Virus record (IMG/VR): IMGVR_UViG_3300041409_000599
Span: 1 to 64,000 of that record
DNA from: a virus
Strand: one strand, 5' to 3'
Length of the DNA: 64,000 bases
Numbering within the stretch: the stretch's first letter is position 1; each line of letters begins with the position of its first letter. The notes under the pieces are model-generated. The model was not told where the DNA came from, searched no databases, and was given only the letters and a program-made list of their open reading frames with translations. Made by a program: the position numbers and the translations under genes. Of the stretch, positions 1 to 64,000 are shown one piece after another.

Positions 1-59
1 ACCAGCCGCATACGCCGTGGCATGACCCTCCAACAGCACTTCCAGAACTGCGTCACTTC

Positions 60-431
60 ATGCTTCAGGTGCATGGCATCTACCATCGCAACGGGGACGG
101 CTCCAGCCGTCAGGAGATCATTCGGCGATGCCGCGCTGGCGACGTTCTGCGCTTCGTGCCTGAACCTGATAACCCGCATGATCAGTACGCTATTAAAGTA
201 TGCAGGGACAATGGAGATCAGCTCGGTTATCTCGATGCCGGCAACGCCATGCGCGTCACCGGGGAGTTATCCATTGGCTGGACCTATCGCGTCACTGTGG
301 ATGAAATCTTTGCCGCTGATCGACGTGGATATTACGGGTGCCGCATCCGCATAGGCGTATTAACCATGAGTGCCCGGACGGAAGCGCGAAGGAAGAAGAA
401 AGGTGCGGCAAAGGATTCAGGGGCTACTTAA
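60..431 (+). CDS. HIRAN domain protein
   Basis: This is a 123-residue stand-alone HIRAN domain. Residues about 5-70 carry the family pattern: an aromatic/glycine start, a GD.L.F..EP.NP.D.YAIKV core (EPDNPHDQYAIKV) and G.QLGYL. HIRAN domains bind DNA ends or damaged DNA in Rad5/HLTF-type enzymes, and small free-standing versions occur in phages and mobile elements. The C-terminal 20 residues are basic (RTEARRKKKG). The frame stays open upstream to the window edge, so the first ATG at 60 may not be the true start and the gene may begin outside. The role here is unknown; DNA-end binding is an inference from the family. Confidence 0.7.
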   Translation: MLQVHGIYHRNGDGSSRQEIIRRCRAGDVLRFVPEPDNPHDQYAIKVCRDNGDQLGYLDAGNAMRVTGELSIGWTYRVTVDEIFAADRRGYYGCRIRIGVLTMSARTEARRKKKGAAKDSGAT

Positions 432-657
432 CAGACTTTTCGAATCCTGGGAGCTTTGTGCCGCAAAACGGACAGAATTTCACATCGGTCAGAACCAGGT
501 AGGGGCCTTCATCGCCATATTGGCACCAAACGGCCCACCCGCTGATTCCGCCAACTTCGCAAAACGTTCCTGAATCAAATTGCCTTTTCAATTCGTCGCA
601 ACATAGCATTGCGCGTATGTTCTTTTGAAAGCTTTCGAGTTCATCAATAATGGGCAA
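424..657 (-). CDS. small Cys-motif hypothetical protein
   Basis: This 77-residue protein has a TTG start with GAGG about 8 nt upstream. The C-terminus holds CPFCGTKLPG, half of a zinc ribbon; other cysteines (CC near residue 19, C33) could complete a metal site. It ends tail-to-tail with the HIRAN gene, overlapping it by 8 nt. I recognise no function. Confidence 0.45.
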   Translation of the reverse strand: MPIIDELESFQKNIRAMLCCDELKRQFDSGTFCEVGGISGWAVWCQYGDEGPYLVLTDVKFCPFCGTKLPGFEKSVK

Positions 658-670
658 AGGGTTGCCTCGT

Positions 671-856
671 TTACTTCAGGTTTGCCAGATACCAGATGAG
701 CAGAAACGGCAGCGCAAACAGAAAGCTGGCAATAGCGATCTTCCAGACCAGAACGTACATCTGCATAATCGTGATCTGTTGAACAGCGCTGGCCGCTGTC
801 GGCGGCGCGCCGGCAATCGGTTTCTCGTCCCACAGCTTTGATCCCTGAGCTGACAT
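671..856 (-). CDS. small single-pass membrane protein
   Basis: This 61-residue protein has AAGGAG placed for the ATG at 856. The N-terminal 30 residues are Ala/Pro-rich and polar. Residues about 33-57 form one strong hydrophobic segment rich in Leu, Phe and Ala, ending YLANLK. It lies 3 nt downstream of the 860-1249 gene and is probably in the same minus-strand transcript. Function is unknown. Confidence 0.5.
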   Translation of the reverse strand: MSAQGSKLWDEKPIAGAPPTAASAVQQITIMQMYVLVWKIAIASFLFALPFLLIWYLANLK

Positions 857-859
857 GGG

Positions 860-1249
860 TTACTCCTTACTGGCGTCTGTAGCCACAAACATTTCATCCG
901 GCCATTCCGCCCGGCCTATCAGTCCATTCAATTCTCTAATCCTCAACTTGCGCGCCGTGTAGTAAGAGAATGACCTTTTCACGTCGCCTTCAGGACCGCC
1001 TTTTGATCCGCTGGCCGGCATGGCCAGGCCGCCGCTCTTCAGCAGCTTCACCAACTCGTCAGGATGCATGGCTGCGCCGCGCTCATCCAGCAGCGTGCAG
1101 ACGCCATCAATGGTATCGATCCCATGAAAGCGGAAGAGTGACATCAGATCGGCTTCAAGCTGGCGCGTGTGACGTTCCACGATCTCTCGGACCTGCGCCG
1201 ATACTTCCGGTGGTAGTTCTCGTTTTGGCATGGCTCCCGCGGCGCTCAC
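860..1249 (-). CDS. hypothetical phage protein
   Basis: This 129-residue protein has a predicted helical N-terminus (ELPPEVSAQVREIVERHTRQ). It starts at a GTG that overlaps the upstream gene's stop (GTGA); an in-frame ATG lies at 1231 behind GGGAG. Translational coupling to the 1246-1671 gene is likely. No domain is recognised. Confidence 0.55.
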   Translation of the reverse strand: MSAAGAMPKRELPPEVSAQVREIVERHTRQLEADLMSLFRFHGIDTIDGVCTLLDERGAAMHPDELVKLLKSGGLAMPASGSKGGPEGDVKRSFSYYTARKLRIRELNGLIGRAEWPDEMFVATDASKE

Positions 1250-1671
1250 ATTACTTCCTCAACAAAGCCAAACAGCGGCCGGTTATGGCCATCGATGAAG
1301 AGCATGTGTTGGATGTGACCAACGATGCTAGCATATTGACGCTTCAGGTTCTCCACCTGAATGTGAAAATCTGTCGGCGACGAAGCGCTCCTGGCTGCTT
1401 TCACCGTCAGCAGCGCGTCCACGGCCTCGCGGCTGGCCCGCATCACGGTGTCATATTTCTCGCCGTCAGGTGGCAGCACTTCGGCCTGGCCTCCGGCAAA
1501 ACGGATCGTGACTTCAAGGTTGTGCTGGGCCAATTTCAGCGCTTGCTCCCACGCCGGCGTCCGCTCGGACGATGTGGGAAAGTCTATGTGGCGATAAGCT
1601 CCGAGCAGCCGAATCGGTGTATCGGGGTCTATAAGAGGATCTGTGCGAAGTGGTGTTTCAGGCGTCATCAT
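1246..1671 (-). CDS. hypothetical phage protein
   Basis: This 141-residue soluble protein has an extended Pro/Thr-rich N-terminus followed by predicted helices. It overlaps the next gene by 4 nt, so the pair is probably co-translated. No known motif is seen. Confidence 0.55.
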   Translation of the reverse strand: MMTPETPLRTDPLIDPDTPIRLLGAYRHIDFPTSSERTPAWEQALKLAQHNLEVTIRFAGGQAEVLPPDGEKYDTVMRASREAVDALLTVKAARSASSPTDFHIQVENLKRQYASIVGHIQHMLFIDGHNRPLFGFVEEVM

Positions 1672-1719
1672 GCTTTCTTCCCGTAAACTGAATTCCTTCC
1701 TACCTTTTACCTGGTGCCG

Positions 1720-2484
1720 TTATTCGGTGAACTGCGCCGCCGCGGCCAGTGTCTGGCGATGCGCGCCCACCATCTCTGCTACCTGCTCTGATGTGGCCTT
1801 CTCTGGAACTGTCTCCCTGGCCCACAAGGTGCAGCCCCACCACAACAGTGAAACAAAATAGGCCAGCATTCCCGTCCGTCGAACGAGCGCCGCGGTTTCC
1901 CGCGAAGTGATACCGATCATGAACATGGTTGCCCCGTTCACGCTCAAAGATATGAGTAAGCCAATAGCGATCCTTTGCGGCCATGGCCTCCAGCCAATTC
2001 CCAGATGCCGCGAATAAATGATCAGAATGACCAGTGAGATCAGTAGCGCCGAAACCAGCGCGGCCTCCAGACCGCCCATGACCACGACGTATTTCTCCGG
2101 ACCCAGCGGCCGTAACTCAATGGCCAGAAGCGCGCATGAACTGATGGCGGCGGCCAGCCATGCTCCAATGTTTCGTGGGACCCACGCCGGCACGCGCGCC
2201 CAGCGTTTTCCAAAGGTCTTGCGATAAAGTTCGCCGATCGCCACCGCCATTAGAACGCACTGCACCACTGAGATTGCGTAATAAGACCAAAAGTATGTCC
2301 ATGGTCGTCCGGAAGGTATGGCCATCAGATACCAGGTGGTCAATGCGGAGAAATAGATAAACAAGCAGAATGCGGGATATCGCTTCCCGGCGTCGCGCCT
2401 CAATAGCATGATAGAAAGCGCTGACTGGATTGCCGCGATGGCAAGCCATAGGAAGACATCGAAGCTAAATAGGTAAGCTAGCAT
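1720..2484 (-). CDS. multi-pass membrane protein (about seven helices)
   Basis: This 254-residue integral membrane protein has an ATG start behind GAGGTG. Hydrophobic segments lie near residues 5-25, 38-55, 65-85, 108-124, 133-157, 168-190 and 203-220, giving about seven helices. The C-terminal 30 residues are polar. Host bacteria carry similar uncharacterised seven-helix proteins, so this may be a conversion gene rather than a virion or replication gene. No enzymatic motif is visible. Confidence 0.7.
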   Translation of the reverse strand: MLAYLFSFDVFLWLAIAAIQSALSIMLLRRDAGKRYPAFCLFIYFSALTTWYLMAIPSGRPWTYFWSYYAISVVQCVLMAVAIGELYRKTFGKRWARVPAWVPRNIGAWLAAAISSCALLAIELRPLGPEKYVVVMGGLEAALVSALLISLVILIIYSRHLGIGWRPWPQRIAIGLLISLSVNGATMFMIGITSRETAALVRRTGMLAYFVSLLWWGCTLWARETVPEKATSEQVAEMVGAHRQTLAAAAQFTE

Positions 2485-2566
2485 TGGGCTGCACCTCGGA
2501 AGGGGGTTGCTGAGAGGGGATGCAGCCCAATTTGTAAACTATATCGGTTCGCGATGCAAGAACAGT

Positions 2567-2737
2567 TTAATTGACCGGGCACATCGGCATGCCAGGGCAC
2601 GGTGGTGGGTTGCCGCAGCAAAACATCACCGCTGCGTGCGCGGGCTGCGCCTTCGCTAGGGCGATGGCTTTTTCGCTTATTGAAATCGAAGTCAGTAAGG
2701 CAAAGGCAACGATAAGCGCACGTTCTACGTATTTCAT
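2567..2737 (-). CDS. small secreted or membrane Cys/Pro-rich peptide
   Basis: This is 56 residues from the ATG at 2737, which has GGAG 6 nt upstream; longer in-frame starts lack this signal. A hydrophobic segment (residues about 8-20) is followed by a tail with CCGN..PCPGMPMCPVN, four cysteines in all. It looks like an exported peptide anchored by an uncleaved signal. Function is unknown. Confidence 0.45.
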   Translation of the reverse strand: MKYVERALIVAFALLTSISISEKAIALAKAQPAHAAVMFCCGNPPPCPGMPMCPVN

Positions 2738-2874
2738 TGTGCTCTCCATGCCGCTGATTGCGGCCATGGTTCGAATATAGTTTAAGTTGTGGCATTGGTT
2801 GCGCCTTTATTTTTAGGTAGCGATGTTCTAGTCCTATGTTGAGAATTGGTCAAATAAATAAGGGTTGGCTTAAT

Positions 2875-2892
2875 ATTGTGTTGCTTAACAAT
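2875..2892. promoter_or_regulatory. candidate operator (inverted repeat)
   Basis: ATTGT-N8-ACAAT is a perfect 5-bp inverted repeat within the AT-rich divergent gap (2738-3004) between the small secreted peptide and the XRE regulator. The size suits a dimeric Cro/CI-type repressor, so autoregulation by the XRE protein is plausible. It is short enough to be chance. Nothing else is evident in this gap. Confidence 0.25.
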
Positions 2893-3004
2893 GTGTGGTG
2901 CCATTTCGGAATCTACCGCCATCCGCTTTACAAAGTTAACCGCTATTGTTCCATGTGCATGATCATGAACGCGCCGTGATGCCGCGATGGTCCATGGTTG
3001 TAGC

Positions 3005-3283
3005 ATGGCAACGCGTAAGCCCGGACCATCGAAGCCCGGACCATCGAAGCCCGGACCATCGAAGATCATAGGCAAGAACATCAGGGTGCGGCTGGGCGTC
3101 CGGGTGCAGGCATTGCGCCGGCGCCGAGGCTGGGGCCAGCCCGATCTCGCTGCCGAAAGCGGCCTCGACCGCTCATACATTTCCAAAATCGAAAATGGAC
3201 GCATCGAGATCGGCCTCACCACGCTGGAAGTCCTGGCCAACAGCTTCGGGATGACGGTGTCACAATTCATGCGCGGTGTGTGA
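3005..3283 (+). CDS. XRE-family HTH regulator
   Basis: This is 92 residues from the ATG at 3005. After an N-terminal tail made of three Lys-Pro-Gly-Pro-Ser repeats comes a complete Cro/CI-type helix-turn-helix domain (residues about 30-90), with GQPDLAAESGLDRSYISKIENG as its core: helix 2, turn, recognition helix, then the SKIENG signature. With no linker or peptidase domain, it is either a Cro-like regulator or a small repressor. It lies on the far side of attP from the integrase and may act in the lysis-lysogeny decision. Confidence 0.85.
   Translation: MATRKPGPSKPGPSKPGPSKIIGKNIRVRLGVRVQALRRRRGWGQPDLAAESGLDRSYISKIENGRIEIGLTTLEVLANSFGMTVSQFMRGV
3017..3061 (+). repeat. three exact 15-bp tandem repeats
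   Basis: The unit aagcccggaccatcg is repeated three times without mismatch and encodes KPGPS three times at the N-terminus of the XRE regulator. Exact nucleotide identity suggests recent slippage expansion. Confidence 0.95.
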
Positions 3284-3473
3284 CCCTCTCTGCGGATGGC
3301 GGTTCCATCTTCACGCGCACATGCTTGCTACCTTCCCATATGCGCCCTTTTCGATCTCGAACGTGAACCACAACCTCTACCGTTGCGCAATTGCAGTCAA
3401 CGCCATATACGATCATCGATTCCTCGATCACGTTATCGGCTTAGTTCCATCCCAGCCATCTCTTCAGATAATT

Positions 3474-3716
3474 TCATATTGCCGGGTACACCGTTAATTC
3501 AGCGCCGCATGCGCATTTGAAATGCTCGCCTATTGCGCCATAGAGCGGTGAGAATGCCCTTCCTTGGCACAGCATCGCAGTGTGGCAGTTGGTGCAGGTT
3601 ACCTCTTGCTGCGAGAAGGCACGGGCGCGCCTGTAGTCTTTTTCGTAGTCGTAGTTGGGATCGTTGCCGATCGGGATTTGCTTCCCGTCGATTTCTTTAA
3701 ACTGACGCTCGATCAT
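3474..3716 (-). CDS. small zinc-ribbon-like protein
   Basis: This is 80 residues from an ATG at 3716, which has GGAG 6 nt upstream; longer in-frame starts exist at 3728 and 3806 without such a signal. The C-terminal half has CTNCH..MLCQ... and FKCACGAEL, together a four-to-five Cys/His metal-binding pattern. It may bind nucleic acid or protein. No specific function is recognised. Confidence 0.5.
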   Translation of the reverse strand: MIERQFKEIDGKQIPIGNDPNYDYEKDYRRARAFSQQEVTCTNCHTAMLCQGRAFSPLYGAIGEHFKCACGAELTVYPAI

Positions 3717-3963
3717 CTGTCTCTCCATCGCTGATTCGACACCGGAAATGCTTGGGACGGATCTTCCGGATTGCCGGCTTGTGTTAGGCTTGCGCCTTTG
3801 CGCCATCGCGGCTGCCTGGTTAGCGTTGCTTGGGGACGACGCGCCCGAGTTGCCGCAGTTGAAGCCTGTTTCGTCACAGGCTAGTCACAATTTAATTAGC
3901 GATTTGGAGCAATGCGGCGAGCATGAAGGCCAATGGAATCAACGCGGGGAAATCGACAGGTGA

Positions 3964-4013
3964 CAGCCCTGAAAAGGCTGGCGTCGGCGGTTCGATTCCG
4001 TCCCTGGCCACCA
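3964..4013 (+). other. attP: phage attachment site core: 3' half of tRNA-Phe(GAA)
   Basis: The 50 bases fold as positions 27-76 of a tRNA. They give an anticodon stem CAGCC/GGCTG around loop CTGAAAA (anticodon GAA, Phe), variable loop GCGTC, T-stem GGCGG/CCGTC around TTCGATT, acceptor strand CCTGGCC, then A and CCA. The preceding bases do not form a D-arm or a matching acceptor strand, so the 5' half is absent. The fragment points toward the integrase gene 57 bp away, the usual arrangement for a tRNA-targeting element. An intact tRNA would be expected at attL of a prophage, so this is most likely attP. The flanking gene-free stretch (3717-4070) also holds a 7-bp hairpin at 3863-3882 and nothing else I can identify. 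Confidence 0.85.
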
Positions 4014-4070
4014 TATTTGAATAACTTACAGACATCCATTTTCCGTTTTGGTTCCATTTGGTTCCAATAA

Positions 4071-5258
4071 TCACTGCACTGTCGTGGACCGCGTGAACGA
4101 ATCCAGTTTACGAACGGCATCGCGCTGATGCTCATCCGATGTTTGTTGGTAAATATCAATCGTCGTACTGGCCCGCGCATGCCGCATCTGCCCTTGCGCG
4201 TCCCGCACCGGTATTCCGGCTCTTTTCATCCACGTAGCAAATGACGTTCTAAAACAACGCCAGTTCACGAAGGGGATCCCTAGCTTCCGCGCCGCCGGCT
4301 TGATGTGCCTGCTCAGGATATTGTTGTCCCGCATGACAACGCCTTTTCTTACCGACTGGAACACCAGATCGTCTGGTTCTGACCTCTTGACCAGTTTGAA
4401 AGTCTGGTATCCGCCGCGACCGCCGCCGATTACAACACTCAACTCCTTCAACCGATGGATCCGCTGAATGACGTGAGGGCTCACCGCCAGGACCGTGTTG
4501 CGGGCATCGGTCTTTGGCGCGCCCCAGTCGCCACGACAGCATTTCTCGTCGATTACTATGGCGTCCTCCAGAATATCCTTCCAGCGCAATGCGGCAATTT
4601 CGCTCGGAAGTAAGCCCGTGTTGACCGCAACAAAAATCATGGTTGCGTAAGGCTCAGCTACGAGTTCAAGAACTGCTGCCGCCTGCTCCGGCGTGATATT
4701 GGGCTTTGGTGCTCTCCCAACTTTCGCCCGCGGCAAAACTACATTTCCCGCAGGATTGACTGAGACGTAAGACTGCTCTACGGCCAACTGCATCACGGTC
4801 GAAAAGCAGCTAAGCATCTTGCTCATAGAGGCATGGGCAAGATTTTTGTCTTTGAGGCCGATGAAGTATTTCTGTACTTCAATGTCGGTAGGGCGCGCCA
4901 GATCGAAGAGTGCTATATCCCCAAACGCCGGAAGCAGATGGTTTTCGAGGATACCTTCATATCGGTCAGCGTGAGCCTTCGACTGCACCGGCAGAAATAT
5001 TTTCTTGTAAACATCATCGACAAAATGCCTGAATGTGACTGCAACGCCCGGGCTGCGCGGTTGCAGGTTAAGCGGGTCCATCACGGCTGCGGCCCGCTGC
5101 TGAGCTTCCCTGAAGCCGATATCGTTTACGGCGCCCAGGACGTGCGGCACGCGTTTACGGTTCCAGTCTCCATTCTCAAACACGTCTTTCCACACCAGAA
5201 TGCGCCACTGATTGCCATGACGCTTCGGTTTGGGGTTTTGATACCGCCTCCTGGCCAT
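4071..5258 (-). CDS. int: tyrosine-family site-specific integrase
   Basis: This is 395 residues from the ATG at 5258 (GGAG 9 nt upstream); a TTG at 5360 would add 34 residues. The N-terminal part is a basic arm-binding region (ARRRYQNPKPKRHG), followed by a SAM-like core-binding domain and a C-terminal catalytic domain. Visible catalytic elements are the beta-strand Lys (PKTDARNT), box II Arg (FRTSFATWM), MRHA His and the Tyr in TIDIYQQ. The box I Arg of TGLRxSE is replaced by Leu (NTGLLPSEIAALRW), and the HxxR His is Arg. The gene points into the tRNA-Phe attP fragment. It should catalyse phage integration and excision, but the missing Arg makes activity uncertain. Confidence 0.9.
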   Translation of the reverse strand: MARRRYQNPKPKRHGNQWRILVWKDVFENGDWNRKRVPHVLGAVNDIGFREAQQRAAAVMDPLNLQPRSPGVAVTFRHFVDDVYKKIFLPVQSKAHADRYEGILENHLLPAFGDIALFDLARPTDIEVQKYFIGLKDKNLAHASMSKMLSCFSTVMQLAVEQSYVSVNPAGNVVLPRAKVGRAPKPNITPEQAAAVLELVAEPYATMIFVAVNTGLLPSEIAALRWKDILEDAIVIDEKCCRGDWGAPKTDARNTVLAVSPHVIQRIHRLKELSVVIGGGRGGYQTFKLVKRSEPDDLVFQSVRKGVVMRDNNILSRHIKPAARKLGIPFVNWRCFRTSFATWMKRAGIPVRDAQGQMRHARASTTIDIYQQTSDEHQRDAVRKLDSFTRSTTVQ

Positions 5259-5377
5259 TGCGTCAATCTCCGATCGCAACGACTCGCAGGGCTTCGTCCC
5301 CGCCACCCTACCACCGTTATATATGTGGAAATCCATGTAATTGAGCCACTTACCAGTCAACTAGCAGCCAACCGTCG

Positions 5378-5494
5378 CACCAGTTGACCTCGAAACACTA
5401 TTCCAACAGTCACCAGTTGTCAACACAGTTGTTACTGTCTAAGTAATTATTTCTGAGTTTTCCACAGAATAATGCTTTACAACCGTAACAGTTG
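5378..5494. repeat. repeated CAGTTG boxes upstream of int
   Basis: CACCAGTTG occurs at 5378-5386 and 5411-5419. Further CAGTTG copies lie at 5426-5431 and 5489-5494, and CAACACAGTTG (5421-5431) is itself palindromic. The boxes sit in the AT-rich divergent region between the integrase and the LexA-like gene. They could be integrase arm sites or repressor operators; I cannot tell which. Confidence 0.35.
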
Positions 5495-5503
5495 ATGTAT
5501 AGT
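5476..5503 (+). promoter_or_regulatory. sigma70-type promoter of the early operon
   Basis: TTTACA (5476-5481) and TATAGT (5498-5503) are separated by 16 bp. They lie just upstream of the first plus-strand early gene, whose ATG is at 5516. Transcription would begin about 5510, giving a nearly leaderless mRNA. Confidence 0.5.
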
Positions 5504-5516
5504 TCAAGGCGAACTA
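5500..5516. promoter_or_regulatory. operator candidate: TAGTTC-N5-GAACTA inverted repeat
   Basis: This perfect 6-bp inverted repeat overlaps the promoter -10 element and ends on the A of the start codon. GTTC...GAAC half-sites resemble LexA-type boxes, and the gene just downstream encodes a LexA-like winged helix. Autorepression of the early operon is a direct inference. Confidence 0.5.
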
Positions 5517-5761
5517 TGCCGCAAACAGATTCGCAACTCGAAAAGTTGACCCCGGCTGAAGCCCGGTGTCTCGCCGCTTTTAAGGCCGCGCGGCGCCGGA
5601 TGAGTCCCATACCGCCTTCCGTGCAGGACGTGGCGGACGAGATGGGAGTGACCAAGAAAACAGCGTCGGTGACCCTGCAGCAGCTTCAGGAAAAGGGAAG
5701 AGTCACCCGCGACGGCAGAAAGTCCCGGACCCTGCGCCTGGCCAGCCGGAGGACAGCATGA
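5516..5761 (+). CDS. LexA-like winged-helix DNA-binding protein
   Basis: This is 81 residues from the ATG at 5516. Residues 10-75 match the LexA N-terminal domain: LTPAEARCLAAF helix, IPPSVQDVADEMGV turn, TKKTASVTLQQLQEKG recognition helix, then a wing ending SRTLRL. The autoprotease/dimerisation domain is absent, so it cannot self-cleave like LexA or CI. It heads the early operon behind a palindromic operator and probably regulates it. Alternatives are an antirepressor-controlled switch protein or a Cro analogue. Confidence 0.8.
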   Translation: MPQTDSQLEKLTPAEARCLAAFKAARRRMSPIPPSVQDVADEMGVTKKTASVTLQQLQEKGRVTRDGRKSRTLRLASRRTA

Positions 5762-6009
5762 ACCACAAGTTTTTCCCGCAGCAGCAACGCGCATCCCTGG
5801 GGCAGTCGACCTCTGCCGACTGTCCCGATTTTTCCCTTGAGGCTGAAGCCACTCAGTTCTATCGCCCACAGCGCTTCAGCGGCTCATTGGATCGGGAATG
5901 TTACGGCGTGGTGGCCCTGCGAATTCTATATGCCGTGGCGGCGCTCGTCCTGCTGGGCATTGGATTGGCCGGGCTGGATAGGTTCGCATTTCTCTATTTC
6001 AAGAAGTAA
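5758..6009 (+). CDS. small membrane protein
   Basis: This 83-residue protein starts in an ATGA overlap with the LexA-like gene, so it is translationally coupled. The N-terminal 45 residues are polar. One long hydrophobic segment (about 50-75, LRILYAVAALVLLGIGLAGL) is followed by a short Lys-ending tail. Function is unknown. Confidence 0.6.
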   Translation: MNHKFFPQQQRASLGQSTSADCPDFSLEAEATQFYRPQRFSGSLDRECYGVVALRILYAVAALVLLGIGLAGLDRFAFLYFKK

Positions 6010-6029
6010 CCGGAAAGTGAAGGTGATGT

Positions 6030-6419
6030 ATGAGCAGCAATCCGCAAGTTGGAAACTCCGCAAAGGTTGAGCACACGCCCGGGCCGTGGAAGACCGAGCA
6101 AAACGCCAATTCCATTGACATCATCGCCGCAGACGGAACCGTTGTCGCGATACTCATCAACGAAGATGAGTTAGAAATAACCGCTGCCATGAAGGGCAAT
6201 GCCCAGGCGCTGGTCACAGCGCCTGACATGCTGGCCGTGCTGCGCTCCCTTACCGAGTTCTGTGAAATCGTGCTTGATCATGGCCGTCTCTCCGGTGGCC
6301 AAATGAAAGCCAAGTACGGCATGGATCCGATGCTTGGCTATACGTTTGTCGAAGGCCACTGCAAAAAAGCGCAGCGCGAGATTAATTCCGTCATTCGTAA
6401 AGCAGGGGGCCGCGTATGA
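6030..6419 (+). CDS. conserved phage hypothetical protein (HTPGPW type)
   Basis: This 129-residue protein has HTPGPW near its start, a short beta-rich stretch, then ALVTAPDMLAVLRSL. The HTPGPW...A.LI.APDLL pattern recurs in many phage early regions without known function. The ATG at 6030 has GAAGG upstream, and its 3' end overlaps the next gene by 4 nt. Confidence 0.7.
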   Translation: MSSNPQVGNSAKVEHTPGPWKTEQNANSIDIIAADGTVVAILINEDELEITAAMKGNAQALVTAPDMLAVLRSLTEFCEIVLDHGRLSGGQMKAKYGMDPMLGYTFVEGHCKKAQREINSVIRKAGGRV

Positions 6420-6691
6420 GTGCAGCCCGAACATTTGAATTTGCTGGCGTTGCAATGCCGCCATTGCTGCAAGCCTCTCTTGATCGCTACGCCAATGAGC
6501 ACGTCGAGACCGGCGGCTTTCTGAAGTCAGTCCTGGAAAACGATCTCTGCGAAGCGGTGTGCCGCGCGGACGAATTCAATTTTCAGTTCCTCCCAGTACT
6601 CGTCCGCTATGTCTACAACGAATTGCCGTCGCCGTGCTGGGGCAGCAAAGAGAAAGTCGCGGCATGGCTCAAGAAAGCGGTGGCCAAATGA
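6416..6691 (+). CDS. conserved phage hypothetical protein
   Basis: This 91-residue protein has the pattern GGFLKSVLENDLCEAVCRAD...LPVLVRYVYNELPSPCWGS. I associate this type with phage early regions, where it has no assigned function. It is ATGA-coupled on both sides. Confidence 0.65.
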   Translation: MSAARTFEFAGVAMPPLLQASLDRYANEHVETGGFLKSVLENDLCEAVCRADEFNFQFLPVLVRYVYNELPSPCWGSKEKVAAWLKKAVAK

Positions 6692-7197
6692 AACCCTGCG
6701 CCCACAAGTCCCGCGCTGAGGCTACCGCGTGTCCGTTCTTCCGCGCCCACAAAGCTGACCGCATTGCCCCGCTGCATGGACCCAACGAATTTACCTGGCA
6801 ACTCACCGTCCCGCAGCAGGCCATCATGGGCAGCATCGCGCAGCATGATCCGCGTCCCGTGGATACCTGCGATGTCTATGTGCCGATCCGCAGCTTCTTC
6901 CAGCACGACTGCACCGCTTATGCTTTGACGCTTTTTGAGATGCAAGCCCTGGGGCTGGTCTGGATTGACTATGACTCCAACCTTTGCGGATGGACGGCTG
7001 AGGGCAGAGAGCACGTGGAAAAAGAACTGGCCGCGGTCGGCACAACTCTGGCCATGTGGCGGCTTGCCGCCCAGGCTGAAGCGCCCAGCACGTTCCACTA
7101 TCCCGCGTCTTTTATTGATCGCATTCAATCATGCCTATCGGCCCACGACGAACGCAGGATCCTGAACGCGCCGTTGATCAGTGAGGCTGTGCAGTGA
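6688..7197 (+). CDS. hypothetical protein
   Basis: This is 169 residues from the ATG in the ATGA overlap at 6688; a longer frame upstream is shadowed by the preceding gene. It contains a Cys/His-containing N-terminus (MKPCAHKSR) and mixed alpha/beta sequence. No domain is recognised. Confidence 0.6.
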   Translation: MKPCAHKSRAEATACPFFRAHKADRIAPLHGPNEFTWQLTVPQQAIMGSIAQHDPRPVDTCDVYVPIRSFFQHDCTAYALTLFEMQALGLVWIDYDSNLCGWTAEGREHVEKELAAVGTTLAMWRLAAQAEAPSTFHYPASFIDRIQSCLSAHDERRILNAPLISEAVQ

Positions 7198-7301
7198 AGT
7201 GGCTGGATGCGGTGCCGTGGCGCTGGCGATTGGTGGCCGTGCTTTCCTTTGCTGGCGCGGTGTACGTCTACAGCCTGATGTTGATGGAGGTTACGCAATG
7301 A
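7194..7301 (+). CDS. tiny membrane protein
   Basis: This 35-residue frame starts with GTG overlapping the upstream stop (GTGA) and ends in an ATGA overlap with the next gene. The core VAVLSFAGAVYVYSLMLM is one hydrophobic helix. Exact coupling on both sides argues that it is translated. Confidence 0.55.
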   Translation: MKWLDAVPWRWRLVAVLSFAGAVYVYSLMLMEVTQ

Positions 7302-7531
7302 AGTGTTGCCCGGTTGGAGCAATCGTGAACCGCGACGAACTCCGGACAATCGCTGACGCTATCGGAATAGCGATTCAGCACATTGACATAACAATTTCCT
7401 CAGAGGAGCGCCCGAACAAAAGGTTCCATGACGCTGAATATCGACAGCGCATGAAAGGACAGAAAGAGTTGCGCAAGGAATTCATGGCTACCTTGAAGCG
7501 GGTCGATGCCGCATACGAGCGATGTTCCTAA
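7298..7531 (+). CDS. small hypothetical protein
   Basis: This is 77 residues from the ATG at 7298, the ATGA overlap with the tiny membrane gene. A longer in-frame start inside the upstream genes is less likely. It is rich in charged helical sequence, begins MKCCPVG, and has no recognised domain. Confidence 0.55.
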   Translation: MKCCPVGAIVNRDELRTIADAIGIAIQHIDITISSEERPNKRFHDAEYRQRMKGQKELRKEFMATLKRVDAAYERCS

Positions 7532-7704
7532 AGCTGCTGGCGAAGTGGTTGGGGTGCCGGCACAAAGATTTTAGTTTTCCGCAGACCCCGCGACCCGGGC
7601 AGCGACGAACGGAGGCAGCAATGATTACCGGAACTTATGTGTGCTGCCTCAACTGTGGTCAAGAGTTCGCTTACGACTGGCACGAAATGAAGGTGGTTGA
7701 GTGA
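7522..7704 (+). CDS. small zinc-binding protein
   Basis: This 60-residue protein has GCRHK near residue 11 and VCCLNCGQEFAYDWHEMK in the C-terminal part. The Cys/His set could make one zinc site. Proteins of this layout (C.H, then C..CG..F.YD...M) occur in phages with no assigned role. It overlaps the previous gene by 10 nt. Confidence 0.6.
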   Translation: MFLKLLAKWLGCRHKDFSFPQTPRPGQRRTEAAMITGTYVCCLNCGQEFAYDWHEMKVVE

Positions 7705-8207
7705 CACTCGAAGAAAAGCGCCGAGCCAAACACGTAAAACAAACCAGCGAATGGCGAAAAGCCAACCCAGATAAGGCGAAGGAGACTCGGCAGCGGTGGA
7801 CAGAGAAGAACAAAAAATACCTCCGAAAGCAATTTAATGCGTGGAGGAAAAAGTATTCCCGAATGAATCCGGAAAAGGTGAGGGCACAAAGAAAGCGATA
7901 CAGGAGCGCGCCGCAAGCCAGAGAGAAGCAGAGAGCCACCAAAATTCGATTTAGGCTGCGCCATCCGCATTACGACAGAACCAAGTACAGAACCAAGTGT
8001 GCATGCGGCGGCCTTCGATGGACGAAGAGTATAGCTTGCGGAAGTTGTGCAGGGATAGCTGCAACATTGTTCGGAGTGCCCAGCAAGCCAAATTTGCTGC
8101 TCGTTAGCAATTTAACAAAACAACAAAGGAGAAATGCGAAATGTCTACTAAGCGCAAAACGCCTAAGAGAAATGGTACTGAAGAAAATCAGACTATTAAA
8201 CCGGTAG
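7701..8207 (+). CDS. Lys/Arg-rich HNH-nuclease-like protein
   Basis: This 168-residue protein has a GTG start overlapping the upstream stop. The N-terminal 75 residues are very basic, with repeating W.K.NP.K patterns (EWRKANPDKAKETRQRW, AWRKKYSRMNPEKV). This resembles the arm that precedes HNH or endonuclease VII-type domains. It is followed by CACGGLRWTKSIACGSC, a zinc pair. No complete HNH active site is visible, so it may be a degenerate nuclease or a DNA-binding protein. Its 3' end overlaps the next gene by 67 nt. Confidence 0.55.
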   Translation: MTLEEKRRAKHVKQTSEWRKANPDKAKETRQRWTEKNKKYLRKQFNAWRKKYSRMNPEKVRAQRKRYRSAPQAREKQRATKIRFRLRHPHYDRTKYRTKCACGGLRWTKSIACGSCAGIAATLFGVPSKPNLLLVSNLTKQQRRNAKCLLSAKRLREMVLKKIRLLNR

Positions 8208-8428
8208 CACGTGCAAAACGTCGCACCTTCGCCATCACTCAGCGCGGCGTAAAAACGTCCCATGACCTGAGTAATTTCCACGCGGCGGCTCTTGCCGACA
8301 TAGATAGCGGCGCCGCCGATCTGCGCGAGATGGCGCGCATGACGGCTATCACTGGGCAGATGATCGCGCACGAGAACCTGAAACTGCGCGCCGGAATCAG
8401 GCGCGGCTTCCTAAGCTTGGGCAAATAG
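8141..8428 (+). CDS. hypothetical basic protein
   Basis: This 95-residue protein has AGGAG well placed for the ATG at 8141. The N-terminus is Lys/Arg-rich and the rest is predicted helical (DLREMARMTAITGQMIAHENLKLRAG). It lies just upstream of recT. Function is unknown. Confidence 0.6.
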   Translation: MSTKRKTPKRNGTEENQTIKPVARAKRRTFAITQRGVKTSHDLSNFHAAALADIDSGAADLREMARMTAITGQMIAHENLKLRAGIRRGFLSLGK

Positions 8429-8457
8429 CAAATCCCGATTTATCCGGAAGGTGATAT

Positions 8458-9576
8458 ATGGCAGAAAAAGTATCAGCACTCGCAACCGTTCCACCGCAGC
8501 CCGTCGCAATCGCGCCGGAGCGTAGCAGCATCCTCAACCTAGCCCCGCGCAATTTCGATGAAGCCATGCGCTTCTCCAAACTGCTGGCCGATAGCGACCT
8601 CGCGCCGAAAGACTTCAAAGGCAAGCCAGCCAACGTACTGATCGCCCTGCAGATGGGCTGCGAAGTCGGACTGGCGCCCATGGCGGCAATTCAAAATATC
8701 GCCGTGATCAATGGACGTCCATCCATCTGGGGCGATGCCGCTCTGGCGATTGTGATGGCGCACCGCGACTTTGAAAATATCAAGGAAACCTTTGAAGGCG
8801 CCAACGAGAACAAGACCGCCATCTGTGAAGTGAAGCGTAGAGGCCATGATCCGCACATCGCGCGGTTCTCCGTGGCCGATGCCAAGAAAGCGCAGCTCTG
8901 GGGCAAGCAGGGACCGTGGACGAATTATCCCGACCGCATGTTGCAGATGCGCGCCCGCGGCTGGGCCATCCGTGACAAATTTGCCGACGCCCTGCGCGGA
9001 TTGAACATCGGCGAGGAAATGCAGGACGCGCCCACCATTGAGGCCTCGACCCTGCCGCAGATCGATCCTGCCAAAGAAACGCTGAAGAATGAGATTGACG
9101 CTCTGCTCACGTCGGTCGGAGTGAACGCCGCGAACCGCATGGCCATCCTGAGCGCGAACGATGCGGACCTCGCTGGATGTCTCGCCGCGCTAAAGACCAT
9201 CAAGCTTGTGCTGACCGATGAACGTATTCCGGTCCAGCAATGGCCGGCTCTGCTGCAAAAGCAGATGCGCAACCTGGACAACTACGCCAAAGGGCTCAAG
9301 GAAGCGCACGAAAAGAAGAACTGCCAAAAGCCCGATGAATCTCCCGCGCAGCCAGCGGAGACCGCTACATCAGCGGAACCCGCTACGCCCGAGGGGAACG
9401 GATCTGCTGCCCCCAACCATGGCCAGCAGCCAGCGCATCAGGGGACGGGAGCGGCCACCTGCTCTGGCGATTCCCGTCCTGCCGCTGGACCGCAAGACGA
9501 TTTGTTTATCAGCAAAGAAGAGACACAGCCAAAACAGTCCGCCGCGAATGGCGGCAAGGGAAGATTCAAGTTTTAA
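8458..9576 (+). CDS. recT: RecT-family single-strand annealing protein
   Basis: This 372-residue protein has a RecT core (about residues 28-200). Family hallmarks include NFDEAMRFSKLLADSDLAPKDFKG, GCEVGLAPMAAIQNIAVINGRP.IWGDA and MLQMRARGWAIRDKF. RecT proteins coat single strands and anneal complementary DNA in phage recombination. The last 70 residues are low-complexity Ala/Pro/Glu-rich and end in a short acidic-then-basic tip (DDLF...GRFKF) that may recruit partners. It probably works with the Fe-S exonuclease at 10272. Confidence 0.85.
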   Translation: MAEKVSALATVPPQPVAIAPERSSILNLAPRNFDEAMRFSKLLADSDLAPKDFKGKPANVLIALQMGCEVGLAPMAAIQNIAVINGRPSIWGDAALAIVMAHRDFENIKETFEGANENKTAICEVKRRGHDPHIARFSVADAKKAQLWGKQGPWTNYPDRMLQMRARGWAIRDKFADALRGLNIGEEMQDAPTIEASTLPQIDPAKETLKNEIDALLTSVGVNAANRMAILSANDADLAGCLAALKTIKLVLTDERIPVQQWPALLQKQMRNLDNYAKGLKEAHEKKNCQKPDESPAQPAETATSAEPATPEGNGSAAPNHGQQPAHQGTGAATCSGDSRPAAGPQDDLFISKEETQPKQSAANGGKGRFKF

Positions 9577-9754
9577 CAAATTTCTGCGGCGGCGTGGATG
9601 GACACGCTACAGCAATCGAAGGGGCTGAGTACGTGAAGGCTCAGGTTACCAGTCAGCAAAGTAATTAGCTAAGTGCAGACGCCAAGAGTCGCGTCGGTAA
9701 TTTCAGCAGTGGGTATCAAGGCCCACCCGCAGAAGCAAGATTGGAGTAGCTCAT

Positions 9755-9865
9755 ATGTTCACCGACCCATACATCGACGACCTACAGCGGCAGTCCGGAG
9801 TATTTGACGGCCCACCTTACGAACAGGAAGACGACGATAACGACGACGGCCCGATAGCCGCTTAA
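9755..9865 (+). CDS. tiny acidic protein
   Basis: This 36-residue frame ends in an Asp/Glu run (EQEDDDNDDGP), with a net charge near -11. It sits between recT and the next gene with no overlapping alternative. Strongly acidic mini-proteins can mimic DNA, but that is speculation. The 178 bases upstream (9577-9754) hold nothing recognisable. Confidence 0.4.
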   Translation: MFTDPYIDDLQRQSGVFDGPPYEQEDDDNDDGPIAA

Positions 9866-9870
9866 TCACC

Positions 9871-10299
9871 ATGTCATCACCCGAGCACGTCAAACGCGAA
9901 CGCATCACCCGACGCGAAGCCGGCATTGCCGGACTGGAAGCCCTGTTTAAGAGCTACTCCATCGTCAACGTGAATGCCGGATACCACTTTCGCGTCAATG
10001 GCATGCTCGATCTTTTTCCCACCAACTACCGCTTTCACAACCTTCGCACCGGCAAGCGTGGCGACTATCCTCCACGCCCTAAGAAGAAGCTGATCCCCTC
10101 CCATTTAGAGGCTGTACTTCCAGTAGTGAACACCAGGCGTAGCCGCAATCCGCTAGCCGCAAACTTCAATAAAACTCATTGCAAACATGGACATGAGTTC
10201 ACCCCGGAAAACACAAAGACACGAATTGATCGCCCTGGCACACGGGAGTGCAGGGCATGCGAGAGGTCAAAATGCCGACGCAAGCAAACAGCAGCATAG
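9871..10299 (+). CDS. two-part phage protein with HNH-type zinc finger
   Basis: This 142-residue protein has two parts. Residues about 20-75 resemble a phage module (YHFRVNGMLDLFPTNYRFHNL..GKRGDY). Residues about 102-138 are a treble-clef-like finger, CKHGHEFTPENT...GTRECRACERSKCRRK, of the type found next to HNH nucleases. No HNH catalytic residues are seen. DNA binding is likely; the role is unknown. Confidence 0.6.
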   Translation: MSSPEHVKRERITRREAGIAGLEALFKSYSIVNVNAGYHFRVNGMLDLFPTNYRFHNLRTGKRGDYPPRPKKKLIPSHLEAVLPVVNTRRSRNPLAANFNKTHCKHGHEFTPENTKTRIDRPGTRECRACERSKCRRKQTAA

Positions 10300-11417
10300 C
10301 CCCGCCACTCAGCCAGTCACGCCTGAATCTTATGGGGTGCCCGCATCTTTACCAGAAGCGGGTGATTGAAGGGCTTCAGGAATCGGATAATCCGTTTGCC
10401 ATCCGTGGACGCGAATTCCATGATGTTCGAGCGGATTACGTTGTTCACCTGGTCGCCACACGCCAGCGCAAAGACCCGGCCAAGCTGGACGAACTGCTCA
10501 ATGACAATGCCATCAGCGAGGATGCTTATCAACTCCTCACCAACTCGCGGGATGAATTCGAAATAGATCCTGAGTCGGTTCTGCATATTGAGCAGCGCCT
10601 TTATCTGGGCGACGACTTTGAGCCAGTGGAGATCCCGAAGTTCGCGGCCTATGAAGGCAAGCCGGACTTGGTTTTAATCAACGGCGCCGAAGCCAGGATC
10701 CCGGATTACAAAACTACCTTCCAGATATTCGACGCGGACACGCCGCAGGGCCGTCTCTACTCGCTGCTGGTGATGATCCATTATCCGTTTGTGGAGCGCG
10801 TGGTCTTCGAGCTCCATTTCGTCCGGTATGGCTCGGCGAAGCGCAAGGCCGAATACACCCGCGACCAGATTTCGCATTTGAAGGGACGGGTTGCGCGGGA
10901 CCGGGATCGCCAGTTAGCCCTTCACGCGCTGACGGAGCGCGGAGAGGTAGCTCCGGCAATTCCCGGCGAGGCGTGCATTTATTGCCCGCTTCTGATGACC
11001 ACCTGCCCGAACCGCGAGATCAATGATTACGCGGTTTCCACTCCGGAAGATTTACTGAAGGAAGAAGTTTTCCTGAAGGCCAGAATCAAGCGCGTCTCGG
11101 GCCTGCTAAAGACGCATGTCAGCGTCGAGGGGCCAGTCAGCTATAGCGATGCCAATGGGCATACCTACTCGCGCGAGTTCGAGTTGAAGGAACGCACGAC
11201 GTTCCCGCTCATCCCGGTACTGGAAACGCTGATCGCCTGGACCAAGCGCACCGGCGAGGACATCACCGCGAAATTAAAGATCGGCGCCACCGAGTTGAAG
11301 CCATTGCTGAAAGCCAAGAAACGCGCGGAACTGGCGACTGAGGTTGAAGGCGTAAAGATCGTCGAACAGTACACGCAGTTCTCGCTGAAAGGCAGCGAGG
11401 ACGACGACGCAGCATGA
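10272..11417 (+). CDS. Cas4/RecB-like Fe-S PD-(D/E)XK exonuclease
   Basis: This is 381 residues from the ATG at 10272, overlapping the upstream gene by 28 nt. The domain begins SRLNLMGCPHLYQKR (C23) with RGREFHDVRADYV, then GKPDLVLING (about 131-140) and PDYKTT (about 147) as the nuclease Asp and Lys motifs. It closes with CIYCPLLMTTC (C235, C238, C245), completing a four-Cys iron-sulfur site as in Cas4, AddB and RecB-type exonucleases. It likely resects phage DNA ends for RecT, replacing RecE or lambda Exo. Confidence 0.8.
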   Translation: MPTQANSSIAPPLSQSRLNLMGCPHLYQKRVIEGLQESDNPFAIRGREFHDVRADYVVHLVATRQRKDPAKLDELLNDNAISEDAYQLLTNSRDEFEIDPESVLHIEQRLYLGDDFEPVEIPKFAAYEGKPDLVLINGAEARIPDYKTTFQIFDADTPQGRLYSLLVMIHYPFVERVVFELHFVRYGSAKRKAEYTRDQISHLKGRVARDRDRQLALHALTERGEVAPAIPGEACIYCPLLMTTCPNREINDYAVSTPEDLLKEEVFLKARIKRVSGLLKTHVSVEGPVSYSDANGHTYSREFELKERTTFPLIPVLETLIAWTKRTGEDITAKLKIGATELKPLLKAKKRAELATEVEGVKIVEQYTQFSLKGSEDDDAA

Positions 11418-11524
11418 CCGCCGCTGTGATCTTCGCAGTGTTTCTGGCCGGCGTAGTTTCCGGCGTGACGGTGGTTTTGATTTTAACCGGCCACAGATGG
11501 ACCGCGCCGCAGGAGGAGCAATAG
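11414..11524 (+). CDS. tiny membrane protein
   Basis: This 36-residue frame starts in an ATGA overlap with the exonuclease gene and ends directly before the next ATG. Residues 4-25 (AVIFAVFLAGVVSGVTVVLIL) form one membrane helix. A GGAGGAG just before its stop serves the next gene. Confidence 0.55.
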   Translation: MTAAVIFAVFLAGVVSGVTVVLILTGHRWTAPQEEQ

Positions 11525-11806
11525 ATGATTCGTGCGAAGTCAGGCGATCTGCTGATGCTCGTAATTGAGCCAGGGAACATTGATCGGATCAAAAAGAACA
11601 TGCCTATTGACGTGCCGACGGAAGGCGCGCAGAGGCTGATGATCTTTTACTCGCCCGACGTTGTCTACATGCAGGAACTATGCGCGCAAGGCGTCCCATT
11701 TGCCGAAGCGCTCGAACTGTCTCAGGTGAGGCCACCCGTACATGAGCGGCCCTACGTTCCACCGAGCGAGCTAAGAAACGTCAAGGTGTCCGGAGAACCG
11801 GCCTGA
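11525..11806 (+). CDS. hypothetical protein
   Basis: This 93-residue protein has its ATG directly after the upstream stop, with GGAGGAG 5 nt before. It has a mixed alpha/beta start (KSGDLLMLVIEPGNIDRIK) and a proline-rich end. It resembles no family I recognise. Confidence 0.55.
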   Translation: MIRAKSGDLLMLVIEPGNIDRIKKNMPIDVPTEGAQRLMIFYSPDVVYMQELCAQGVPFAEALELSQVRPPVHERPYVPPSELRNVKVSGEPA

Positions 11807-12024
11807 TGCAAGAACCAAAAACAGAAGCGTATTGGCGGGAGCGGGGATACAGGTTCTTCGAACTGTCTTCCTGTCCTGCCTGCGGCGACCCGATATCGGT
11901 ATGGGAGTCGCCGTCAGCGCACATGATCTTTCTGGAGGCGCAGACGCTGGAAACACATTTCAGTTCGTGCACCAGGGCCAGAGAGTACCGCACCGAGCAA
12001 CGCATGAAAGCAGGGGTTTTATGA
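11806..12024 (+). CDS. small zinc-finger protein
   Basis: This 72-residue protein starts in a TGATG overlap. CPAC at residues 23-26 and H..SC near 51-55 give a CCHC-type metal site. No function is assigned. Confidence 0.55.
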   Translation: MQEPKTEAYWRERGYRFFELSSCPACGDPISVWESPSAHMIFLEAQTLETHFSSCTRAREYRTEQRMKAGVL

Positions 12025-12326
12025 GGCCGCAAAGGATTCAGCGTAAGCGTACGAAGGGCTGGAAGATGCCGCCGGACACGGTCTATGTTGGCAGACCGAC
12101 AAAGTGGGGCAATCCATACAACATCGCGGACATGGATGAACCTACGCCAAACAAACGGGAAAACGCAGTGCTCGCTTACAGGATTTCCATGCTCACCGTT
12201 GGCACAGAGATAAGGCGCGAGCTTAGCGGCAAAAACCTAGCCTGCTGGTGCCCACTTGATCAACCCTGCCATGCCGATGTGTTGCTGGAAATTGCAAATC
12301 AAGAAACGCCAGAGGTCACACCATGA
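12021..12326 (+). CDS. DUF4326 family protein
   Basis: This is 101 residues from the ATG at 12021 (ATGA overlap). It carries the family marks RIQRKRTKGWKMP..TVYVGRPTKWGNP at the start and GKNLACWCPLDQPCHADVLLE at the end. DUF4326 is common in phages and some bacteria, with no established reaction; the conserved Cys/His/Asp cluster suggests an active or metal site. It precedes the SbcC-like ATPase. Confidence 0.8.
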   Translation: MRPQRIQRKRTKGWKMPPDTVYVGRPTKWGNPYNIADMDEPTPNKRENAVLAYRISMLTVGTEIRRELSGKNLACWCPLDQPCHADVLLEIANQETPEVTP

Positions 12327-14218
12327 AAATCAACCGCCTATCTCTCACCAACTTTCGTTCCCATCGCGCCACTGAGTTTGACCTCGATCGCGTGACCATC
12401 TTTAGGGGCGTGAACGGCGCCGGGAAATCCTCAATCCAGGATGCGCTGGAATTTCTGTTTACAGGAACCACGCGCCAGACTGACGCCGGCGGCCGCGGCG
12501 CCGACCTGCTGGTTTCGCATGGAACGGGAATGCGCAATCCGGAGATGGCGGTTCAGGCACGCCTTGCCGACGATCTGGCATCCATCTGCATCCAGCGCAT
12601 CGGCGGCACCAACCAGTTTGAGATCAACTGGAAGGAAGGCGACCATTGGACGCGCTATCTGGGCGACCGCGGACGGGCATGCGTTGCGGAACACATCGCG
12701 CCGCTGCCGGTCCTGCAGGCCGTTCTCAACTCGGGACGCTTCCTGTCGCTGTCGGAGAAAGAGCAGAAGAACCTGCTCACGTCGGCGCTGGCCAGCAAGC
12801 CGGTAGTCGTGCCGGACGAAATTGTTAAGCCTATGCGCAAACTGCTGGAATTGGAGGCCCGCTCCCGCCTTTGCCTTGAGGTGCCTGATGCCGCAACCGC
12901 CGATTCCATCCACAAGATTTATTACGATCTCCGCACCGATCTCAATCGCCAGATCAAAGCTCTGGGCGAACTCACCGCCACGGAGGTCCCTGCCGACGCA
13001 CCCGACCCCGCCCTCGTAAAGAAGCAGCTCGCCGACCTCAACAAAGAGCGCGATGGACTGCTTCAATCCAGAGAGAAGCGCCAGGCCAGCCACGCCGCTG
13101 ACCGCATCAGGCTATCCGAAGCGCAGCGCCAGCTTGACGCATTCAAAGACGCCATCCTCGAAGACGGCGAAGTGGACAAGCTACAGAAGACCGCCGGCAG
13201 AAAGCTCAAGGCCGCCGAGATCCAGACGGAAATCGATAATCTTACCCGGCGCATCACCGCTGACCGCGACCTGGTAAAGCAGATGAAAGACGCGCCCGAT
13301 TCCTGCCATGCCTGCGGCCGCGCGCTGGTCAAAGACGATATCACCGCCAAAGTCGACGAACTGGAATTGGCCATCAAGACCGCTGAAGGCCTGCGCGAAG
13401 AAGCCCAGGCGCGTCTCACCAAACTGGGCGACCCGGCCACGGCAGACCAGAAGATTGCCGCGCACAAGAAAGCAGTCGTTGCCACCGGATCGGCTGAGCG
13501 CGCACTCAAGGAACTGAAAGACCTGCCGGAAACCTGCGACGTCAGCGACCTCACGCAGAAGCTTGCCGCCCTGGACCTGCGCATCGCCGATGGCGGGGAA
13601 GTGCTGGCTGAGGTACAGCGTCTGGCCGGAGCGAAGCAGCAATACGACCAGACCGTCGCCAAAAAACAGGAATTGGCCAACCGCGTTCTGGCGGCAGAGA
13701 AGATCATCAACGCCTTCGGGCCCGGCGGTCCTATCCGCGCGCAGTTGGTGGGCGCCCGCATCCATGACTTTCACCGCAAACTGAACGACTCGCTTGAACG
13801 CCTCGGCTTCAATTGTGATTTCACGCTTGAGCCGTACCACGTTGAACTGACGGAAGTGCGCGACGGGAAAATCAATTCTTCGCAGATACTGAGCCCGCGC
13901 CAACTCTCCGAGTCCGAGTCCTTCCGTTTCTCCATCGCGTTCCAGATCGCCCTGGCCGAAGCTACCGGCGTGAACTTCATTGTGATCGATCGCTCGGATG
14001 TTCTGTTGCCGGAGTTGCGGTCCACGCTGGCCGAGACGCTGCTCGAGTCAAAACTTGACCAGGCCATCGTGCTCGTCGCCGGTGACCATGCACCAGTGGC
14101 GCTGCCGCCCGACGTAAAACTGTACGACCTGGCCAAAGACAGTCAGGGGCACACCGGCGTTGCCGCCGAATACAAGTACTACGTCAATGAAACCGTTTGT
14201 GAGGAGATGCCGCAGTGA
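12323..14218 (+). CDS. Rad50/SbcC-like AAA ATPase with zinc hook
   Basis: This 631-residue ATPase has Walker A GVNGAGKS at residues 29-36, directly after an SMC-type start (INRLSLTNFRSH). Coiled-coil arms flank CHACG at about 327-331, the CxxC zinc hook. The signature-like LSESESFRFSIA lies near 528, and Walker B NFIVIDRSD near 553-561, with Arg-Ser-Asp where most relatives have Asp-Glu. Such proteins tether and process DNA ends, usually with an Mre11/SbcD nuclease, which is not visible here. Its partner may be the Cas4-like exonuclease upstream. It overlaps both neighbours by 4 nt. Confidence 0.85.
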   Translation: MKINRLSLTNFRSHRATEFDLDRVTIFRGVNGAGKSSIQDALEFLFTGTTRQTDAGGRGADLLVSHGTGMRNPEMAVQARLADDLASICIQRIGGTNQFEINWKEGDHWTRYLGDRGRACVAEHIAPLPVLQAVLNSGRFLSLSEKEQKNLLTSALASKPVVVPDEIVKPMRKLLELEARSRLCLEVPDAATADSIHKIYYDLRTDLNRQIKALGELTATEVPADAPDPALVKKQLADLNKERDGLLQSREKRQASHAADRIRLSEAQRQLDAFKDAILEDGEVDKLQKTAGRKLKAAEIQTEIDNLTRRITADRDLVKQMKDAPDSCHACGRALVKDDITAKVDELELAIKTAEGLREEAQARLTKLGDPATADQKIAAHKKAVVATGSAERALKELKDLPETCDVSDLTQKLAALDLRIADGGEVLAEVQRLAGAKQQYDQTVAKKQELANRVLAAEKIINAFGPGGPIRAQLVGARIHDFHRKLNDSLERLGFNCDFTLEPYHVELTEVRDGKINSSQILSPRQLSESESFRFSIAFQIALAEATGVNFIVIDRSDVLLPELRSTLAETLLESKLDQAIVLVAGDHAPVALPPDVKLYDLAKDSQGHTGVAAEYKYYVNETVCEEMPQ

Positions 14219-14520
14219 AAATCAGTAACGACCTTACCAACGCGGAACTTGAACGCCTTGCGATCCTCTCGGAAGAAATGGGCGAAGTGCAACAGACCAT
14301 CGGCAAGATCATCCGGTTTGGCTACGAGTCATGTAACCCCTCCATCATTACCGGGCAGACGAACCGACATGACCTGGAACGCGAGATAGCAGATGTCCAA
14401 GTTGCGATCAATATGCTTCTGCAAAATCGGGATGTAAACGGAGATGGCGTGGCCTTACGGATGAAGCGAAAAGCAGAAAATATCAAGCCGTACCTTCATC
14501 ATCAGGAGCCATCCAAATGA
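14215..14520 (+). CDS. MazG-like NTP pyrophosphohydrolase
   Basis: This 101-residue protein has the all-alpha MazG/dUTPase pattern: EEMGEVQQTIGKIIRFG and, after a loop, RHDLEREIADVQVAINML. Acidic residues in EExxE and ExxD would hold Mg2+. Members hydrolyse NTPs or dNTPs to monophosphates, and phage versions may alter nucleotide or alarmone pools. It starts with GTG overlapping the ATPase stop. Confidence 0.7.
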   Translation: MKISNDLTNAELERLAILSEEMGEVQQTIGKIIRFGYESCNPSIITGQTNRHDLEREIADVQVAINMLLQNRDVNGDGVALRMKRKAENIKPYLHHQEPSK

Positions 14521-14930
14521 TTTCCACACAACAAAAGATTGCCTTTCAGGATGTCACCATCCCTTGCCGGGAGTGCCATCGCGAGTTCATGTGGACCGCA
14601 GCCGAGCAGCAGCACTTCGCCGAAAAAGGCTTGAAGCACCAGCCCAAGCGCTGCCGGTCGTGCCGCACCAACAAGCCCACGCAGCCTATGCCGGAAATGG
14701 AAATCAGCCGCGGACGGGTGAAGTGGTTCAACGCCAACAAGGGCTATGGCTTCATCACGCCCGACAACCCGGAAAACGGCGACGTGTATGTCCACTTCAG
14801 CCAGATTGTCGGCAAGGGGTTCGTCAGCCTTACCACGGGCCAGACCGTGGATTTCAACATCGTTACGGCAGAAAAAGGGCTCGCCGCCGTTAATGTGCGC
14901 GTGGTCAACCCAACCGTGGAGGCCGTGTAG
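14517..14930 (+). CDS. zinc ribbon-cold shock domain fusion
   Basis: This 137-residue protein has two modules. Residues about 12-50 have CRECHREFMWTAAEQQHFAEKG...CRSCR, a short treble-clef zinc domain. Residues about 65-135 are a complete cold-shock OB fold with RNP1 KGYGFITP and RNP2 VYVHFS. Both bind nucleic acid, so the protein may chaperone RNA or single-stranded DNA during early expression. It overlaps the MazG-like gene by 4 nt. Confidence 0.85.
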   Translation: MISTQQKIAFQDVTIPCRECHREFMWTAAEQQHFAEKGLKHQPKRCRSCRTNKPTQPMPEMEISRGRVKWFNANKGYGFITPDNPENGDVYVHFSQIVGKGFVSLTTGQTVDFNIVTAEKGLAAVNVRVVNPTVEAV

Positions 14931-14934
14931 AGCA

Positions 14935-15987
14935 TTGGTTAAATCTGGCAAACCGCCGGCATTCCAGTTCTACGCAAAGGACTGGATCAGTTCGAAAGCC
15001 ATTCGCGTGATGAATCCGACACAACGCGGGTACTACATTCAGCTCCTTGCCGAGGCATGGGACAACACCCCTATCGGCCACCTTCGGAACGAGCCGGAAT
15101 TGATCCGTTCCCTGGCCGGCGAACTGGACGATGAGACCTGGGAAAACAACCACAGACTCGTGCTTGAACAATTCAAAGTGCGGGGCAAGTTGATTTACAA
15201 CCCGCGTCTGGTCGAGGAAAGAAAGAAGCAGGAAAAAAATAAAATGACAGGCAAGAAAGGCGGGACTACATCGGCAAATCACAGAAAACAAAAGCAGATA
15301 GGTGTCAACCAAACGCCTACCCAAGCTCAACCCCATGCTACCGTTCCGGTTGAACCAAAAAGCAACCCTTCTTCTTCTACTTCTATTGCTATTGCTACTT
15401 CATCTTCTACTGCAGTAGAAGAACCAAAACCTTCTGCTCGTAAAACTCGCAGGGCCGCTCCAAGTCCAAAACGTGTAACTGACGCCACGGGCGAAACCAA
15501 ACACAAGCGCATTGAGCACATGCTGATGGCCGCATGGGAGGAACACAACCCCGGCGCCGGTAAATGTCCGTGGGGACCGGACGATGGTGCGCAATTGAAG
15601 CGCATGCTTGAGAAAACCGCCAACTGGCCGGATACCAGCTACGCGCAGTGCGTGATGCACCTTTACGCGACCGAGGGGTTCCCGCGGTCGGAATTGCCTG
15701 TCTATTTCCTGCCGCGACTACCAACGTATTTTCAGGGGCCCAAGGACAGATACAACCGCGAGATAGGACGAGGAAATGGGAACGGAAACCATACAAAAAC
15801 AGCAGCAGCAGGGCGAGCAAGTCGAAACGTGGAGGCCCTTGTACGCAGCAGCGTGGGAACAGGCGTTCAACGAGTTCATGTTCCTGATGGCGGAACAGTA
15901 CAACCTGGAACTGCTGATCGAAGCGGGCGGGAGGAGCGTTCCGTCGCCGACGGTGAAGTTCTGGCGGGAAAGCCTAAAGGAACTTAG
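14935..15987 (+). CDS. DUF1376 (YdaU-like) replication protein
   Basis: This is 350 residues from a TTG at 14935 (GGAGG 12 nt upstream). The N-terminal 95 residues match DUF1376: FQFYAKDWISSKAIRVMNPTQRGYYIQLL..AW and NPRLVEERKKQEK. A Ser/Thr/Pro-rich linker with a TTCTTCTAC-type repeat follows, then a C-terminal region with WEEHNPGAGKCPWGPDDGAQLKRML. DUF1376 proteins sit at the replication-initiator position in many phages. The last 70 codons are overprinted by the next gene in another frame. Confidence 0.75.
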   Translation: MVKSGKPPAFQFYAKDWISSKAIRVMNPTQRGYYIQLLAEAWDNTPIGHLRNEPELIRSLAGELDDETWENNHRLVLEQFKVRGKLIYNPRLVEERKKQEKNKMTGKKGGTTSANHRKQKQIGVNQTPTQAQPHATVPVEPKSNPSSSTSIAIATSSSTAVEEPKPSARKTRRAAPSPKRVTDATGETKHKRIEHMLMAAWEEHNPGAGKCPWGPDDGAQLKRMLEKTANWPDTSYAQCVMHLYATEGFPRSELPVYFLPRLPTYFQGPKDRYNREIGRGNGNGNHTKTAAAGRASRNVEALVRSSVGTGVQRVHVPDGGTVQPGTADRSGREERSVADGEVLAGKPKGT

Positions 15988-16441
15988 CCCAATGCAAATG
16001 CTCGAAGGACTGCGTGGGTACATGAAATCGGAACGCGGCAGGTTCAAGCCGACACCCGGCGAGATTGAAAACAACGCGCCGCAAGCTACAGACCGGCCGC
16101 GCAAGGTGTTTGATCCGAAATGCCGGGACTGCTCAGGAACCGGATTCCGTAAGGTCCTGGTCGACAGCAAGATCCACCTTGGGAAAAAAGCGCAAAGGGT
16201 ACAGAACTGCTATTGCGAACGCACGGTGTATGGCGGCCAGGAGTTTAAGCCGGAAGTGAAGCAACTGCCGCCGACCAATGAGGAAGCCGCCGCGATCATG
16301 GGCAAGCTGGCAAAGGAATTGCCAGGACTCGATGACATCGGCAAGAAAATGCCGGAGAGACGCGAGATGACCGACGAAGAAAAAGTCATCCGGCGCGACC
16401 AGATGAAAGCCGCCATGAAAGAGAGAGGGTTGCTGTCATGA
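15776..16441 (+). CDS. replication/helicase-loader-like protein with zinc site
   Basis: This 221-residue protein starts 212 nt inside the preceding gene; an internal ATG at 15875 would shorten the overlap to 113 nt. It begins with a helical region, then FKPTPGEIENNAP, then CRDCSGTGFRKV...NCYCE, a DnaJ-like Cys pattern often seen in phage replisome loaders, and a charged helical C-terminus. I infer a replication accessory role from position and layout. Confidence 0.6.
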   Translation: MGTETIQKQQQQGEQVETWRPLYAAAWEQAFNEFMFLMAEQYNLELLIEAGGRSVPSPTVKFWRESLKELSPMQMLEGLRGYMKSERGRFKPTPGEIENNAPQATDRPRKVFDPKCRDCSGTGFRKVLVDSKIHLGKKAQRVQNCYCERTVYGGQEFKPEVKQLPPTNEEAAAIMGKLAKELPGLDDIGKKMPERREMTDEEKVIRRDQMKAAMKERGLLS

Positions 16442-16872
16442 ATCCCTGCGATACCTGCGCATTCCGCAACGGCGCCGAAGCCAATAGCGAGCCATACAAT
16501 CGGCTGCGTGCTCTGGTGTGCGCCGTGAGCGGTATCCCGTTCTATTGCCATCACGGCTTTGACTGGCAGACCACCGATATCAGCCTGATCAATCGGCGGT
16601 TTGTGCCGGTCGGCGGCGAGCTCACCTGCAGGATGCACGCTTGCGCCGGCTGGAAGCGAGAGGTTGCGCGATTCAAAGCGAATGGACAGATTCCCAGCGA
16701 TCCGGCAGTACGAAGCGTGCAGCGCCAGTTCGGAGAGTATGCGCTCTGTCTGATCAAAGCCGCGATCGACGCGCCAGAGGATAGCGCAGAAAAGGAAGCG
16801 CACTGGAAAGAACTGCGCGGCGTGATGGAGATGTTGTTTCAGCGGCCAGGGCAAGCGGAGGAAGCAGCTTGA
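16438..16872 (+). CDS. conserved Cys-rich phage protein
   Basis: This 144-residue protein starts NPCDTCAFRNGAEANSEPYN and has PFYCHHGFDW and a later C..HACAGW. This metal-binding layout is recurrent in phage early regions and has no known function. It is ATGA-coupled to the previous gene. Confidence 0.65.
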   Translation: MNPCDTCAFRNGAEANSEPYNRLRALVCAVSGIPFYCHHGFDWQTTDISLINRRFVPVGGELTCRMHACAGWKREVARFKANGQIPSDPAVRSVQRQFGEYALCLIKAAIDAPEDSAEKEAHWKELRGVMEMLFQRPGQAEEAA

Positions 16873-17750
16873 CCGCGATGAGCACATCTCGAATCACGCG
16901 GCCGGTTCTGCGTTATCACGGAGGCAAGTGGAAACTGGCACCGTGGATCATTTCGCACTTTCCGAAACACCAGATTTACGTTGAGTCTTTTGGTGGCGGC
17001 GGGAGTGTGTTGATCTCCAAGGAACGCAGTTACGCGGAAATTTACAACGATCTTGATCTTGAAATCGTTAACCTATTCCGCGTTGTCCGCGACCAGGGAC
17101 CAAAGCTGATCCGAGCAATCGAACTGACCCCTTACGCGAGGGAAGAATTCAACGCGAGCTTTAGGCCGTCATGCCGGCCGCTGGAGCAGGCGCGGCGCAC
17201 GGTGCTCCGGAGTTATGCAGGCTTCGGTGGAAACCTGACCAGGATTACTCGCGACCTAACCCCGCAACGGACCGGCTTCCGCGACTATTCCAAAAAGAAT
17301 CGGCACGCAATTCCTGCCCAGGACTGGCGCAACTGGCCTGGCGCCCTGCCGAACCTCATTGATCGGCTGCGCGGCGTGATCATTGAAAACCGAGACGCTA
17401 TCAGGATTATCACGAAGCACGATAGCCCTGAAACCCTCCATTACGTCGATCCCCCTTACGTCCACACAACTCGACGGTTCGACGGAAACGGCCACCGTGG
17501 CCATCGCCATGAATTGACCGACGACCAGCATCGCGAACTGGCAACACTGCTGCACTCCGTCAAAGGCATGGTCATCATCTCCGGCTATCCCTGCGACCTC
17601 TACGACAAAGAACTGTACCCAAATTGGAAGCGCATTGAACGCCAACATTTGGCCGACGGAGCGCGCAAGCGCACGGAAGTGATCTGGCTAAATCAGAACT
17701 GCGTAGACGGTCTGCGCCAAATGTCATTCCCCATGGAGGAAACACAGTGA
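16869..17750 (+). CDS. dam: D12-class adenine-N6 DNA methyltransferase
   Basis: This 293-residue enzyme has a TTG start with GGAGG 7 nt upstream and overlaps the previous stop; an ATG at 16878 is the alternative. It contains RYHGGKWKLAPWI, the SAM-binding ESFGGGGSVL, YNDLD and the catalytic DPPYV near residue 195. It should methylate adenine in a short site, often GATC in this class, protecting phage DNA from host restriction or marking it for packaging. No cognate nuclease is adjacent. Confidence 0.88.
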   Translation: MTAMSTSRITRPVLRYHGGKWKLAPWIISHFPKHQIYVESFGGGGSVLISKERSYAEIYNDLDLEIVNLFRVVRDQGPKLIRAIELTPYAREEFNASFRPSCRPLEQARRTVLRSYAGFGGNLTRITRDLTPQRTGFRDYSKKNRHAIPAQDWRNWPGALPNLIDRLRGVIIENRDAIRIITKHDSPETLHYVDPPYVHTTRRFDGNGHRGHRHELTDDQHRELATLLHSVKGMVIISGYPCDLYDKELYPNWKRIERQHLADGARKRTEVIWLNQNCVDGLRQMSFPMEETQ

Positions 17751-19516
17751 AACTTTGCTTCCCCGAAAAAGTCCTCTTGCAGCACTTAATCGCCCTTGGC
17801 AAGACTGGCGCCGGCAAATCATCCGCGCTGCGCCACATTGTCGAACACCTGCTGCGCCACAAGAAGCGCGTCTGCATTGTCGACATCAAAGGCGACTGGT
17901 GGGGATTGAAGTCCTCAGCCGACGGCAAGAGCGCAGGCTTCCCCGTGGTCGCGTTTGGTGATTTCCGTGAGCCCAAAGCGCAGGATGTTCCCATCAACGC
18001 GCAGTCGGGCAAGCAGGTAGCTGAACTGATTGCCAGCGGCAACCGGCCGTGCATCATCGGCTTTCGTGGCTGGATGCCCAGCCAGGTCACCGACTTCTGG
18101 ATTGATTTCGCTTCCACGCTGTTCAACAAGAACGAAGGCGAACTGTTCGTCGTCATCTCCGAATGCCACAACTATGCGCCCAAGGGCAAGGTGCTGGACC
18201 CTAAAGCCGGAAAGGTGCTGCATTGGACGAACCGGCTATTGAGCGAAGGCCGCGGCCTGGGCATGACGTTCCTGCTCGATTCGCAGCGGCCACAGAAGGT
18301 CCACAACGACACGCTGACATCGTGCGAGACGCTGATCGCGATGCGTGTCACCCACGCAGCCGACCGCAACGCGCTGAAAGACTGGATTGACGGATGCGGC
18401 GACAAAGCTACCGGAACCGAAGTACTGAACACTGTCGCCGGGATGGCGCGCGGCGAGGGCTGGGTATGGTCGCCTGAAATTGGCTTCGGCCCGCAGCGCA
18501 TCCAGTTCCCGATGTTTGAGACGTTCGATTCCTTCGCGCCGGCACAGCTTCAGAACAAAGTCAGTGACAGCGGATGGTCGACGGTCGATCTCGAAGTGGT
18601 CAAGAGCAAGCTGGCCAAGGTGATTGAGGAAGCGAAGGAGAACGATCCTGCTGCGCTGAAGGCTGAGGTAGTCCGCTTGAAGCGCGTCGTCATTGAGCAG
18701 CAGACCGCGCAAGGTAAGCCGGATCATAGCGAGCAGGCCATTCTGAAGCGGATACAAACGGCCATCGAAGAACGCGACAAGGATTGGCGCTTTGCCATTG
18801 ACGTGTTCAAGCGGCAACTCAATAACCGCTATGTTGAAGTGGTCGAGACGATAGGGAAGGCATTCAAAGACATTTCTTTTCCATGGCCGGCCGATGTCCT
18901 GGTCGTATCGCCACCGTCTGCGAAAGTCGGCGGCATAGCAATCCGCACCGATCCCACCATGTCGCGTACCCAGGTCGACATCCAAGACCGGAATGGGCGC
19001 AGACCGGCGATCACCAACATCGGCTCCAGCAATGGCCACGGCGGTGAATCGCTCAGCGGACCGCAGCGCCAGATACTGCAACGTCTGGCCGAGTTTACGG
19101 CCTGCGGCCGTTCGTCTGTTCGCCTGTCATGGCTGGCTGCTTCTATGGGGACCACGGTTCGCGCCCGCGGCTTTGAAGAAAATATGCGCTCGCTAACCAA
19201 AGGCGGATTCGTCACAAAGCCTGATGGTGAATCAGTTAGGGCCACAGCAGAGGGGGAAGCGATAAGTGGTCGCCCCTCGCCACTATCAGGAGAAATCCTG
19301 CGCGCCAAGATCACGCAAATGCTCTCCGGTTCACAGGCTGACATCCTCCGCTACCTGATTGAAAGCCAGAGAGAAGAAGCGATTGAGCACGTAGCGGCTC
19401 GTTTCGATACGACCGTGCGCGCCCGCGGATTCGAGGAGAACATCCGTTTCCTGCGCAGCAATGACCTGATTGAAACCAACGGCGGCCAGGTCAGAGCGGC
19501 AGACTGGATTTTGTAG
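17747..19516 (+). CDS. HerA/FtsK-like P-loop ATPase with tandem winged-helix repeats
   Basis: This 589-residue protein has a GTG start overlapping the methyltransferase stop. Walker A GKTGAGKSS is at about 18-26. ELFVVISECHNYAPK near 133-146 stands where relatives have VVIDEAH, so the Walker B Asp is Ser here. STLFNKNEG and GRGLGMTFLLDSQRPQKV match HerA/DUF87-type ATPases. A helical middle is followed by two related modules, each with TTVRARGFEEN.R.L (near 469 and 555), probably winged helices. It may pump or remodel DNA in replication or recombination. Confidence 0.7.
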   Translation: MKLCFPEKVLLQHLIALGKTGAGKSSALRHIVEHLLRHKKRVCIVDIKGDWWGLKSSADGKSAGFPVVAFGDFREPKAQDVPINAQSGKQVAELIASGNRPCIIGFRGWMPSQVTDFWIDFASTLFNKNEGELFVVISECHNYAPKGKVLDPKAGKVLHWTNRLLSEGRGLGMTFLLDSQRPQKVHNDTLTSCETLIAMRVTHAADRNALKDWIDGCGDKATGTEVLNTVAGMARGEGWVWSPEIGFGPQRIQFPMFETFDSFAPAQLQNKVSDSGWSTVDLEVVKSKLAKVIEEAKENDPAALKAEVVRLKRVVIEQQTAQGKPDHSEQAILKRIQTAIEERDKDWRFAIDVFKRQLNNRYVEVVETIGKAFKDISFPWPADVLVVSPPSAKVGGIAIRTDPTMSRTQVDIQDRNGRRPAITNIGSSNGHGGESLSGPQRQILQRLAEFTACGRSSVRLSWLAASMGTTVRARGFEENMRSLTKGGFVTKPDGESVRATAEGEAISGRPSPLSGEILRAKITQMLSGSQADILRYLIESQREEAIEHVAARFDTTVRARGFEENIRFLRSNDLIETNGGQVRAADWIL

Positions 19517-19662
19517 AACGGCCATCACGGGGAGATGGCAGAAAGGCACGGTGAAAAATGTAAGACGAACGACAAACAGCGAAGTATTCATCCACTTCAA
19601 TTTGGAGCCCGTACTTTGGCGAGTTTCGCGGCCCCACTTTAACCAGCCAACGAGGAGACACA

Positions 19663-19980
19663 ATGGAAAGCAGCCAGCCGTCCACCAAAGAACAATTAGC
19701 GCAGGTCATCGCGCAGAGCTATTCGTGCGGCATTTTATATAGCGAATTTGTACGTGAAGCCAAGAAGCGCTTCGTCGCGCACGTACTCAGAGAGAACCGC
19801 GGCAACCAAAGCAAGGCCGCCCGCGAACTGGGCATGCATCGCAACACCCTCAGCCGCACCATTGCCGAACTGAGACTCAGTCCAGCCGAGTGGGATCCAA
19901 ACCGCCAGCTCGCCGGCCGCTTTCCGTCAACGCGTTCCGCAACCACACCGGCAGGCAGGCAGAGAGCGCTCGGAGCGTAA
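19663..19980 (+). CDS. Fis-type helix-turn-helix protein
   Basis: This 105-residue protein has GAGG placed for the ATG at 19663. Residues about 28-70 match the Fis/NtrC C-terminal HTH: FVAHVLRENRGNQSKAARELGMHRNTLSRTIAEL. No ATPase or receiver domain is present. It may be a nucleoid-type or transcription regulator for late expression. The 146 bases upstream (19517-19662) hold one doubtful 35-codon frame and nothing else. Confidence 0.8.
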   Translation: MESSQPSTKEQLAQVIAQSYSCGILYSEFVREAKKRFVAHVLRENRGNQSKAARELGMHRNTLSRTIAELRLSPAEWDPNRQLAGRFPSTRSATTPAGRQRALGA

Positions 19981-19989
19981 GGGCGAATT

Positions 19990-20238
19990 ATGGCGACGGT
20001 CTATTACGGACAGGTCAATCCGGGAAGGTACGCAGCGGGCTCAACGGCGCACTATGCCGTGCTGCAGGAAGAACTGTCGCGGCTGAAGGCGGGCGACACG
20101 TTCACCGCAACGTTCCCGGGCAAGTACTCGGCCACGTGCGCGCGCAACGCTCTGACGCTTTACTGCCGCAACAAGCTTTTGTACCAGGTGGAATCACATC
20201 AGCGCGGCAACGTGCTGGAGATCAAGAGGACGAAGTAA
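19990..20238 (+). CDS. hypothetical protein
   Basis: This 82-residue, mainly beta-like basic protein (ATVYYGQVNPGRY, KAGDTFTATFPGKY) sits in a regulator-dense stretch. Nothing is recognised. Confidence 0.55.
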   Translation: MATVYYGQVNPGRYAAGSTAHYAVLQEELSRLKAGDTFTATFPGKYSATCARNALTLYCRNKLLYQVESHQRGNVLEIKRTK

Positions 20239-20241
20239 ACC

Positions 20242-20661
20242 ATGCAGACATTGACCGCTCGACAGTACAGCGTGTTCGCCTTCATCGCCGATTTCATGAT
20301 CGAAAAAGGCTACAGCCCAAGCCATGATGAAATCGGCAAAGCACTAGGGTTAAGTTCGCTCGCCACGGTTCACAAGCACGTAAAAACTCTGTGCGACAAA
20401 GGCCATTTAACGCACGATTACAACCGCTCGCGCTCCCTGAAATTGACAGCGCAGGCGGAGAGTTGGCACCGAAGGCGGAGCGCTGGAAAATCCCATCGAT
20501 GCGCAAACTGCATAGAAACCGCCCGCGTTCTGGATGAAATCATCACCCAAGCCAGCCCAGAGGCAATTCGCAGCGCGATCGCCAACGTGAGCACCGGAAT
20601 AAAAGCTGCACTCAGGGCGCGTGTTGATCCGCAGTTCGCCAAAGAAGCATTTCAGGACTGA
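20242..20661 (+). CDS. LexA-like winged-helix protein (second copy)
   Basis: This 139-residue protein has an N-terminal LexA DNA-binding domain: LTARQYSVFAFIADFMIEKGYSPSHDEIGKALGL, SSLATVHKHVKTLCDKG and a wing. The C-terminal half has CANC and a helical region, with no Ser/Lys protease dyad. It is therefore a peptidase-less LexA relative, distinct from the protein at 5516. It may compete for SOS-type operators or regulate phage promoters. Confidence 0.8.
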   Translation: MQTLTARQYSVFAFIADFMIEKGYSPSHDEIGKALGLSSLATVHKHVKTLCDKGHLTHDYNRSRSLKLTAQAESWHRRRSAGKSHRCANCIETARVLDEIITQASPEAIRSAIANVSTGIKAALRARVDPQFAKEAFQD

Positions 20662-20671
20662 GAGTGAGCGC

Positions 20672-20977
20672 ATGACCCCCACCGCCAAGATGATCGAAGT
20701 TATTCGCCGCATCCCCAAAGGCAAGGTGATGACATACGGCGATGTGGCCTACGTCGCCGGCTTCCCGCTCTGTGCTCGCGTTGTGGGCGCTGCGCTGAAT
20801 AAGTCGCCTGATCTTCCCTGGGAGCGCGTGGTCGGCGCTGACGGCAAGATCCTGCGGCCGGGGATTCTCGGGCAGGAACAGAGGCTGCGCCTGGAACAGC
20901 AGGGCGTGGAGTTCATCGGCCTGCGCGTCGACATGAAACGTTTCCGCTGCATGTTCAAGGAGGTTGCCGGTGCCTGA
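20672..20977 (+). CDS. alkyltransferase-like (ATL) DNA repair protein
   Basis: This is 101 residues from the ATG at 20672. It matches the DNA-binding domain of O6-methylguanine methyltransferases: IPKGKVMTYGDVAYVAG, the arginine finger ARVVGAALN, and GQEQRLRLEQQGVEF. The active-site PCHR is PWER (LPWERVVGADG), with Trp replacing the acceptor Cys. ATL proteins bind O6-alkylguanine without repairing it and hand the lesion to nucleotide excision repair. Confidence 0.85.
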   Translation: MTPTAKMIEVIRRIPKGKVMTYGDVAYVAGFPLCARVVGAALNKSPDLPWERVVGADGKILRPGILGQEQRLRLEQQGVEFIGLRVDMKRFRCMFKEVAGA

Positions 20978-21314
20978 AACCGACCAACTTAGTCTGATCG
21001 ATCCGCTCGCGCCAGCCGAAGAAAAACTCACCGCCTGGGCCCTGATTGAACTATTCGGCCACCAGCGCGTTGTCGGCAAAATGACGGTTGACCCGCCTGA
21101 GTTTCCCGGCATGGTCCGCGTCGACGTTCCCGATCTGCTGAAAGATAAAAAGGTCGTGCGCAAAGGATTCACTCGTTATCTTGGCCGCGCTTCCATCTAT
21201 GGCGTTACGCCGATCGACGAAGAGACCGTGCGCGATCTGCTGCCTTCGGTCGACGGCACGCCAGCCCGTCCGCTTGGACTCAGGAGCTACAGCAGAAACG
21301 AGGAAGACTACTGA
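20970..21314 (+). CDS. conserved phage hypothetical protein
   Basis: This is 114 residues from the GTG at 20970, which has AAGGAGG 6 nt upstream. The pattern ELFGHQRVVGKMT...MVRVDVP...FTRYLGRASIYGVTPIDEETVR is familiar from phage genomes without known function. It overlaps the ATL gene by 8 nt. Confidence 0.65.
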   Translation: MPETDQLSLIDPLAPAEEKLTAWALIELFGHQRVVGKMTVDPPEFPGMVRVDVPDLLKDKKVVRKGFTRYLGRASIYGVTPIDEETVRDLLPSVDGTPARPLGLRSYSRNEEDY

Positions 21315-21841
21315 TGCTTAACCTCTCGCCCAGATTCGCCAAGCGCCGCGACGACCTCTTCCGATCCCAGCAAGGCCGTGCCCGCGGCAAAACCAGCAGC
21401 AAGACCGGCCGCGTCATTCGCCACGGCTACCTGCTCCCCTTCGACAAAAAGCAGTTCACCGCATGGCTGCTGGACAAATTCGGCGGCGAGAACAACGCCA
21501 TCCTCTGCCGCTACTGCCGCCGCCCCATCGACGTTTACAACTGCCAGCTTGACCACGGCGTCCCCATCTCGCGCGCCGGATCTCCGGGCCTGCCAAACAT
21601 CGATCCCGTATGCGAGCCATGCAACCACGTGAAAGGGAAGCTGACTCCGGATGAATTTGATTTCTTCCTGGTGAAGCTGCGCGAACTGGCTGACCACTTC
21701 CACAACGGCATTGCCGCCCAGGACATCAGCCATCGACTGGAAAGCTATTCAGCCATGAAAGCCACGGTCAACCGCGCGCATGCCGGCAGGAAGACAGCAG
21801 CGGCGCCGGTGCCAGCGGTCGAAGACGACCCAGACTTCTAA
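21314..21841 (+). CDS. HNH endonuclease
   Basis: This 175-residue protein has a basic N-terminus. The HNH fold runs CRYCRRPID, QLDHGVPISRAG, LPNIDPVCEPCNHVKG: a zinc-holding Cys pair, the catalytic DH, the central Asn, and a second Cys pair with N and K. It could be a homing, packaging or recombination nuclease. Position in the early operon, far from the terminase, favours DNA processing or a selfish nuclease. It starts in a TGATG overlap. Confidence 0.8.
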   Translation: MLNLSPRFAKRRDDLFRSQQGRARGKTSSKTGRVIRHGYLLPFDKKQFTAWLLDKFGGENNAILCRYCRRPIDVYNCQLDHGVPISRAGSPGLPNIDPVCEPCNHVKGKLTPDEFDFFLVKLRELADHFHNGIAAQDISHRLESYSAMKATVNRAHAGRKTAAAPVPAVEDDPDF

Positions 21842-21852
21842 AAGGAGAAACA

Positions 21853-22083
21853 ATGTCACAAACTGAAGCCAGCGATTCCAGCATCACCGACCTATTCACC
21901 TATCACAAACCGGACGAGGTCCAGCAGGCACAATACACGCGCGTCAACGCTGCTGCGGCCGTTCTGTACGAAGCCATCATGAATAGCTGCCCTCCCTGCG
22001 CCGACCGCAGCCACGCCCTGCGTTTGGTGCGCGATGCCAAACAGTGGGCCAATACCGCGATCGCGCTGAAAGGCAGAATCTGA
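21853..22083 (+). CDS. acb2: Acb2/Tad1-type anti-CBASS cyclic-nucleotide sponge
   Basis: This 76-residue protein has AGGAG well placed for its ATG. The sequence fits the small helical-hairpin family called Acb2 (Vs.4-like, Acb2/Tad1 hairpin): FTYHKPDEVQQAQYTRVN, a Pro-Pro turn (SCPPCADRSHALRLV) and AKQWANTAIA. Family members form hexamers that sequester the cyclic di- and trinucleotides made by CBASS and related defences. Identification rests on motif memory, not on a search. Early-operon placement suits a protein needed before defence signalling peaks. Confidence 0.75.
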   Translation: MSQTEASDSSITDLFTYHKPDEVQQAQYTRVNAAAAVLYEAIMNSCPPCADRSHALRLVRDAKQWANTAIALKGRI

Positions 22084-22382
22084 ACGAAGCCGCACAACTC
22101 GCCCTCGAAGACTTCGAACGCGAATACGAGGGTGTAGTCTGCGCGGCCTGCCAGCAAGAGAAATGGCCTAGTTCGCCATTTTGTAAGAAGTGCTCCATCA
22201 AGCTTCAGCGGGCACACCTGATGCGGGAGCTAGACGGAATATCGCATGGCTACGGCAAGGATTTACAGGAATGGACCGAGTATGCGCTTCAGGCCTACTG
22301 GCGTCATTACGATACCTGCCGCGATTTCCTGATCGACGTACGCAGACATTTTAATTCGGAGAAAGAGAGGACAGAAGCATGA
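22044..22382 (+). CDS. small zinc-ribbon protein
   Basis: This is 112 residues from the GTG at 22044. A CTG at 22080, overlapping the acb2 stop as CTGA and preceded by AAAGG, would give 100 residues and may be the real start. CAACQQEKWPSSPFCKKC (two CxxC pairs) is a compact zinc ribbon, followed by a helical C-terminal half with conserved aromatics (WTEYALQAYWRHYDTCRDFL). No function is recognised. It is co-transcribed with acb2. Confidence 0.6.
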   Translation: MGQYRDRAERQNLNEAAQLALEDFEREYEGVVCAACQQEKWPSSPFCKKCSIKLQRAHLMRELDGISHGYGKDLQEWTEYALQAYWRHYDTCRDFLIDVRRHFNSEKERTEA

Positions 22383-22981
22383 CTAGAGCCAACGGCAAAG
22401 CGCCGGCGGATCCACGCAATTCATTTTTCCCCGGCAAAAAGCGCCAGGTCACACTGGAGAACTGGTCGCCCAAACGGAACACTGAAGGCGAAAGACGCAT
22501 CCTGTTCAAATTCAAGATGCCCATCACCGGACAGCCCCTTACCGGCTTCCCTGATTTTCTCAATGAAGGCTTTCACGCTGTGGAAAAGGAACGCTCCGGC
22601 GGCGTCTTCACCTCTGACAGCGAGCTCGAGGCCATGGCCATCGAGTACTTTGATACCGCTGACAGCCCGGAAAAGATCACCCGGGCCGTCGGCGTCACCC
22701 TGCAGGGACTGACCCTTCAGCGCGAGAAGGAAGGCGAGAGCTACGTTACCGTCCTGCGCTATCACTACACCGTGCCATGGTTCAAAGGGCTGTGGCGCTT
22801 CGTTGACACCTACTGGGGCAAGGAACTGTTTTGCGACTTCACCCCCAGCGCGGACTACGTGCCGGACCAGGACGGCGATCGCACCAAGCAGATGAAGCTG
22901 GGCGACAAGAACGAAGACGAAGAAGGCGACGGCATGCCGCACCAGACCAAAGAGCGTGCCGCGGCAGTGCAAGAGGCGTAA
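22379..22981 (+). CDS. hypothetical phage protein
   Basis: This 200-residue soluble protein has a basic N-terminus, a mixed alpha/beta core (HAVEKERSGGVFTSDSELEAMAIEYFDTA) and an acidic C-terminus (DKNEDEEGDG). The acidic tail resembles those of single-stranded-DNA-binding proteins, but the core is not one I recognise. It is ATGA-coupled to the preceding gene. Confidence 0.6.
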   Translation: MTRANGKAPADPRNSFFPGKKRQVTLENWSPKRNTEGERRILFKFKMPITGQPLTGFPDFLNEGFHAVEKERSGGVFTSDSELEAMAIEYFDTADSPEKITRAVGVTLQGLTLQREKEGESYVTVLRYHYTVPWFKGLWRFVDTYWGKELFCDFTPSADYVPDQDGDRTKQMKLGDKNEDEEGDGMPHQTKERAAAVQEA

Positions 22982-23017
22982 AACCGAAAAGGGCTCGGCA
23001 GGGAGCCCTGTACGGGA

Positions 23018-23056
23018 ATGAGCGCGACACGGCGGAGAGAGTGGAGGATGCAATGA
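23018..23056 (+). CDS. candidate 12-codon leader peptide
   Basis: This frame encodes MSATRRREWRMQ, and its stop overlaps the next gene's ATG (ATGA at 23053). The first 13 bases are repeated exactly at 23388, where they start a full gene. It could couple translation into the next gene. A hairpin (GGGCTC/GAGCCC, 22991-23008) lies just upstream. Expression is unproven. Confidence 0.3.
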   Translation: MSATRRREWRMQ

Positions 23057-23373
23057 ACAACGATTGGAACGCAGGAGAATCACTCAAAATTCACGATAAA
23101 CGCGGAGGGAATATGGAAGTGAAAGTGTGGAGCGTTGGCGAGGATTCGGAATTGTACGCAGCTAAATCTGAGCAGGAACTGCGTGCCTATTTAGACGAAA
23201 CTCTCGGAAAAGAAGATGCTGCGGAAGCGGTCGCTGCTCATTTCGAGGAGTTGACCGACCTTGATGATGAACGCGAATTCTACTGTGACGGCGAGGTGAA
23301 ATGGCTTTCGTATCGGCAACTCATAGCGATGAATGACCCTGCCCCAACACAGATAAGCACGAGCTACAACTAG
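23053..23373 (+). CDS. small acidic phage protein
   Basis: This is 106 residues from the ATG at 23053 behind GGAGG; an ATG at 23113 behind GGAGGG is also possible. The layout MEVKVWSVGEDSELYAAKSEQELRAYL...GEVKWLSYRQLIAM recalls small phage proteins of unknown role. Confidence 0.55.
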   Translation: MNNDWNAGESLKIHDKRGGNMEVKVWSVGEDSELYAAKSEQELRAYLDETLGKEDAAEAVAAHFEELTDLDDEREFYCDGEVKWLSYRQLIAMNDPAPTQISTSYN

Positions 23374-23387
23374 GAAAGCGTGAGCCC

Positions 23388-23681
23388 ATGAGCGCGACAC
23401 AAGAGCGGAGAGAGCGGAAGGGTAAAACTATGCGACTAACTCAGAAAGAAACCTTAGCCATGTTCCGCAACGAATGTTATTCGGGCATGGGGATTGTAAA
23501 CGGTGAGCCGAAGCCAACTGATAGCGAGTGCATTAAGTGGATGGTGCGAGTGCGGCTTCACGCTGAAAAGTTGCAGGTCGGGCCGCAGCTACCTTCGTTG
23601 GGAATGCTCCCACCGTGGCGAGAGTGGATCAAGCAGCCATTGCCATTAGCAGTCTACGTGGACAGGAGCAAGAACAGATGA
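23388..23681 (+). CDS. small hypothetical protein
   Basis: This 97-residue protein has an internal ATG at 23430 as the alternative start. The first 15 residues (MSATQERRERKGKTM) derive from the duplicated leader also seen at 23018. The remainder (LTQKETLAMFRNECYSGMGI..WREWI) is not recognised. Confidence 0.5.
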   Translation: MSATQERRERKGKTMRLTQKETLAMFRNECYSGMGIVNGEPKPTDSECIKWMVRVRLHAEKLQVGPQLPSLGMLPPWREWIKQPLPLAVYVDRSKNR

Positions 23682-23920
23682 GCAGCGATAGCAGCAAGCC
23701 GCGCAACGCAATAAGGAATAGAAAGTGGATTCCGTTCAATCTGGCATTTCCGAAAGAAGGATTGCTGGTAAGGGTGCGCCTTAATCCAGAAAACGCGCTC
23801 AAGGCAACCCGGCTGGAGCACATGGTAGGCAGATGGCGCGGGAAGATGCTCTACCAGTGCGGGGAAACCTACAGCTATTACACCTATTTCTCACACTGGA
23901 GAAACGAGGAGCGGCCATGA
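23678..23920 (+). CDS. small DUF551-like protein
   Basis: This is 80 residues from the ATG at 23678. RKWIPFNLAFPKEGLLVRVRL and the closing TYFSHW echo the DUF551 pattern W....LP..G..VLV...HW, which occurs complete in the next gene. The relationship is tentative. Confidence 0.5.
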   Translation: MSSDSSKPRNAIRNRKWIPFNLAFPKEGLLVRVRLNPENALKATRLEHMVGRWRGKMLYQCGETYSYYTYFSHWRNEERP

Positions 23921-25167
23921 CCGAGAAGCCCAACAGCGTTTGTAAGTGGTGCGAAGAGCCTGAATCTAATCACCACCACGGAGTGTGCTCTATTCCGGTT
24001 CATATGATGTTTGAACCCGTGGCCGAACCCGCAGAGCCGAGTACATCGCCGGATTTAGGCCCTGTAATCAGTCAGGACGAAGCCTCTGCCAAAGGTAACG
24101 CCGCCTATTCGACTACGCTGAAAGTGCTGGAGAAAATAAGAAGCGCAGAGCCTACAGCAGCGGGGCATGACTGCGCGAAGTCAGGATTCAATCCACTAAT
24201 CAGCACATGTAGACAATGTCCCGCCCCGCAGCCAGTAATCGCCTGCCCGGGGATAGCCGCCTGCACCCAGAAAGAGGCTTGCCTGAAGGTCAACAGGTGT
24301 TTGATTAATCTGCCGCAGCCAGTAGCCGGAGAGGGGCCGGACGGGAATCTACGAAGGCTTGCACTAGAAGCATGTGACGGTTTTAATGCTCAGCCGAATC
24401 ATGGTTCACCTGAGGCCAAGAGGATCATGGATGCGCTGAGAGTAGCAGCCACAGCTCCCGAGGGAACGCCGAAGCTGGAAGAGGTCGCGGCCCGTCAGTT
24501 AAATGCTTTGACTGAATTTGCAGGCTGGTATCCGACTGGCGAACGCCGCATCAAGACGCTTGCAATTTTAGCCGACATTCTCCGCCCCTTCATCACCCCA
24601 GCCTGCGCGCCTCCGGCAGATTTATTAGAAGCATGGCATCACTTACGAGGCCAGATAGAAGCGGTGCTAGCAGGCAATCCGGTGAAGTGTTTCGATGAAA
24701 CGATGTCGGCAATGAATATCGCGGTTAGGCGAGCGGCGACCCCAGCCAGCACAGGGGAGGCGGGAAAGTGGGAAGAGCCATCCGAGTTGAAAATGGAAGC
24801 GGCAAAGGCGCACGTCCGGGAGTTCTTTCCTGATAGCGATCCCGATGCGATAGAAGCCTTGGCGAGAAGCCATATTCAATACGTCGCCTCTGTAAAAGAC
24901 GAAGTTGCGGAGCAGATTGAAAAGGTGAGCACGGGGGAGGCGAACGGGTGGATTAGCGTTGAAGAGAGGTTGCCAATAAATCATGATCTAGTTCTGGTTC
25001 ATAGGGAAACGGGTACGGTAGACGTTGGCTGGCATCACATAACTGCCAAACGTTGGTACTCGGGCCATACTCGCCCAGACGGTAATTTCACAGAGCAATT
25101 CGTGACGCATTGGCAACCACTTCCACCCGCCCCCACCAGCGTACCCCAAGCGGAGCCGCCGAAATGA
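23917..25167 (+). CDS. multi-part early protein with C-terminal DUF551
   Basis: This is 416 residues from the ATGA-overlapped start at 23917. It has an N-terminal Cys/His stretch (CKWCEEPESNHHHGVC), Cys-rich linkers, a helical middle with repeated TPA..TGEA linkers, and a C-terminal DUF551 domain (GWISVEERLPINHDLVLV ... THWQPLPPAP). It looks like a patchwork of small phage modules. Function is unknown. It is the last plus-strand early gene. Confidence 0.6.
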   Translation: MTEKPNSVCKWCEEPESNHHHGVCSIPVHMMFEPVAEPAEPSTSPDLGPVISQDEASAKGNAAYSTTLKVLEKIRSAEPTAAGHDCAKSGFNPLISTCRQCPAPQPVIACPGIAACTQKEACLKVNRCLINLPQPVAGEGPDGNLRRLALEACDGFNAQPNHGSPEAKRIMDALRVAATAPEGTPKLEEVAARQLNALTEFAGWYPTGERRIKTLAILADILRPFITPACAPPADLLEAWHHLRGQIEAVLAGNPVKCFDETMSAMNIAVRRAATPASTGEAGKWEEPSELKMEAAKAHVREFFPDSDPDAIEALARSHIQYVASVKDEVAEQIEKVSTGEANGWISVEERLPINHDLVLVHRETGTVDVGWHHITAKRWYSGHTRPDGNFTEQFVTHWQPLPPAPTSVPQAEPPK

Positions 25168-25174
25168 GAGCCCC

Positions 25175-26251
25175 TTAGCGCCGTCTGCCCATCCGCGCCG
25201 GCTGGCCCTGCGCCTTCACCCGGTCCACTGTTTGGTTGTAGCGAATTAACGCACTCGTCAAATCACCCTGCTCGGCCAGGGGCGCAACCGCTTCCTTGGC
25301 AATCTGCTGCATCGTTTTGATCGTCGGCTCGGGATGGCTCATTGCCAGATACTTAGCCGCGTCGCGGGCATGGTTGTCTTTGTCGACGATTGCTTCAGCC
25401 ACGTTCCGCGTCAACAGCTGCTGGTTCGTCAGCTTAACGCGCCTGGTCCGCATCATCTCCCACAGCAGGTTGGGGCAATCCCAGTTGTGCAGCCCTGGCT
25501 GCGGCTTTTCTGACCAGTTGCGGCAAACGATCTTCAGCGTCGGCTCACGGTGCTCAAGGTTTGACCAGTGCATCATTACGCGGGCGGCAAAGCTTACGTC
25601 CATACGATCGCCAGCAAACGGCGAGAACAACTCTATCCCCTGCTCGCAATACAGTTCGTTGATTGACTTCGCGCGCTCCTGGACCTTGTTCGGTGTTTGC
25701 GATTGCTGCATGGTATCAGGGAAGATCGACGGGTCGGCGTAACAGGCCGAGACTTTCCTTATGTCGTCCATCTTCTTCAGGTACGGAACGTGCTGCCAGA
25801 CTTCGAGTCCCGGCATGTAGTACTCGCCGCAGAAGATGATCACGCCATCGTTGTCGACATATGCGCGCTCGAAGGCCGTTGGATTTGTCTTGCCATGGTC
25901 AAACCCGGCTTCGCAGCGCCATGTCGGATGCGGCTTGTAGCGCATATCGGTAATTACGATTTTGTCCCAGTGGTCGCGCAGAACGCTGGCGAATACCAGT
26001 TCACCGCCGCCGGCATCATCCATAATTTCCTGCTCTCTGTCCCAGTCGGCCTGGGATGTGTAGAGGGCGCGCTGAGTTTTCTTCCACGCCGGGTTGAGGT
26101 TGGGGTCGCGCTCAGGGTCTGCTGAGTAGTGCAGCTTGATTACGGGAATGCCGCCCTTCGTGCGTCTCACGCTCATACCGCGGACGATTTCAACAGGCGT
26201 CTGCGGCGTCACTTCGCGGGATTTCCTGAGTGCTTTCTTTACATCCATCAC
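25175..26251 (-). CDS. terL: terminase large subunit, nuclease half
   Basis: This 358-residue protein has a GTG start overlapping the ATPase-half stop (GTGA). The RNase H-like nuclease acidic motifs are visible: GFDHGKTNP near residue 118, ACYADPSIF near 170, and DNHARDAAKYLAM near 297. The first 60 residues include RRTKGGIPVIKLHYSADPER, which in related terminases joins the ATPase and nuclease domains. This part cuts concatemers during head filling. The split into two genes is unusual. Confidence 0.8.
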   Translation of the reverse strand: MMDVKKALRKSREVTPQTPVEIVRGMSVRRTKGGIPVIKLHYSADPERDPNLNPAWKKTQRALYTSQADWDREQEIMDDAGGGELVFASVLRDHWDKIVITDMRYKPHPTWRCEAGFDHGKTNPTAFERAYVDNDGVIIFCGEYYMPGLEVWQHVPYLKKMDDIRKVSACYADPSIFPDTMQQSQTPNKVQERAKSINELYCEQGIELFSPFAGDRMDVSFAARVMMHWSNLEHREPTLKIVCRNWSEKPQPGLHNWDCPNLLWEMMRTRRVKLTNQQLLTRNVAEAIVDKDNHARDAAKYLAMSHPEPTIKTMQQIAKEAVAPLAEQGDLTSALIRYNQTVDRVKAQGQPARMGRRR

Positions 26252-27018
26252 AGTGAAATGTCCCTCTTCGCGTCAGCAAACCAGCCAGGGTTGGCCGAAC
26301 TGTTGAACACGATCTTTCCTTTGACGGCTGAGATTGATTCGTTGTAGCAATCGCCGGCATAGGGCTGGAATGCCGACTCGTCGTTGAACAGTCCCCACGG
26401 GTGATAGAACCTGATCTTGCCCTTGCCGCTGGGAATACGCAGGATCTCGGAACCGTTGGCAAAGGCCAGTATCTCTGCCGCCTGGGTGTCCGCCGGCTTT
26501 ACCAGTGGGTGAGCCTCTTTCAGCCAGTCCGGCTGATTGCCGTAGAGCACCTTGGCGTAATCAACCAGTTCTGTCGCTTTCTCGCCTTCCATGGTTTGGA
26601 ACAGCACGCGACGTTCCGGGAACTTCATCGCCTGCCACAGAAAGAATGCGACGATGCCCCATGACACCATCATGTCGCGGCTCTTCTCCCACCAGTAAAC
26701 CGGCTCGTCCGGATCCATCAACAGATCGAACATTGGCTGGAAGTAGGGCTTATCGGGGAAAGGCTCGTAAGGGCTGGGGCGATGTTCTTCTACCCAGTGA
26801 GGATTGAATGTTTTGGTGAAATGGCGGGCCCAATGGTAGGGATGGCGCGTAGCGTCGGCGACCTTCTCCATCAGCGTTTCAAGCTGCTGGGCCTGTTCGG
26901 TGGCTGAGCCTTGGGCCTGGGCTTTAAGACGGCGGGATTGATTGAGTTGGACCTGCGCAAAGACGCGCAAATCCAACGGCGCCGGGTTCTCCGGCGACCA
27001 CTGATCTAGTATGCTCAT
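26248..27018 (-). CDS. terL: terminase large subunit, ATPase half
   Basis: This 256-residue protein has a Walker A-like WEKSRDMMVSW near residue 111 (the Lys-Ser-Arg type found in this terminase group) and Walker B WGLFNDESAF near 213. It ends at FNSSANPGWFADAKRDISL, where single-chain relatives continue into the nuclease domain. It powers DNA translocation into the prohead, presumably in complex with the nuclease half and the portal. Confidence 0.8.
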   Translation of the reverse strand: MSILDQWSPENPAPLDLRVFAQVQLNQSRRLKAQAQGSATEQAQQLETLMEKVADATRHPYHWARHFTKTFNPHWVEEHRPSPYEPFPDKPYFQPMFDLLMDPDEPVYWWEKSRDMMVSWGIVAFFLWQAMKFPERRVLFQTMEGEKATELVDYAKVLYGNQPDWLKEAHPLVKPADTQAAEILAFANGSEILRIPSGKGKIRFYHPWGLFNDESAFQPYAGDCYNESISAVKGKIVFNSSANPGWFADAKRDISL

Positions 27019-27070
27019 TCGACAAATCGCTCAGAATTTGTAACGAACGAATCTGCTTTTAGGGGATACG

Positions 27071-27553
27071 TTAGTTGACGCTGCCCTGGCCGCCGCTCTC
27101 AGACTTTGGCCAGTATCCGTGCTCTACAAAGAATTCCTTTTCCGCTTCGCTCTTGCCTTCCAGTTGTTTCCTGAACTGATCGTGCTCCTGGCCTTTCACC
27201 ATGAAGCCCTGCATCTCAGCCACTAGGCGCAACGCCGCCACCTGGCCTGTGATATTGCTGTTCGTTTCTTTGGGCAGCATGTCGGCCAGCTTCAGCGCTC
27301 GTTCCGTCACGTCGATCTTGCTGGCCTTGGTGGCAATCTTCCGGGCTGATACCTCAACCATCTGCTTCCGCTTTTCCTCGATCGCCTTGGCAATCTCTGG
27401 TATCTGCATCAGACGAAACGAGTCGCGTGCCGGATCGGAGAACCCAGCATCGCGCGCCGCCTGTACGTCATCACCCTTCCACGCCAGCACGTAGGCCATG
27501 CGCATTTCCGTCCACTTGAATTTGTTCTTGCCGGTTCTCTTGTGTGACGCCAT
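27071..27553 (-). CDS. terS: terminase small subunit
   Basis: This 160-residue protein has an N-terminal HTH-like region (MAYVLAWKGDDVQAARDAGFSDPARDS) followed by helical coiled-coil sequence (IAKAIEEKRKQMVEVSARKIATKA), as in Terminase_2-type small subunits that recognise packaging sites and form rings. It lies just upstream of the large-subunit genes and overlaps the preceding giant gene by 1 nt. Confidence 0.75.
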   Translation of the reverse strand: MASHKRTGKNKFKWTEMRMAYVLAWKGDDVQAARDAGFSDPARDSFRLMQIPEIAKAIEEKRKQMVEVSARKIATKASKIDVTERALKLADMLPKETNSNITGQVAALRLVAEMQGFMVKGQEHDQFRKQLEGKSEAEKEFFVEHGYWPKSESGGQGSVN

Positions 27554-30500
27554 TACCGCTCCTCAAAGGCATGCAGTGCACCTTCGCGTTCGCCTTCAAT
27601 GGGATTGCCCCGCATGGTGCTGACGGCCTTCTTCAGCATGATTGGCCGGATAATCGCTTTCTCTTCCGGCGTGGCCGCGTTGAATACCTTCTTTACGTCT
27701 GAGTAGCGATCGAGGCGCGGCAGGTAGAAGCTCAACTCGTCCAGCGCCTGCTTCTTCAGTTGGGCTTTGCGCTCCTTCTGGCTCAAGTCGCCGGACTCGA
27801 TGCGCGCGCGCTTGTCGTCCAATTGCTTCTGCAGGTCCGGAGTCAGCGCCATGTTCTCGCGCAGGAGTTCGTGCATCAGCCGCACCGCGGTCGATTGCGT
27901 TTCGGAATTGGGGAAGGTAACGCCAGCCTGGTAGGCCAGCAGGTCGCGGGTCGGAGTCTCTGACCGTTCTGCCTTTTCTACCTGCTGCGTCGGGCCCAGG
28001 GCGCCAGTAATCTTTTTGCCCACATCATGCGCGATCGTTGCCGCCGGCGCATGCCGATCGTAGATCCTGCTGCCGCTGTAGAAGTCACGATTGAACGCCA
28101 ACTCCGCCGCTGTCTTCGGCAGGACCGCCGGCGTGAATGTTCCCTGAATCAATTCCTCTGGCGGCTTGTTGCCTTTTACAATCTCATTCACCAGATACGG
28201 CACCGCCGAAGCGCCAGAGCGTACCATGCGCGCCTTGGGGTCGCCCGTAATCTTCTTCAGCAGTTTGTCCCACATCTCATAGGCCACAAACGTCAGCAGC
28301 CCCAGCATGAACAGGTGATCAAACCCGCGCGCCCGGTCCTTCCATGTGCTGTCCGGGCTAGCCGCTTCCTTCAACATCTGCCCGTAGGATTTCCACACGC
28401 CATAGTGGTACCGGCTGAATACCGTCAGCATGTGGCTGTTCATGAATTTCGAAAGACCATGCGAGTTGAGCACCCGTGAAGGGATCCGGTAATCAGGGAT
28501 GTGCTTCGCCGTCTCCGCAGCAGCCTCTTCAAAGGGCATGCCGCCCAGGGCTTTCTCATAGGTCGCCTGCAGAAAAAAGATATCGTTCGACATCCACGTC
28601 ATCTTCTGCCCCAGCTTGTACAGCCCTTTCATCATGTCCAGATGGTTGGCGTAGCCGGCCGCTTTCGCCAGCATGCTCGCCACGTCGGTGTGATGGTCAA
28701 GGTAGCCGAGGATTGAATCCACCAGGTGCTTATGCAGTTCGCGCAGGTCCTGGCGATGGCTCATCATCGGCGCGCCGTGGTCCAGCGCCTGCACAAAGTC
28801 GTCGTTCTGCGTTACCACGGCTTTGATTGCCCGAATGCCGGCTTTGAACGAACGCGGATACCTGAACACGTTGAAATTGCCGGTGACGCCTCGTTCCACC
28901 AGCCAGTGATTGCCGATGTTATAGACGTGCCGCGCGGGATTGAGCACCAGGGACGCTGTCATCAGGTTGCCGATCTTTTCCATGGCGCCGGCAGGGTCGG
29001 CATGCAGTTCGTCGGCAAAGCGGTCCAGCGTTTCCGCCAGATGCTTTTCAAAATAGTAGCCATTGAATTGCGGCAGGTTCACCGTGCGCCAGCCGTCCGG
29101 AGGCATCTCGCCATGCTCCGGCTTGAAACTCAGGCTCTTGAACTCAGGGTCTTCCTTCATCGCATCGAGCGCGTCATTGGCTCGTTCCGCGCGCCGAAGT
29201 TGCAGATAGTCCACCACGGTGTTGGCCAGCGCGTTCTTGTAGTAGCGAACGCCGGTGTGCTCCTCAATCTCTTTAGTTGTGGCCTGCTTCAACGTCCAGC
29301 GCTGGCCGTCTTTATCGTTGAACTCATCTCCCACCTGCAAGCCGGGCTTGTCTTTGGCGAACTCTGAAGCGCTGCCGTTATCGAACGCCGTCATGGTGTC
29401 GCCATTGCGATGGACCACCACGCGCTGGCCGTCTTCGTCTTCCGCGGCAAACATCCGGCGCCCTTTGAGAGAACTGGCCGCTTTCGATAGCACGTTGCCT
29501 TTGCCGGTGCCGCCTTTGCCGCGCATGGCGCGTTCCATCTGGTTGTTCTTGCCCTGGACCTCGCGATGGATATAACCGTCGTCCTCGCCCATGGGAACGC
29601 CGGCCTTGTTCAGCTTGGCGCGCATTTCGGAATTGGCGTCCATCAGCGGCTGTACTACGCCCTCAAGGTTGGCCTGCTGCCGGGCCGTCAGCGCTTCGCC
29701 GCTATCTTCTTTATGGTGGTAGATGGCGGCCTGGTCTTCGGGCGAGGTTGTCGGGCCCACGGCCTTCAGCAGCTTGATCACGCGCAGCACGTCGGCATCT
29801 GACTGCTTGCCCAGCTGGTAGAGCGTGTCGTCAATATTCTTGGCCGCTTTGTTTAATCCCGGTTCCAGTACTCGGTCCCAGGTCTTTTCTTTCGCGGCCT
29901 TCACCAGATCGGCTACGGCCGATGGAACGTTGAGACGGGCAAAGCCGGATTCACCGCTCTTGTCCTTGAGCGTCTTCAGTCCGACGGTTACAGTCTTGCC
30001 GTCGTCGGTCTTGACCCGGGCAATATTCATTTCCGGGTGGACGTACTGCACTTGACCGCTGCGGCCATCGGCCAGGGTTACGGTTTCGCCTTTGGCTGGT
30101 GCGCCCGGCTGATTGAATAACCCGCTCTGCCCGCTCGCTTCCGAATCGCGAAACAGCGGCGAGTTGCGTTCCATTTCGCCGGTCTTGGTGCTTATCGATT
30201 CTTTTGGCGCGGTAATCTCGCGCGAGAGGTCTTCGCCGTGCTTTTCAGCAACGGCTTCCTTTTCTGCCGCAACATGAGGTTCCATGCCGGGCAGTGTTGG
30301 CTCTTCAGATTTGTTTTTTGGTCTGCGTAGCTCTTCCAGGTCGGAAGGTTTTACTGAGGCTTGCCGGTCGGCGTTTCCTGCATCTTCTTCTGCATGTCCT
30401 GGATGCTCTTGAACTCGTTCAGCACCCTGCCCTTCGCTCCCGGTGACAGCTTTTCGTAGCTCGGCTCTGACGGCTTGGTAGGCTCTGCTCTTAACGTCTT

Positions 30501-33500
30501 CCGGTTTGTGGTATCCACTGGCTAACTCCTTGGCGGACTTTTCCAGAATGTCATTGACCGGGCCGGTGTGCGAACTCAGTTTATTGTACGCCTCCTCGGC
30601 CTGCCCGGCGGCATCGGCAATCTTTCTGTTCTGCTCGGCCTTCAGCTTCTGGCCCTTCACCTGGCCCAGCGCGGACGCTTTGTCCTCGGTCGCCACTGAT
30701 CCAAACACCCTGCGCTCTTTTGCTATCTGCGCTTTGATGTGCGCCGATATCTCCGCTTTCTCCAGAGCCAGAGAATGGATCTGCTGATTGGCGCCGAACA
30801 ATCCCCCTTGCTCAATGGTCTTGTTGCCGGAGTTGCCCACGAACCGCGCCAGCTCCGCGACCGTCGCATCAGTAACGCTCTTGCCTTGCTTCTCGCGCTT
30901 GTCGAGCAGTTTTAGAATCGCTTCCTGCTGCGCCGGATCACTCGTCGCCTGTCCGATGGCCACGCCGCGGCCTTCGCTCATCTTGCCCGTGGCCACACGC
31001 TCAAAGATCGATTGATCGAGTTTAGATAGCGCCAGGCCGTCCGCGGCTTTGGACTCGCCCAGGGAGATGCCGTGCTTGCTCAGGTCGGCGGGTGAGATGC
31101 CGCTCTCGCGGAAGAATTTTGCCGCGTCGACGGCTGTCCCTCTGCCTTCAGCAATGTTCTGCAGGGCGCCCGTTGCGCGCGCTTCGCCTGCGGTGTCAAC
31201 ATTCAAATGGCGCGCAAGAAGATCATGTGCGCCGTTTTCTTTTGCCAGTTGAACGCGATGGTGTCCATTGACCACGTAAGTCTTGCCATCGGCGGGATTG
31301 TGCCAGATGGAGACCACGCCAGCCAGATCGTCATTCCATTTCTGCCCGGAAAGAAGGTTGGTTACGCCGTGTTCGTTGGTGTTGAGTTTGTACTGAAATT
31401 CTTTTGGCGCGATCGTGAGGTCATCCACGCGGACGCGGCCAGCCTGCCCTTTGGCCGGGATGCCTTCAGGCAGTTGATGCTCAATCTCTGATTCGTGGAA
31501 GGTCTGGGGAGCTACTTCTTCGGTTCCACCTTGAGTGGCGGCTTCATGTCCGACTTCAGTAATTCCTCTAAGCTCACCACGGGCACGCTCTCCGGCTGCT
31601 TCTCTGGCGGTCTTGTGTTTGTGGAGTTCGGCTTCTGCGGATTTGAGGTCGGTTCCTGTGCCATAGCTAAAGTCTACTCCTTGGAGCGTGACGGTATTTC
31701 CATCTGCATCGGTGACGGTAAACTCGCGGTTCCTGAGGATCGCGCGCGCCTTTTCCAGCCCGGCTTTCAATTGCTCCGGCGATTCACCGCGATAGAGAAA
31801 TTCATCACCCTTCTGATGGTAAGCGTCCAGTCCGGCTTCTTTCGCCGCTTCGGCTTTGGCCACCAGAATAGTGTTGCCTGCCTTGTATCCAAACTTGTCA
31901 TTGAAGGCTTTCAGCGCGTCGGCGTCCGACATGGCCACCGCCGGCGACGAGGGCGCATCGTGGAAGGCGCGGCCATTCGGAATTGGCATCTCTGTGTGTG
32001 TGCCGTCGCCATTGTCCAGCCGCGACGTGTGCAGTTCCCGCGCCATCTCATGCGGCTTCATATCCGCCACGCGCTTGCGCTCGGCCACGTTGGTGCGGCG
32101 GTCCGGCTTGTTGCCGTATACCGTACCTTTGCCAGAATCGTAATCGGGAAAGAGCACGACTACATTGTGTGGGCCGTACTTTTTCCCTGCGGATCGGCCA
32201 CCTTCGTGGCGCAACCCGTGATATCCCATCTCCACCAGATTCTGGGAGATGTCGCCGAGCAGGTCCTGAATTTCGTAAGCCGGGATGCGCTGCGCCGCCG
32301 ATTCATCCCGTAATTCTGAATAGATGTGCGTGCCCTTGGTGCCTTCAGGAAAGGCAGACATGCCCAAGGGGGTGTACTGTTCAATTCGTTTATTGAAGAG
32401 CTGGAGAACTTTGTCCGGCAGAGGCTTTTCCAGATCCAGAACTTTTGCGCCTGGTAACTCGGCTGAGAGCACGTGACGCTGTTCTGTCCTACCCTCGTCA
32501 GGTTTTCTGGTTCGCTTGTAACCTTCTGCCACTTTCGGATTATCGGTAAGGTAAAGCCCTGGACCGTAAATGTTCAATTCACCGGAGAACCCTACCGGAT
32601 CAGCCTCTTTCAGTTCCGTCAAACCATGGGGCGTGCCGTGATAAAACGTCTTGCCGCCGGGCAATTCCTCGTGTGTCAATGGTTCATATTTGTAGCCGCC
32701 TTCAAGGGGTATGCGTTCTTCTGTCCCATCTCTCTTGCTGACGACAACATGGTCCACAGGGATCTTGCCGCCCTCCAGATGGCTGCCGCCTTCATATTTG
32801 GCAACATGTTCCGGCTTCACGTAGCCCAGAGTGACGTGCGGCTTATACTCGCCGTGGTCGTCCGGCTTAAACTCGCCGGCGCCCTCAACCGCTGAACGCA
32901 AGGCGTTAAGTTCGGGAGATTTCTCCACGTGCACAATGACTGGATGGGCACCTTCCTTGGTGGCCGGGAATGATCCAGTCTTGCCGACCGTGGCCTCAAA
33001 CGGCGCTATCTTGGCCGCCGCATCCTTTATATGGGCGATGGCTTCAGGGCTGTCGTCTTTCAGGCCATAACGCACCGTAACGTGCGGAGTCTTTTCCTTG
33101 CCGTTCGGCCCCAGATGCTCTTCCGGGATGGCCGCAACCGCTTCGGTATGCCGCTGGCCCAGCTCGCTCTTGGGCTCGATATTGACTTGCGTGGACGCAT
33201 ATTCATGCGCTGGCTGGATGTCATTCTCGGTGAATACTTTAGGAGCAGCTACTTCCTGTTTTGCTCCCTCATTTCCGGTCAGATTTTGGGTAGATTGAGA
33301 CTCCTGGGGCACACCAGGAGCCTGTGTTTCGCCCAAGTCAGTCTGAACCGGCTGCGGAGTGGGTGCCTGTGGCTCTTGAGCCGGTGTTGCCTTCGGTGGA
33401 CGCGAACTGGCTAGGAACTGTCTGACCGGTGCTGCCGGCGTACTTGTGGCTTCAGGTGTCCTATTGGCAGCTTCCGGTGAGCTTTTGGCCGGTTGCTGTG

Positions 33501-35010
33501 AGCTTTCGGTCTTTACTTGCACCTTGGCCGCTTCAGCCGTGGCCTTATCGTGCGCTGCCACGCCATCATTAATAAGCTTGGCCGCCAGTGCTTCCGCTGC
33601 GTCGGGCGTCTTCGCGATGTGGATCTTGCCATCCACCACGACCTTGCCCTTGTTGTCGGCAATCCACTGCGTCAGGTTCTGGTGCGCCTCGTCGATAACC
33701 TGGTTGCGTTTTCCTTCCGGGACTTTTGCGATCGTCTGCGCCAGATGGTCAACCTGCGCGCCCGAAAGCTTGTTGCCAAACTCCTCGCCCGGAGTGGGTG
33801 GCGGCGGCGCCGGAGGCGGTACCGCTGGCCTTCCTGCAACAACGTTCTTGGCCATCGTCGCGGAGGCGTTGGCCTTCACCATCGACGCAACCTCAGAAGG
33901 CATCGGCCTTGGAGGTGCTTCAGGATTGTGCGGCGTACCGGTTATTTCTCCCGGCCCGGGTCCAAGTTGGCGTGGCTGGCCGGTTCTTCCAGTTGATGTG
34001 TCGCCTTCCGGTGCGGCTTTGTCCTCATAAGAAAATCCTCGCGAGAACTTTCGTCCGAATCGCGTATCACCGACTTTGGCCCCAATCGTCACGTCTTCCG
34101 GGGTCACGCGGACACCGCCAGATACCCTGTCACCAAAAGCGGAGAACTCTCCTATCCGGGTTGGACGTGGTCCCGGGCCTTTACCGTAGCCGGACTTCAG
34201 CCCGGAAACCACGCCCAGGGCTGACGGCGCAAACATCGACACCGTGCGAATCAGGTCTTCATCTTCAGGCGATACATGCCCGTGGACGGCTGCGCCTGCG
34301 CCCTCGCTGGCGAGCATGCCTGCGCCGAATCCCAGCGCTGTCTTGGCCGGGGCCATCACACCAGATGCCGCTACCAGCGGCAAACTGACATCGCCTACGC
34401 CCTTGATGGTTTCAGCAATGCCGCTCATTTCCTGCCGCCGGGCTGCTTCGGGCATCCGTGTAAGCGGTACGCGCTGGCCGGTACGAGGATTGGTAAAGAA
34501 CGCGCCGTTGTCCGGTACCTGCTGGCTTTCAGCTTTCTTGATGTCGCTGGCACCGCTGGCAATCTGCTCCGGGCCAGTCGTAAACGGACGCGCCGGATCA
34601 TAGATCGGCATATCCGCTTCAGGCACGGCAGAGAGTGGAACGCGCTGGCCAGTCCGAGGATTCGTGAAATGGCCGTCCGTTGGTTCCTTCGGTGCACCTG
34701 CAACCGGAGCCAGCGGCATACCGGCGGATTCACTGGCGGCAGTCTGTGGACTCTTCGCGCGCGCCACGGACGCCTGTGTGTCTTTGTCCGGCTGGTTCCA
34801 GAGCGTTCCAACCACATCAGAAAACTTTGGCGCAGGACGAGACGCGGCCGGTGCTTTGTATCCGGGAGAGCCGGGGCCAAGGGGATTGCCGCCGAGCGCA
34901 GTTCCGGTGCTGGGTTTGGCTATCTCGTCTTCGCCGAAGGTGATCGGCTTGGACGACTGGCCGGACTGATCGATGTCCTGATCGCTAAAAACTACCGGGG
35001 AATCGGGCAT
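27553..35010 (-). CDS. giant polyvalent virion protein with 2H, ART-like, GGDEF-like and ParB-like domains
   Basis: This protein has 2485 residues. An N-terminal low-complexity region carries two copies of FTNPRTGQRVPL. Around 600-760 lies a 2H phosphoesterase with both His motifs (HVTVRYG near 642, HVTLGYV near 724). Around 785-970 lies an ADP-ribosyltransferase-like domain (FYHGT, GPGLYLTDNP). A GGDEF-like domain (KGDEFLYRG near 1065) and a ParB/Srx-like domain (VVNGHHRVQLAKENG near 1245) follow. The last 900 residues are helical, with NPARHVYNIGNHW and one membrane-like segment (LFMLGLLTFVAYEMW near 2230). This matches phage polyvalent proteins thought to enter the host with the DNA. It lies among internal virion protein genes, which supports packaging and ejection. 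Confidence 0.85.
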   Translation of the reverse strand: MPDSPVVFSDQDIDQSGQSSKPITFGEDEIAKPSTGTALGGNPLGPGSPGYKAPAASRPAPKFSDVVGTLWNQPDKDTQASVARAKSPQTAASESAGMPLAPVAGAPKEPTDGHFTNPRTGQRVPLSAVPEADMPIYDPARPFTTGPEQIASGASDIKKAESQQVPDNGAFFTNPRTGQRVPLTRMPEAARRQEMSGIAETIKGVGDVSLPLVAASGVMAPAKTALGFGAGMLASEGAGAAVHGHVSPEDEDLIRTVSMFAPSALGVVSGLKSGYGKGPGPRPTRIGEFSAFGDRVSGGVRVTPEDVTIGAKVGDTRFGRKFSRGFSYEDKAAPEGDTSTGRTGQPRQLGPGPGEITGTPHNPEAPPRPMPSEVASMVKANASATMAKNVVAGRPAVPPPAPPPPTPGEEFGNKLSGAQVDHLAQTIAKVPEGKRNQVIDEAHQNLTQWIADNKGKVVVDGKIHIAKTPDAAEALAAKLINDGVAAHDKATAEAAKVQVKTESSQQPAKSSPEAANRTPEATSTPAAPVRQFLASSRPPKATPAQEPQAPTPQPVQTDLGETQAPGVPQESQSTQNLTGNEGAKQEVAAPKVFTENDIQPAHEYASTQVNIEPKSELGQRHTEAVAAIPEEHLGPNGKEKTPHVTVRYGLKDDSPEAIAHIKDAAAKIAPFEATVGKTGSFPATKEGAHPVIVHVEKSPELNALRSAVEGAGEFKPDDHGEYKPHVTLGYVKPEHVAKYEGGSHLEGGKIPVDHVVVSKRDGTEERIPLEGGYKYEPLTHEELPGGKTFYHGTPHGLTELKEADPVGFSGELNIYGPGLYLTDNPKVAEGYKRTRKPDEGRTEQRHVLSAELPGAKVLDLEKPLPDKVLQLFNKRIEQYTPLGMSAFPEGTKGTHIYSELRDESAAQRIPAYEIQDLLGDISQNLVEMGYHGLRHEGGRSAGKKYGPHNVVVLFPDYDSGKGTVYGNKPDRRTNVAERKRVADMKPHEMARELHTSRLDNGDGTHTEMPIPNGRAFHDAPSSPAVAMSDADALKAFNDKFGYKAGNTILVAKAEAAKEAGLDAYHQKGDEFLYRGESPEQLKAGLEKARAILRNREFTVTDADGNTVTLQGVDFSYGTGTDLKSAEAELHKHKTAREAAGERARGELRGITEVGHEAATQGGTEEVAPQTFHESEIEHQLPEGIPAKGQAGRVRVDDLTIAPKEFQYKLNTNEHGVTNLLSGQKWNDDLAGVVSIWHNPADGKTYVVNGHHRVQLAKENGAHDLLARHLNVDTAGEARATGALQNIAEGRGTAVDAAKFFRESGISPADLSKHGISLGESKAADGLALSKLDQSIFERVATGKMSEGRGVAIGQATSDPAQQEAILKLLDKREKQGKSVTDATVAELARFVGNSGNKTIEQGGLFGANQQIHSLALEKAEISAHIKAQIAKERRVFGSVATEDKASALGQVKGQKLKAEQNRKIADAAGQAEEAYNKLSSHTGPVNDILEKSAKELASGYHKPEDVKSRAYQAVRAELRKAVTGSEGQGAERVQEHPGHAEEDAGNADRQASVKPSDLEELRRPKNKSEEPTLPGMEPHVAAEKEAVAEKHGEDLSREITAPKESISTKTGEMERNSPLFRDSEASGQSGLFNQPGAPAKGETVTLADGRSGQVQYVHPEMNIARVKTDDGKTVTVGLKTLKDKSGESGFARLNVPSAVADLVKAAKEKTWDRVLEPGLNKAAKNIDDTLYQLGKQSDADVLRVIKLLKAVGPTTSPEDQAAIYHHKEDSGEALTARQQANLEGVVQPLMDANSEMRAKLNKAGVPMGEDDGYIHREVQGKNNQMERAMRGKGGTGKGNVLSKAASSLKGRRMFAAEDEDGQRVVVHRNGDTMTAFDNGSASEFAKDKPGLQVGDEFNDKDGQRWTLKQATTKEIEEHTGVRYYKNALANTVVDYLQLRRAERANDALDAMKEDPEFKSLSFKPEHGEMPPDGWRTVNLPQFNGYYFEKHLAETLDRFADELHADPAGAMEKIGNLMTASLVLNPARHVYNIGNHWLVERGVTGNFNVFRYPRSFKAGIRAIKAVVTQNDDFVQALDHGAPMMSHRQDLRELHKHLVDSILGYLDHHTDVASMLAKAAGYANHLDMMKGLYKLGQKMTWMSNDIFFLQATYEKALGGMPFEEAAAETAKHIPDYRIPSRVLNSHGLSKFMNSHMLTVFSRYHYGVWKSYGQMLKEAASPDSTWKDRARGFDHLFMLGLLTFVAYEMWDKLLKKITGDPKARMVRSGASAVPYLVNEIVKGNKPPEELIQGTFTPAVLPKTAAELAFNRDFYSGSRIYDRHAPAATIAHDVGKKITGALGPTQQVEKAERSETPTRDLLAYQAGVTFPNSETQSTAVRLMHELLRENMALTPDLQKQLDDKRARIESGDLSQKERKAQLKKQALDELSFYLPRLDRYSDVKKVFNAATPEEKAIIRPIMLKKAVSTMRGNPIEGEREGALHAFEER

Positions 35011-35029
35011 TTGGATTTATGATTGGGGC

Positions 35030-35230
35030 ATGAGAGGACGCGATAATTCAAAAGAGCGCTATTGGCAAGCGTCGGTAATGTGTGCGTTGGGATCGCTAGT
35101 CTACGCTGTGTTTTTTGGAATCGCGATTGCTAAGCAATTCCCTACTGCCGTGCCAATAATTTACGCTCTGATATGTGCATGGTTTCTGTGGCACGCCAAA
35201 CGTCTATGGGATGGCGATGTAGCTCAATGA
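35030..35230 (+). CDS. small two-helix membrane protein
   Basis: This 66-residue protein sits on the opposite strand to the late operon. Two hydrophobic segments (about 15-34 and 41-56) are joined by a short loop. A TATGAT -10-like box lies 7 nt before the ATG, suggesting its own near-leaderless transcript. It is coupled to the next gene by a 4-nt overlap. Confidence 0.5.
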   Translation: MRGRDNSKERYWQASVMCALGSLVYAVFFGIAIAKQFPTAVPIIYALICAWFLWHAKRLWDGDVAQ

Positions 35231-35562
35231 ACCGCCGCAACTTTCTTCAACTCGCCGCTCTCGCCGTCGCCGGACAAGCCGCAGAGCGTGTCTTTCCCTT
35301 CAGGGTATACAGCATCCCGAAAAATATTGTGGTGGCATCCAACTGGGATCAATTGATCATGCCGCCGTCCTCTCTCTACGGCATGCCTTACTATTTCCCG
35401 CCCGGCTGCCTTGGTAGTGTCGGCCCGTGGATGGGAATCAGCCGTGCCGAGTTCATCCCCTTCACAACATTAAAAAAGGACAGCGAAACCGCTGAAGCCG
35501 CCAGGACGCTGGCTAAGGCGCTGGACTGCCCTCATACTTACCGCCGGGCAGAATCTTTGTGA
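35227..35562 (+). CDS. twin-arginine signal protein
   Basis: This is 111 residues from the ATG at 35227. MNRRNFLQLAALAVAGQAA is a Tat-type signal (RRNFLQ plus hydrophobic core), followed by ERVFPFRVYSIPKN and a Pro/Gly/Tyr-rich stretch. I associate the FPFRVYSIP motif with uncharacterised proteins in acidobacterial phages. Folded export or membrane attachment is predicted. The 3' end overlaps the opposing late gene by 50 nt. Confidence 0.6.
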   Translation: MNRRNFLQLAALAVAGQAAERVFPFRVYSIPKNIVVASNWDQLIMPPSSLYGMPYYFPPGCLGSVGPWMGISRAEFIPFTTLKKDSETAEAARTLAKALDCPHTYRRAESL

Positions 35563-36871
35563 TCTTTATCTTCTGCCCTTTCACCGTCACGATATCGCCC
35601 TTCTGCCGGCCAGTCTGCGTATTCGAGGTCTGACGCTGCGCTGCTTCGCCCTGTAGCTTCCCGCCTTTGCGGTGAGAGAGAATGTCATCACGCACCTGAT
35701 CGCGTTCGCCTTGAGCATCAGCCAGTTGCTTGTCGATGCCATTCGTATCCTGCTTGAACAGCACCGCATCGCGCCGCGCTCCCATCAGCGAATCGATCTT
35801 CTTGTCATTCAACTTCGTGCGGTTCTTAAAGTCTCGCTGCTCCGCCGGCGAGAGTCCATTTAGTTCCTGATTGTTCTCGTCCTTCCCGCCGCTCTTGCGA
35901 TGCATGTAGTTGAACATCGCCCGCGCGTTCGGATCGCCCAGCAGCGCGCCCTCTTCCGCCGTCTTCGGCGTGTACGGCACCATCTGCCCGCCCTTGGTCT
36001 TCACCATCAATTCCACTTTGCCGGTTGCGGGATTCTTCTGCAGTGACGGCCGCGCGTTCTGTGCCGGAGTGTTCTGGTCCTCCTGCGCTTTCCGTGTCTC
36101 TTCCGCGCGATCGTGCTTTGCTTTTTCCTCCGCCAGTGACGACCGGGCGCTTGCGGTTTCCTGCTGCGCTGCCGCCGTCTCTCCCCGCGCTGCGCCGATC
36201 TGCTGGTCGTACGCCTGCTTGTTGGCCGATTCAAACAGCTTGCGGTTTTCCTCGCCCAGGTCTTTCTGCTGCTTGATCTGGGTATCGAGGTTTTCCACGT
36301 TGCCCTGGCGCTGTGCCTCATCCTGTGAGTAGCGTGAGTTCGTCGCTCCGGGTCCGACGTTGGCCACCACGCCATGTCCCGACAATCCCGAGCCAAAGTT
36401 CGCCAGCGTCCCCGCAATCCTCGCGCCGATACCCATTCGATACTTGGGATCCATCTTCCCGCCGGCATCACGGATCGGTATCGGCGAGCCAATCTGCGCG
36501 CGCTTCTGCATCAGCTCGCCATAGGTCTGCTGCGGCGATGGCGGCGCCGGGGGATACTGCCGGGTAGTCGAACTGAGATCAAGCGGCGTGCCGCCATTGG
36601 GATTCGCGCTGCCCGGAACCGTTGGCGCTGGCGCGCCATCTCCGGAACTGGCAATGCGCTGGCCCAGGCTTGGACGTGGCTGCTGCTCGGGCTGCGCCGG
36701 CGCTTGCGGCGCGGCTGCTGGCTCAGGCTGCTGCGGAGGCTGTGGAATTTCCTGTGCGCGTTCGCCGGTCGATTCCATCTCGTCGGCGCGCCCCGGCACC
36801 TTCACCTTGAAGCCGCCTACATCCTGGTATTTATGCTCGTTTTCTTCTTCTGGTTGCTCAATATCAAACAC
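35513..36871 (-). CDS. coiled-coil internal virion protein candidate
   Basis: This 452-residue protein has a Pro/Gln/Ala-rich N-terminus (residues 35-120), a Gly-rich hinge, and long Glu/Lys/Gln coiled coils (about 190-270). The C-terminus ends with a small beta motif (GDIVTVKGQKIKITKILPGGKYEG). Its position between the Hint protein and the polyvalent giant suggests an internal or ejection protein. The function assignment is positional only. Confidence 0.6.
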   Translation of the reverse strand: MFDIEQPEEENEHKYQDVGGFKVKVPGRADEMESTGERAQEIPQPPQQPEPAAAPQAPAQPEQQPRPSLGQRIASSGDGAPAPTVPGSANPNGGTPLDLSSTTRQYPPAPPSPQQTYGELMQKRAQIGSPIPIRDAGGKMDPKYRMGIGARIAGTLANFGSGLSGHGVVANVGPGATNSRYSQDEAQRQGNVENLDTQIKQQKDLGEENRKLFESANKQAYDQQIGAARGETAAAQQETASARSSLAEEKAKHDRAEETRKAQEDQNTPAQNARPSLQKNPATGKVELMVKTKGGQMVPYTPKTAEEGALLGDPNARAMFNYMHRKSGGKDENNQELNGLSPAEQRDFKNRTKLNDKKIDSLMGARRDAVLFKQDTNGIDKQLADAQGERDQVRDDILSHRKGGKLQGEAAQRQTSNTQTGRQKGDIVTVKGQKIKITKILPGGKYEGSPAP

Positions 36872-36881
36872 AGTTGATCTC

Positions 36882-37835
36882 CTATGCCATTACCCAGATG
36901 CCGTCTGCCATGTAGATATGAGAACCGCCAAGCTTCAGCGGGTAAACCACCTGCGCGCCAATATCTTCCACCGATGTGACGATGTCGGTATCGCTTTCAG
37001 CCAATACAACCTGCCCGGCCAACTCCGGCATGAATCCGTAGCCACCGATGGCCAGCGCCACGGTGTGCGTCTCGCTTCCGCGATGCCTGCGCCCACCCTC
37101 GGTTGCCATCGCAAACGATCTGGCCACGGTCGACAGCGGAGTCTCAAGCACCGGATTCGGCGGCGCCGACGTGCTGAGCGCCCACACATAATCGCCTTTG
37201 CGGACTTCTTCAATCGGCTTGTCTGAGCCGTCTGCCATGCGGATCATCGAGCCCGCGCATGGGCAGAAGCCCGCCGCGGCCGTACCTGCGCCCTGCGCGA
37301 TCGCCGGAGCCAGCGTGTCCCAGAATCCCGGCGTTCTCGCCGCGCCCGCCGCATTGCCCAGCGCTCCATTCGCTCCGCTGATCCCAGTGCCATACAAGCT
37401 TGCCTGAATCTCTGCCGGTACCTTCGAAGCGTCCACGCCGTACTGCTCCACTGCTGAAAGATTTCTCAGGCGTTCGGCATTCGACGTTGCCATCTCATTC
37501 ACCACGTCACGCTGCCGCGCCCTGCTGTCTTCCCCTGCTGCCGTCGCGTAGCCGGACGTATTCTCGCCCGTCCGCATCGACCGCAAGGCCAGATCGCCCT
37601 CCAGAGCCGTATGTCCCGCACTTGCTGCTGTATTGGCCAACGTGTTCTGTGTGGTCTGGTAATCGCCACCCTCGCCGTAGGTCTTGCGGCCAAAGTTCAT
37701 GAACCGGCCCAGATTGGCCTTGTAATCGCCAATCGACGCATTGGTGTCACTGAGCGATTTCTGCGCGTTGGCCTGGTCCTGCGATGATTGCTGCGTGCCC
37801 TGGTTTACGACCTGCTTTGATTCAGTGCGGCCCAT
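36882..37835 (-). CDS. virion protein with C-terminal Hint (hedgehog/intein) domain
   Basis: This 317-residue protein has a Gln/Ala/Ser-rich, coil-like N-terminal 185 residues. From about 190 a Hint domain begins at GF-CPCAGSMIRMADGSDKPIEEVRKGDYVW, with Cys at the splice-junction position. A later SETHTV block and the closing HIYMADGIWVMA correspond to Hint C-terminal strands, but the terminal His-Asn of inteins is absent. Self-cleavage or thioester chemistry at the Cys is possible; protein splicing is not expected. Confidence 0.75.
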   Translation of the reverse strand: MGRTESKQVVNQGTQQSSQDQANAQKSLSDTNASIGDYKANLGRFMNFGRKTYGEGGDYQTTQNTLANTAASAGHTALEGDLALRSMRTGENTSGYATAAGEDSRARQRDVVNEMATSNAERLRNLSAVEQYGVDASKVPAEIQASLYGTGISGANGALGNAAGAARTPGFWDTLAPAIAQGAGTAAAGFCPCAGSMIRMADGSDKPIEEVRKGDYVWALSTSAPPNPVLETPLSTVARSFAMATEGGRRHRGSETHTVALAIGGYGFMPELAGQVVLAESDTDIVTSVEDIGAQVVYPLKLGGSHIYMADGIWVMA

Positions 37836-38300
37836 CTAGTCCCCCAACTCGCTGAAATCAATTCCCACCGGCGTCAGGCTCTTCCATACCCTGATATGCG
37901 GATATCGCTTCAGGAACCGCGTCATGGCCACGGCAAACCGCTGTGGCACCAGTCCCCAGCCGCTGCGAAATCCGCGCGACTTTGCCCATTGCGCTTCGTG
38001 CGTCAACTCCGTGCCCAGCGATTCCATCACCGCTTTCGATCCGGTAATGATCGCCACTTCGGCCACCACTTCGGTGTACCTGAAGCCGCTGATCACTCCG
38101 TCCTCTTCCGCCACGGCCACGCGAATCACCGGCGGACAGTACGGCGCGAACGCCTGGCTGTCTTCCTCTTCACAGAACAGTTTTGGCCGGTCAACCTTTA
38201 CGTCAGTGCCAGCAAAGCGCTTTTCCTGCTCATCCCACAATTCCATGATGCGCGGCAAATCTTCCGCCACCGCCGGACGCCAGACTATTTCGGTCCGCAT
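37836..38300 (-). CDS. GNAT-fold acetyltransferase-like protein
   Basis: This is 154 residues from the ATG at 38300 (AAAGGA upstream). It starts IVWRPAVAEDLPRIMELWDEQ, then VAEEDGVISGFRYTEVVAEVAII and a helical AVMESLGTELTHEAQWAKSRGF, giving the alpha/beta order of GNAT enzymes. The acetyl-CoA loop is weak, so it may be a structural relic. Similar proteins occur in phage virion operons. Confidence 0.55.
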   Translation of the reverse strand: MRTEIVWRPAVAEDLPRIMELWDEQEKRFAGTDVKVDRPKLFCEEEDSQAFAPYCPPVIRVAVAEEDGVISGFRYTEVVAEVAIITGSKAVMESLGTELTHEAQWAKSRGFRSGWGLVPQRFAVAMTRFLKRYPHIRVWKSLTPVGIDFSELGD

Positions 38301-38641
38301 CCGCAATCCTTTTCGTCGACGCTCGCCGCCGCTGCCGCCTTGCCCAGATTCTCAGGATGGTCCGGATGCGCCAGCACCGCCGGATGCTGCGCGTGTCCGC
38401 TCTCTAGGCAATGCGCCAGAAACGCCAGTTCGCGCTCACGCATCATGTGGCGTATGTTTTCAAGCTTCTGGCCGGCATCGTACGGGACAATCCTGACCTT
38501 GCCCAAAGGGAAAGGCTTTGCCGGATCCTCCACCGCTGTATGCGTCGGGTGTACGACCGTTTGCGCGTGCCCGAAATCGTCCCAGAGTTCCACGGTGACG
38601 GAATGCGTTTTCGGGTCAAGCGTGTTCTTTTCGTGGATCAT
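38285..38641 (-). CDS. hypothetical late protein
   Basis: This 118-residue protein has a beta-rich N-terminus (HSVTVELWDDFGHAQTVV) and ends DEKDCGCGPK. It starts in an ATGA overlap with the upstream structural gene. A small virion or assembly protein is likely by position. Confidence 0.5.
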   Translation of the reverse strand: MIHEKNTLDPKTHSVTVELWDDFGHAQTVVHPTHTAVEDPAKPFPLGKVRIVPYDAGQKLENIRHMMRERELAFLAHCLESGHAQHPAVLAHPDHPENLGKAAAAASVDEKDCGCGPK

Positions 38642-39567
38642 AGCTGTGGCAGCTTCCTTGATCCGCTCCCCGGAGCCCCGCCGCCGGCGGTCGTGCCGCC
38701 GCCACCAGGTATGCCGCCGGTGCCGTCAGCCTTCACCGTATGCGTGGTCGCGATATAAAACAGAGCGTCCGCAATCGTCTTCAGGTATTGCGTTGCCGTG
38801 GGGAACGCCTGCATCAGATTCACGGTCGACCACACCACGGCATAGTCGGTGTCCTGCGCCGCACCCAGGATGATTGCGCCAGCGGTAGAAATCGCGTTGC
38901 CCTGGCCGTCAAAGCGGCTGAAGGCGCTGCCGACGCCGCCCGCGCCATAAACGCGAATATCATCCGTGCCGCCATCCACTACCGAATCCACCGTCGCATT
39001 GTTGGTGCTGTTCAACGGCGACCGCGGCGCGATGGAAGGCGACCGCATAAACCCGCTCTGCACGCCTACCGGCCCGCAGGTCTGTGCCGACGAAAAAATC
39101 TGCCAGTCATTGAAGTTCTGTCCATCGAACGAACTGCGCACCCGGAAAAAGCGGGTCTCGTTGGGCCGCTGGTCCTGGCCAAAAACATCCGGGGTAATCC
39201 CGTAGTCCAGCAGGCTCGAAGAATTATTGAAATTGCTGTCCGTCGCCGATTGCACATTGTGGAGAATCACCGCGCCGTTGAGGTTCATGCCCTGGGCGAG
39301 CTGGGCGCGCATCTGCGCTACCGACTGCGGATTCACGTTCTGCGGGTTGGTGATGATCCAGCGGAATTTACCGTCAATGCCTATCACGCTCAACGCACAC
39401 GCCGGCGGCGGCGCTGTCTGCGTCGGCTGCTGGTTCGGATCATCCACGAAGCGCGGAACCTTGCCGCCACCGTTGACCGCGATGGAGTCCAGATGCTGGT
39501 CCAGGGCGATAACAAACTGCTGCTGCTGGCCGGTGAACGCGCCGACATAGCTTCTCAGTCCGCTCAT
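38638..39567 (-). CDS. virion structural protein (tail-associated)
   Basis: This is 309 residues from the ATGA-coupled ATG at 39567. It is beta-rich with Asn/Ser/Gly-rich stretches, resembling tail-surface proteins (FFRVRSSFDGQNFNDWQIFSS). The C-terminus is a Gly-rich tail (GGIPGGGGTTAGGGAPGSG). The role is inferred from position after the nozzle-like gene. Confidence 0.6.
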   Translation of the reverse strand: MSGLRSYVGAFTGQQQQFVIALDQHLDSIAVNGGGKVPRFVDDPNQQPTQTAPPPACALSVIGIDGKFRWIITNPQNVNPQSVAQMRAQLAQGMNLNGAVILHNVQSATDSNFNNSSSLLDYGITPDVFGQDQRPNETRFFRVRSSFDGQNFNDWQIFSSAQTCGPVGVQSGFMRSPSIAPRSPLNSTNNATVDSVVDGGTDDIRVYGAGGVGSAFSRFDGQGNAISTAGAIILGAAQDTDYAVVWSTVNLMQAFPTATQYLKTIADALFYIATTHTVKADGTGGIPGGGGTTAGGGAPGSGSRKLPQL

Positions 39568-42233
39568 CCGTGCCTCGCCGCGGACGTAACACGCGCATAG
39601 ATAGCAGCCCACTTCAGATCAAACCACACGTCTTTCTGGTTGCCATTGCTCACGCGCAGACGGTACTTCTCATAATTCCCGCGCGCGCCGCAGGCGTAGG
39701 GAATTCCGGCAATCAGTGGTTTCTTGAGCGCTATCACCTGCCGCCGGTCAGCGCTTGGGCCGTCCGATGGGTCCTTCGCGCGCATGGCCAGCACTTCCGC
39801 GCGATTCACGCCCTGGCCGTCCACGTTGGCCTGTACGCCACCCAGTTGCGATGGCTTCAGGAACTCTTCCGGGCAGACCGTCTCAAAGACTGAATTGATG
39901 GGCATGCCGTTGTCGTTGAACACAAACGGCACGCTCGCGCTCACTACGCCGTCAGGATTCGATGAACCAAAAAGAATCTGGCTCTGCGTCGTCGCCAGGT
40001 CCATGTCCGGAGGCGGATTCACCAGCTTGCGTTCCGCCCGGATACAGACATTCGCCGCAATGTCGTCAATCGACCACTTGTAGCATGTGCCGGCTGCAAT
40101 CTCTTTGCCGATATAAGGCGAGAAGTGGATGGGCCTGCCGAAGTCCGGCGACTCTTCATAATTACACTTCAGCACCAGGCTGGGCTCGGTCACGTTCGGC
40201 CCGTAAGGAACGCCGACGCGAATCTCGCGCGTCTCGTCGTCGATCATGATCCAGATGGTGTGCTTCGCCGCCCAGTTTACTTTTGTCCACGTGATGGGAA
40301 GTTCCAGGCTGATGAGCAGCGGGTCGCCGCCTTTGTAGATCCACACTCCGGAGCGATGCACGTACGCCATGAACGTGGTACAGACATCCACCGCGCGGAA
40401 GCCGCATGGCCCGGAGCCGCTCCACTGCTTCACCGGCAGCCAGTCCGCAGGATTGTCAGCCGACGGGCTCACCAGCCAGCCCGAATCTTCCTTCATGGCA
40501 TAAGTGTTGGTCTTGTAATCGCGGATGGCCACGCGGTTGAAGCCATTGTCCTGCGCTACCTGCATGATGCTGGTGTCGCCGTAGATCGACTCGGGATCGT
40601 CCAGCAATGAAACATACCAGCCGCTTTTGAGCGTGTCGGCCGCGTAGAACATGCGCTTCAGGTTGGCCGAGTAGTACACGTCGGCCGCGCTCGGGACCTG
40701 AATCTTGCGGAAGTAGGAAGACACGTCATTCAGCGTGAGCTTCAGATAGTCGTCGGTGAAATTGAATGTCGCCGAGGTTGTGGTGTTGTCATTGATCAGC
40801 GTCGATGTCATCGCAATGCCGTTCACCACTTCCGCCACGGTCACGCCGGCGGCAATCGTCGAAAGATCAAAGATGCCGTTGGGGAAGTTGGGCGAGATCC
40901 AGAAATACGGTCCTGCGCTCGATATCCCATTGCCCGCCGCGGAACTCAACTGGCCCGCCGGAGTCAGCGCCACAATGCGCGCCGCGGTGCTGGGACTGGG
41001 AAAGGTTGGCAGATGGGCCATGTAGAGTTGCAGGCCATCGCCCGGACTCGAAGCCGGGTTGTAGCTGACGATCGCGGCCTGCGCCACTCCGGTAATGTAG
41101 CCATTGCGATTCACGCCCAGCACCAGGGCATAGCGCAAGCCGGAACAGATGTTGCCCACCGGTACGATGCGCGAGTTATCCACCTGCGGGACAACCGCTC
41201 CGGTGGCGGTCGTCGTGACGGTAAGGTTTGCCCCAATGGCGGTGAGACCGCCAAAGGCCTTGAACGCCGTAGGCAGTGGCGCCGCGTTGCCGTGGGCCAC
41301 GTCCGCCTCGTAAACGCTGTAGCCTGTCACCGCATTCGCGCCGGCAAGCTGCTGCACCCATGTTGGCAGTACCGGCGAGACAACGGTAAAACCGTCATTC
41401 AGCGTTGTGTTCAGGAAGATGAAGATGGTCGATAGAGCAGATTCTCCGTTGCCATTCGTAAGCGTGACTACGATGTAAACGTCGCGGGCGGCGGCGAATG
41501 TCCCCGCAGCTCCAACGCGATTCACCGTCGGCGCAGTTTGCAGCAGAAGCTGAAGCGTCTGCGCCATTACCGGAGTGGTCTCGGTCCAGGTAATCCCGTT
41601 GTCAGCGATCGTGCCGCCTTCGGTCACGGGAAAGACAGGTTGCGCGGCGCCACTGGTTCCAGCCACGGTGCAGCGGTAGATGTGGCTATTGCCGCCCACC
41701 GGAGTCGAAGGCGTGACCGTGTCGCCCACCTGGTACACCGTGTTGGCAGACCACGGAACCCCGGTCGGCTTGGCTGACAGCGGATCAAGGTTGAGTGTCT
41801 GAAGATTCAGAACGGCCGGCGCGGCCTGCGTGCTCAGCAGGTCGGTGAAAGCCAGATACGCCTTCTTGTACGCCGCTGCTGCCTGCAGGCTGAATTGCGG
41901 AAGCGTGACCTGGGCGCTGGTGATTGGCACCAGCACCCCACTGCCCACCGGGGATTCCACTTTCAGATTGCCGCCCTGGTCGTAGACGAGCGGTATCTGG
42001 GTATCGGGATTCCCGCCCAGCTTCAAGGATGCAAGGCCGGTGATCTGCTTCAGGTTGCCGGTGGAAAAGCCCCAGTCTGAGCGTATGCCGTCGCGCGTGC
42101 GGACAGACGTCAGATGGTACTTTACGTTCCGGGCAACCGCAGCCACACCCAGCGGCAGGGCAGTAGGATCGTCTTGTTCTACAAGGCTTGAGAAGCGAGT
42201 GATCGCTTCTTCTTGCCAGTCAGTAAAGTTCAT
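39564..42233 (-). CDS. large tail nozzle-like protein
   Basis: This 889-residue beta-rich protein begins with an N-terminal platform (MNFTDWQEEAITRFSSL...TSVRTRDGIRSDWGF). It continues with fibronectin-like strands and a propeller-type C-terminal half (FYAADTLKSGWYVSLLDDPE, NTYAMKEDSGWLVSP, HRSGVWIYKGGDPLLIS, HTIWIMIDDE). The layout fits the tail tube B/nozzle proteins of podoviruses, which form the tail tip. It is assigned by layout and neighbours. Confidence 0.65.
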   Translation of the reverse strand: MNFTDWQEEAITRFSSLVEQDDPTALPLGVAAVARNVKYHLTSVRTRDGIRSDWGFSTGNLKQITGLASLKLGGNPDTQIPLVYDQGGNLKVESPVGSGVLVPITSAQVTLPQFSLQAAAAYKKAYLAFTDLLSTQAAPAVLNLQTLNLDPLSAKPTGVPWSANTVYQVGDTVTPSTPVGGNSHIYRCTVAGTSGAAQPVFPVTEGGTIADNGITWTETTPVMAQTLQLLLQTAPTVNRVGAAGTFAAARDVYIVVTLTNGNGESALSTIFIFLNTTLNDGFTVVSPVLPTWVQQLAGANAVTGYSVYEADVAHGNAAPLPTAFKAFGGLTAIGANLTVTTTATGAVVPQVDNSRIVPVGNICSGLRYALVLGVNRNGYITGVAQAAIVSYNPASSPGDGLQLYMAHLPTFPSPSTAARIVALTPAGQLSSAAGNGISSAGPYFWISPNFPNGIFDLSTIAAGVTVAEVVNGIAMTSTLINDNTTTSATFNFTDDYLKLTLNDVSSYFRKIQVPSAADVYYSANLKRMFYAADTLKSGWYVSLLDDPESIYGDTSIMQVAQDNGFNRVAIRDYKTNTYAMKEDSGWLVSPSADNPADWLPVKQWSGSGPCGFRAVDVCTTFMAYVHRSGVWIYKGGDPLLISLELPITWTKVNWAAKHTIWIMIDDETREIRVGVPYGPNVTEPSLVLKCNYEESPDFGRPIHFSPYIGKEIAAGTCYKWSIDDIAANVCIRAERKLVNPPPDMDLATTQSQILFGSSNPDGVVSASVPFVFNDNGMPINSVFETVCPEEFLKPSQLGGVQANVDGQGVNRAEVLAMRAKDPSDGPSADRRQVIALKKPLIAGIPYACGARGNYEKYRLRVSNGNQKDVWFDLKWAAIYARVTSAARHG

Positions 42234-42241
42234 CGACTGGG

Positions 42242-42622
42242 TTAGTCTTCTACCCGGCCAATAGCCTCAACGTAGGTGTCAATATCGGCGGTAACGCCGC
42301 CAGCGTACGCGCCCGCGGCCAACTCGGTGCCGGGTGTCGTGCCGAAGAATTTCAATATCGGATGCAGGTTGTCGGCGCCCTGGATGATCTCCACGCCGAA
42401 ACCACCGAAGCCATTGAGCGGATAGACGCGGGTCGGCCCGTCCTTTCCCCACAGCGCCTGCGCCACGTTCTTGGGGTTGGTGGCGCCATTCAGGTTGAGA
42501 ACCTCGCCGGTAGCAGAGAGACGCACGGCCTGAACGTAGGCGCCGGAGAGGGTGACCTTGTAGCGGATAAGCCTCACCCGCCCATCTGTGTAGGAATCAT
42601 CAATTTGCAATGTATTTGGCAT
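42242..42622 (-). CDS. small virion protein candidate
   Basis: This 126-residue beta-rich protein (RLIRYKVTLSGAYVQAVRLS, GATNPKNVAQALWGKDGPTR) lies between adaptor and nozzle genes. It may be a head-tail or decoration protein. Not recognised further. Confidence 0.55.
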   Translation of the reverse strand: MPNTLQIDDSYTDGRVRLIRYKVTLSGAYVQAVRLSATGEVLNLNGATNPKNVAQALWGKDGPTRVYPLNGFGGFGVEIIQGADNLHPILKFFGTTPGTELAAGAYAGGVTADIDTYVEAIGRVED

Positions 42623-42669
42623 CTGCTGTGCTCCTTGAAGGATTTTGAAATTGGTTTTAAGGACTGGTC

Positions 42670-43368
42670 TTACGGACGAGGTAGAGTGAAGCCGCTTCCG
42701 GTCTCTCTGCGTGACATTCTGCCCACGCGCCTGTTCTTCGAAAGATTCGCCTTGGTCAGCGCGATGTTGAGGTCATCGAATGTTTCCTTCTCTTCCTCCT
42801 CGTAATCGACGACAAGCTGTCTGCGTCCGCGCGCCTTGGCCACCGCTCGAACCATCAAATATGAGAGAACTGGGTTAGCGGTAATCTCAATCTCGATCGG
42901 TGAATTGCCGTCGGTCAGCGGGTCAAAGAGGAAGTCCCCGGTGACTCGCAGATCAAGCGCGGTCGAAAACCTGCTCACCTGCAGCTTGCGCCGGATCCAC
43001 GCCCATGCGCTGAGTTGCGGAATTCCGGCAACAATATCCGGCAGCTTGTCCAGCGGCCCGGAGGCTTCAAGATAATTCGAAGCATCCTGTCCCGGCAGCT
43101 TCCACTCCACCATGCGCGGCTGCACCATCAGGGCCAGCACTGCGCCAGGAGCCTGATACACGCCAAGATCAGGTATGCCGGCCGCCACCGCAGGCAGCTC
43201 AATCGTGACTTGGTCAAAGTTGTGGCCGTTGGCGCGCAGCTTGTTGTAGAGCCGGTCATACTGGTTTTGCGCGAAGCCGGTAATGTAGTCCGGATCGCCG
43301 TCGCCCGTACCTTCCGGGTCATCCAGCATGAACTGCACGCGGCTGATGATGTCGCTAAGAAGTGCCAT
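42670..43368 (-). CDS. tail adaptor protein (gp11/gp4-like)
   Basis: This is 232 residues from the ATG at 43368, which overlaps the upstream gene out of frame. It begins ALLSDIISRVQFMLDDPEG, typical of podoviral adaptor (tail tube A) proteins with a helical start, and continues DYITGFAQNQYDRLYNKLRANG. A helical C-terminal region follows (DYEEEEKETFDDLNIALTKANLSKNRRVGRMS). It should dock the tail nozzle onto the portal. Confidence 0.65.
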   Translation of the reverse strand: MALLSDIISRVQFMLDDPEGTGDGDPDYITGFAQNQYDRLYNKLRANGHNFDQVTIELPAVAAGIPDLGVYQAPGAVLALMVQPRMVEWKLPGQDASNYLEASGPLDKLPDIVAGIPQLSAWAWIRRKLQVSRFSTALDLRVTGDFLFDPLTDGNSPIEIEITANPVLSYLMVRAVAKARGRRQLVVDYEEEEKETFDDLNIALTKANLSKNRRVGRMSRRETGSGFTLPRP

Positions 43369-43768
43369 TGGCGGTAGCTTCAATTCTCTCGAATCGCGAA
43401 TATCCTTCGATGGTGTGCTTGCGTTGCTCTGTGGGCGGCAGCTTTAAGAATGGAGAGCCGGGCAGAGGATCATGAATTGGCACTCCGTCGTGCATCACGA
43501 GTGCGTGAAGGATGCCCGGGGCAAGTAAAACGTGAGCCACCGAATAGCCCTTTGGCCACGGCCCCCAGTTTTGCTCATCGTAGGTCGTACATGTCCACTC
43601 ATATCCAATCGAAGCAAAGAATTTATGCCAGCGTTGCCGCCACTCTTCCTCGTCTGGAATAGCTGGGTCAATGTCAGGTATTTCTTCCAGTTCCAGCACG
43701 GACGCAACGCAAGCGCCGAAGCAGTTCCCAGTGGGTACACCGAACGTTGTCTGAAATACGTTTTTCAT
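43355..43768 (-). CDS. papain-like cysteine peptidase candidate
   Basis: This 137-residue protein has a possible catalytic Cys in PTGNCFGACVASVLELE and His/Asp in HALVMHDGVPIHDP, matching small C39/papain-like folds found in phages. W/Y-rich middle segments fit. It could process a virion protein, or be a host-directed protease. It is the first gene after a strong terminator. Confidence 0.5.
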   Translation of the reverse strand: MKNVFQTTFGVPTGNCFGACVASVLELEEIPDIDPAIPDEEEWRQRWHKFFASIGYEWTCTTYDEQNWGPWPKGYSVAHVLLAPGILHALVMHDGVPIHDPLPGSPFLKLPPTEQRKHTIEGYSRFERIEATANGTS

Positions 43769-43780
43769 AAGAAAATTAAA

Positions 43781-43807
43781 AGAGGCGCGGTTTCCGGCCG
43801 CGCCTCT
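43781..43807 (-). terminator. Rho-independent terminator
   Basis: A 10-bp perfect stem (AGAGGCGCGG/CCGCGCCTCT) with a 7-nt loop is followed on the minus strand by TTTAATTTTC. It ends the transcript through the 43832-44974 gene. Confidence 0.85.
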
Positions 43808-43831
43808 CTGTCGTTCACCTGCGAAACGAAG

Positions 43832-44974
43832 TTATTTCTTCGTCTCAGTCTTTCCACCAGCAGGTTTCTTGGCTTTGCCGCGTTCGGCTTTCTGCTTCTC
43901 GCGCTCTTCATAAATTGCTTCGGCTTCGGCGTACTCATCTGAAGTCAGCGCGTCGAACTTGGCATGTCCCCACTCGATCGCGTAATCCTTAAACGCTTCC
44001 AGGGCATTCAGGATGCTGTTGCAGCTCAGGCACTTGTATGCGCCCTTGCGCCGCGGCGTTCCGCAGGCCTTGCAGTTGTCCTGTTCCAGCCCTTCGTCCG
44101 AGCGGTCGCCCGGGTTCCAATCCGGAAGCTTTGCAATCAGCCCTTCGGACAGCAGCACTTCTGAGATCAGCATGTGCTTGGGCGTGACCAGAAACTTTCC
44201 TTTGCCGCCGGGCAGGTTGTAATCCCGGTAAGCCCGCCGATACTTGTCCAGATAAATGCGGTTGCGCACCTGCCGCGCTTCCTCAATCAACTCGGACAGC
44301 TTGCGTTTGATCGGCACGGCAATCATCGCCGCTTCTTCCTGGTCTTCCGCGTTAAAGACCACGCCCGGAACTTCGCGTGTCTGCACGCGGCCAATCGGAT
44401 CGTAGACCTCAACTTCGCCCATCTTGTCAGGATGGCCATCCCCTTCGTAGACAATCACGCCGCCGCCATCGTTGTGCTGATCGGAAAACTCGCGCACAAA
44501 CTGCGCCGCCAGGGTGATTGGCAGAATCTCCATAAACTTCTGCGTTCCGTCCTCGTTGTATTCCCAGTCCATGCGATAGCCACGAATGTGGTGGTACGCG
44601 AAGGGCATTCCGGGATGGCAGGCCGGAATCTGGATGCCGCGCAGCAGCCTGATACCGGAGGGAAACATTAGGTCCCAGGGATGCAGATTGATGACCGTGG
44701 CCGCTTTCGCCGGCGTTGACCGCATGCGCGCGCGCAAATCGTTCAGGCTGTTTTGTGACTTGTCGTCCAGACGGTTGGCGCTCTTGCGCTGCTCGGCTGT
44801 CTTCGCGCTGATCAATGCATCCAGCATCGGATTGGCCTTGGCAAACTCTTCCGCCGCCTTCGATGTCTGCTGCGCCGCGGGTGACAGACGCACCGCGCCA
44901 CCCTGATAGGGAATCACGCGATCGGTGGAGGGCAGTGGACCGCCCGGCATAGGTAATGATGTTTCTTCAGACAT
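43832..44974 (-). CDS. late protein with C-terminal zinc ribbon
   Basis: This 380-residue protein has a low-complexity start, a long alpha/beta body (INLHPWDLMFPSGIRLLRGIQIP, FREFSDQH-like and EDQEEAAMIAVPIKRKL), then CKACGTPRRKGAYKCLSC near 300-318, a four-Cys zinc ribbon, and a Lys/Glu-rich coil at the end. Capsid-associated by position. The 137-bp gap upstream (44975-45111) is AT-rich with GTAAAATTTT-like repeats and may hold a promoter. Confidence 0.55.
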   Translation of the reverse strand: MSEETSLPMPGGPLPSTDRVIPYQGGAVRLSPAAQQTSKAAEEFAKANPMLDALISAKTAEQRKSANRLDDKSQNSLNDLRARMRSTPAKAATVINLHPWDLMFPSGIRLLRGIQIPACHPGMPFAYHHIRGYRMDWEYNEDGTQKFMEILPITLAAQFVREFSDQHNDGGGVIVYEGDGHPDKMGEVEVYDPIGRVQTREVPGVVFNAEDQEEAAMIAVPIKRKLSELIEEARQVRNRIYLDKYRRAYRDYNLPGGKGKFLVTPKHMLISEVLLSEGLIAKLPDWNPGDRSDEGLEQDNCKACGTPRRKGAYKCLSCNSILNALEAFKDYAIEWGHAKFDALTSDEYAEAEAIYEEREKQKAERGKAKKPAGGKTETKK

Positions 44975-45111
44975 AGGTTCTCCTTGCCGCGCTCAGGCGG
45001 CGTTCGTGGTTATAGGTTTTCCATTGCCCGGCGCTTAGACCGGATTGTGGATTTGGGTGCTCGAATTTTTACAGGTGGTTAAAAATTTTACGGGGTGTAA
45101 ATAATTTCGCG

Positions 45112-45885
45112 TCAGTTTCCGTAATTGCCCTTGAGTCCCGCCTGGTCGGCTAATTGCTGCCTGATTCTTCCGGCGCCCAGACTCAACCGATTACGCAGGT
45201 TCCCCAGCGGACCATCCTTCATCAGGTTCTCGATCATGTTCCTGCGATTGGCCTTCTTCTTCTGTAACGCCAGTTCGCGCCGCTGCAACAGCATCAGCAC
45301 ACGTTGCTTTGCGCTGGCCGGCCGCTCGTCGATCTGCTTCATGTCAAAGCGAATCGCTTCAGCAATCTGCGCTTCTGTCAGCATGTAAGGCGTAGGCCCG
45401 GCGCAGTACTCGTAATCGCCGTGCTGTGGATACGGACCCAGAACGCTCTCGCCTTTGAACCTGTAGTTTTCCCATTCGGAAGGTGAGCCATAGGTGTGCG
45501 AAGCTTTCCATTTCTCCAGCACGAAACCCTCGTAGCCGTACACAGGGATTTCCTTCAGACCCAGCGTCACGCTGCGCGGCCTGACCGCAAGGCGCGATTG
45601 CAGGAACTCGGTTATTTCCTCAACGCACTTCTTTTCCTGCACCATCTCGCGCATCTCGCCGATGCCCAGGCCTGAGATGTCATCGAGCGAGGCGTCTTCT
45701 GGCCATTCGTTCCACTCGCCCGACGCGATGGTATAGCGGTCCTGCGCCAGAATCAGCCGGTACAGCGGTTCGCCGTATTGATTGGTCCCACCCACAATCA
45801 GGATCTTCCGCAGCAGCTTGGGCGGGATGGCGATCGAGGGATGCAGGTCGCGGCGTTTCAGCCTGCCGGTCTTCACCTGCTTCAT
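45112..45885 (-). CDS. hypothetical late protein
   Basis: This 257-residue protein starts MKQVKTGRLKRRDLHPSIAIPPKLLRKILIVGG and has a helical Lys/Arg-rich end (LLQRRELALQKKKANRRNMIENL). It is directly adjacent to the GroES gene. Unknown virion or assembly role. Confidence 0.55.
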   Translation of the reverse strand: MKQVKTGRLKRRDLHPSIAIPPKLLRKILIVGGTNQYGEPLYRLILAQDRYTIASGEWNEWPEDASLDDISGLGIGEMREMVQEKKCVEEITEFLQSRLAVRPRSVTLGLKEIPVYGYEGFVLEKWKASHTYGSPSEWENYRFKGESVLGPYPQHGDYEYCAGPTPYMLTEAQIAEAIRFDMKQIDERPASAKQRVLMLLQRRELALQKKKANRRNMIENLMKDGPLGNLRNRLSLGAGRIRQQLADQAGLKGNYGN

Positions 45886-46323
45886 TTAGCCGACCACCAC
45901 GCGAATGTCTTCTTCGCGGATTTGCGCCACCTGATGGCCGCCAATCTCGATCTGCATAGCCGAGTACTTGGTATAGACCACGTAGTTTCCGACTTTCACT
46001 TCCAGCGGCACCCGCAGGCCGTTTTCAATGTAGCCGCTGCCAACGGCAATCACGATGCCGCATGTCTGTTCCGCCCGCGCCTCTTCCGGAATGATGATGG
46101 AGGAATAGTGCTCGCTCGGCGGCAATGGCAACACCAGTATCTTGTCGCCCAGGGGACGCGCTTTAATTGCCACCAGGTCGTCAGCGACATTGAGCGCTTC
46201 TGTGACCAGATGCGCGGCCCGGACCATCACGGGAAGGTTGGCGTCGGTGACCTCGTCCTGTTTCCTCGCGCTCAGGCGATTGTCGGTGACTTTCAAAATA
46301 GAATCGGTTTTGGTCATTGACAT
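45886..46323 (-). CDS. groES: GroES-like co-chaperonin
   Basis: This 145-residue protein has a GroES domain from about 50 to 145: IKARPLGDKILVLPLPP, the mobile-loop hydrophobic tripeptide region SSIIIPEEARAEQ, GIVIAVGSG, and the closing KVGNYVVYTKYSAMQIEIGGHQVAQIREEDI. A 48-residue N-terminal extension is extra to the family. It probably caps host GroEL to fold capsid protein, like T4 gp31. No phage GroEL is seen. Confidence 0.85.
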   Translation of the reverse strand: MSMTKTDSILKVTDNRLSARKQDEVTDANLPVMVRAAHLVTEALNVADDLVAIKARPLGDKILVLPLPPSEHYSSIIIPEEARAEQTCGIVIAVGSGYIENGLRVPLEVKVGNYVVYTKYSAMQIEIGGHQVAQIREEDIRVVVG

Positions 46324-46712
46324 TACTGCTTCCTTCCTTTCACGTCTTCGGTCATGAGCATGGTTCCCAACATAAATACTGACGCAAAGACCTTGCCGTC
46401 GTATCCCACCAGATTGACCTGGTTGGGCAGCACTTGCAGGTTCTGCATGATTGGCTTTTTGTTGACGGTGATGGTGGGCATATCAGGATCGGGGCTCACC
46501 GGAGTTCCCGGCGCCGCTTCCTCAATCGTGCCCAGTTGTTCATACGCCATGATGGCGATAGGGTGCATCACCAGGCTGGCGCATTTCTCGTTGCTGGCAA
46601 TCCACTTCACCGTATCAACGCGCATAAAGCGCTGCGCCATCGCGAATTGCTTTCTCAGTTCCGCATCGCTTGCGTTCTCAAGGGTAGGGGCATTCTGTTT
46701 GCGGTTCGTCAT
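46323..46712 (-). CDS. hypothetical late protein
   Basis: This 129-residue protein has a helical start (DAELRKQFAMAQRFMRVDTVKWIAS) and a beta-rich end. It overlaps both neighbours (ATGA and TAATG). Unknown; its position between HAD phosphatase and GroES suggests an assembly role. Confidence 0.5.
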   Translation of the reverse strand: MTNRKQNAPTLENASDAELRKQFAMAQRFMRVDTVKWIASNEKCASLVMHPIAIMAYEQLGTIEEAAPGTPVSPDPDMPTITVNKKPIMQNLQVLPNQVNLVGYDGKVFASVFMLGTMLMTEDVKGRKQ

Positions 46713-47176
46713 GCGTTCTGCACCGCCTTCAGGTAATCGCTGATCGTGATTCCAGTGTTGAGAACAACTTGTACGCAGCGATCATCCCAGAGTTCGATCA
46801 TGCCGAAGTCCTTGGTGCAGGTGATATCGAGAACGGCACCAAAATGCTTATCGCACCAGACCTGAATAAAAGACCTGGCGTTCATCGTTTCATTCCAACG
46901 CTTGAGCCATTCCTTGTGTTCGCTCTCAATACGTTCCAGTTCTGCGGGTGCACTAACTGCACCTTCGGCGAGCTTCTTATAGAGCCATGGCTGCGTTGGC
47001 TCCGGAGGGCAATACACTCTTGCCGTGAAAATCTTTACCGTCTTGCCTTCAGCCAGCCATCCCTTCACTCGTTCCACCATCGGCATGATTGGTTCGCCGA
47101 TGTGCTCCGGGCCTTTCCATCCCGCGTAATGCGCCAGCGTGCCGTCTAGGTCTACGCCGATCCAACCGTTGTGCAT
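46709..47176 (-). CDS. HAD-superfamily phosphatase-like protein
   Basis: This 155-residue protein has GGAGG upstream of its ATG. GVDLDGTLA near residue 7 is the HAD motif I nucleophile, and KIFTARV near 48 is motif II. Motif IV acidic residues may be ELWDD near 126. Phage members are 5'-nucleotidase or polynucleotide phosphatase-like. The substrate is unknown. Confidence 0.7.
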   Translation of the reverse strand: MHNGWIGVDLDGTLAHYAGWKGPEHIGEPIMPMVERVKGWLAEGKTVKIFTARVYCPPEPTQPWLYKKLAEGAVSAPAELERIESEHKEWLKRWNETMNARSFIQVWCDKHFGAVLDITCTKDFGMIELWDDRCVQVVLNTGITISDYLKAVQNA

Positions 47177-47229
47177 CTTTCCTCCAGAATTTCAGGGCCC
47201 ACCAATGCGGCAGACCCTGACAGGTTTTA

Positions 47230-47267
47230 GCTAATTGCTAATTGCTTCCTTGCTAATTGCTTAATTG
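47230..47267. repeat. GCTAATTGC direct repeats
   Basis: Three exact GCTAATTGC copies (47230-47238, 47237-47245, 47252-47260) plus GCTTAATTG (47259-47267) lie at the 3' end of the capsid gene and beyond it. They may be a regulator or host-factor site, or simple slippage. No hairpin terminator is obvious. Confidence 0.4.
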
Positions 47268-48541
47268 TTCGTCGGTACTTTTCCGCCGGTGATCGCAGCC
47301 TGCGCCATCGGATTGTTCACGTACCACTGCTCGGCGCAGACCCAGTACATGACTTCCTGCACGGTCGGCGTGCCGGTCGTCGGATCCACCAGTTGGAAGA
47401 TCATCTGATTGCCGCGGTTCTTGAACCAGAATTGGCCCTGTCCCCACTTGATGGTGTTCCATGCTTCTTTGAGCAGCAGGTCCCAGCGCGTCTGGTCGGC
47501 GTGCTGGTTGATGTAAATCTTCCTGCCATTCAGGGTGAAGTCGGCAAACAGCGGATCGTACGTGCCCGCCTTTCCGCCATCCAGGGGCACATAGCTGTCA
47601 CCGAAGGCCATCTCTTCCACCGCCTGCAACTGTGACGGATGCGTGTGGTAGAACTGGTTTTTCAGGCCCTTCTTGCCCAGCCGCTGAATGATCTGGTTCT
47701 GCAAGATGCGGAACACAGGCTTGGTCACCTGCGCCGTATTCGACAGATTCAGACCGTTCGCCACCACGTAAGGCAATGCGCGGCTGATGCCGTACAGGTT
47801 GCCCGCCGTCGAGGTGCTGACGAAGACCGGGATGCCGTTCACAAACTGCGGTCCGCCCGGAGTTGCGCCGCCAACGATGATCAAATCGCCGGCCACCGTG
47901 CCCGGAGGAATCGCGTCCACTTGGAACTGCTGTGTGCCGCCCAGCGCCTTGAAGACGTTCTGGATGGTGCAGCTTCCACGCAGCACGTACGCCGGTGACA
48001 TGACCTGAACGGTCTGCTGTTCCTGTCCCAGATGCGCGCCGCGGCCATCGATTGTGCTCGTGGTGGTCGAACGCAGGTTGATGAAGTTCGCGCCGGTGGT
48101 CGAATCCACCGAGCCGATCGAACCGTCACCAGGCGTCTGCAACCAGATATCGCGGCAGCGGATTGCCTCTTCCACGATGTCCGAGATGGTGTCGGTCACC
48201 GCGTTGTCCGTGGCAACGCCATCGCCTTCGCCCACCAGTTGCGCCAGTTGGCTGTACTGGATAGGCAGGGTCCACGCGACGGGAGTGAGCAACATCTGGT
48301 CGTACTTGTTGCCAACGCCGTTAGGCAGCGAGCCCTGGTCAAGGCCGATCTGTTGCGGGTTGGAAGCGATTGCGGTCTTCAGGCGCGCGCGGAACGAGCG
48401 CAGAGACACGCGGGTTGCTTTGCCGGCGCCGTTGCCGAGCAGGCGGGCCAGTTCACCATCGGTATCAACGGTGTTGGCAATGTTGGGGGCAAAGGCTTCC
48501 AGTTGCAACGGGAGAGCCTGTACTGCTGTTAGAGGCGGCAT
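47261..48541 (-). CDS. major capsid protein
   Basis: This is a 426-residue HK97/P22-type coat protein candidate: a helical N-terminus, IVEEAIRCRDIWLQTPGDG, a beta-rich core, TLNGRKIYINQHADQTRWDLLLKEAWNTIKWGQGQFWFKN, and a C-terminal VMYWVCAEQWYVNNP. Its place between scaffold and head-completion genes, and its length, fit the coat protein. It assembles the icosahedral head. Confidence 0.75.
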   Translation of the reverse strand: MPPLTAVQALPLQLEAFAPNIANTVDTDGELARLLGNGAGKATRVSLRSFRARLKTAIASNPQQIGLDQGSLPNGVGNKYDQMLLTPVAWTLPIQYSQLAQLVGEGDGVATDNAVTDTISDIVEEAIRCRDIWLQTPGDGSIGSVDSTTGANFINLRSTTTSTIDGRGAHLGQEQQTVQVMSPAYVLRGSCTIQNVFKALGGTQQFQVDAIPPGTVAGDLIIVGGATPGGPQFVNGIPVFVSTSTAGNLYGISRALPYVVANGLNLSNTAQVTKPVFRILQNQIIQRLGKKGLKNQFYHTHPSQLQAVEEMAFGDSYVPLDGGKAGTYDPLFADFTLNGRKIYINQHADQTRWDLLLKEAWNTIKWGQGQFWFKNRGNQMIFQLVDPTTGTPTVQEVMYWVCAEQWYVNNPMAQAAITGGKVPTNN

Positions 48542-48565
48542 GAAACTTGTCTCCTGGGAAAGCGC

Positions 48566-50125
48566 TTACTTCCGTGCCGCGAACGCTCCGCTCCGCTTCA
48601 TCTGCTCTTTGATCAAGTGCTCGCGCGGCATCTCTTCGTTCGGGTGCGCCGCGGCCCATTCGGTGCGTATCTGGGCAATCAGCGCATTCGGATCGGTTAC
48701 AGGTGCCGGTTGTGCGGGTGTCGTAGAGCGAGTCTTCGGGTCGGTGTTCGAGGCGGCGGTTTGTGTGGTGCGCGTTTCCTGCCGGGTTTCCTGACGGGTG
48801 AGCGTGCCGCCCTTGGCTTCGCGGATAACTTGCGCCGCGATCGGGCCAAGGATCTGGTTCGTCCACTTCAGCAGATGCGCGAGATGTTCTTTCTCCCGCG
48901 TCTCGCCTGGTGCACGACTGAGGATCGAATCAAGAGCAGGTTGGTAATAATCCAGCTCTGCCAGCTTCTGATCAACAAGCTGGCCGATTTTCACCATTGC
49001 GGCGTTTTGCTCGAACTCCGTAAGTCCGGCGGTTTTGAATTTGGGTTGCAACTGGGCAACGATGGAGTCTTCAGCTTTCTTCTCCGCGCGCTCAATCGAC
49101 TGCGTATTTACTTCGGTCCTGCGCTTGATGTCGGCCTGCTGGTCGGATTTTTCTTTCTCCGACACGGCTTGCTCGCGCTGCTTGAGTGAATCCGCGAATG
49201 GCTTCAGTTCTTCCGGGACTTCCCCTAACGCCGGGGAGGACGGCGCGTTTACCTCCTCAAGGATGTCCAGGGCGGCTAAGAGCCGTTCGTTCTGGGTTGA
49301 CTCAGCTTTGGCCCTCAGCACAGAGAGCCGGTTATCGAAAATGTGATTGAAGGTGTTCAGTAACGCGGGATGAAACTTGTATTGGCCCTTCTCGTCGAGG
49401 ACCGGCTGGCCCTTGTCGTCGGTGTACATGGCCATCTGCGTCCACTTGTCCAGAAACTTTCCCGCGCCTTCTTTGGTCGTGGCGCCAAGGAACAGGTTGT
49501 CGGTGGACTGCCACGTCGCAGCGCCTTGTGCCATCACCTTCGCGGTTTCAACATCGGGAACAATCTGCCGGATCTCGCGGTTCTCCGCGTCTCTCCGCAG
49601 TGCGCCAAAGACCTGGCCCTTGAGTTCAGGGTTATCGTCAAAGAACTTTTTGGTGGCCGGGTCAGCCTCGATCGCTTTGGCGAATTCCTGCGGTCCCAGA
49701 CTTGTGCCATCGTCCAGTTCAGGGACTTCTGCGGCTGCGGCCGCTGCTGCCTGTTGTTCTTCCGGTGTCGGAGCGTTGGGAGCGGTCGGGTCTTGCTGCT
49801 CTGCCGCGGCGGCTGCTTCGGCAATCTGTTCCGCCGTCTGCGTTGCCGGCACTTCTGCCGGGACCTCAGCAGGCACTTCGGCTGGTGCTGCGCTGCCATT
49901 GCCTTCTTCCAGTGGCACGGAAGCCTTAGCTTCGTCCCATCCCGCGCGTAGCTTGTCCTGGATCGACAGTTCGCCAGAGGGATTACTTGCTGGCGTTGAC
50001 GCTGGTGTAGAAACTGGCGTAGGCGTAGCTGATGGAGTAGGCGCAGAACTCGCTGGCGCTGCCGGTGCGGGAGTGCTCGGAGCTGATGGGGCCGCTGGTG
50101 CGGACGGTGTGATGACTTCAGACAT
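48566..50125 (-). CDS. scaffold-like protein
   Basis: This 519-residue protein has a Pro/Ala/Ser-rich N-terminus (residues 5-50), three consecutive EVPA units near 82-94, poly-Ala stretches, then long charged helices (about 290-430), as in podoviral scaffolds. It is directly upstream of the capsid gene in transcription order. It should shape the prohead and exit before DNA packaging. Confidence 0.7.
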   Translation of the reverse strand: MSEVITPSAPAAPSAPSTPAPAAPASSAPTPSATPTPVSTPASTPASNPSGELSIQDKLRAGWDEAKASVPLEEGNGSAAPAEVPAEVPAEVPATQTAEQIAEAAAAAEQQDPTAPNAPTPEEQQAAAAAAAEVPELDDGTSLGPQEFAKAIEADPATKKFFDDNPELKGQVFGALRRDAENREIRQIVPDVETAKVMAQGAATWQSTDNLFLGATTKEGAGKFLDKWTQMAMYTDDKGQPVLDEKGQYKFHPALLNTFNHIFDNRLSVLRAKAESTQNERLLAALDILEEVNAPSSPALGEVPEELKPFADSLKQREQAVSEKEKSDQQADIKRRTEVNTQSIERAEKKAEDSIVAQLQPKFKTAGLTEFEQNAAMVKIGQLVDQKLAELDYYQPALDSILSRAPGETREKEHLAHLLKWTNQILGPIAAQVIREAKGGTLTRQETRQETRTTQTAASNTDPKTRSTTPAQPAPVTDPNALIAQIRTEWAAAHPNEEMPREHLIKEQMKRSGAFAARK

Positions 50126-50177
50126 GACGATTCGTTTCCTTCCTCGGCGCTCAGGCCGATTTGGCGGTGAAATAGAA

Positions 50178-50203
50178 AGGCCCAGCCGCTTAGGGCTGAG
50201 CCT
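50178..50203 (-). terminator. terminator-like hairpin
   Basis: AGGCCCAGCC/GGCTGAGCCT forms a 10-bp stem (one G-U) with a 6-nt loop. It is followed on the minus strand by TTTCTATTTC. It lies after the 50232-50684 gene and may reduce read-through into the scaffold gene or trim the transcript. Confidence 0.6.
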
Positions 50204-50231
50204 CGATTACTGAATTCGGTAATTTGGTAAA

Positions 50232-50684
50232 TTAGTCGCCGTCGGTCGCGGGCGGCTTCTGCTCTTCCACCACTGGCGGATCGCCGGCAGCGTCAAGCTG
50301 CTCGGTCACGTCGGGCTCGGCATTGTGCTCTGCCACATGCTTGTCGAACTCCGGCCTTGGCTTCGCAATCAACCGGCCGCTGTCATCCTGCTTCTTCTGT
50401 TCAAAGGGATGGTCATTCGCTGGATGGTCCACTGGCAGCGCCAGGTGCTCTTCGCTCAGCCGCTTCCAGCAATTCAAGCTGTACTGCGGCAGCGCCGGAT
50501 TCGTCTCTTTCTTCGAATCGTCGCTCATGTGCGGAACGCCAAACTCGGTTTTGAGCGCATCGGTCTTGGGGTCAAAGTAGGCGACGTCCAGAACTTCAGG
50601 GTTGAGGTTGTTAACTCCGACCACCAGCGCAGCAAACACGACGCTGGCACGGTCGATATAAAGCACGACTGATCCTTTATTCAT
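50232..50684 (-). CDS. small late protein
   Basis: This is 150 residues from the ATG at 50684 (AAGGAG 6 nt upstream); upstream in-frame codons lie inside the portal gene. It starts KGSVVLYIDRASVVFAALVVGVNN and ends in an acidic Pro-rich tail. A head-assembly role is likely by position. Not recognised. Confidence 0.55.
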   Translation of the reverse strand: MNKGSVVLYIDRASVVFAALVVGVNNLNPEVLDVAYFDPKTDALKTEFGVPHMSDDSKKETNPALPQYSLNCWKRLSEEHLALPVDHPANDHPFEQKKQDDSGRLIAKPRPEFDKHVAEHNAEPDVTEQLDAAGDPPVVEEQKPPATDGD

Positions 50685-50694
50685 AAATTTCTCC

Positions 50695-53088
50695 TTATGC
50701 CATCGCTGGCTGCGGTTGAGGTTGTCCTTGCGGCGGCGGCATTGCTCCCGGAGGCATTCCACCCGGTGCGACCATCTGCGCCTCTGCCATCTTTTCTTTT
50801 GCAAACTGAACGCACAACTTATAGAACGCCACCAGATTGTCTACGGCTGGCTGGTTGCCTTCGAGCTTGTCCCAGTGTTCCTGCGCCCACGCCGGAATGA
50901 TCTTCTGCCAGGCGTCCAGATCGTCGAGATACTTCTGCGGCATGACTGAAGGCAGAAGGAACGGCTCTCCCGTCTCTGGATCCGGCATCCCGGTATCGAT
51001 CGGCCCGGAACTTACAAGCTGCGCTATCACGCGCAGAGACTTGGACCGCATCGCCGCTCCCGGAGCTATCAGCCCCGGAACGCCCATGTACCGGATAAAC
51101 GTGTCGATGTTCTTGGGCTCGGCTGAGAACCAGTCCAGCAGCATCGAATCTTTCTGCGTAATCAGGTTCTCGAACCAGTCTTTGATTTCCGAGTATGTCA
51201 TCGGGAAACCCTGGTCGGCTTCCGGCTCGGCGTGTACTGAGCCCTTCATCTGGTCCAGATGGACATACTCGTTCCGCGCTTCTTTGGTTTCATCGGTGAC
51301 CACCTGAAACCAGTCTTCCGTCATGTTCTCTGCGGCGCAGGCAACGCCATTCTCGGCCGCTTCCGCGTGCTCGGTCTGCAGTCCTTTCCACATCAGGCCC
51401 AGCTTGTTCTTGGCGGTCGACAACTGCTGTCCTTGGCCGGTCGCAGTCTGAATGTTCGGATCGCCATTGCCGCCGAACAACTGCGGCGGCGTTCCCACCA
51501 GCAGCTCCATATCGTGCTTCAGGCTTTCCACGTACTGGAAAATCGCGTGGTCGATCTCCGTCTTGACCTGGAAGATTGCGTGCTGGATATCCGCCATCTG
51601 ATGTGCCGCCCTGAGCGCAATGCCATTCAAGACGCCTGGCCGCAGCACCTTGTTGTTCATGGCCTGCGTATCGATCATTCCCTCATTGGCCAGCAGGAAC
51701 CCGGCGCACAGCCGATCAAAGTACTCGTCTATCTTCGAATAGGCATCATTGATGCGTTCCTGAATCGGGACCGCAGGGTCACCCGCGGGCGCCGGATACA
51801 GGCCATAGCCTTTGGTTTCAGTGCCGCACCAGGTAAGTTCCTTGGTCAGTTTGGCTGGCTTGATGAACAGCGGCATCTCGCCGATCCATGCTAGCATGCA
51901 GCCCTTGGGAAAAAGCTCTTGCAGCCGCTCGCAGGTAGGCCGGTCGTCCATCTCCGCAAACGCCGTTACCTGAAACCATGTGCGATTGTAGGTAAGCTTC
52001 TCGTTTGAAGTAGTCCGCAGCCCGGAACCAGCACCCGCCGGCGAACTCAGCATGTCGCGCTGCTGACGGTCCATCGTCTCGCCCGACGCGCCCGATGTCA
52101 TTCCCGCTTCTAGCTTGTCCCAAAGCTTTGGGAAGATTGTCCGCGCCCAGCCCAGGGTTACATCGTCGGCAACATTGACCAGCGGAGAATCGTCAATCGT
52201 CGCCGCGTCCGGGTCGGCGTCAACGTTCATGGCGCCGTAGACCGTCTGGATCACCATGCCGTTCGCAACATCGTCTTTCTGTTGCGCAATCGGGATAGTG
52301 TCTACATGGTCTTCGTGGTAATTCTCCTGGCCCAGAGGCTGGCCGCACTGCGGGCATGCCAGCCCTTGCGGGTTCTGTACGATCTCATTCTCCGGCGTGG
52401 TGGCGCCGCAGTTGTAGCAGACAAACCGCGCCGGCAGCACGTCAGTGCGCGTAAGCTGCCAGACCGTTTCTTTGTGCGTTCCCGTGCGATCGGCATCCAC
52501 CACGTAGCGGTTGAACTTGAAATAGCAGCCGCCGGTGAACAGCTCCATCAGTTCCTGGCCGACCATCGTGTCGGCCTTGTTCGCCCGCTCGATGATGGTT
52601 TCCACCCGGGATCCTGCTTTTGCCGTTTCGCGGTCGGATTCGTCGTCGGCATTGGCCGGCATGAACCGCACCTTGGGAACCGAGAGCAGCGCAGAGCGGT
52701 AGGCCTTCTCTACCATCTGGTAGAAGTTATGCGGACGCCGGTCCATCGAGCGGTCTTCGCTGTCTTTGTTCTGGGAGCCGGCGAAGTTGTAATACTCGTC
52801 AAAGGCGTCGAACTGGTTCAGCGTTCCCGGCCACACCCCGGTGTAGTGGTTGCCTTTTAGCATCTCCTTGTTCTTGAGGACCTTGGCGCGGATGGCGCGC
52901 AGCTTCGGCTGCCAGCGGTCGCGGATGCGGTTGGAGAGCTCAATCAGTTTGGTCGCATCGCCCGGCTGCATGCCTTTATAAAGGGCATTGTCCTGGCCGG
53001 TGGAATTAGAGGGCGCGTCTTTGCTGGGTTCTTGGCTGGCCGGTGTGGGTGACTGCGGCTGCCGGAGATTAAAGCTCGAGGTTGCCAT
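50695..53088 (-). CDS. portal protein with inserted zinc ribbon
   Basis: This 797-residue protein fits podoviral portals in size and in an N-terminal region rich in charged helices (KLIELSNRIRDRWQPKLRAIRAKVLKNKEMLKG). It has RPHNFYQMVEKAYRSALLSVPKVRFMP and a stem/crown helical C-half. Unusual for a portal, CYNCG...ACPQCG near 225-250 forms a four-Cys zinc ribbon. It should form the dodecameric DNA gate and bind terminase. Confidence 0.75.
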   Translation of the reverse strand: MATSSFNLRQPQSPTPASQEPSKDAPSNSTGQDNALYKGMQPGDATKLIELSNRIRDRWQPKLRAIRAKVLKNKEMLKGNHYTGVWPGTLNQFDAFDEYYNFAGSQNKDSEDRSMDRRPHNFYQMVEKAYRSALLSVPKVRFMPANADDESDRETAKAGSRVETIIERANKADTMVGQELMELFTGGCYFKFNRYVVDADRTGTHKETVWQLTRTDVLPARFVCYNCGATTPENEIVQNPQGLACPQCGQPLGQENYHEDHVDTIPIAQQKDDVANGMVIQTVYGAMNVDADPDAATIDDSPLVNVADDVTLGWARTIFPKLWDKLEAGMTSGASGETMDRQQRDMLSSPAGAGSGLRTTSNEKLTYNRTWFQVTAFAEMDDRPTCERLQELFPKGCMLAWIGEMPLFIKPAKLTKELTWCGTETKGYGLYPAPAGDPAVPIQERINDAYSKIDEYFDRLCAGFLLANEGMIDTQAMNNKVLRPGVLNGIALRAAHQMADIQHAIFQVKTEIDHAIFQYVESLKHDMELLVGTPPQLFGGNGDPNIQTATGQGQQLSTAKNKLGLMWKGLQTEHAEAAENGVACAAENMTEDWFQVVTDETKEARNEYVHLDQMKGSVHAEPEADQGFPMTYSEIKDWFENLITQKDSMLLDWFSAEPKNIDTFIRYMGVPGLIAPGAAMRSKSLRVIAQLVSSGPIDTGMPDPETGEPFLLPSVMPQKYLDDLDAWQKIIPAWAQEHWDKLEGNQPAVDNLVAFYKLCVQFAKEKMAEAQMVAPGGMPPGAMPPPQGQPQPQPAMA

Positions 53089-53091
53089 TAT

Positions 53092-53217
53092 TTATTTGGG
53101 CCAGTAGGTTCGAGGAGCGTCAATCAGGTTCTGGACTGAGTCGATCAAGCAATTATCGGCAGGGCTATTGCCGTCAGCTTTCGCGTAATCCAAGTTCTGT
53201 TGCGCGGATTCAAGCAA
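53092..53217 (-). CDS. small virion-region protein
   Basis: This is 41 residues from a TTG at 53217: MLESAQQNLDYAKADGNSPADN and IDSVQNLIDAPRTYWPK. It reads like a compact helical hairpin. The start is uncertain because no ATG is available and upstream codons overlap the neighbour. Confidence 0.4.
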   Translation of the reverse strand: MLESAQQNLDYAKADGNSPADNCLIDSVQNLIDAPRTYWPK

Positions 53218-53227
53218 TCCATTGATT

Positions 53228-53647
53228 TCAGTATTTGCCGATGACCTGTCCGCGTGCCGTTTCAAAAATCTGCTGTACCGGATGCGCCGCTCGCGCTGCC
53301 TGCACCTGCTCTGACTGGCCTTCCTGCGCGAGCACATCCGCAAGCTGTGACGGCCGGTGCCGCTTCGTCCATGCAATCCGATCTTTGCGCCGCTGCTCTT
53401 CGTTCCGTATTTCCTGCTCGAATACCTGCTCCGGCGTCAGCGGGACTTCCGGCTCCGGCTTCACTTCCGGGATGGTGTCGAACACCTGCACTCCGAAGTT
53501 GGCCTTGTAAATCAGGTCATGCATGCGCCGGGTTTCGCGCTCGAGATCCGCGATGCGCTTGTCCCGCTGACCGAGCTGGGTATTCTTCTCGCGCAGCATG
53601 TCGTCGAATCGGGCTGCGGAGGTCCAGGGCCAGCGCAATGGCAACAC
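53228..53647 (-). CDS. coiled-coil virion-region protein
   Basis: This is 139 residues from the GTG overlapping the upstream stop (TAGTG). Heptad-like helices run from DDMLREKNTQLGQRDKRIADLERETRRM and again from EQVFEQEIRNEEQRRKDRI. A head-tail or scaffold-type role is inferred from position. Confidence 0.5.
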   Translation of the reverse strand: MLPLRWPWTSAARFDDMLREKNTQLGQRDKRIADLERETRRMHDLIYKANFGVQVFDTIPEVKPEPEVPLTPEQVFEQEIRNEEQRRKDRIAWTKRHRPSQLADVLAQEGQSEQVQAARAAHPVQQIFETARGQVIGKY

Positions 53648-54012
53648 TATTCGTCCTCTGTCACGTTCACGTTCGTTACGCCGGCCGCCTTGGATCTTGC
53701 CTTCAGATAGGTGGTAGCCGCAGAGGGCGCGGTTGCGCCGCCGATATTCTGGGCGGGCCATCCCAATATTGGCCCCTGGTTATTCCCCTGCCCCACGGAA
53801 TTGCCAAGGTCGATCTGCGGGGCTGGAGGACTGCCAGGAACACCCACAACGTATTGCTGGGTGAAGTTATCGTTGGGCAACAGGTACTGCAAGCCGACCG
53901 CTGCGGCAGCTTCGTCTTCACGCACCCGCACCCGCCGCGCCGGGATGGTTGAGACAATCGCCACCATGGCGCCGCCGCTACCGTTAAGAGCAATCTGTCG
54001 CTGTGCCGGCAT
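53647..54012 (-). CDS. hypothetical virion-region protein
   Basis: This 121-residue protein has a beta-like start (GGAMVAIVSTIPARRVRVRED) and a Pro/Gly/Asn-rich middle. It sits in a chain of overlapping small genes before the portal gene. Not recognised. Confidence 0.5.
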   Translation of the reverse strand: MPAQRQIALNGSGGAMVAIVSTIPARRVRVREDEAAAAVGLQYLLPNDNFTQQYVVGVPGSPPAPQIDLGNSVGQGNNQGPILGWPAQNIGGATAPSAATTYLKARSKAAGVTNVNVTEDE

Positions 54013-54299
54013 TAGTTTGCCTCCAGAAACTTTTCCAGGTCATCTGCCCAGATGCAGTGGACTTCCGTTCCCGCCAGTCTTTCGTCGGGATGGTCGGCAG
54101 GATGCGAGCGATGGTTGCAACACATCACTTCCTTAAGTCCGCCCATCAGTTGGTTGAATTTCGCCTCGCCCAGCTTCGCCCGGACTTCCTCTGAGTCAAA
54201 GGCCAGGTGGAAGGCATCGCTGCCCTTGCTGGCCACGAACTCCAGTCCCAGCGCCAGCGAACGCGGAAAGCGGGACTCAAGGTATGGGTGATGAGCCAT
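54012..54299 (-). CDS. hypothetical protein
   Basis: This 95-residue helical protein with a CCNHRSHPADH stretch overlaps neighbours by 1 nt at each end. No family is recognised. Confidence 0.5.
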   Translation of the reverse strand: MAHHPYLESRFPRSLALGLEFVASKGSDAFHLAFDSEEVRAKLGEAKFNQLMGGLKEVMCCNHRSHPADHPDERLAGTEVHCIWADDLEKFLEAN

Positions 54300-54481
54300 T
54301 ATTTCCCTCTGTCCGCCAGGCGCTGGCCGAAGCTGCGCCGCGGCTTCTGTTTGCTTGCGCGCTCCGGCAGGTCCTTGCCCTTGCTGGCCGCGTTGTATTC
54401 GTCCACGTCCACGCCCTGGTCTTCCATCTTGTCGCGATTGGCATTGAAGAATCGGCGCTGACTGTCAGATTTGTAAGGCAT
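54299..54481 (-). CDS. small basic phage protein
   Basis: This is 60 residues from the ATG at 54481. PYKSDSQRRFFNANRDK recalls the short conserved PxKSxxQRR motif of small phage proteins. The basic end (KQKPRRSFGQRLADRGK) suggests DNA association. Confidence 0.55.
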   Translation of the reverse strand: MPYKSDSQRRFFNANRDKMEDQGVDVDEYNAASKGKDLPERASKQKPRRSFGQRLADRGK

Positions 54482-54552
54482 ATCGACCGCTCTCTTTGGC
54501 TTTCGGTTGACGCCCTCTTTCTGCAAGGGCTGTGATGATTCAGCCGTCAGGC

Positions 54553-54960
54553 TCACTTCGTTGTCACCAGAAACTCTACGAACTGCGGATTGTCCTGAAT
54601 GAAGGCCAGCAGTTCGCCGGATCCCCAGTAAATTCCCGCGTGTCCGTCTTCGCCGTCGTCTTTGTCGCCTGAGTTGTTCCACTTCTGGTCTTGCTTGAAG
54701 CTGCCGTCACAAGCCAGCGCGTGCATGATTTCATGCAGCAAAGCCTTTGCCAGTTCCCGCCCTTGAATGTCCTTGCGAACATCCACGCGCTTGAAGGCGC
54801 AGAAGGTCACCGCGTCGTTCGTCGCATCGGCATCCACTACTCCGACATACCTGATGGTCCAGGCTTCCCCGTGTTTGGTGAATCCGTGCGGAAGGGTATC
54901 CACGGATCGCGCCCAGACACTCAGGAAAGCCAGGACTACCAGGCCGGCGACAACGCGCAT
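54553..54960 (-). CDS. secreted zinc-metalloprotease-like protein
   Basis: This 135-residue protein has a signal-like hydrophobic start (residues 3-16). HEIMH at 76-80 is a gluzincin/zincin HExxH motif in ALLHEIMHALACDG. A third ligand could be in the DGEDGHAG loop. It could cleave an envelope protein or peptidoglycan peptide; the neighbours are lysis and envelope genes. Activity is inferred from the motif only. Confidence 0.55.
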   Translation of the reverse strand: MRVVAGLVVLAFLSVWARSVDTLPHGFTKHGEAWTIRYVGVVDADATNDAVTFCAFKRVDVRKDIQGRELAKALLHEIMHALACDGSFKQDQKWNNSGDKDDGEDGHAGIYWGSGELLAFIQDNPQFVEFLVTTK

Positions 54961-54963
54961 CTT

Positions 54964-55515
54964 CTAGAACCTCAGCACCAAACCGGCCGCGGCCCGGATG
55001 TTGCTCTCCGACCCGTGGAAGGCTTCGGTGTAGATGTAATCGACCTGCGGAAGCCGTATAGCCACGCGCTTACTCACCCCGATATCCAAGCCACCGCCCA
55101 GGGCATAGGCAAAACTGGAATCAGCCAGCGCTGTCAGATGAAAGCCTTTAAGCTTCTGCACTTCGTAGGCGCCACCCACCAGCGCGTGTGCAAACACCCG
55201 GCTCTGCTTGAACCGCCCGGACAACTCCGGCCCGCCCATAAAGAGGAATTGGTTCTGTGTGGCGTTGTGGGAGAAGTTCAGGTCGCTGGCCAATCCGAAC
55301 CAGCGATTAACGTTAACTGACAGTTCAGCCACGCCTCCAGGGATGTTGGCGCCGCTCTCCAATGCGCCCAGCGCGCCCTTGAAGCTGTGCGGCAGAGCGC
55401 CGTTGTGGGTAACGCTTGCGCCCAGGAAAACGTCGGCGCGGTTATCCTGCGCCACGGCGCTGCCGGCGATCATCAGGATCATGGCGATCATGCATACGAA
55501 TACGGTCTTCTTCAT
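54964..55515 (-). CDS. outer-membrane beta-barrel protein
   Basis: This 183-residue protein has a clear signal peptide (residues 1-22, cut after AVAQ). Alternating amphipathic strands follow (DVFLGASVTH, WFGLASDLNFSHN, RVFAHALVGGAYEV, AYALGGGLDIGVSKRVAIRLPQVDYIYTE), and the protein ends in aromatic VLRF, the outer-membrane insertion signature. It is likely an 8-strand barrel. Phage barrels such as Lom alter adhesion or block superinfection. Confidence 0.75.
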   Translation of the reverse strand: MKKTVFVCMIAMILMIAGSAVAQDNRADVFLGASVTHNGALPHSFKGALGALESGANIPGGVAELSVNVNRWFGLASDLNFSHNATQNQFLFMGGPELSGRFKQSRVFAHALVGGAYEVQKLKGFHLTALADSSFAYALGGGLDIGVSKRVAIRLPQVDYIYTEAFHGSESNIRAAAGLVLRF

Positions 55516-55540
55516 CGTGTTTTCTCCTTAGAAATAAGTT

Positions 55541-55561
55541 GGCCCCTCATCACAAGGGGCC
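55541..55561 (-). terminator. hairpin, possible weak terminator
   Basis: GGCCCCT/AGGGGCC makes a 7-bp perfect stem with a 7-nt loop, between the 55594 gene and the barrel gene. On the minus strand it is followed by AACTTATTTC, a poor U tract. Confidence 0.4.
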
Positions 55562-55593
55562 ATGGAAATTTCACTTCGGGTTACGAGATGCCG

Positions 55594-55953
55594 TTAGCCG
55601 ACAGCGTTCGCCGTCGCGTCCGGTTGATCAGCAGCCTGGCCAACAGTATTGGCTGCGGCCGGCAAGCTGGGCTGGGGCGCTGGCGGGAACAACTGTCCCG
55701 CTACTTCGTCGATCGTCGCGCTGACCACCGGACGGAATAGATTGATCATGTCCGAAGTCCTCTGGTCTCCAACCACGCCAAAACCTGCGGCTGTTCCCAG
55801 AGCTGCGGCATTGAACAGTTCCTGCGCCGCGGCTTTCTTGGTCTGGCCGGTCTTCTTACCAAACAGCGTTTCAAGGCTGCGCATGAAGAACGGCAGAAGC
55901 TTCAGTCCAACTCCGACTGAGGTAACGATTGTTTGCTGCGATTGCTGAGACAT
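55594..55953 (-). CDS. hypothetical small late protein
   Basis: This 119-residue protein has a helical N-terminus (SVGVGLKLLPFFMRSLETLFGKKTGQTKKAAA) and Ala/Pro-rich C-terminus. It sits next to a holin candidate; the amphipathic helix could touch membrane. No function is known. Confidence 0.5.
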   Translation of the reverse strand: MSQQSQQTIVTSVGVGLKLLPFFMRSLETLFGKKTGQTKKAAAQELFNAAALGTAAGFGVVGDQRTSDMINLFRPVVSATIDEVAGQLFPPAPQPSLPAAANTVGQAADQPDATANAVG

Positions 55954-55985
55954 ATCCTGTGAATCTCCTTCTTGAATTGGTGGAA

Positions 55986-56294
55986 CTAAACTTTTGGGCT
56001 TTCCGCGACTCCGGCCGCGTGAACCTCATCCTTGGTGGGAGCGCGCAGGACCGCGAACGCGCCGACAATCAAATTCGATCCCTGCTCTTTCTGTCCGCAG
56101 CAGGTCAGCAGGACGCCACCGGCAAGGATAAGCACCATCCATACCGTGATAGAAACGCGGTTGACGGCATCGACCAACGGAGCGAGAAACGCCTGCTGTC
56201 TCAGCCGCAGGCCAAAGAAAAGCAGGAAGATGATCGTCAGGAAAACGCCCCAGATCACGTTGTGCAGCGCATTGATAGCTTGTACAAAGTTCAT
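55986..56294 (-). CDS. holin candidate (small membrane protein)
   Basis: This 102-residue protein has hydrophobic segments at about 10-28 (VIWGVFLTIIFLLFFGL) and 48-66 (ITVWMVLILAGGVLLTCC), then a soluble tail. Size, helix count and neighbourhood of a transglycosylase fit a holin, but many small membrane proteins look alike. Confidence 0.5.
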   Translation of the reverse strand: MNFVQAINALHNVIWGVFLTIIFLLFFGLRLRQQAFLAPLVDAVNRVSITVWMVLILAGGVLLTCCGQKEQGSNLIVGAFAVLRAPTKDEVHAAGVAESPKV

Positions 56295-56815
56295 CCTTCA
56301 ATCCTCTCTTCCTTCGCGCAACCAAGCCCCAAGATGAAATCCTTCTGACTTTGCAGGGCTAGGCCAAAATGCTCTGCTTCCATGAGCGCGTTCTCAGGCG
56401 TCCATCCGTTCACCAGAACTCGATAAGCCGCCACCATGCAGCCAGTGCGTCCTTGCCCTTGCTCGCAATGGATGAAGACTGGCTCACGCGCCGCCTGCAT
56501 GATCGACTGCAATTCCATTACGTCCTTATTGGACGGCGCTGTGTTGTCGATTATCGGAATGTTGAACGCCACGCTTCCAACCGCCCGAACAACCGCATCC
56601 TGTGAGCGTTCGGCGCATAGATTGACTGCGGTCGTAATTCCCATCGCTCTGAGCCCGCTCAGGTGCTTAGCGTCTGGCCAGGAGCCACGATAGAGCTTTC
56701 CGGGGTCCACTTCCGCGATATACCAATGGATCGGGTAAAGAGGTCTGCCGGCTAGTTTTTCCAGCCGCCCGAATTCAGCAGCTATTGCGCTCTCAGCCTT
56801 ACCCAGCAGCGTCAT
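56291..56815 (-). CDS. dual-specificity/tyrosine protein phosphatase
   Basis: This 174-residue protein has HCEQGQGRTG near 116, the HCx5R signature with Cys nucleophile and Arg. The general-acid region may lie in IPIIDNTAPS. YIAEVDPGKLYRGSWPDAKHLSGLRAMGITTAVNLC matches the KAP/cyclin-phosphatase-like start. It should dephosphorylate Tyr or Ser/Thr phosphoproteins, or possibly phosphoinositide-like or RNA phosphates. Host targets are unknown. Confidence 0.8.
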   Translation of the reverse strand: MTLLGKAESAIAAEFGRLEKLAGRPLYPIHWYIAEVDPGKLYRGSWPDAKHLSGLRAMGITTAVNLCAERSQDAVVRAVGSVAFNIPIIDNTAPSNKDVMELQSIMQAAREPVFIHCEQGQGRTGCMVAAYRVLVNGWTPENALMEAEHFGLALQSQKDFILGLGCAKEERIEG

Positions 56816-57372
56816 TGCTTGATCTCCAGCGCGGGATGCAGTTCAACTCCGTTGGGTGCAACCCCTTTTTGCCCATGAATCTTGTCGAAGAACAGAACCC
56901 CGCTGGCCTTCACGCGCACCGGATTTGCCAGAGTCTTAAATGTCGGCGATGCTTTGCCGTCCAGCGAATCGATGAACGCGCGGAGTTGCGTGAGCGCTTC
57001 CTTGTAGTTCCCCGGTGCACATAAGGGGTCAGGAATCTCCATGATCATGGTTTGCTTCGGCTTGCCGGGTGTGCTCAATACAACGTGGTAATCGCCGTCG
57101 CCGGAGTTGGTGCTCTTGTTAAAAGCCTCATGCTTGTAGCCGATGATGTCGGCTACGACCTCATAGACCTGCTTCTCTGAGTCCTGCCGCGGCAGGGTGT
57201 TGCCAATCTTTACCGGCGGCTTCAGCTTCCGCATCTCGCCAACCGTGGCCGATACCGGCTTCATGTGGATCTCGACCGTCGCCTTGTCGCGCAGGTCTTT
57301 CACGTCGGTACGTTCCACTCCACATTGCGCGAAGGCAGCGCCGCTAAGCGCCAGCAGTAGAAGTATTCTCAT
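56812..57372 (-). CDS. secreted hypothetical protein
   Basis: This is 186 residues from the ATG at 57372 (ATGA overlap with the transglycosylase). It has a cleavable signal peptide (about 1-16, AAFAQ). A beta-rich body includes QVYEVVADIIGYKHEAF...GDYHVVLSTPGKPKQTMIMEIPDPLC and resembles an OB-like fold. No enzyme motif is seen. Confidence 0.55.
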   Translation of the reverse strand: MRILLLLALSGAAFAQCGVERTDVKDLRDKATVEIHMKPVSATVGEMRKLKPPVKIGNTLPRQDSEKQVYEVVADIIGYKHEAFNKSTNSGDGDYHVVLSTPGKPKQTMIMEIPDPLCAPGNYKEALTQLRAFIDSLDGKASPTFKTLANPVRVKASGVLFFDKIHGQKGVAPNGVELHPALEIKQ

Positions 57373-57797
57373 TGCGTGTAACTCTCCATCTTGGCCAGCA
57401 CTTCGTCGGGATACGCCGCATTGCCGCCGCCATTCCATGCCAGCAGCCCCTTGCGCACATCGCCGCCGTGGGCATCCAGCTTGGCTTTCAGGTGTCTGCA
57501 TCCCCAGTCCAGGCCCGTATCTGGATCACAGAGGCTTGCCATCTTCGCGTTGAATCCCATCTCTCGCGCTGACTGACCCATGAGCTGCATCAGTCCCCAT
57601 GAGATTGAGCGCGCAACTGTTTCTGTTTGTCCCAGGGCAAGAGGTTCGACGTACCGCTTTTGAAACGCAGGCTCATAGCGGATGGCCCATGGCGCCCAGT
57701 TCGATTCCTGCTCAACTACCGCACAGACAAGAGCGCCATTAAGATCATGAAGGCGCGCAAAGTATCGGGCTTTGTCTTTCAGATCGTCTATGGTCAT
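57369..57797 (-). CDS. lytic transglycosylase (endolysin candidate)
   Basis: This is 142 residues from the ATG at 57797. The SLT-type fold shows the catalytic Glu in VVEQESNWAP (about 29-33), SWGLMQLMGQSAREMGF near 66, and LAWNGGGNAAYPDEVLAKM near the end. No signal peptide is present, so the holin candidate may release it. It cuts glycan strands at late lysis. Confidence 0.8.
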   Translation of the reverse strand: MTIDDLKDKARYFARLHDLNGALVCAVVEQESNWAPWAIRYEPAFQKRYVEPLALGQTETVARSISWGLMQLMGQSAREMGFNAKMASLCDPDTGLDWGCRHLKAKLDAHGGDVRKGLLAWNGGGNAAYPDEVLAKMESYTQ

Positions 57798-57877
57798 TCT
57801 GGAATCACCGCAGGGACAAGCTTTGTCAGTTTCATCGCCAGCCAGGTCGCCCAATCAAGCGACTGCTGAAACGTCAT
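57794..57877 (-). CDS. candidate 27-codon peptide upstream of lysin
   Basis: The frame MTFQQSLDWATWLAMKLTKLVPAVIPE ends in an ATGA overlap with the transglycosylase start. It is amphipathic and has no clear Shine-Dalgarno. It may be a coupling or regulatory peptide, or noise. Confidence 0.3.
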   Translation of the reverse strand: MTFQQSLDWATWLAMKLTKLVPAVIPE

Positions 57878-57880
57878 GAT

Positions 57881-58420
57881 TTAAATGGAGCTCCCGGATG
57901 GATTTTCACCACCGACCTCTTGCTTCAATGGCAAGTGCTCTGCCGGAGCTGCGGGAGCGTTAAACGGCCACATTCCTGTGGCCTCTGCCGTACACATCGT
58001 CCGCGCCGATTGCGATGTACTTACGAAACTGGCTCCCCGCTGACCATTCAAGGCCACTTCAGCGCTAGCAACCGAAGGCGGGGAATAACGCCACAGCTTG
58101 TAATTAGCTAGTGGCAAACTGTTTTCTTGCGTCAATGGCTCGGTCGCAACCGCCGACGTGCCAAACTGCGGATTGTCCGGATCGATGAACTGAAGGTTGG
58201 GAATACCAGCGTCCCGCAGCTTCCCAATCGCCTTGTTGAGGGACTTCTCACTTAATGCCTGCAGCACGATCACCCGCGGGATGCCGATGGCGCTGCATCC
58301 GAAATTCCTGAAGTAGACGCCGGCCATATGGAACACGGCATGGTTCGCCTGGACAATCTGCTGCTCGACCGGCAATTCATTGCGTACGAAAATGTAGATT
58401 GTGCGCTCGTCAATGTTCAT
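57881..58420 (-). CDS. peptidyl-tRNA hydrolase 2-like protein
   Basis: This 179-residue protein has an N-terminal 95 residues that match the PTH2 fold order: TIYIFVRNELPVEQQIVQANHAVFHM, then IGIPRVIVLQALSEKSLNKAIGKLRDAGIPNLQFIDP, then GTSAVATEPL. A Ser/Pro-rich tail is extra. PTH2 enzymes free peptides from peptidyl-tRNA. In phages this could recycle drop-off products of rapid late translation. Confidence 0.65.
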   Translation of the reverse strand: MNIDERTIYIFVRNELPVEQQIVQANHAVFHMAGVYFRNFGCSAIGIPRVIVLQALSEKSLNKAIGKLRDAGIPNLQFIDPDNPQFGTSAVATEPLTQENSLPLANYKLWRYSPPSVASAEVALNGQRGASFVSTSQSARTMCTAEATGMWPFNAPAAPAEHLPLKQEVGGENPSGSSI

Positions 58421-58584
58421 GCCGTGCCCACCTTCGCTCCAAAACTTACCCAGGCGTTGATGATCGTGTGCACCACTTCAATCCCGCAGTACGCCTCGTC
58501 CAGTTCGTCGTCAAAGATGTCCATCCCGGTCATGAAGTACGCTCTTCCTTCGGAGTTCTGACACAACTCGTCGCGCCACTTCAT
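58417..58584 (-). CDS. small hypothetical protein
   Basis: This is 55 residues from the ATG at 58584, itself in an ATGA overlap. It is acidic and helical (GMDIFDDELDEAYCGIEVVHTIINAW). Unknown. Confidence 0.45.
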   Translation of the reverse strand: MKWRDELCQNSEGRAYFMTGMDIFDDELDEAYCGIEVVHTIINAWVSFGAKVGTA

Positions 58585-58631
58585 AGAAGGAACACCCCGC
58601 GAAACCACAGCATGAACACCAGGCCAGTCAT
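58581..58631 (-). CDS. candidate 16-residue hydrophobic peptide
   Basis: MTGLVFMLWFRGVFLL starts in an ATGA overlap with the gene upstream and ends in an ATGA overlap with the gene downstream. Exact coupling on both sides is the main evidence. It may insert in the membrane. Confidence 0.4.
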   Translation of the reverse strand: MTGLVFMLWFRGVFLL

Positions 58632-58900
58632 GTAAGCGAATCCAGCCGGTCGCTATATTGCTTTACCAGTGGCTGTAGCCCCCATTTGGAAATGTTCCGC
58701 TTTGCGCCCATGAAGTACTTGCGCTTACATTCCGACCACAACCTGTAAACTGCGTCGAAGTCTTTATTTCCGTTGAACATTGCTTCCATAAATGGAGCAT
58801 CAATCGGATGGCTGTAGATCACGGGCTCTCGCTCCGGGCGGAAAGTCGTAAGCCGGTCAATCATGGTCTGGATGTGTTCCCGTTTGAGCGTTGTGGTCAT
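58628..58900 (-). CDS. hypothetical protein
   Basis: This 90-residue helical protein (KREHIQTMIDRLTTFRPEREPV, FDAVYRLWSECKRKYFMGAK) is not recognised. Confidence 0.5.
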   Translation of the reverse strand: MTTTLKREHIQTMIDRLTTFRPEREPVIYSHPIDAPFMEAMFNGNKDFDAVYRLWSECKRKYFMGAKRNISKWGLQPLVKQYSDRLDSLT

Positions 58901-58906
58901 AACCCT

Positions 58907-59152
58907 TTAAAGTCGCGGGATCTCCAGAAAATGTTGACGATCAAACTCTCTGCACTCCGGCAGTGGCTTGATCCTGATGTGTACTTTTTCGCAGTTGTAG
59001 CCGCCGTATTTAGCGGCACGGCAGGGCTTGCCAAAACCGTCCACCTCAATACAGTGAGGCGGCACAAAGTGAACTTGCGATTGCTGTTTCACAGCCGCGC
59101 TGCCATCCATCGCCAGCAATGACAGCGCAGCCATGACTCTCAGGAGCTTCAT
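58907..59152 (-). CDS. small exported protein
   Basis: This is 81 residues from the ATG at 59152. A hydrophobic signal (LLRVMAALSLLAM) is followed by a Cys-containing body (HCIEVDGFGKPC, YNCEKVHI, ECREF). It is probably periplasmic with disulfides. Role unknown. Confidence 0.5.
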   Translation of the reverse strand: MKLLRVMAALSLLAMDGSAAVKQQSQVHFVPPHCIEVDGFGKPCRAAKYGGYNCEKVHIRIKPLPECREFDRQHFLEIPRL

Positions 59153-59165
59153 CACAGTGAGTCGC

Positions 59166-60920
59166 TTAGTTGACGATTCTTAAGGTCGCTCCCTGCAACG
59201 TACTGCCGGCGCCATCGGTGCCCGTGGTATGGACCAGTTCGATTGTCAGGTGGGCCGGCAGGGCCAGATTAAGCGAGCCAACGCCAGCCACTAAGCTGCT
59301 CGATCCAGTAGATGGGTTAGCGCCCGCCGCCACTTGACTGACGGCCGCCCATCCAGTTCCCGGCGTGATGGTTCCGCCAGTGGCCGAAGTAGAGGCTACG
59401 GTTGTGGTTAACTGCTGGCAGAAGTGGAAGTTTGCCGCGGCCGCTAACGCTGTGGCTTCGGTAATTCTGATGGAACTGAGCTGCACCGGAGTTCCCGCTG
59501 TAACGTTCGATCCTTCCGCATCCCACCATACCTGTATTTGATCAACCGTATCGGCGGTGGTCGAGGTCTTAACGATCAACCCGCAGACCTCAATCGTTCG
59601 CCCGAGATAGTTCATGAAGTTGGATGGGAGCGGAATACTCCCTTCGACTTCGCCGATGGTCGTCTGTGCCGCCGCTGTAACTGGAAACACGATGTGCATC
59701 GCCTGTACTCCCGGGATGCCAATGCGATTTCCTGGCACATACGCATAGGTGGCGTGTGCCTCTTCGTTGGGATTGTGCTGCAGCGCCGATACCGACCCGA
59801 TCTCAGGGGCCAGAGTGCTGGTAACTACCGGGAAGCCGGTAAACTGCGCTCCGCCTTTAGAGAACAGTCCAGCCGCACCGGTAGTCGATGCCGCCTGCCC
59901 GTAAAGGGTATTAGCGATCGCGCAAGCCGGAGTTGTGGTTTCCAGAGTGGTTAGAGTGCAGACACCAGCCGAAACTGGAGCCGCCAGCAATACCGTGGGT
60001 TGAGTCAGCAACGGCAGCGAGAACGCTTGCGCATAGGATCCGGCGCTTACTGAAAGATACGGCTTCCACCCCACTACGTTGTCAGCGCGTGATGCGGGAG
60101 CGCCGATGTCAATCGCCTTGCTGGCTACTGAGGTAAAACTGGCGTCAGCCGAGCACGGAGATTCGTTGCCGTTGATGTCTACCAGGGTAATGCAGCCATG
60201 GACCGTGCCACCCCATGAGGCCGAGCCCACCACCGTTGCATCGGAGCAGAACGTGTGCGTGGTATCGCAAGCTGCTTGTGCAGTCAGTGTAGTAGGAGCT
60301 GCAAGCAGGGTGGTGGTCGAAGGCATAGTGTTCCAGTCCTGTTCCGCTCCCCGGCGCGTGTCTTTGATGGTCACGCTGGAAAATGGCAGCGCAGCGCTGA
60401 TCATGGCGTCAGTGCCAGACCAGAACGGGTCCACCATCACCGATCCGCCTCCCATAGCGAGTGCATCTTGGATGGCTTCCTGCAGTCCGAAAGTTCCGGA
60501 ACCTACCAGCGCTCCGGCGCCATGGGCATTCGCCAGCGTAGCAGTAAAGCTGCACCCTGCGGCCGAGTTGACTACCGCGGTCGGTGTCACTGTCTCCGAG
60601 GTAGCATCGCTGATAGTCAACGGCACACCGACCGCAATTGGGCTGAATGTCCGCCCGTTGACTGCGGTAAATGTGCAGGGGGTCTGGGTAAAGTTGCTGG
60701 CCGTGCTACCCGGATAGCCGACCTGGACTGTTTGGGCGCCCGACGCCACACTGCCGTAGACCACCAGTTGCCACTTGCTGTAATCGCTGGCATCGAAGAA
60801 CGCCTTAGGCGTGTTCGGAAAGTTCTGGGCCGCTGCCGGCGGCGCTGTGCTGATCACCATCAAACAGATCATCAGCATCGCCACCAGCGAACGGACGAAT
60901 GCGAATCCATGCTTTGTCAT
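59166..60920 (-). CDS. signal-peptide-bearing spike-like virion protein
   Basis: This 584-residue protein has an N-terminal segment (residues 8-31) that looks like a genuine signal peptide ending PPAAAQ. The rest is Ser/Thr/Ala/Gly-rich beta sequence typical of tail-spike or surface-adhesin stalks, with a small beta domain near the end (LPAHLTIELVHTTGTDG). A signal on a virion protein is odd; it may instead be an outer-surface adhesin carried by the phage. Confidence 0.55.
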   Translation of the reverse strand: MTKHGFAFVRSLVAMLMICLMVISTAPPAAAQNFPNTPKAFFDASDYSKWQLVVYGSVASGAQTVQVGYPGSTASNFTQTPCTFTAVNGRTFSPIAVGVPLTISDATSETVTPTAVVNSAAGCSFTATLANAHGAGALVGSGTFGLQEAIQDALAMGGGSVMVDPFWSGTDAMISAALPFSSVTIKDTRRGAEQDWNTMPSTTTLLAAPTTLTAQAACDTTHTFCSDATVVGSASWGGTVHGCITLVDINGNESPCSADASFTSVASKAIDIGAPASRADNVVGWKPYLSVSAGSYAQAFSLPLLTQPTVLLAAPVSAGVCTLTTLETTTPACAIANTLYGQAASTTGAAGLFSKGGAQFTGFPVVTSTLAPEIGSVSALQHNPNEEAHATYAYVPGNRIGIPGVQAMHIVFPVTAAAQTTIGEVEGSIPLPSNFMNYLGRTIEVCGLIVKTSTTADTVDQIQVWWDAEGSNVTAGTPVQLSSIRITEATALAAAANFHFCQQLTTTVASTSATGGTITPGTGWAAVSQVAAGANPSTGSSSLVAGVGSLNLALPAHLTIELVHTTGTDGAGSTLQGATLRIVN

Positions 60921-60978
60921 GTCGTTTAAGCTCCTGAGTTTTAAAGTTGGTTCTGAGAGATTGGTCTGGGTCTACGGA

Positions 60979-61182
60979 TTACGACCCGTTCTTGCTCATC
61001 ACGGCGTCATAATGCCGCTGGATCTCGGGTTTGCGTTCCACCAGGTCGTCAAAGCAGAGATTGGCTTTCACTCTGGTATGTTCCGCCCGGTCAAGCCGCT
61101 GCGTGGCGCGATGCAGAAACCACGTGCCTATGGCAATGGCGATGGTCAAAAGTGCCTGGATAAACATCCCGAGCAGGTTCAA
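60979..61182 (-). CDS. small membrane-anchored late protein
   Basis: This 67-residue protein has an N-terminal helix (LLGMFIQALLTIAIAIGTWFL) and a polar Arg/Glu-rich tail. It resembles the Rz or holin-accessory layout, but this is only suggestive. Confidence 0.5.
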   Translation of the reverse strand: MNLLGMFIQALLTIAIAIGTWFLHRATQRLDRAEHTRVKANLCFDDLVERKPEIQRHYDAVMSKNGS

Positions 61183-61238
61183 GGTTGTGGGCTCCTGGTG
61201 TGCTGAGTCTGCGGCAAAAGCTTCGTCCGGGAAACTAC

Positions 61239-61266
61239 TTGGCTTCTACCTCGAAACTGGTAGAAT
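61239..61266 (+). promoter_or_regulatory. promoter of the 61276 gene
   Basis: TTGGCT (61239-61244), 16 bp, TAGAAT (61261-61266). The ATG at 61276 lies 9 nt past the -10, implying leaderless mRNA. Confidence 0.4.
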
Positions 61267-61275
61267 TCGGGCGCT

Positions 61276-61692
61276 ATGAAAAGAACGTCTTTAGCGCAAT
61301 TGCTGATTTTGCTGCAAGCCGTCACCCTCATCGGTTTAGGTATTTCGCTTGTAGGTCCACTCACGTCGGCAGCCAGCCAGTTCTTAAGTCCGCTCTTTAT
61401 CATTGAAAGCAAAGGAAGCGGTGTAGCCTCTGCCGTCTTCTTTAGCTCTTTGCCGCAAGCCATACTGCGCTGCCTGATTGCAGTTGCCGCGCTCTGGTGG
61501 CTCTCAGAACAGAAGCGCATCGTCGCCGCAGGGGAAGGCGAAACTCTGCCGCGATTGAGCCTGAGAGCCAAACTCATTGTCTGCGCTGTCTTCGCGGTTG
61601 CTGTGTCGATTGGCATATTCCTTATTCCGAGGACCGTGGCGGCCCCGCCCGTCGTCTTTGAAGAGAGGGACATTCAGAGTTCTCCCAAATGA
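61276..61692 (+). CDS. membrane protein
   Basis: This 138-residue plus-strand protein has hydrophobic segments near 8-30, 58-75 and 98-118. The polar tail is short. It lies against the direction of the late operon beside a methyltransferase, an accessory (moron-like) position. Function is unknown. Confidence 0.6.
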   Translation: MKRTSLAQLLILLQAVTLIGLGISLVGPLTSAASQFLSPLFIIESKGSGVASAVFFSSLPQAILRCLIAVAALWWLSEQKRIVAAGEGETLPRLSLRAKLIVCAVFAVAVSIGIFLIPRTVAAPPVVFEERDIQSSPK

Positions 61693-61722
61693 ACGGCTCT
61701 CCCGCACTCTGGCCTTGCAGGG

Positions 61723-61731
61723 TGCTATAAT
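61723..61731 (+). promoter_or_regulatory. extended -10 promoter of the methyltransferase
   Basis: TGCTATAAT is a perfect consensus extended -10 (TGnTATAAT). No good -35 stands at 17 bp, as is common for this class. It is 11 bp before a GTG (61742) and 35 bp before an ATG (61766) in the same frame. Confidence 0.6.
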
Positions 61732-61765
61732 TTCGCCTTCTGTGCATTACCGGCCCGATGCGGAA

Positions 61766-62716
61766 ATGAGTAGCCGTGTCGGGCCCCTACCCAAAGGAAA
61801 AGCCGCGTTGATCTGTGCATTCTGCAATTCATCCGCCCATGAGTCTCATTCCGTCCGCGAAATGATGTTTGGACTCCGTGAGCGGTTCACCTATATTGAA
61901 TGCTCTGGCTGCGGGGCGCTGACTCTAGCCAACCCACCGCACGATCTCTCTCCCTATTACCCGAAGGACTATTACAGCTTTACCCTGCAAGGCGGCTTTT
62001 CCGCTAAAGCAAAATCCGTGATTCGCCACGCGATAGTCCGCGCCGGGCTGCGCTCCACTATGGGATTCCTGTTTCCCGAAGTGACCCGTAACCTCATCAA
62101 CACCCTCAAGCTGAGTCCAGAGATGCGGATTCTTGATGTGGGCGGCGGCAATGGCCAGCAGGTTAAAGACTTGATTACCGCTGGTTTCGCCGGCGCTCTT
62201 TGTATTGATCCGTTTACGTCTCAGGAAAGCGCCTACTGCCAGAAGAAATCCCTTGCCGAAGTGACCGGCCAATGGGATCGCATCATGTTTCACCATTCCC
62301 TTGAGCACATCGAAGATCAGATTGGCACCCTGGCCGAAGTGAAAAGAAAACTCGCTCCCGGTGGCCTCTGTCTGATTCGTATTCCCGTGGCTCGCTGGGC
62401 ATGGCGACATTACGGCGTCAACTGGGTCCAACTAGATGCGCCGAGGCACATGGTCATTCACACGCCCGATAGCATGATAAAAGCCGCCGAAATAGCAGGC
62501 TTGGAAGTTGCCACGATTAAAAATGATTCGTGGGCTTTCCAATTTTGGGGAAGCGAACTATACCGCAAGGACATCCCATTAGCTGAAGGACGCCCACATC
62601 TCTCAAGGTATTTTGACGCTGCCGATATGAAGCGATTCGATGCAAAGGCCAAATCTCTCAATGATTCAGGACAAGGCGATCAGGCTGCTTTCATTCTCAC
62701 CGCGCAAGGCATTTAA
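61766..62716 (+). CDS. class I SAM methyltransferase with N-terminal zinc finger
   Basis: This is 316 residues from the ATG at 61766; a GTG at 61742 would add 8. CAFC and CSGC (about 14-53) form a zinc-binding head. The SAM-binding fold runs LDVGGGNGQQVKDLI, ALCIDPF, FHHSLEHIEDQIGTLAEVKRKLAPGG. The layout matches glycan or small-molecule methyltransferases (Methyltransf_23) of surface polysaccharide clusters. It may modify a surface sugar and so block or change receptor use. Confidence 0.75.
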   Translation: MSSRVGPLPKGKAALICAFCNSSAHESHSVREMMFGLRERFTYIECSGCGALTLANPPHDLSPYYPKDYYSFTLQGGFSAKAKSVIRHAIVRAGLRSTMGFLFPEVTRNLINTLKLSPEMRILDVGGGNGQQVKDLITAGFAGALCIDPFTSQESAYCQKKSLAEVTGQWDRIMFHHSLEHIEDQIGTLAEVKRKLAPGGLCLIRIPVARWAWRHYGVNWVQLDAPRHMVIHTPDSMIKAAEIAGLEVATIKNDSWAFQFWGSELYRKDIPLAEGRPHLSRYFDAADMKRFDAKAKSLNDSGQGDQAAFILTAQGI

Positions 62717-64000
62717 CTACCACTATATCGCTGGCCACCCAAGCTGCCGCAGCGGGTGTAGTGTTGAAATTACCAATGACTGCTGTTGATACGCTTCCGC
62801 CAGTTTGTTTACAGCGATTGACGGTAACCGACGTGGTTGTCTGATCTTCGCAGTCACAATTCCACCCATTAAACGATGTCGGCAGTCCAATTGTTCCACT
62901 GTTCGCTGTGCCGCCGGTTCCTACGTTGATGGCAAAAGACGCTGAGCCATTACTGCCGACGATCGACGCTCCCGTGCCGAAGCCAGCAGAGATGGTTGGG
63001 GCCGTATCTGAAATTAAAAGATGACCAGTTGCCCGAGGGCGATAGGTGGTTGCGTCCACAAAGAAAGTGAACACATCTGACCACGCAAGCCCCGCACTCC
63101 CAAGAGGAACAGTGCCGTTAGTTGCGGGCAGGAAACCCGACGCTGCCGCAATTGTAAGAGCTCCTCCGTTGTTAGAATCCAGCTTAACGCAATTGTTGCT
63201 TGCATCAGAGTATGAGTAATTGTTTTGGGCCTGCGGGAAGATAACGCAATTTTTAGTATTGGCCCCTATTGTTACATCTTGAACCGTGTGTCCGTTGATG
63301 TTATTGCCAATCAGAATGAATTGAGTTAACTGAGTGGCCGCGCCCACTGGGAAGGCTGTACAAAGCCCCCTTGCTCCAACGCTAGTTCCAAGCAGTGTAT
63401 TTCCCGTAAGCAGATGTCCGAAGCCATCGTTTAGATTCACATCGCAGGTTGTATTGGTTTCAAAATCGGAATTGGTTACATGAAGTTGGGTGTTAACGGC
63501 CCCCGCTGCAACATTGATGCCGTTGTTGGAGTCCGCAGCCGTTGATGCGACCATGTCTATTCCGCGAGACGTTGCTCCAGAAATATTCCAGCCGTCTGCC
63601 GTGCCGGGATTAAATGAAGCATTATTGCCACCGCACAGGTCAGCGGTTGATTGCAGGAAGTGAATCTGGCTGTTTACCCCAGAACTTACTCCGTCTTTTA
63701 GAACGTAGCAGTGGCTTCCTGATTGATCAACATGCACATTCAGGAAGTTAATCATGAAGGCATTATCTTTGATGACAAAGCCTGAGCCTTTGGGCTGATT
63801 ACATTGAATATTCTCAAAACTGAGAGCGCGAACCTGCGTTGATCCGCTTCCGCCGTTAATATCTACGCAGTCGCCCGCCGTAGCCCCGCCCACGGTCTTG
63901 TTGCCAATCATGGCAAAGTCGCGGAACGTTACGCCTTCAACGGATGTACCACCGCCAAGCGAAATGACAAAGAAACTGTTGCCAGTTGAGGTATTCGTTA
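62697..64000 (-). CDS. tail spike, pectate-lyase-like (partial, start beyond window)
   Basis: At least 434 codons are visible, and the frame is open to the right edge. Repeating beta-helix coils are seen (FVIKDNAFMINFLNVHVDQSG, NGINVAAGAVNTQLHVTNSDFETN, TQFILIGNNINGHTVQDV). They are followed by a C-terminal head with LGSAGLAWSDVF and CDCEDQTTTSV...C. A right-handed parallel beta-helix that binds or cuts host glycans is likely. Its last 20 nt overlap the opposing methyltransferase. Confidence 0.65.
   Translation of the reverse strand, partial: TNTSTGNSFFVISLGGGTSVEGVTFRDFAMIGNKTVGGATAGDCVDINGGSGSTQVRALSFENIQCNQPKGSGFVIKDNAFMINFLNVHVDQSGSHCYVLKDGVSSGVNSQIHFLQSTADLCGGNNASFNPGTADGWNISGATSRGIDMVASTAADSNNGINVAAGAVNTQLHVTNSDFETNTTCDVNLNDGFGHLLTGNTLLGTSVGARGLCTAFPVGAATQLTQFILIGNNINGHTVQDVTIGANTKNCVIFPQAQNNYSYSDASNNCVKLDSNNGGALTIAAASGFLPATNGTVPLGSAGLAWSDVFTFFVDATTYRPRATGHLLISDTAPTISAGFGTGASIVGSNGSASFAINVGTGGTANSGTIGLPTSFNGWNCDCEDQTTTSVTVNRCKQTGGSVSTAVIGNFNTTPAAAAWVASDIVVVKCLAR

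What the first reader, a model, noticed from the sequence alone, without database searches (positions are those of the whole stretch)
3964..4013. tRNA-Phe 3' half beside int shows an attP, not a prophage end
Anticodon arm, T arm and acceptor-CCA are intact but the 5' half is missing, with the 3' end facing int. A prophage attL would have an intact tRNA. So genes on both sides (1-3716 and 5516 onward) belong to the phage, and the target is tRNA-Phe(GAA).
Basis: partly seen in the sequence, partly recalled or inferred. Interest (0 to 1): 0.6.

Follow-up and report, generated by a model that had tools for sequence, protein, structure and literature searches.

The report
Junction between two tandem prophages

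Summary
Bases 3964-4013 are the exact 3' half of an acidobacterial tRNA-Phe(GAA) gene, and no 5' half precedes it. The reading 'attP, not a prophage end' does not hold. The window is part of an 80,460-bp virus record with a second direct copy at 73775-73841 (64 of 67 bases identical), also without a 5' half. The two copies bound a complete 69.8-kb prophage with its integrase just inside the left copy; conserved bacterial chromosomal genes follow on the right. The deciding sign is the integrase arm sites. GGTTCC(N4)GGTTCC occurs only twice in the record, just inside each end of the prophage. A different pair, GTCACA(N5)GTCACA, lies outside the left copy at the same distance. A related circular phage (G347) shows a true attP: one core, the same arm motif on both sides. 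So 3964 is best read as a hybrid junction: the right end of an upstream, related prophage (1-3963) joined to the left end of this one. The tRNA's 5' half should lie beyond the contig. Tandem prophages are known (e.g. PMC9934374). An assembly chimera is not excluded.

The parts
1..3963 (.). Right end of an upstream, related prophage (A'); continues left beyond the contig
   Evidence: Membrane gene related to one at this prophage's own right end and to one beside the attP of circular phage G347; relatives found in phage records; HIRAN and C1-type HTH domains
60..431 (+). HIRAN-domain protein of A'
   Evidence: Pfam PF08797 8.8e-10; phrog_27141 1.9e-16
1720..2484 (-). Membrane protein (memL) of A'
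   Evidence: 29% identical, 1e-22, to the G347 gene next to attP; 26-28%, about 1e-11, to the gene at record 71567-72325
2987..3283 (+). C1-type helix-turn-helix regulator of A'
   Evidence: Pfam HTH_31/HTH_3; phage regulator PHROGs
3873..3889 (+). GTCACAGGCTAGTCACA: likely integrase arm site of A', 91 nt before the core
   Evidence: Only copy in the record; same distance as left arms of other elements; GTCACA-type arm also in L082
3964..4013 (+). 3' half of tRNA-Phe(GAA): attachment core, hybrid attR(A')/attL(A) junction; weaker similarity to the second copy runs on to 4030
   Evidence: Second direct copy at record 73775-73841; exact match to intact tRNA-Phe genes
4050..4065 (+). GGTTCCATTTGGTTCC: integrase arm site of the window prophage (A)
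   Evidence: Matches only record 73685-73700, just inside the right end
4071..5360 (-). Tyrosine integrase of prophage A (start codon uncertain)
   Evidence: Pfam PF00589 3.4e-11; phrog_1 1.6e-49
3964..64000 (.). Prophage A, window part; it ends at record position 73774, total 69,811 bp core to core
   Evidence: Bounded by the two cores; terminase, RecT, exonuclease; 21 ORFs shared with circular phage G347
8458..9576 (+). RecT-like annealing protein of prophage A
   Evidence: phrog_561 9.1e-46
17747..19516 (+). Terminase large subunit of prophage A
   Evidence: phrog_2666 2.1e-16

Best explanation
The half tRNA at 3964-4013 is the central attachment junction of two tandem prophages inserted in one host tRNA-Phe(GAA) gene. 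Each phage carries the 3' half of that gene (anticodon arm to CCA) as its attP core, with integrase arm sites about 90 nt before and about 36 nt after it. Integration keeps the tRNA gene whole on its 5' side and leaves a 3' half on the far side. A second phage that recombines with either end site of the resident prophage gives the order: intact tRNA - phage A' - half - phage A - half - host. Phage A is the complete 69.8-kb element with the integrase at 4071-5360. Phage A' is seen only by its last 3.96 kb. Shown: both half copies, matching and non-matching arm sites, host genes on the right, phage-lineage genes on the left. Inferred: the intact tRNA beyond the contig, the order of events, and that the integrases use these sites.
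For: Second core 69.8 kb away without a 5' half. GGTTCC pairs only at 4050 and 73685, inside both ends; GTCACA pair only at 3873, outside. Circular phage G347 (exact 127-bp end repeat; one core) has the same TGTCAGCA arms on both sides of its attP. Right flank genes 75262-80317 lie together in two bacterial chromosomes. Left flank membrane gene related to the right-end gene of phage A and to the attP-side gene of G347. Single prophages G342 and G349 have an intact tRNA-Phe at one end and a half copy at the other. Other half copies with clearly different arms on the two sides, and genomes with one intact and several half copies. Published precedent at tRNA-Thr.
Against: The upstream prophage and the intact tRNA-Phe are not in the record. 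The GTCACA pair is only 6 bases long, and 12.5% of background 100-mers contain some pair of that kind; its weight comes from its position, its single occurrence and its recurrence in L082. No reads were available. In relatives G129 and G302 the right-flank genes do not lie near a tRNA.
Confidence: 0.78

Rival explanations
1. The core at 3964 is the attP of a single free phage, with the genes on both sides belonging to it.
For: In circular phage G347 the order is also membrane gene - core - integrase, and phage genes do lie on both sides of 3964.
Against: A second core at 73775 followed by host genes; non-matching arms at 3964 but matching arms at the two inner ends; no terminal repeat in the record.
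Confidence: 0.04
2. Assembly chimera: the end of a different phage was joined to this prophage at the shared 50-bp core, and in the real genome an intact tRNA-Phe precedes the integrase.
For: The core is shared exactly by many elements, and contigs of other genomes break at it (G041 C87 starts and ends in a core).
Against: The exact shared stretch between the two copies is about 55 bases, shorter than the longest word sizes that common metagenome assemblers use (general knowledge). Similar mixed-arm junctions appear in contigs of several other genomes, though these are also assemblies.
Confidence: 0.12
3. The left flank is a decayed remnant of an earlier element, not the end of a complete prophage; phage A inserted into the half tRNA it left behind.
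For: Only 3.96 kb is visible, and remnant-like phage DNA may lie on the right flank too (56-bp match at 74676-74731).
Against: Several left genes are open, and an arm-like site sits at the standard distance. This differs from the best explanation only in how much of the upstream element survives.
Confidence: 0.06

Closest known systems
Tandem prophages prophiT36-2a/2b at tRNA-Thr in Mycobacterium abscessus (PMC9934374)
   Different: There both prophages are fully sequenced and virions were detected; here the upstream prophage is seen only by its end, and arm sites rather than repressor frames identify the junction
Single prophage at tRNA-Phe (G342 and G349 in IMG/VR)
   Same: Same 3'-half tRNA-Phe core at both ends
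   Different: They have an intact tRNA-Phe at one end; here neither end has it
Circular temperate phage G347 (IMGVR_UViG_3300035088_000014)
   Same: Related genome of nearly the same size, same core, same position of integrase and membrane gene
   Different: One core with matching arms, a true attP; the window record has two cores and non-matching arms at 3964

Membership tests
Integrated prophage at a tRNA gene (tyrosine integrase type) | Direct repeat of the attachment core at both ends | tested here: met
   3964-4030 and record 73775-73841
Integrated prophage at a tRNA gene (tyrosine integrase type) | Tyrosine integrase gene next to one end | tested here: met
   4071-5360
Integrated prophage at a tRNA gene (tyrosine integrase type) | Same arm-type sites inside both ends | tested here: met
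   GGTTCC pairs at 4050 and 73685 only
Integrated prophage at a tRNA gene (tyrosine integrase type) | Host chromosome outside the ends | tested here: met
   Right side only: three genes together in chromosomes G129 and G302; left side is phage-like
Tandem prophages at one attachment site | Central core flanked by two different elements | tested here: met
   GTCACA arm and phage-lineage genes on the left, GGTTCC arm and integrase on the right
Tandem prophages at one attachment site | Intact tRNA at the outer end of the array | not testable with these tools
   Lies beyond the left end of the record
Tandem prophages at one attachment site | Both elements excise on their own | not testable with these tools
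   Needs reads or cultures
attP of a free phage | One core in a circular or redundant phage genome | tested here: not met
   Two cores; no end repeat of 15 bases or more
attP of a free phage | Same arm-type sites on both sides of the core | tested here: not met
   GTCACA left, GGTTCC right; the feature is met in the G347 control

The most novel reading that the evidence does not exclude
tRNA-Phe(GAA) of Acidobacteriota is an unusually crowded insertion site where many different elements stack in arrays, each with its own arm-site motif, so that the arms on either side of a half tRNA can tell a free-phage attP from an element-element seam in metagenome data.
Probability: 0.5. Interest if true: 0.45.

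Novelty: new member of a known kind. Interest (0 to 1): 0.3.

Why it matters
It corrects the phage's borders: genes 1-3963 should not be assigned to it, and it ends at record position 73774, after the window. The arm-site comparison is a simple way to separate attP from tandem junctions when only a contig is available. The survey also suggests that tRNA-Phe(GAA) is a crowded insertion site in Acidobacteriota: arm-like repeat pairs lie just downstream of 53 of 96 intact copies, against 12.5% of background stretches and about 10% on the upstream side. One literature query on acidobacterial prophages at tRNA-Phe found no paper.

Tried and rejected
Single attP: rejected by the second core and the arm mismatch. 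Circular or terminally redundant record: no end repeat of 15 bases or more. Intact tRNA with a diverged 5' half: no D-arm motif upstream, ARAGORN negative. Left flank as host chromosome: its membrane gene family gave no match at E <= 1e-15 in 257 genomes of one order, but without a positive control in that set, and that order may not be the host's; relatives were found in phage records. Integrase and membrane-gene searches by single protein in viral contigs gave almost nothing; the DNA core search was far better. Pattern searches for other GTCACA or GGTTCC ends in viral contigs gave only L127. The protein right of the second core (record 74046-74663) had weak matches in 3 of 298 genomes and did not settle whether that stretch is host. 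GC content does not mark the borders.

Full report
The observation. The 50 bases at 3964-4013 are the anticodon arm (loop CTGAAAA, anticodon GAA), T arm and acceptor 3' strand with CCA of a tRNA-Phe gene. ARAGORN finds no complete tRNA in the window or around the second copy. The same 50 bases occur exactly in about 120 genome loci, nearly all acidobacterial. In most of them GGCCAGGTAGCTCAGTNGGTAGAGCG precedes them and completes the gene; ARAGORN calls such genes tRNA-Phe(gaa).

The record. The window is bases 1-64,000 of an 80,460-bp virus record. A second direct copy of the core lies at 73775-73841, 64 of 67 bases identical (E = 2.6e-25), again without a 5' half. The two cores are 69,811 bp apart. 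Between them lie an integrase directly beside the left core and phage genes: terminase large subunit, RecT, exonuclease and a head-decoration match.

What lies outside. To the right, from 75262, come a PPIC isomerase, a histidine phosphatase and an FN3/DUF11 protein. The same three lie together in two bacterial genomes, G129 and G302: the isomerase is 70-71% identical, the phosphatase 85-89% and the FN3 protein about 50%. So the right flank is host chromosome. In these relatives no tRNA lies near the three genes, and in G129 the intact tRNA-Phe is on another contig; the chromosomal setting therefore differs between species. To the left, 1-3963 encode a HIRAN protein, a C1-type regulator and a membrane protein. 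The membrane protein is related to one near this prophage's own right end (record 71567-72325) and to the one beside the attP of a related phage. It had no strong match in 257 Bryobacterales genomes, a negative without a positive control, but relatives were found in phage records.

Controls. G347 (IMGVR_UViG_3300035088_000014, 69,388 bp) ends in an exact 127-bp repeat, so it is circular. It holds one core and shares 21 ORFs with the window prophage. Its core is therefore a real attP. TGTCAGCA pairs flank it on both sides, about 90 nt before and about 36 nt after. G342 and G349 look like single prophages: intact tRNA-Phe at one end, half copy at the other.

The deciding test. In the whole record GGTTCC(N4)GGTTCC occurs only at 4050 and 73685, just inside each end of the prophage. 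GTCACA(N5)GTCACA occurs only at 3873, outside the left core, 91 nt before it; the right-end arm is 90 nt before its core. GTCACA pairs are also the arm sites of another element at this tRNA, L082, whose integrase is 58% identical over 171 residues. If 3964 were this phage's attP, the same motif should flank it on both sides, as in G347. It does not. The core at 3964 is best read as a hybrid: right end of an upstream phage A', left end of phage A. The GTCACA pair alone would be weak, since 12.5% of background 100-mers hold some such pair; position, uniqueness and the L082 match give it weight.

The arrangement elsewhere. At least six other half copies have clearly different arms on their two sides (L046, L083, L086, L093, L115, L116); L030, L109 and L127 differ by only one or two bases in the unit. 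Several genomes carry one full-length copy and two or three half copies, and G047 and G532 have two half copies in one contig. A published case in Mycobacterium abscessus has the same anatomy at tRNA-Thr (PMC9934374).

How it works. From established knowledge of tyrosine integrases at tRNA genes: the phage core replaces the 3' half of the gene on integration, so the gene stays whole on its 5' side and a 3' half remains at the far end. Because a core persists at both ends, another phage with the same core can recombine there. Which phage came first cannot be told here.

A possible third element. The bases right of the second core (TATTTCAACATCTTACAC) resemble those that follow the core in many elements. 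A 56-bp piece of a gene in the left flank recurs at 74676-74731, 96% identical. A decayed remnant may lie between 73842 and about 74750, before the host genes.

Limits. No reads were available, so an assembly chimera is not excluded. The upstream phage and the intact tRNA lie beyond the record. That the repeat pairs are integrase arm sites is inferred from position, pairing and recurrence, not from binding data.

Noticed in passing
L004-L130, first 110 nt downstream of the tRNA-Phe core: Arm-like repeat pairs lie downstream of 53 of 96 intact tRNA-Phe copies (background 12.5%), with at least eight different motifs, which suggests a very crowded insertion site.
   Followed up: partly
record 73842-74750 (L003 13382-14290), right of the window: Possible decayed third element: element-like bases after the second core and a 56-bp copy of the window 864-919 gene end.
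   Followed up: partly
L246 (IMGVR_UViG_3300041409_000267): A 67.7-kb phage record carries the same membrane-protein family, here next to a homologue of window 16869-17750, and no integrase match.
   Followed up: partly
L125, L127, L015, L086 and G342: Related integrases (46-50% identical) sit on the other side of the core, at the half-tRNA end, so two layouts of integrase and core exist at the same site.
   Followed up: no
27553-35010: A 2,485-aa ORF, 55% identical over 1,433 residues to one in circular phage G347; not annotated here.
   Followed up: no
record 65738-66760 (L003 5278-6300), right of the window: IS1595-type transposase gene inside the prophage.
   Followed up: no
3896-4180, minus strand: An ORF antisense to the tRNA fragment reads GGQGRNRTADASLFRA; probably not a gene.
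   Followed up: no
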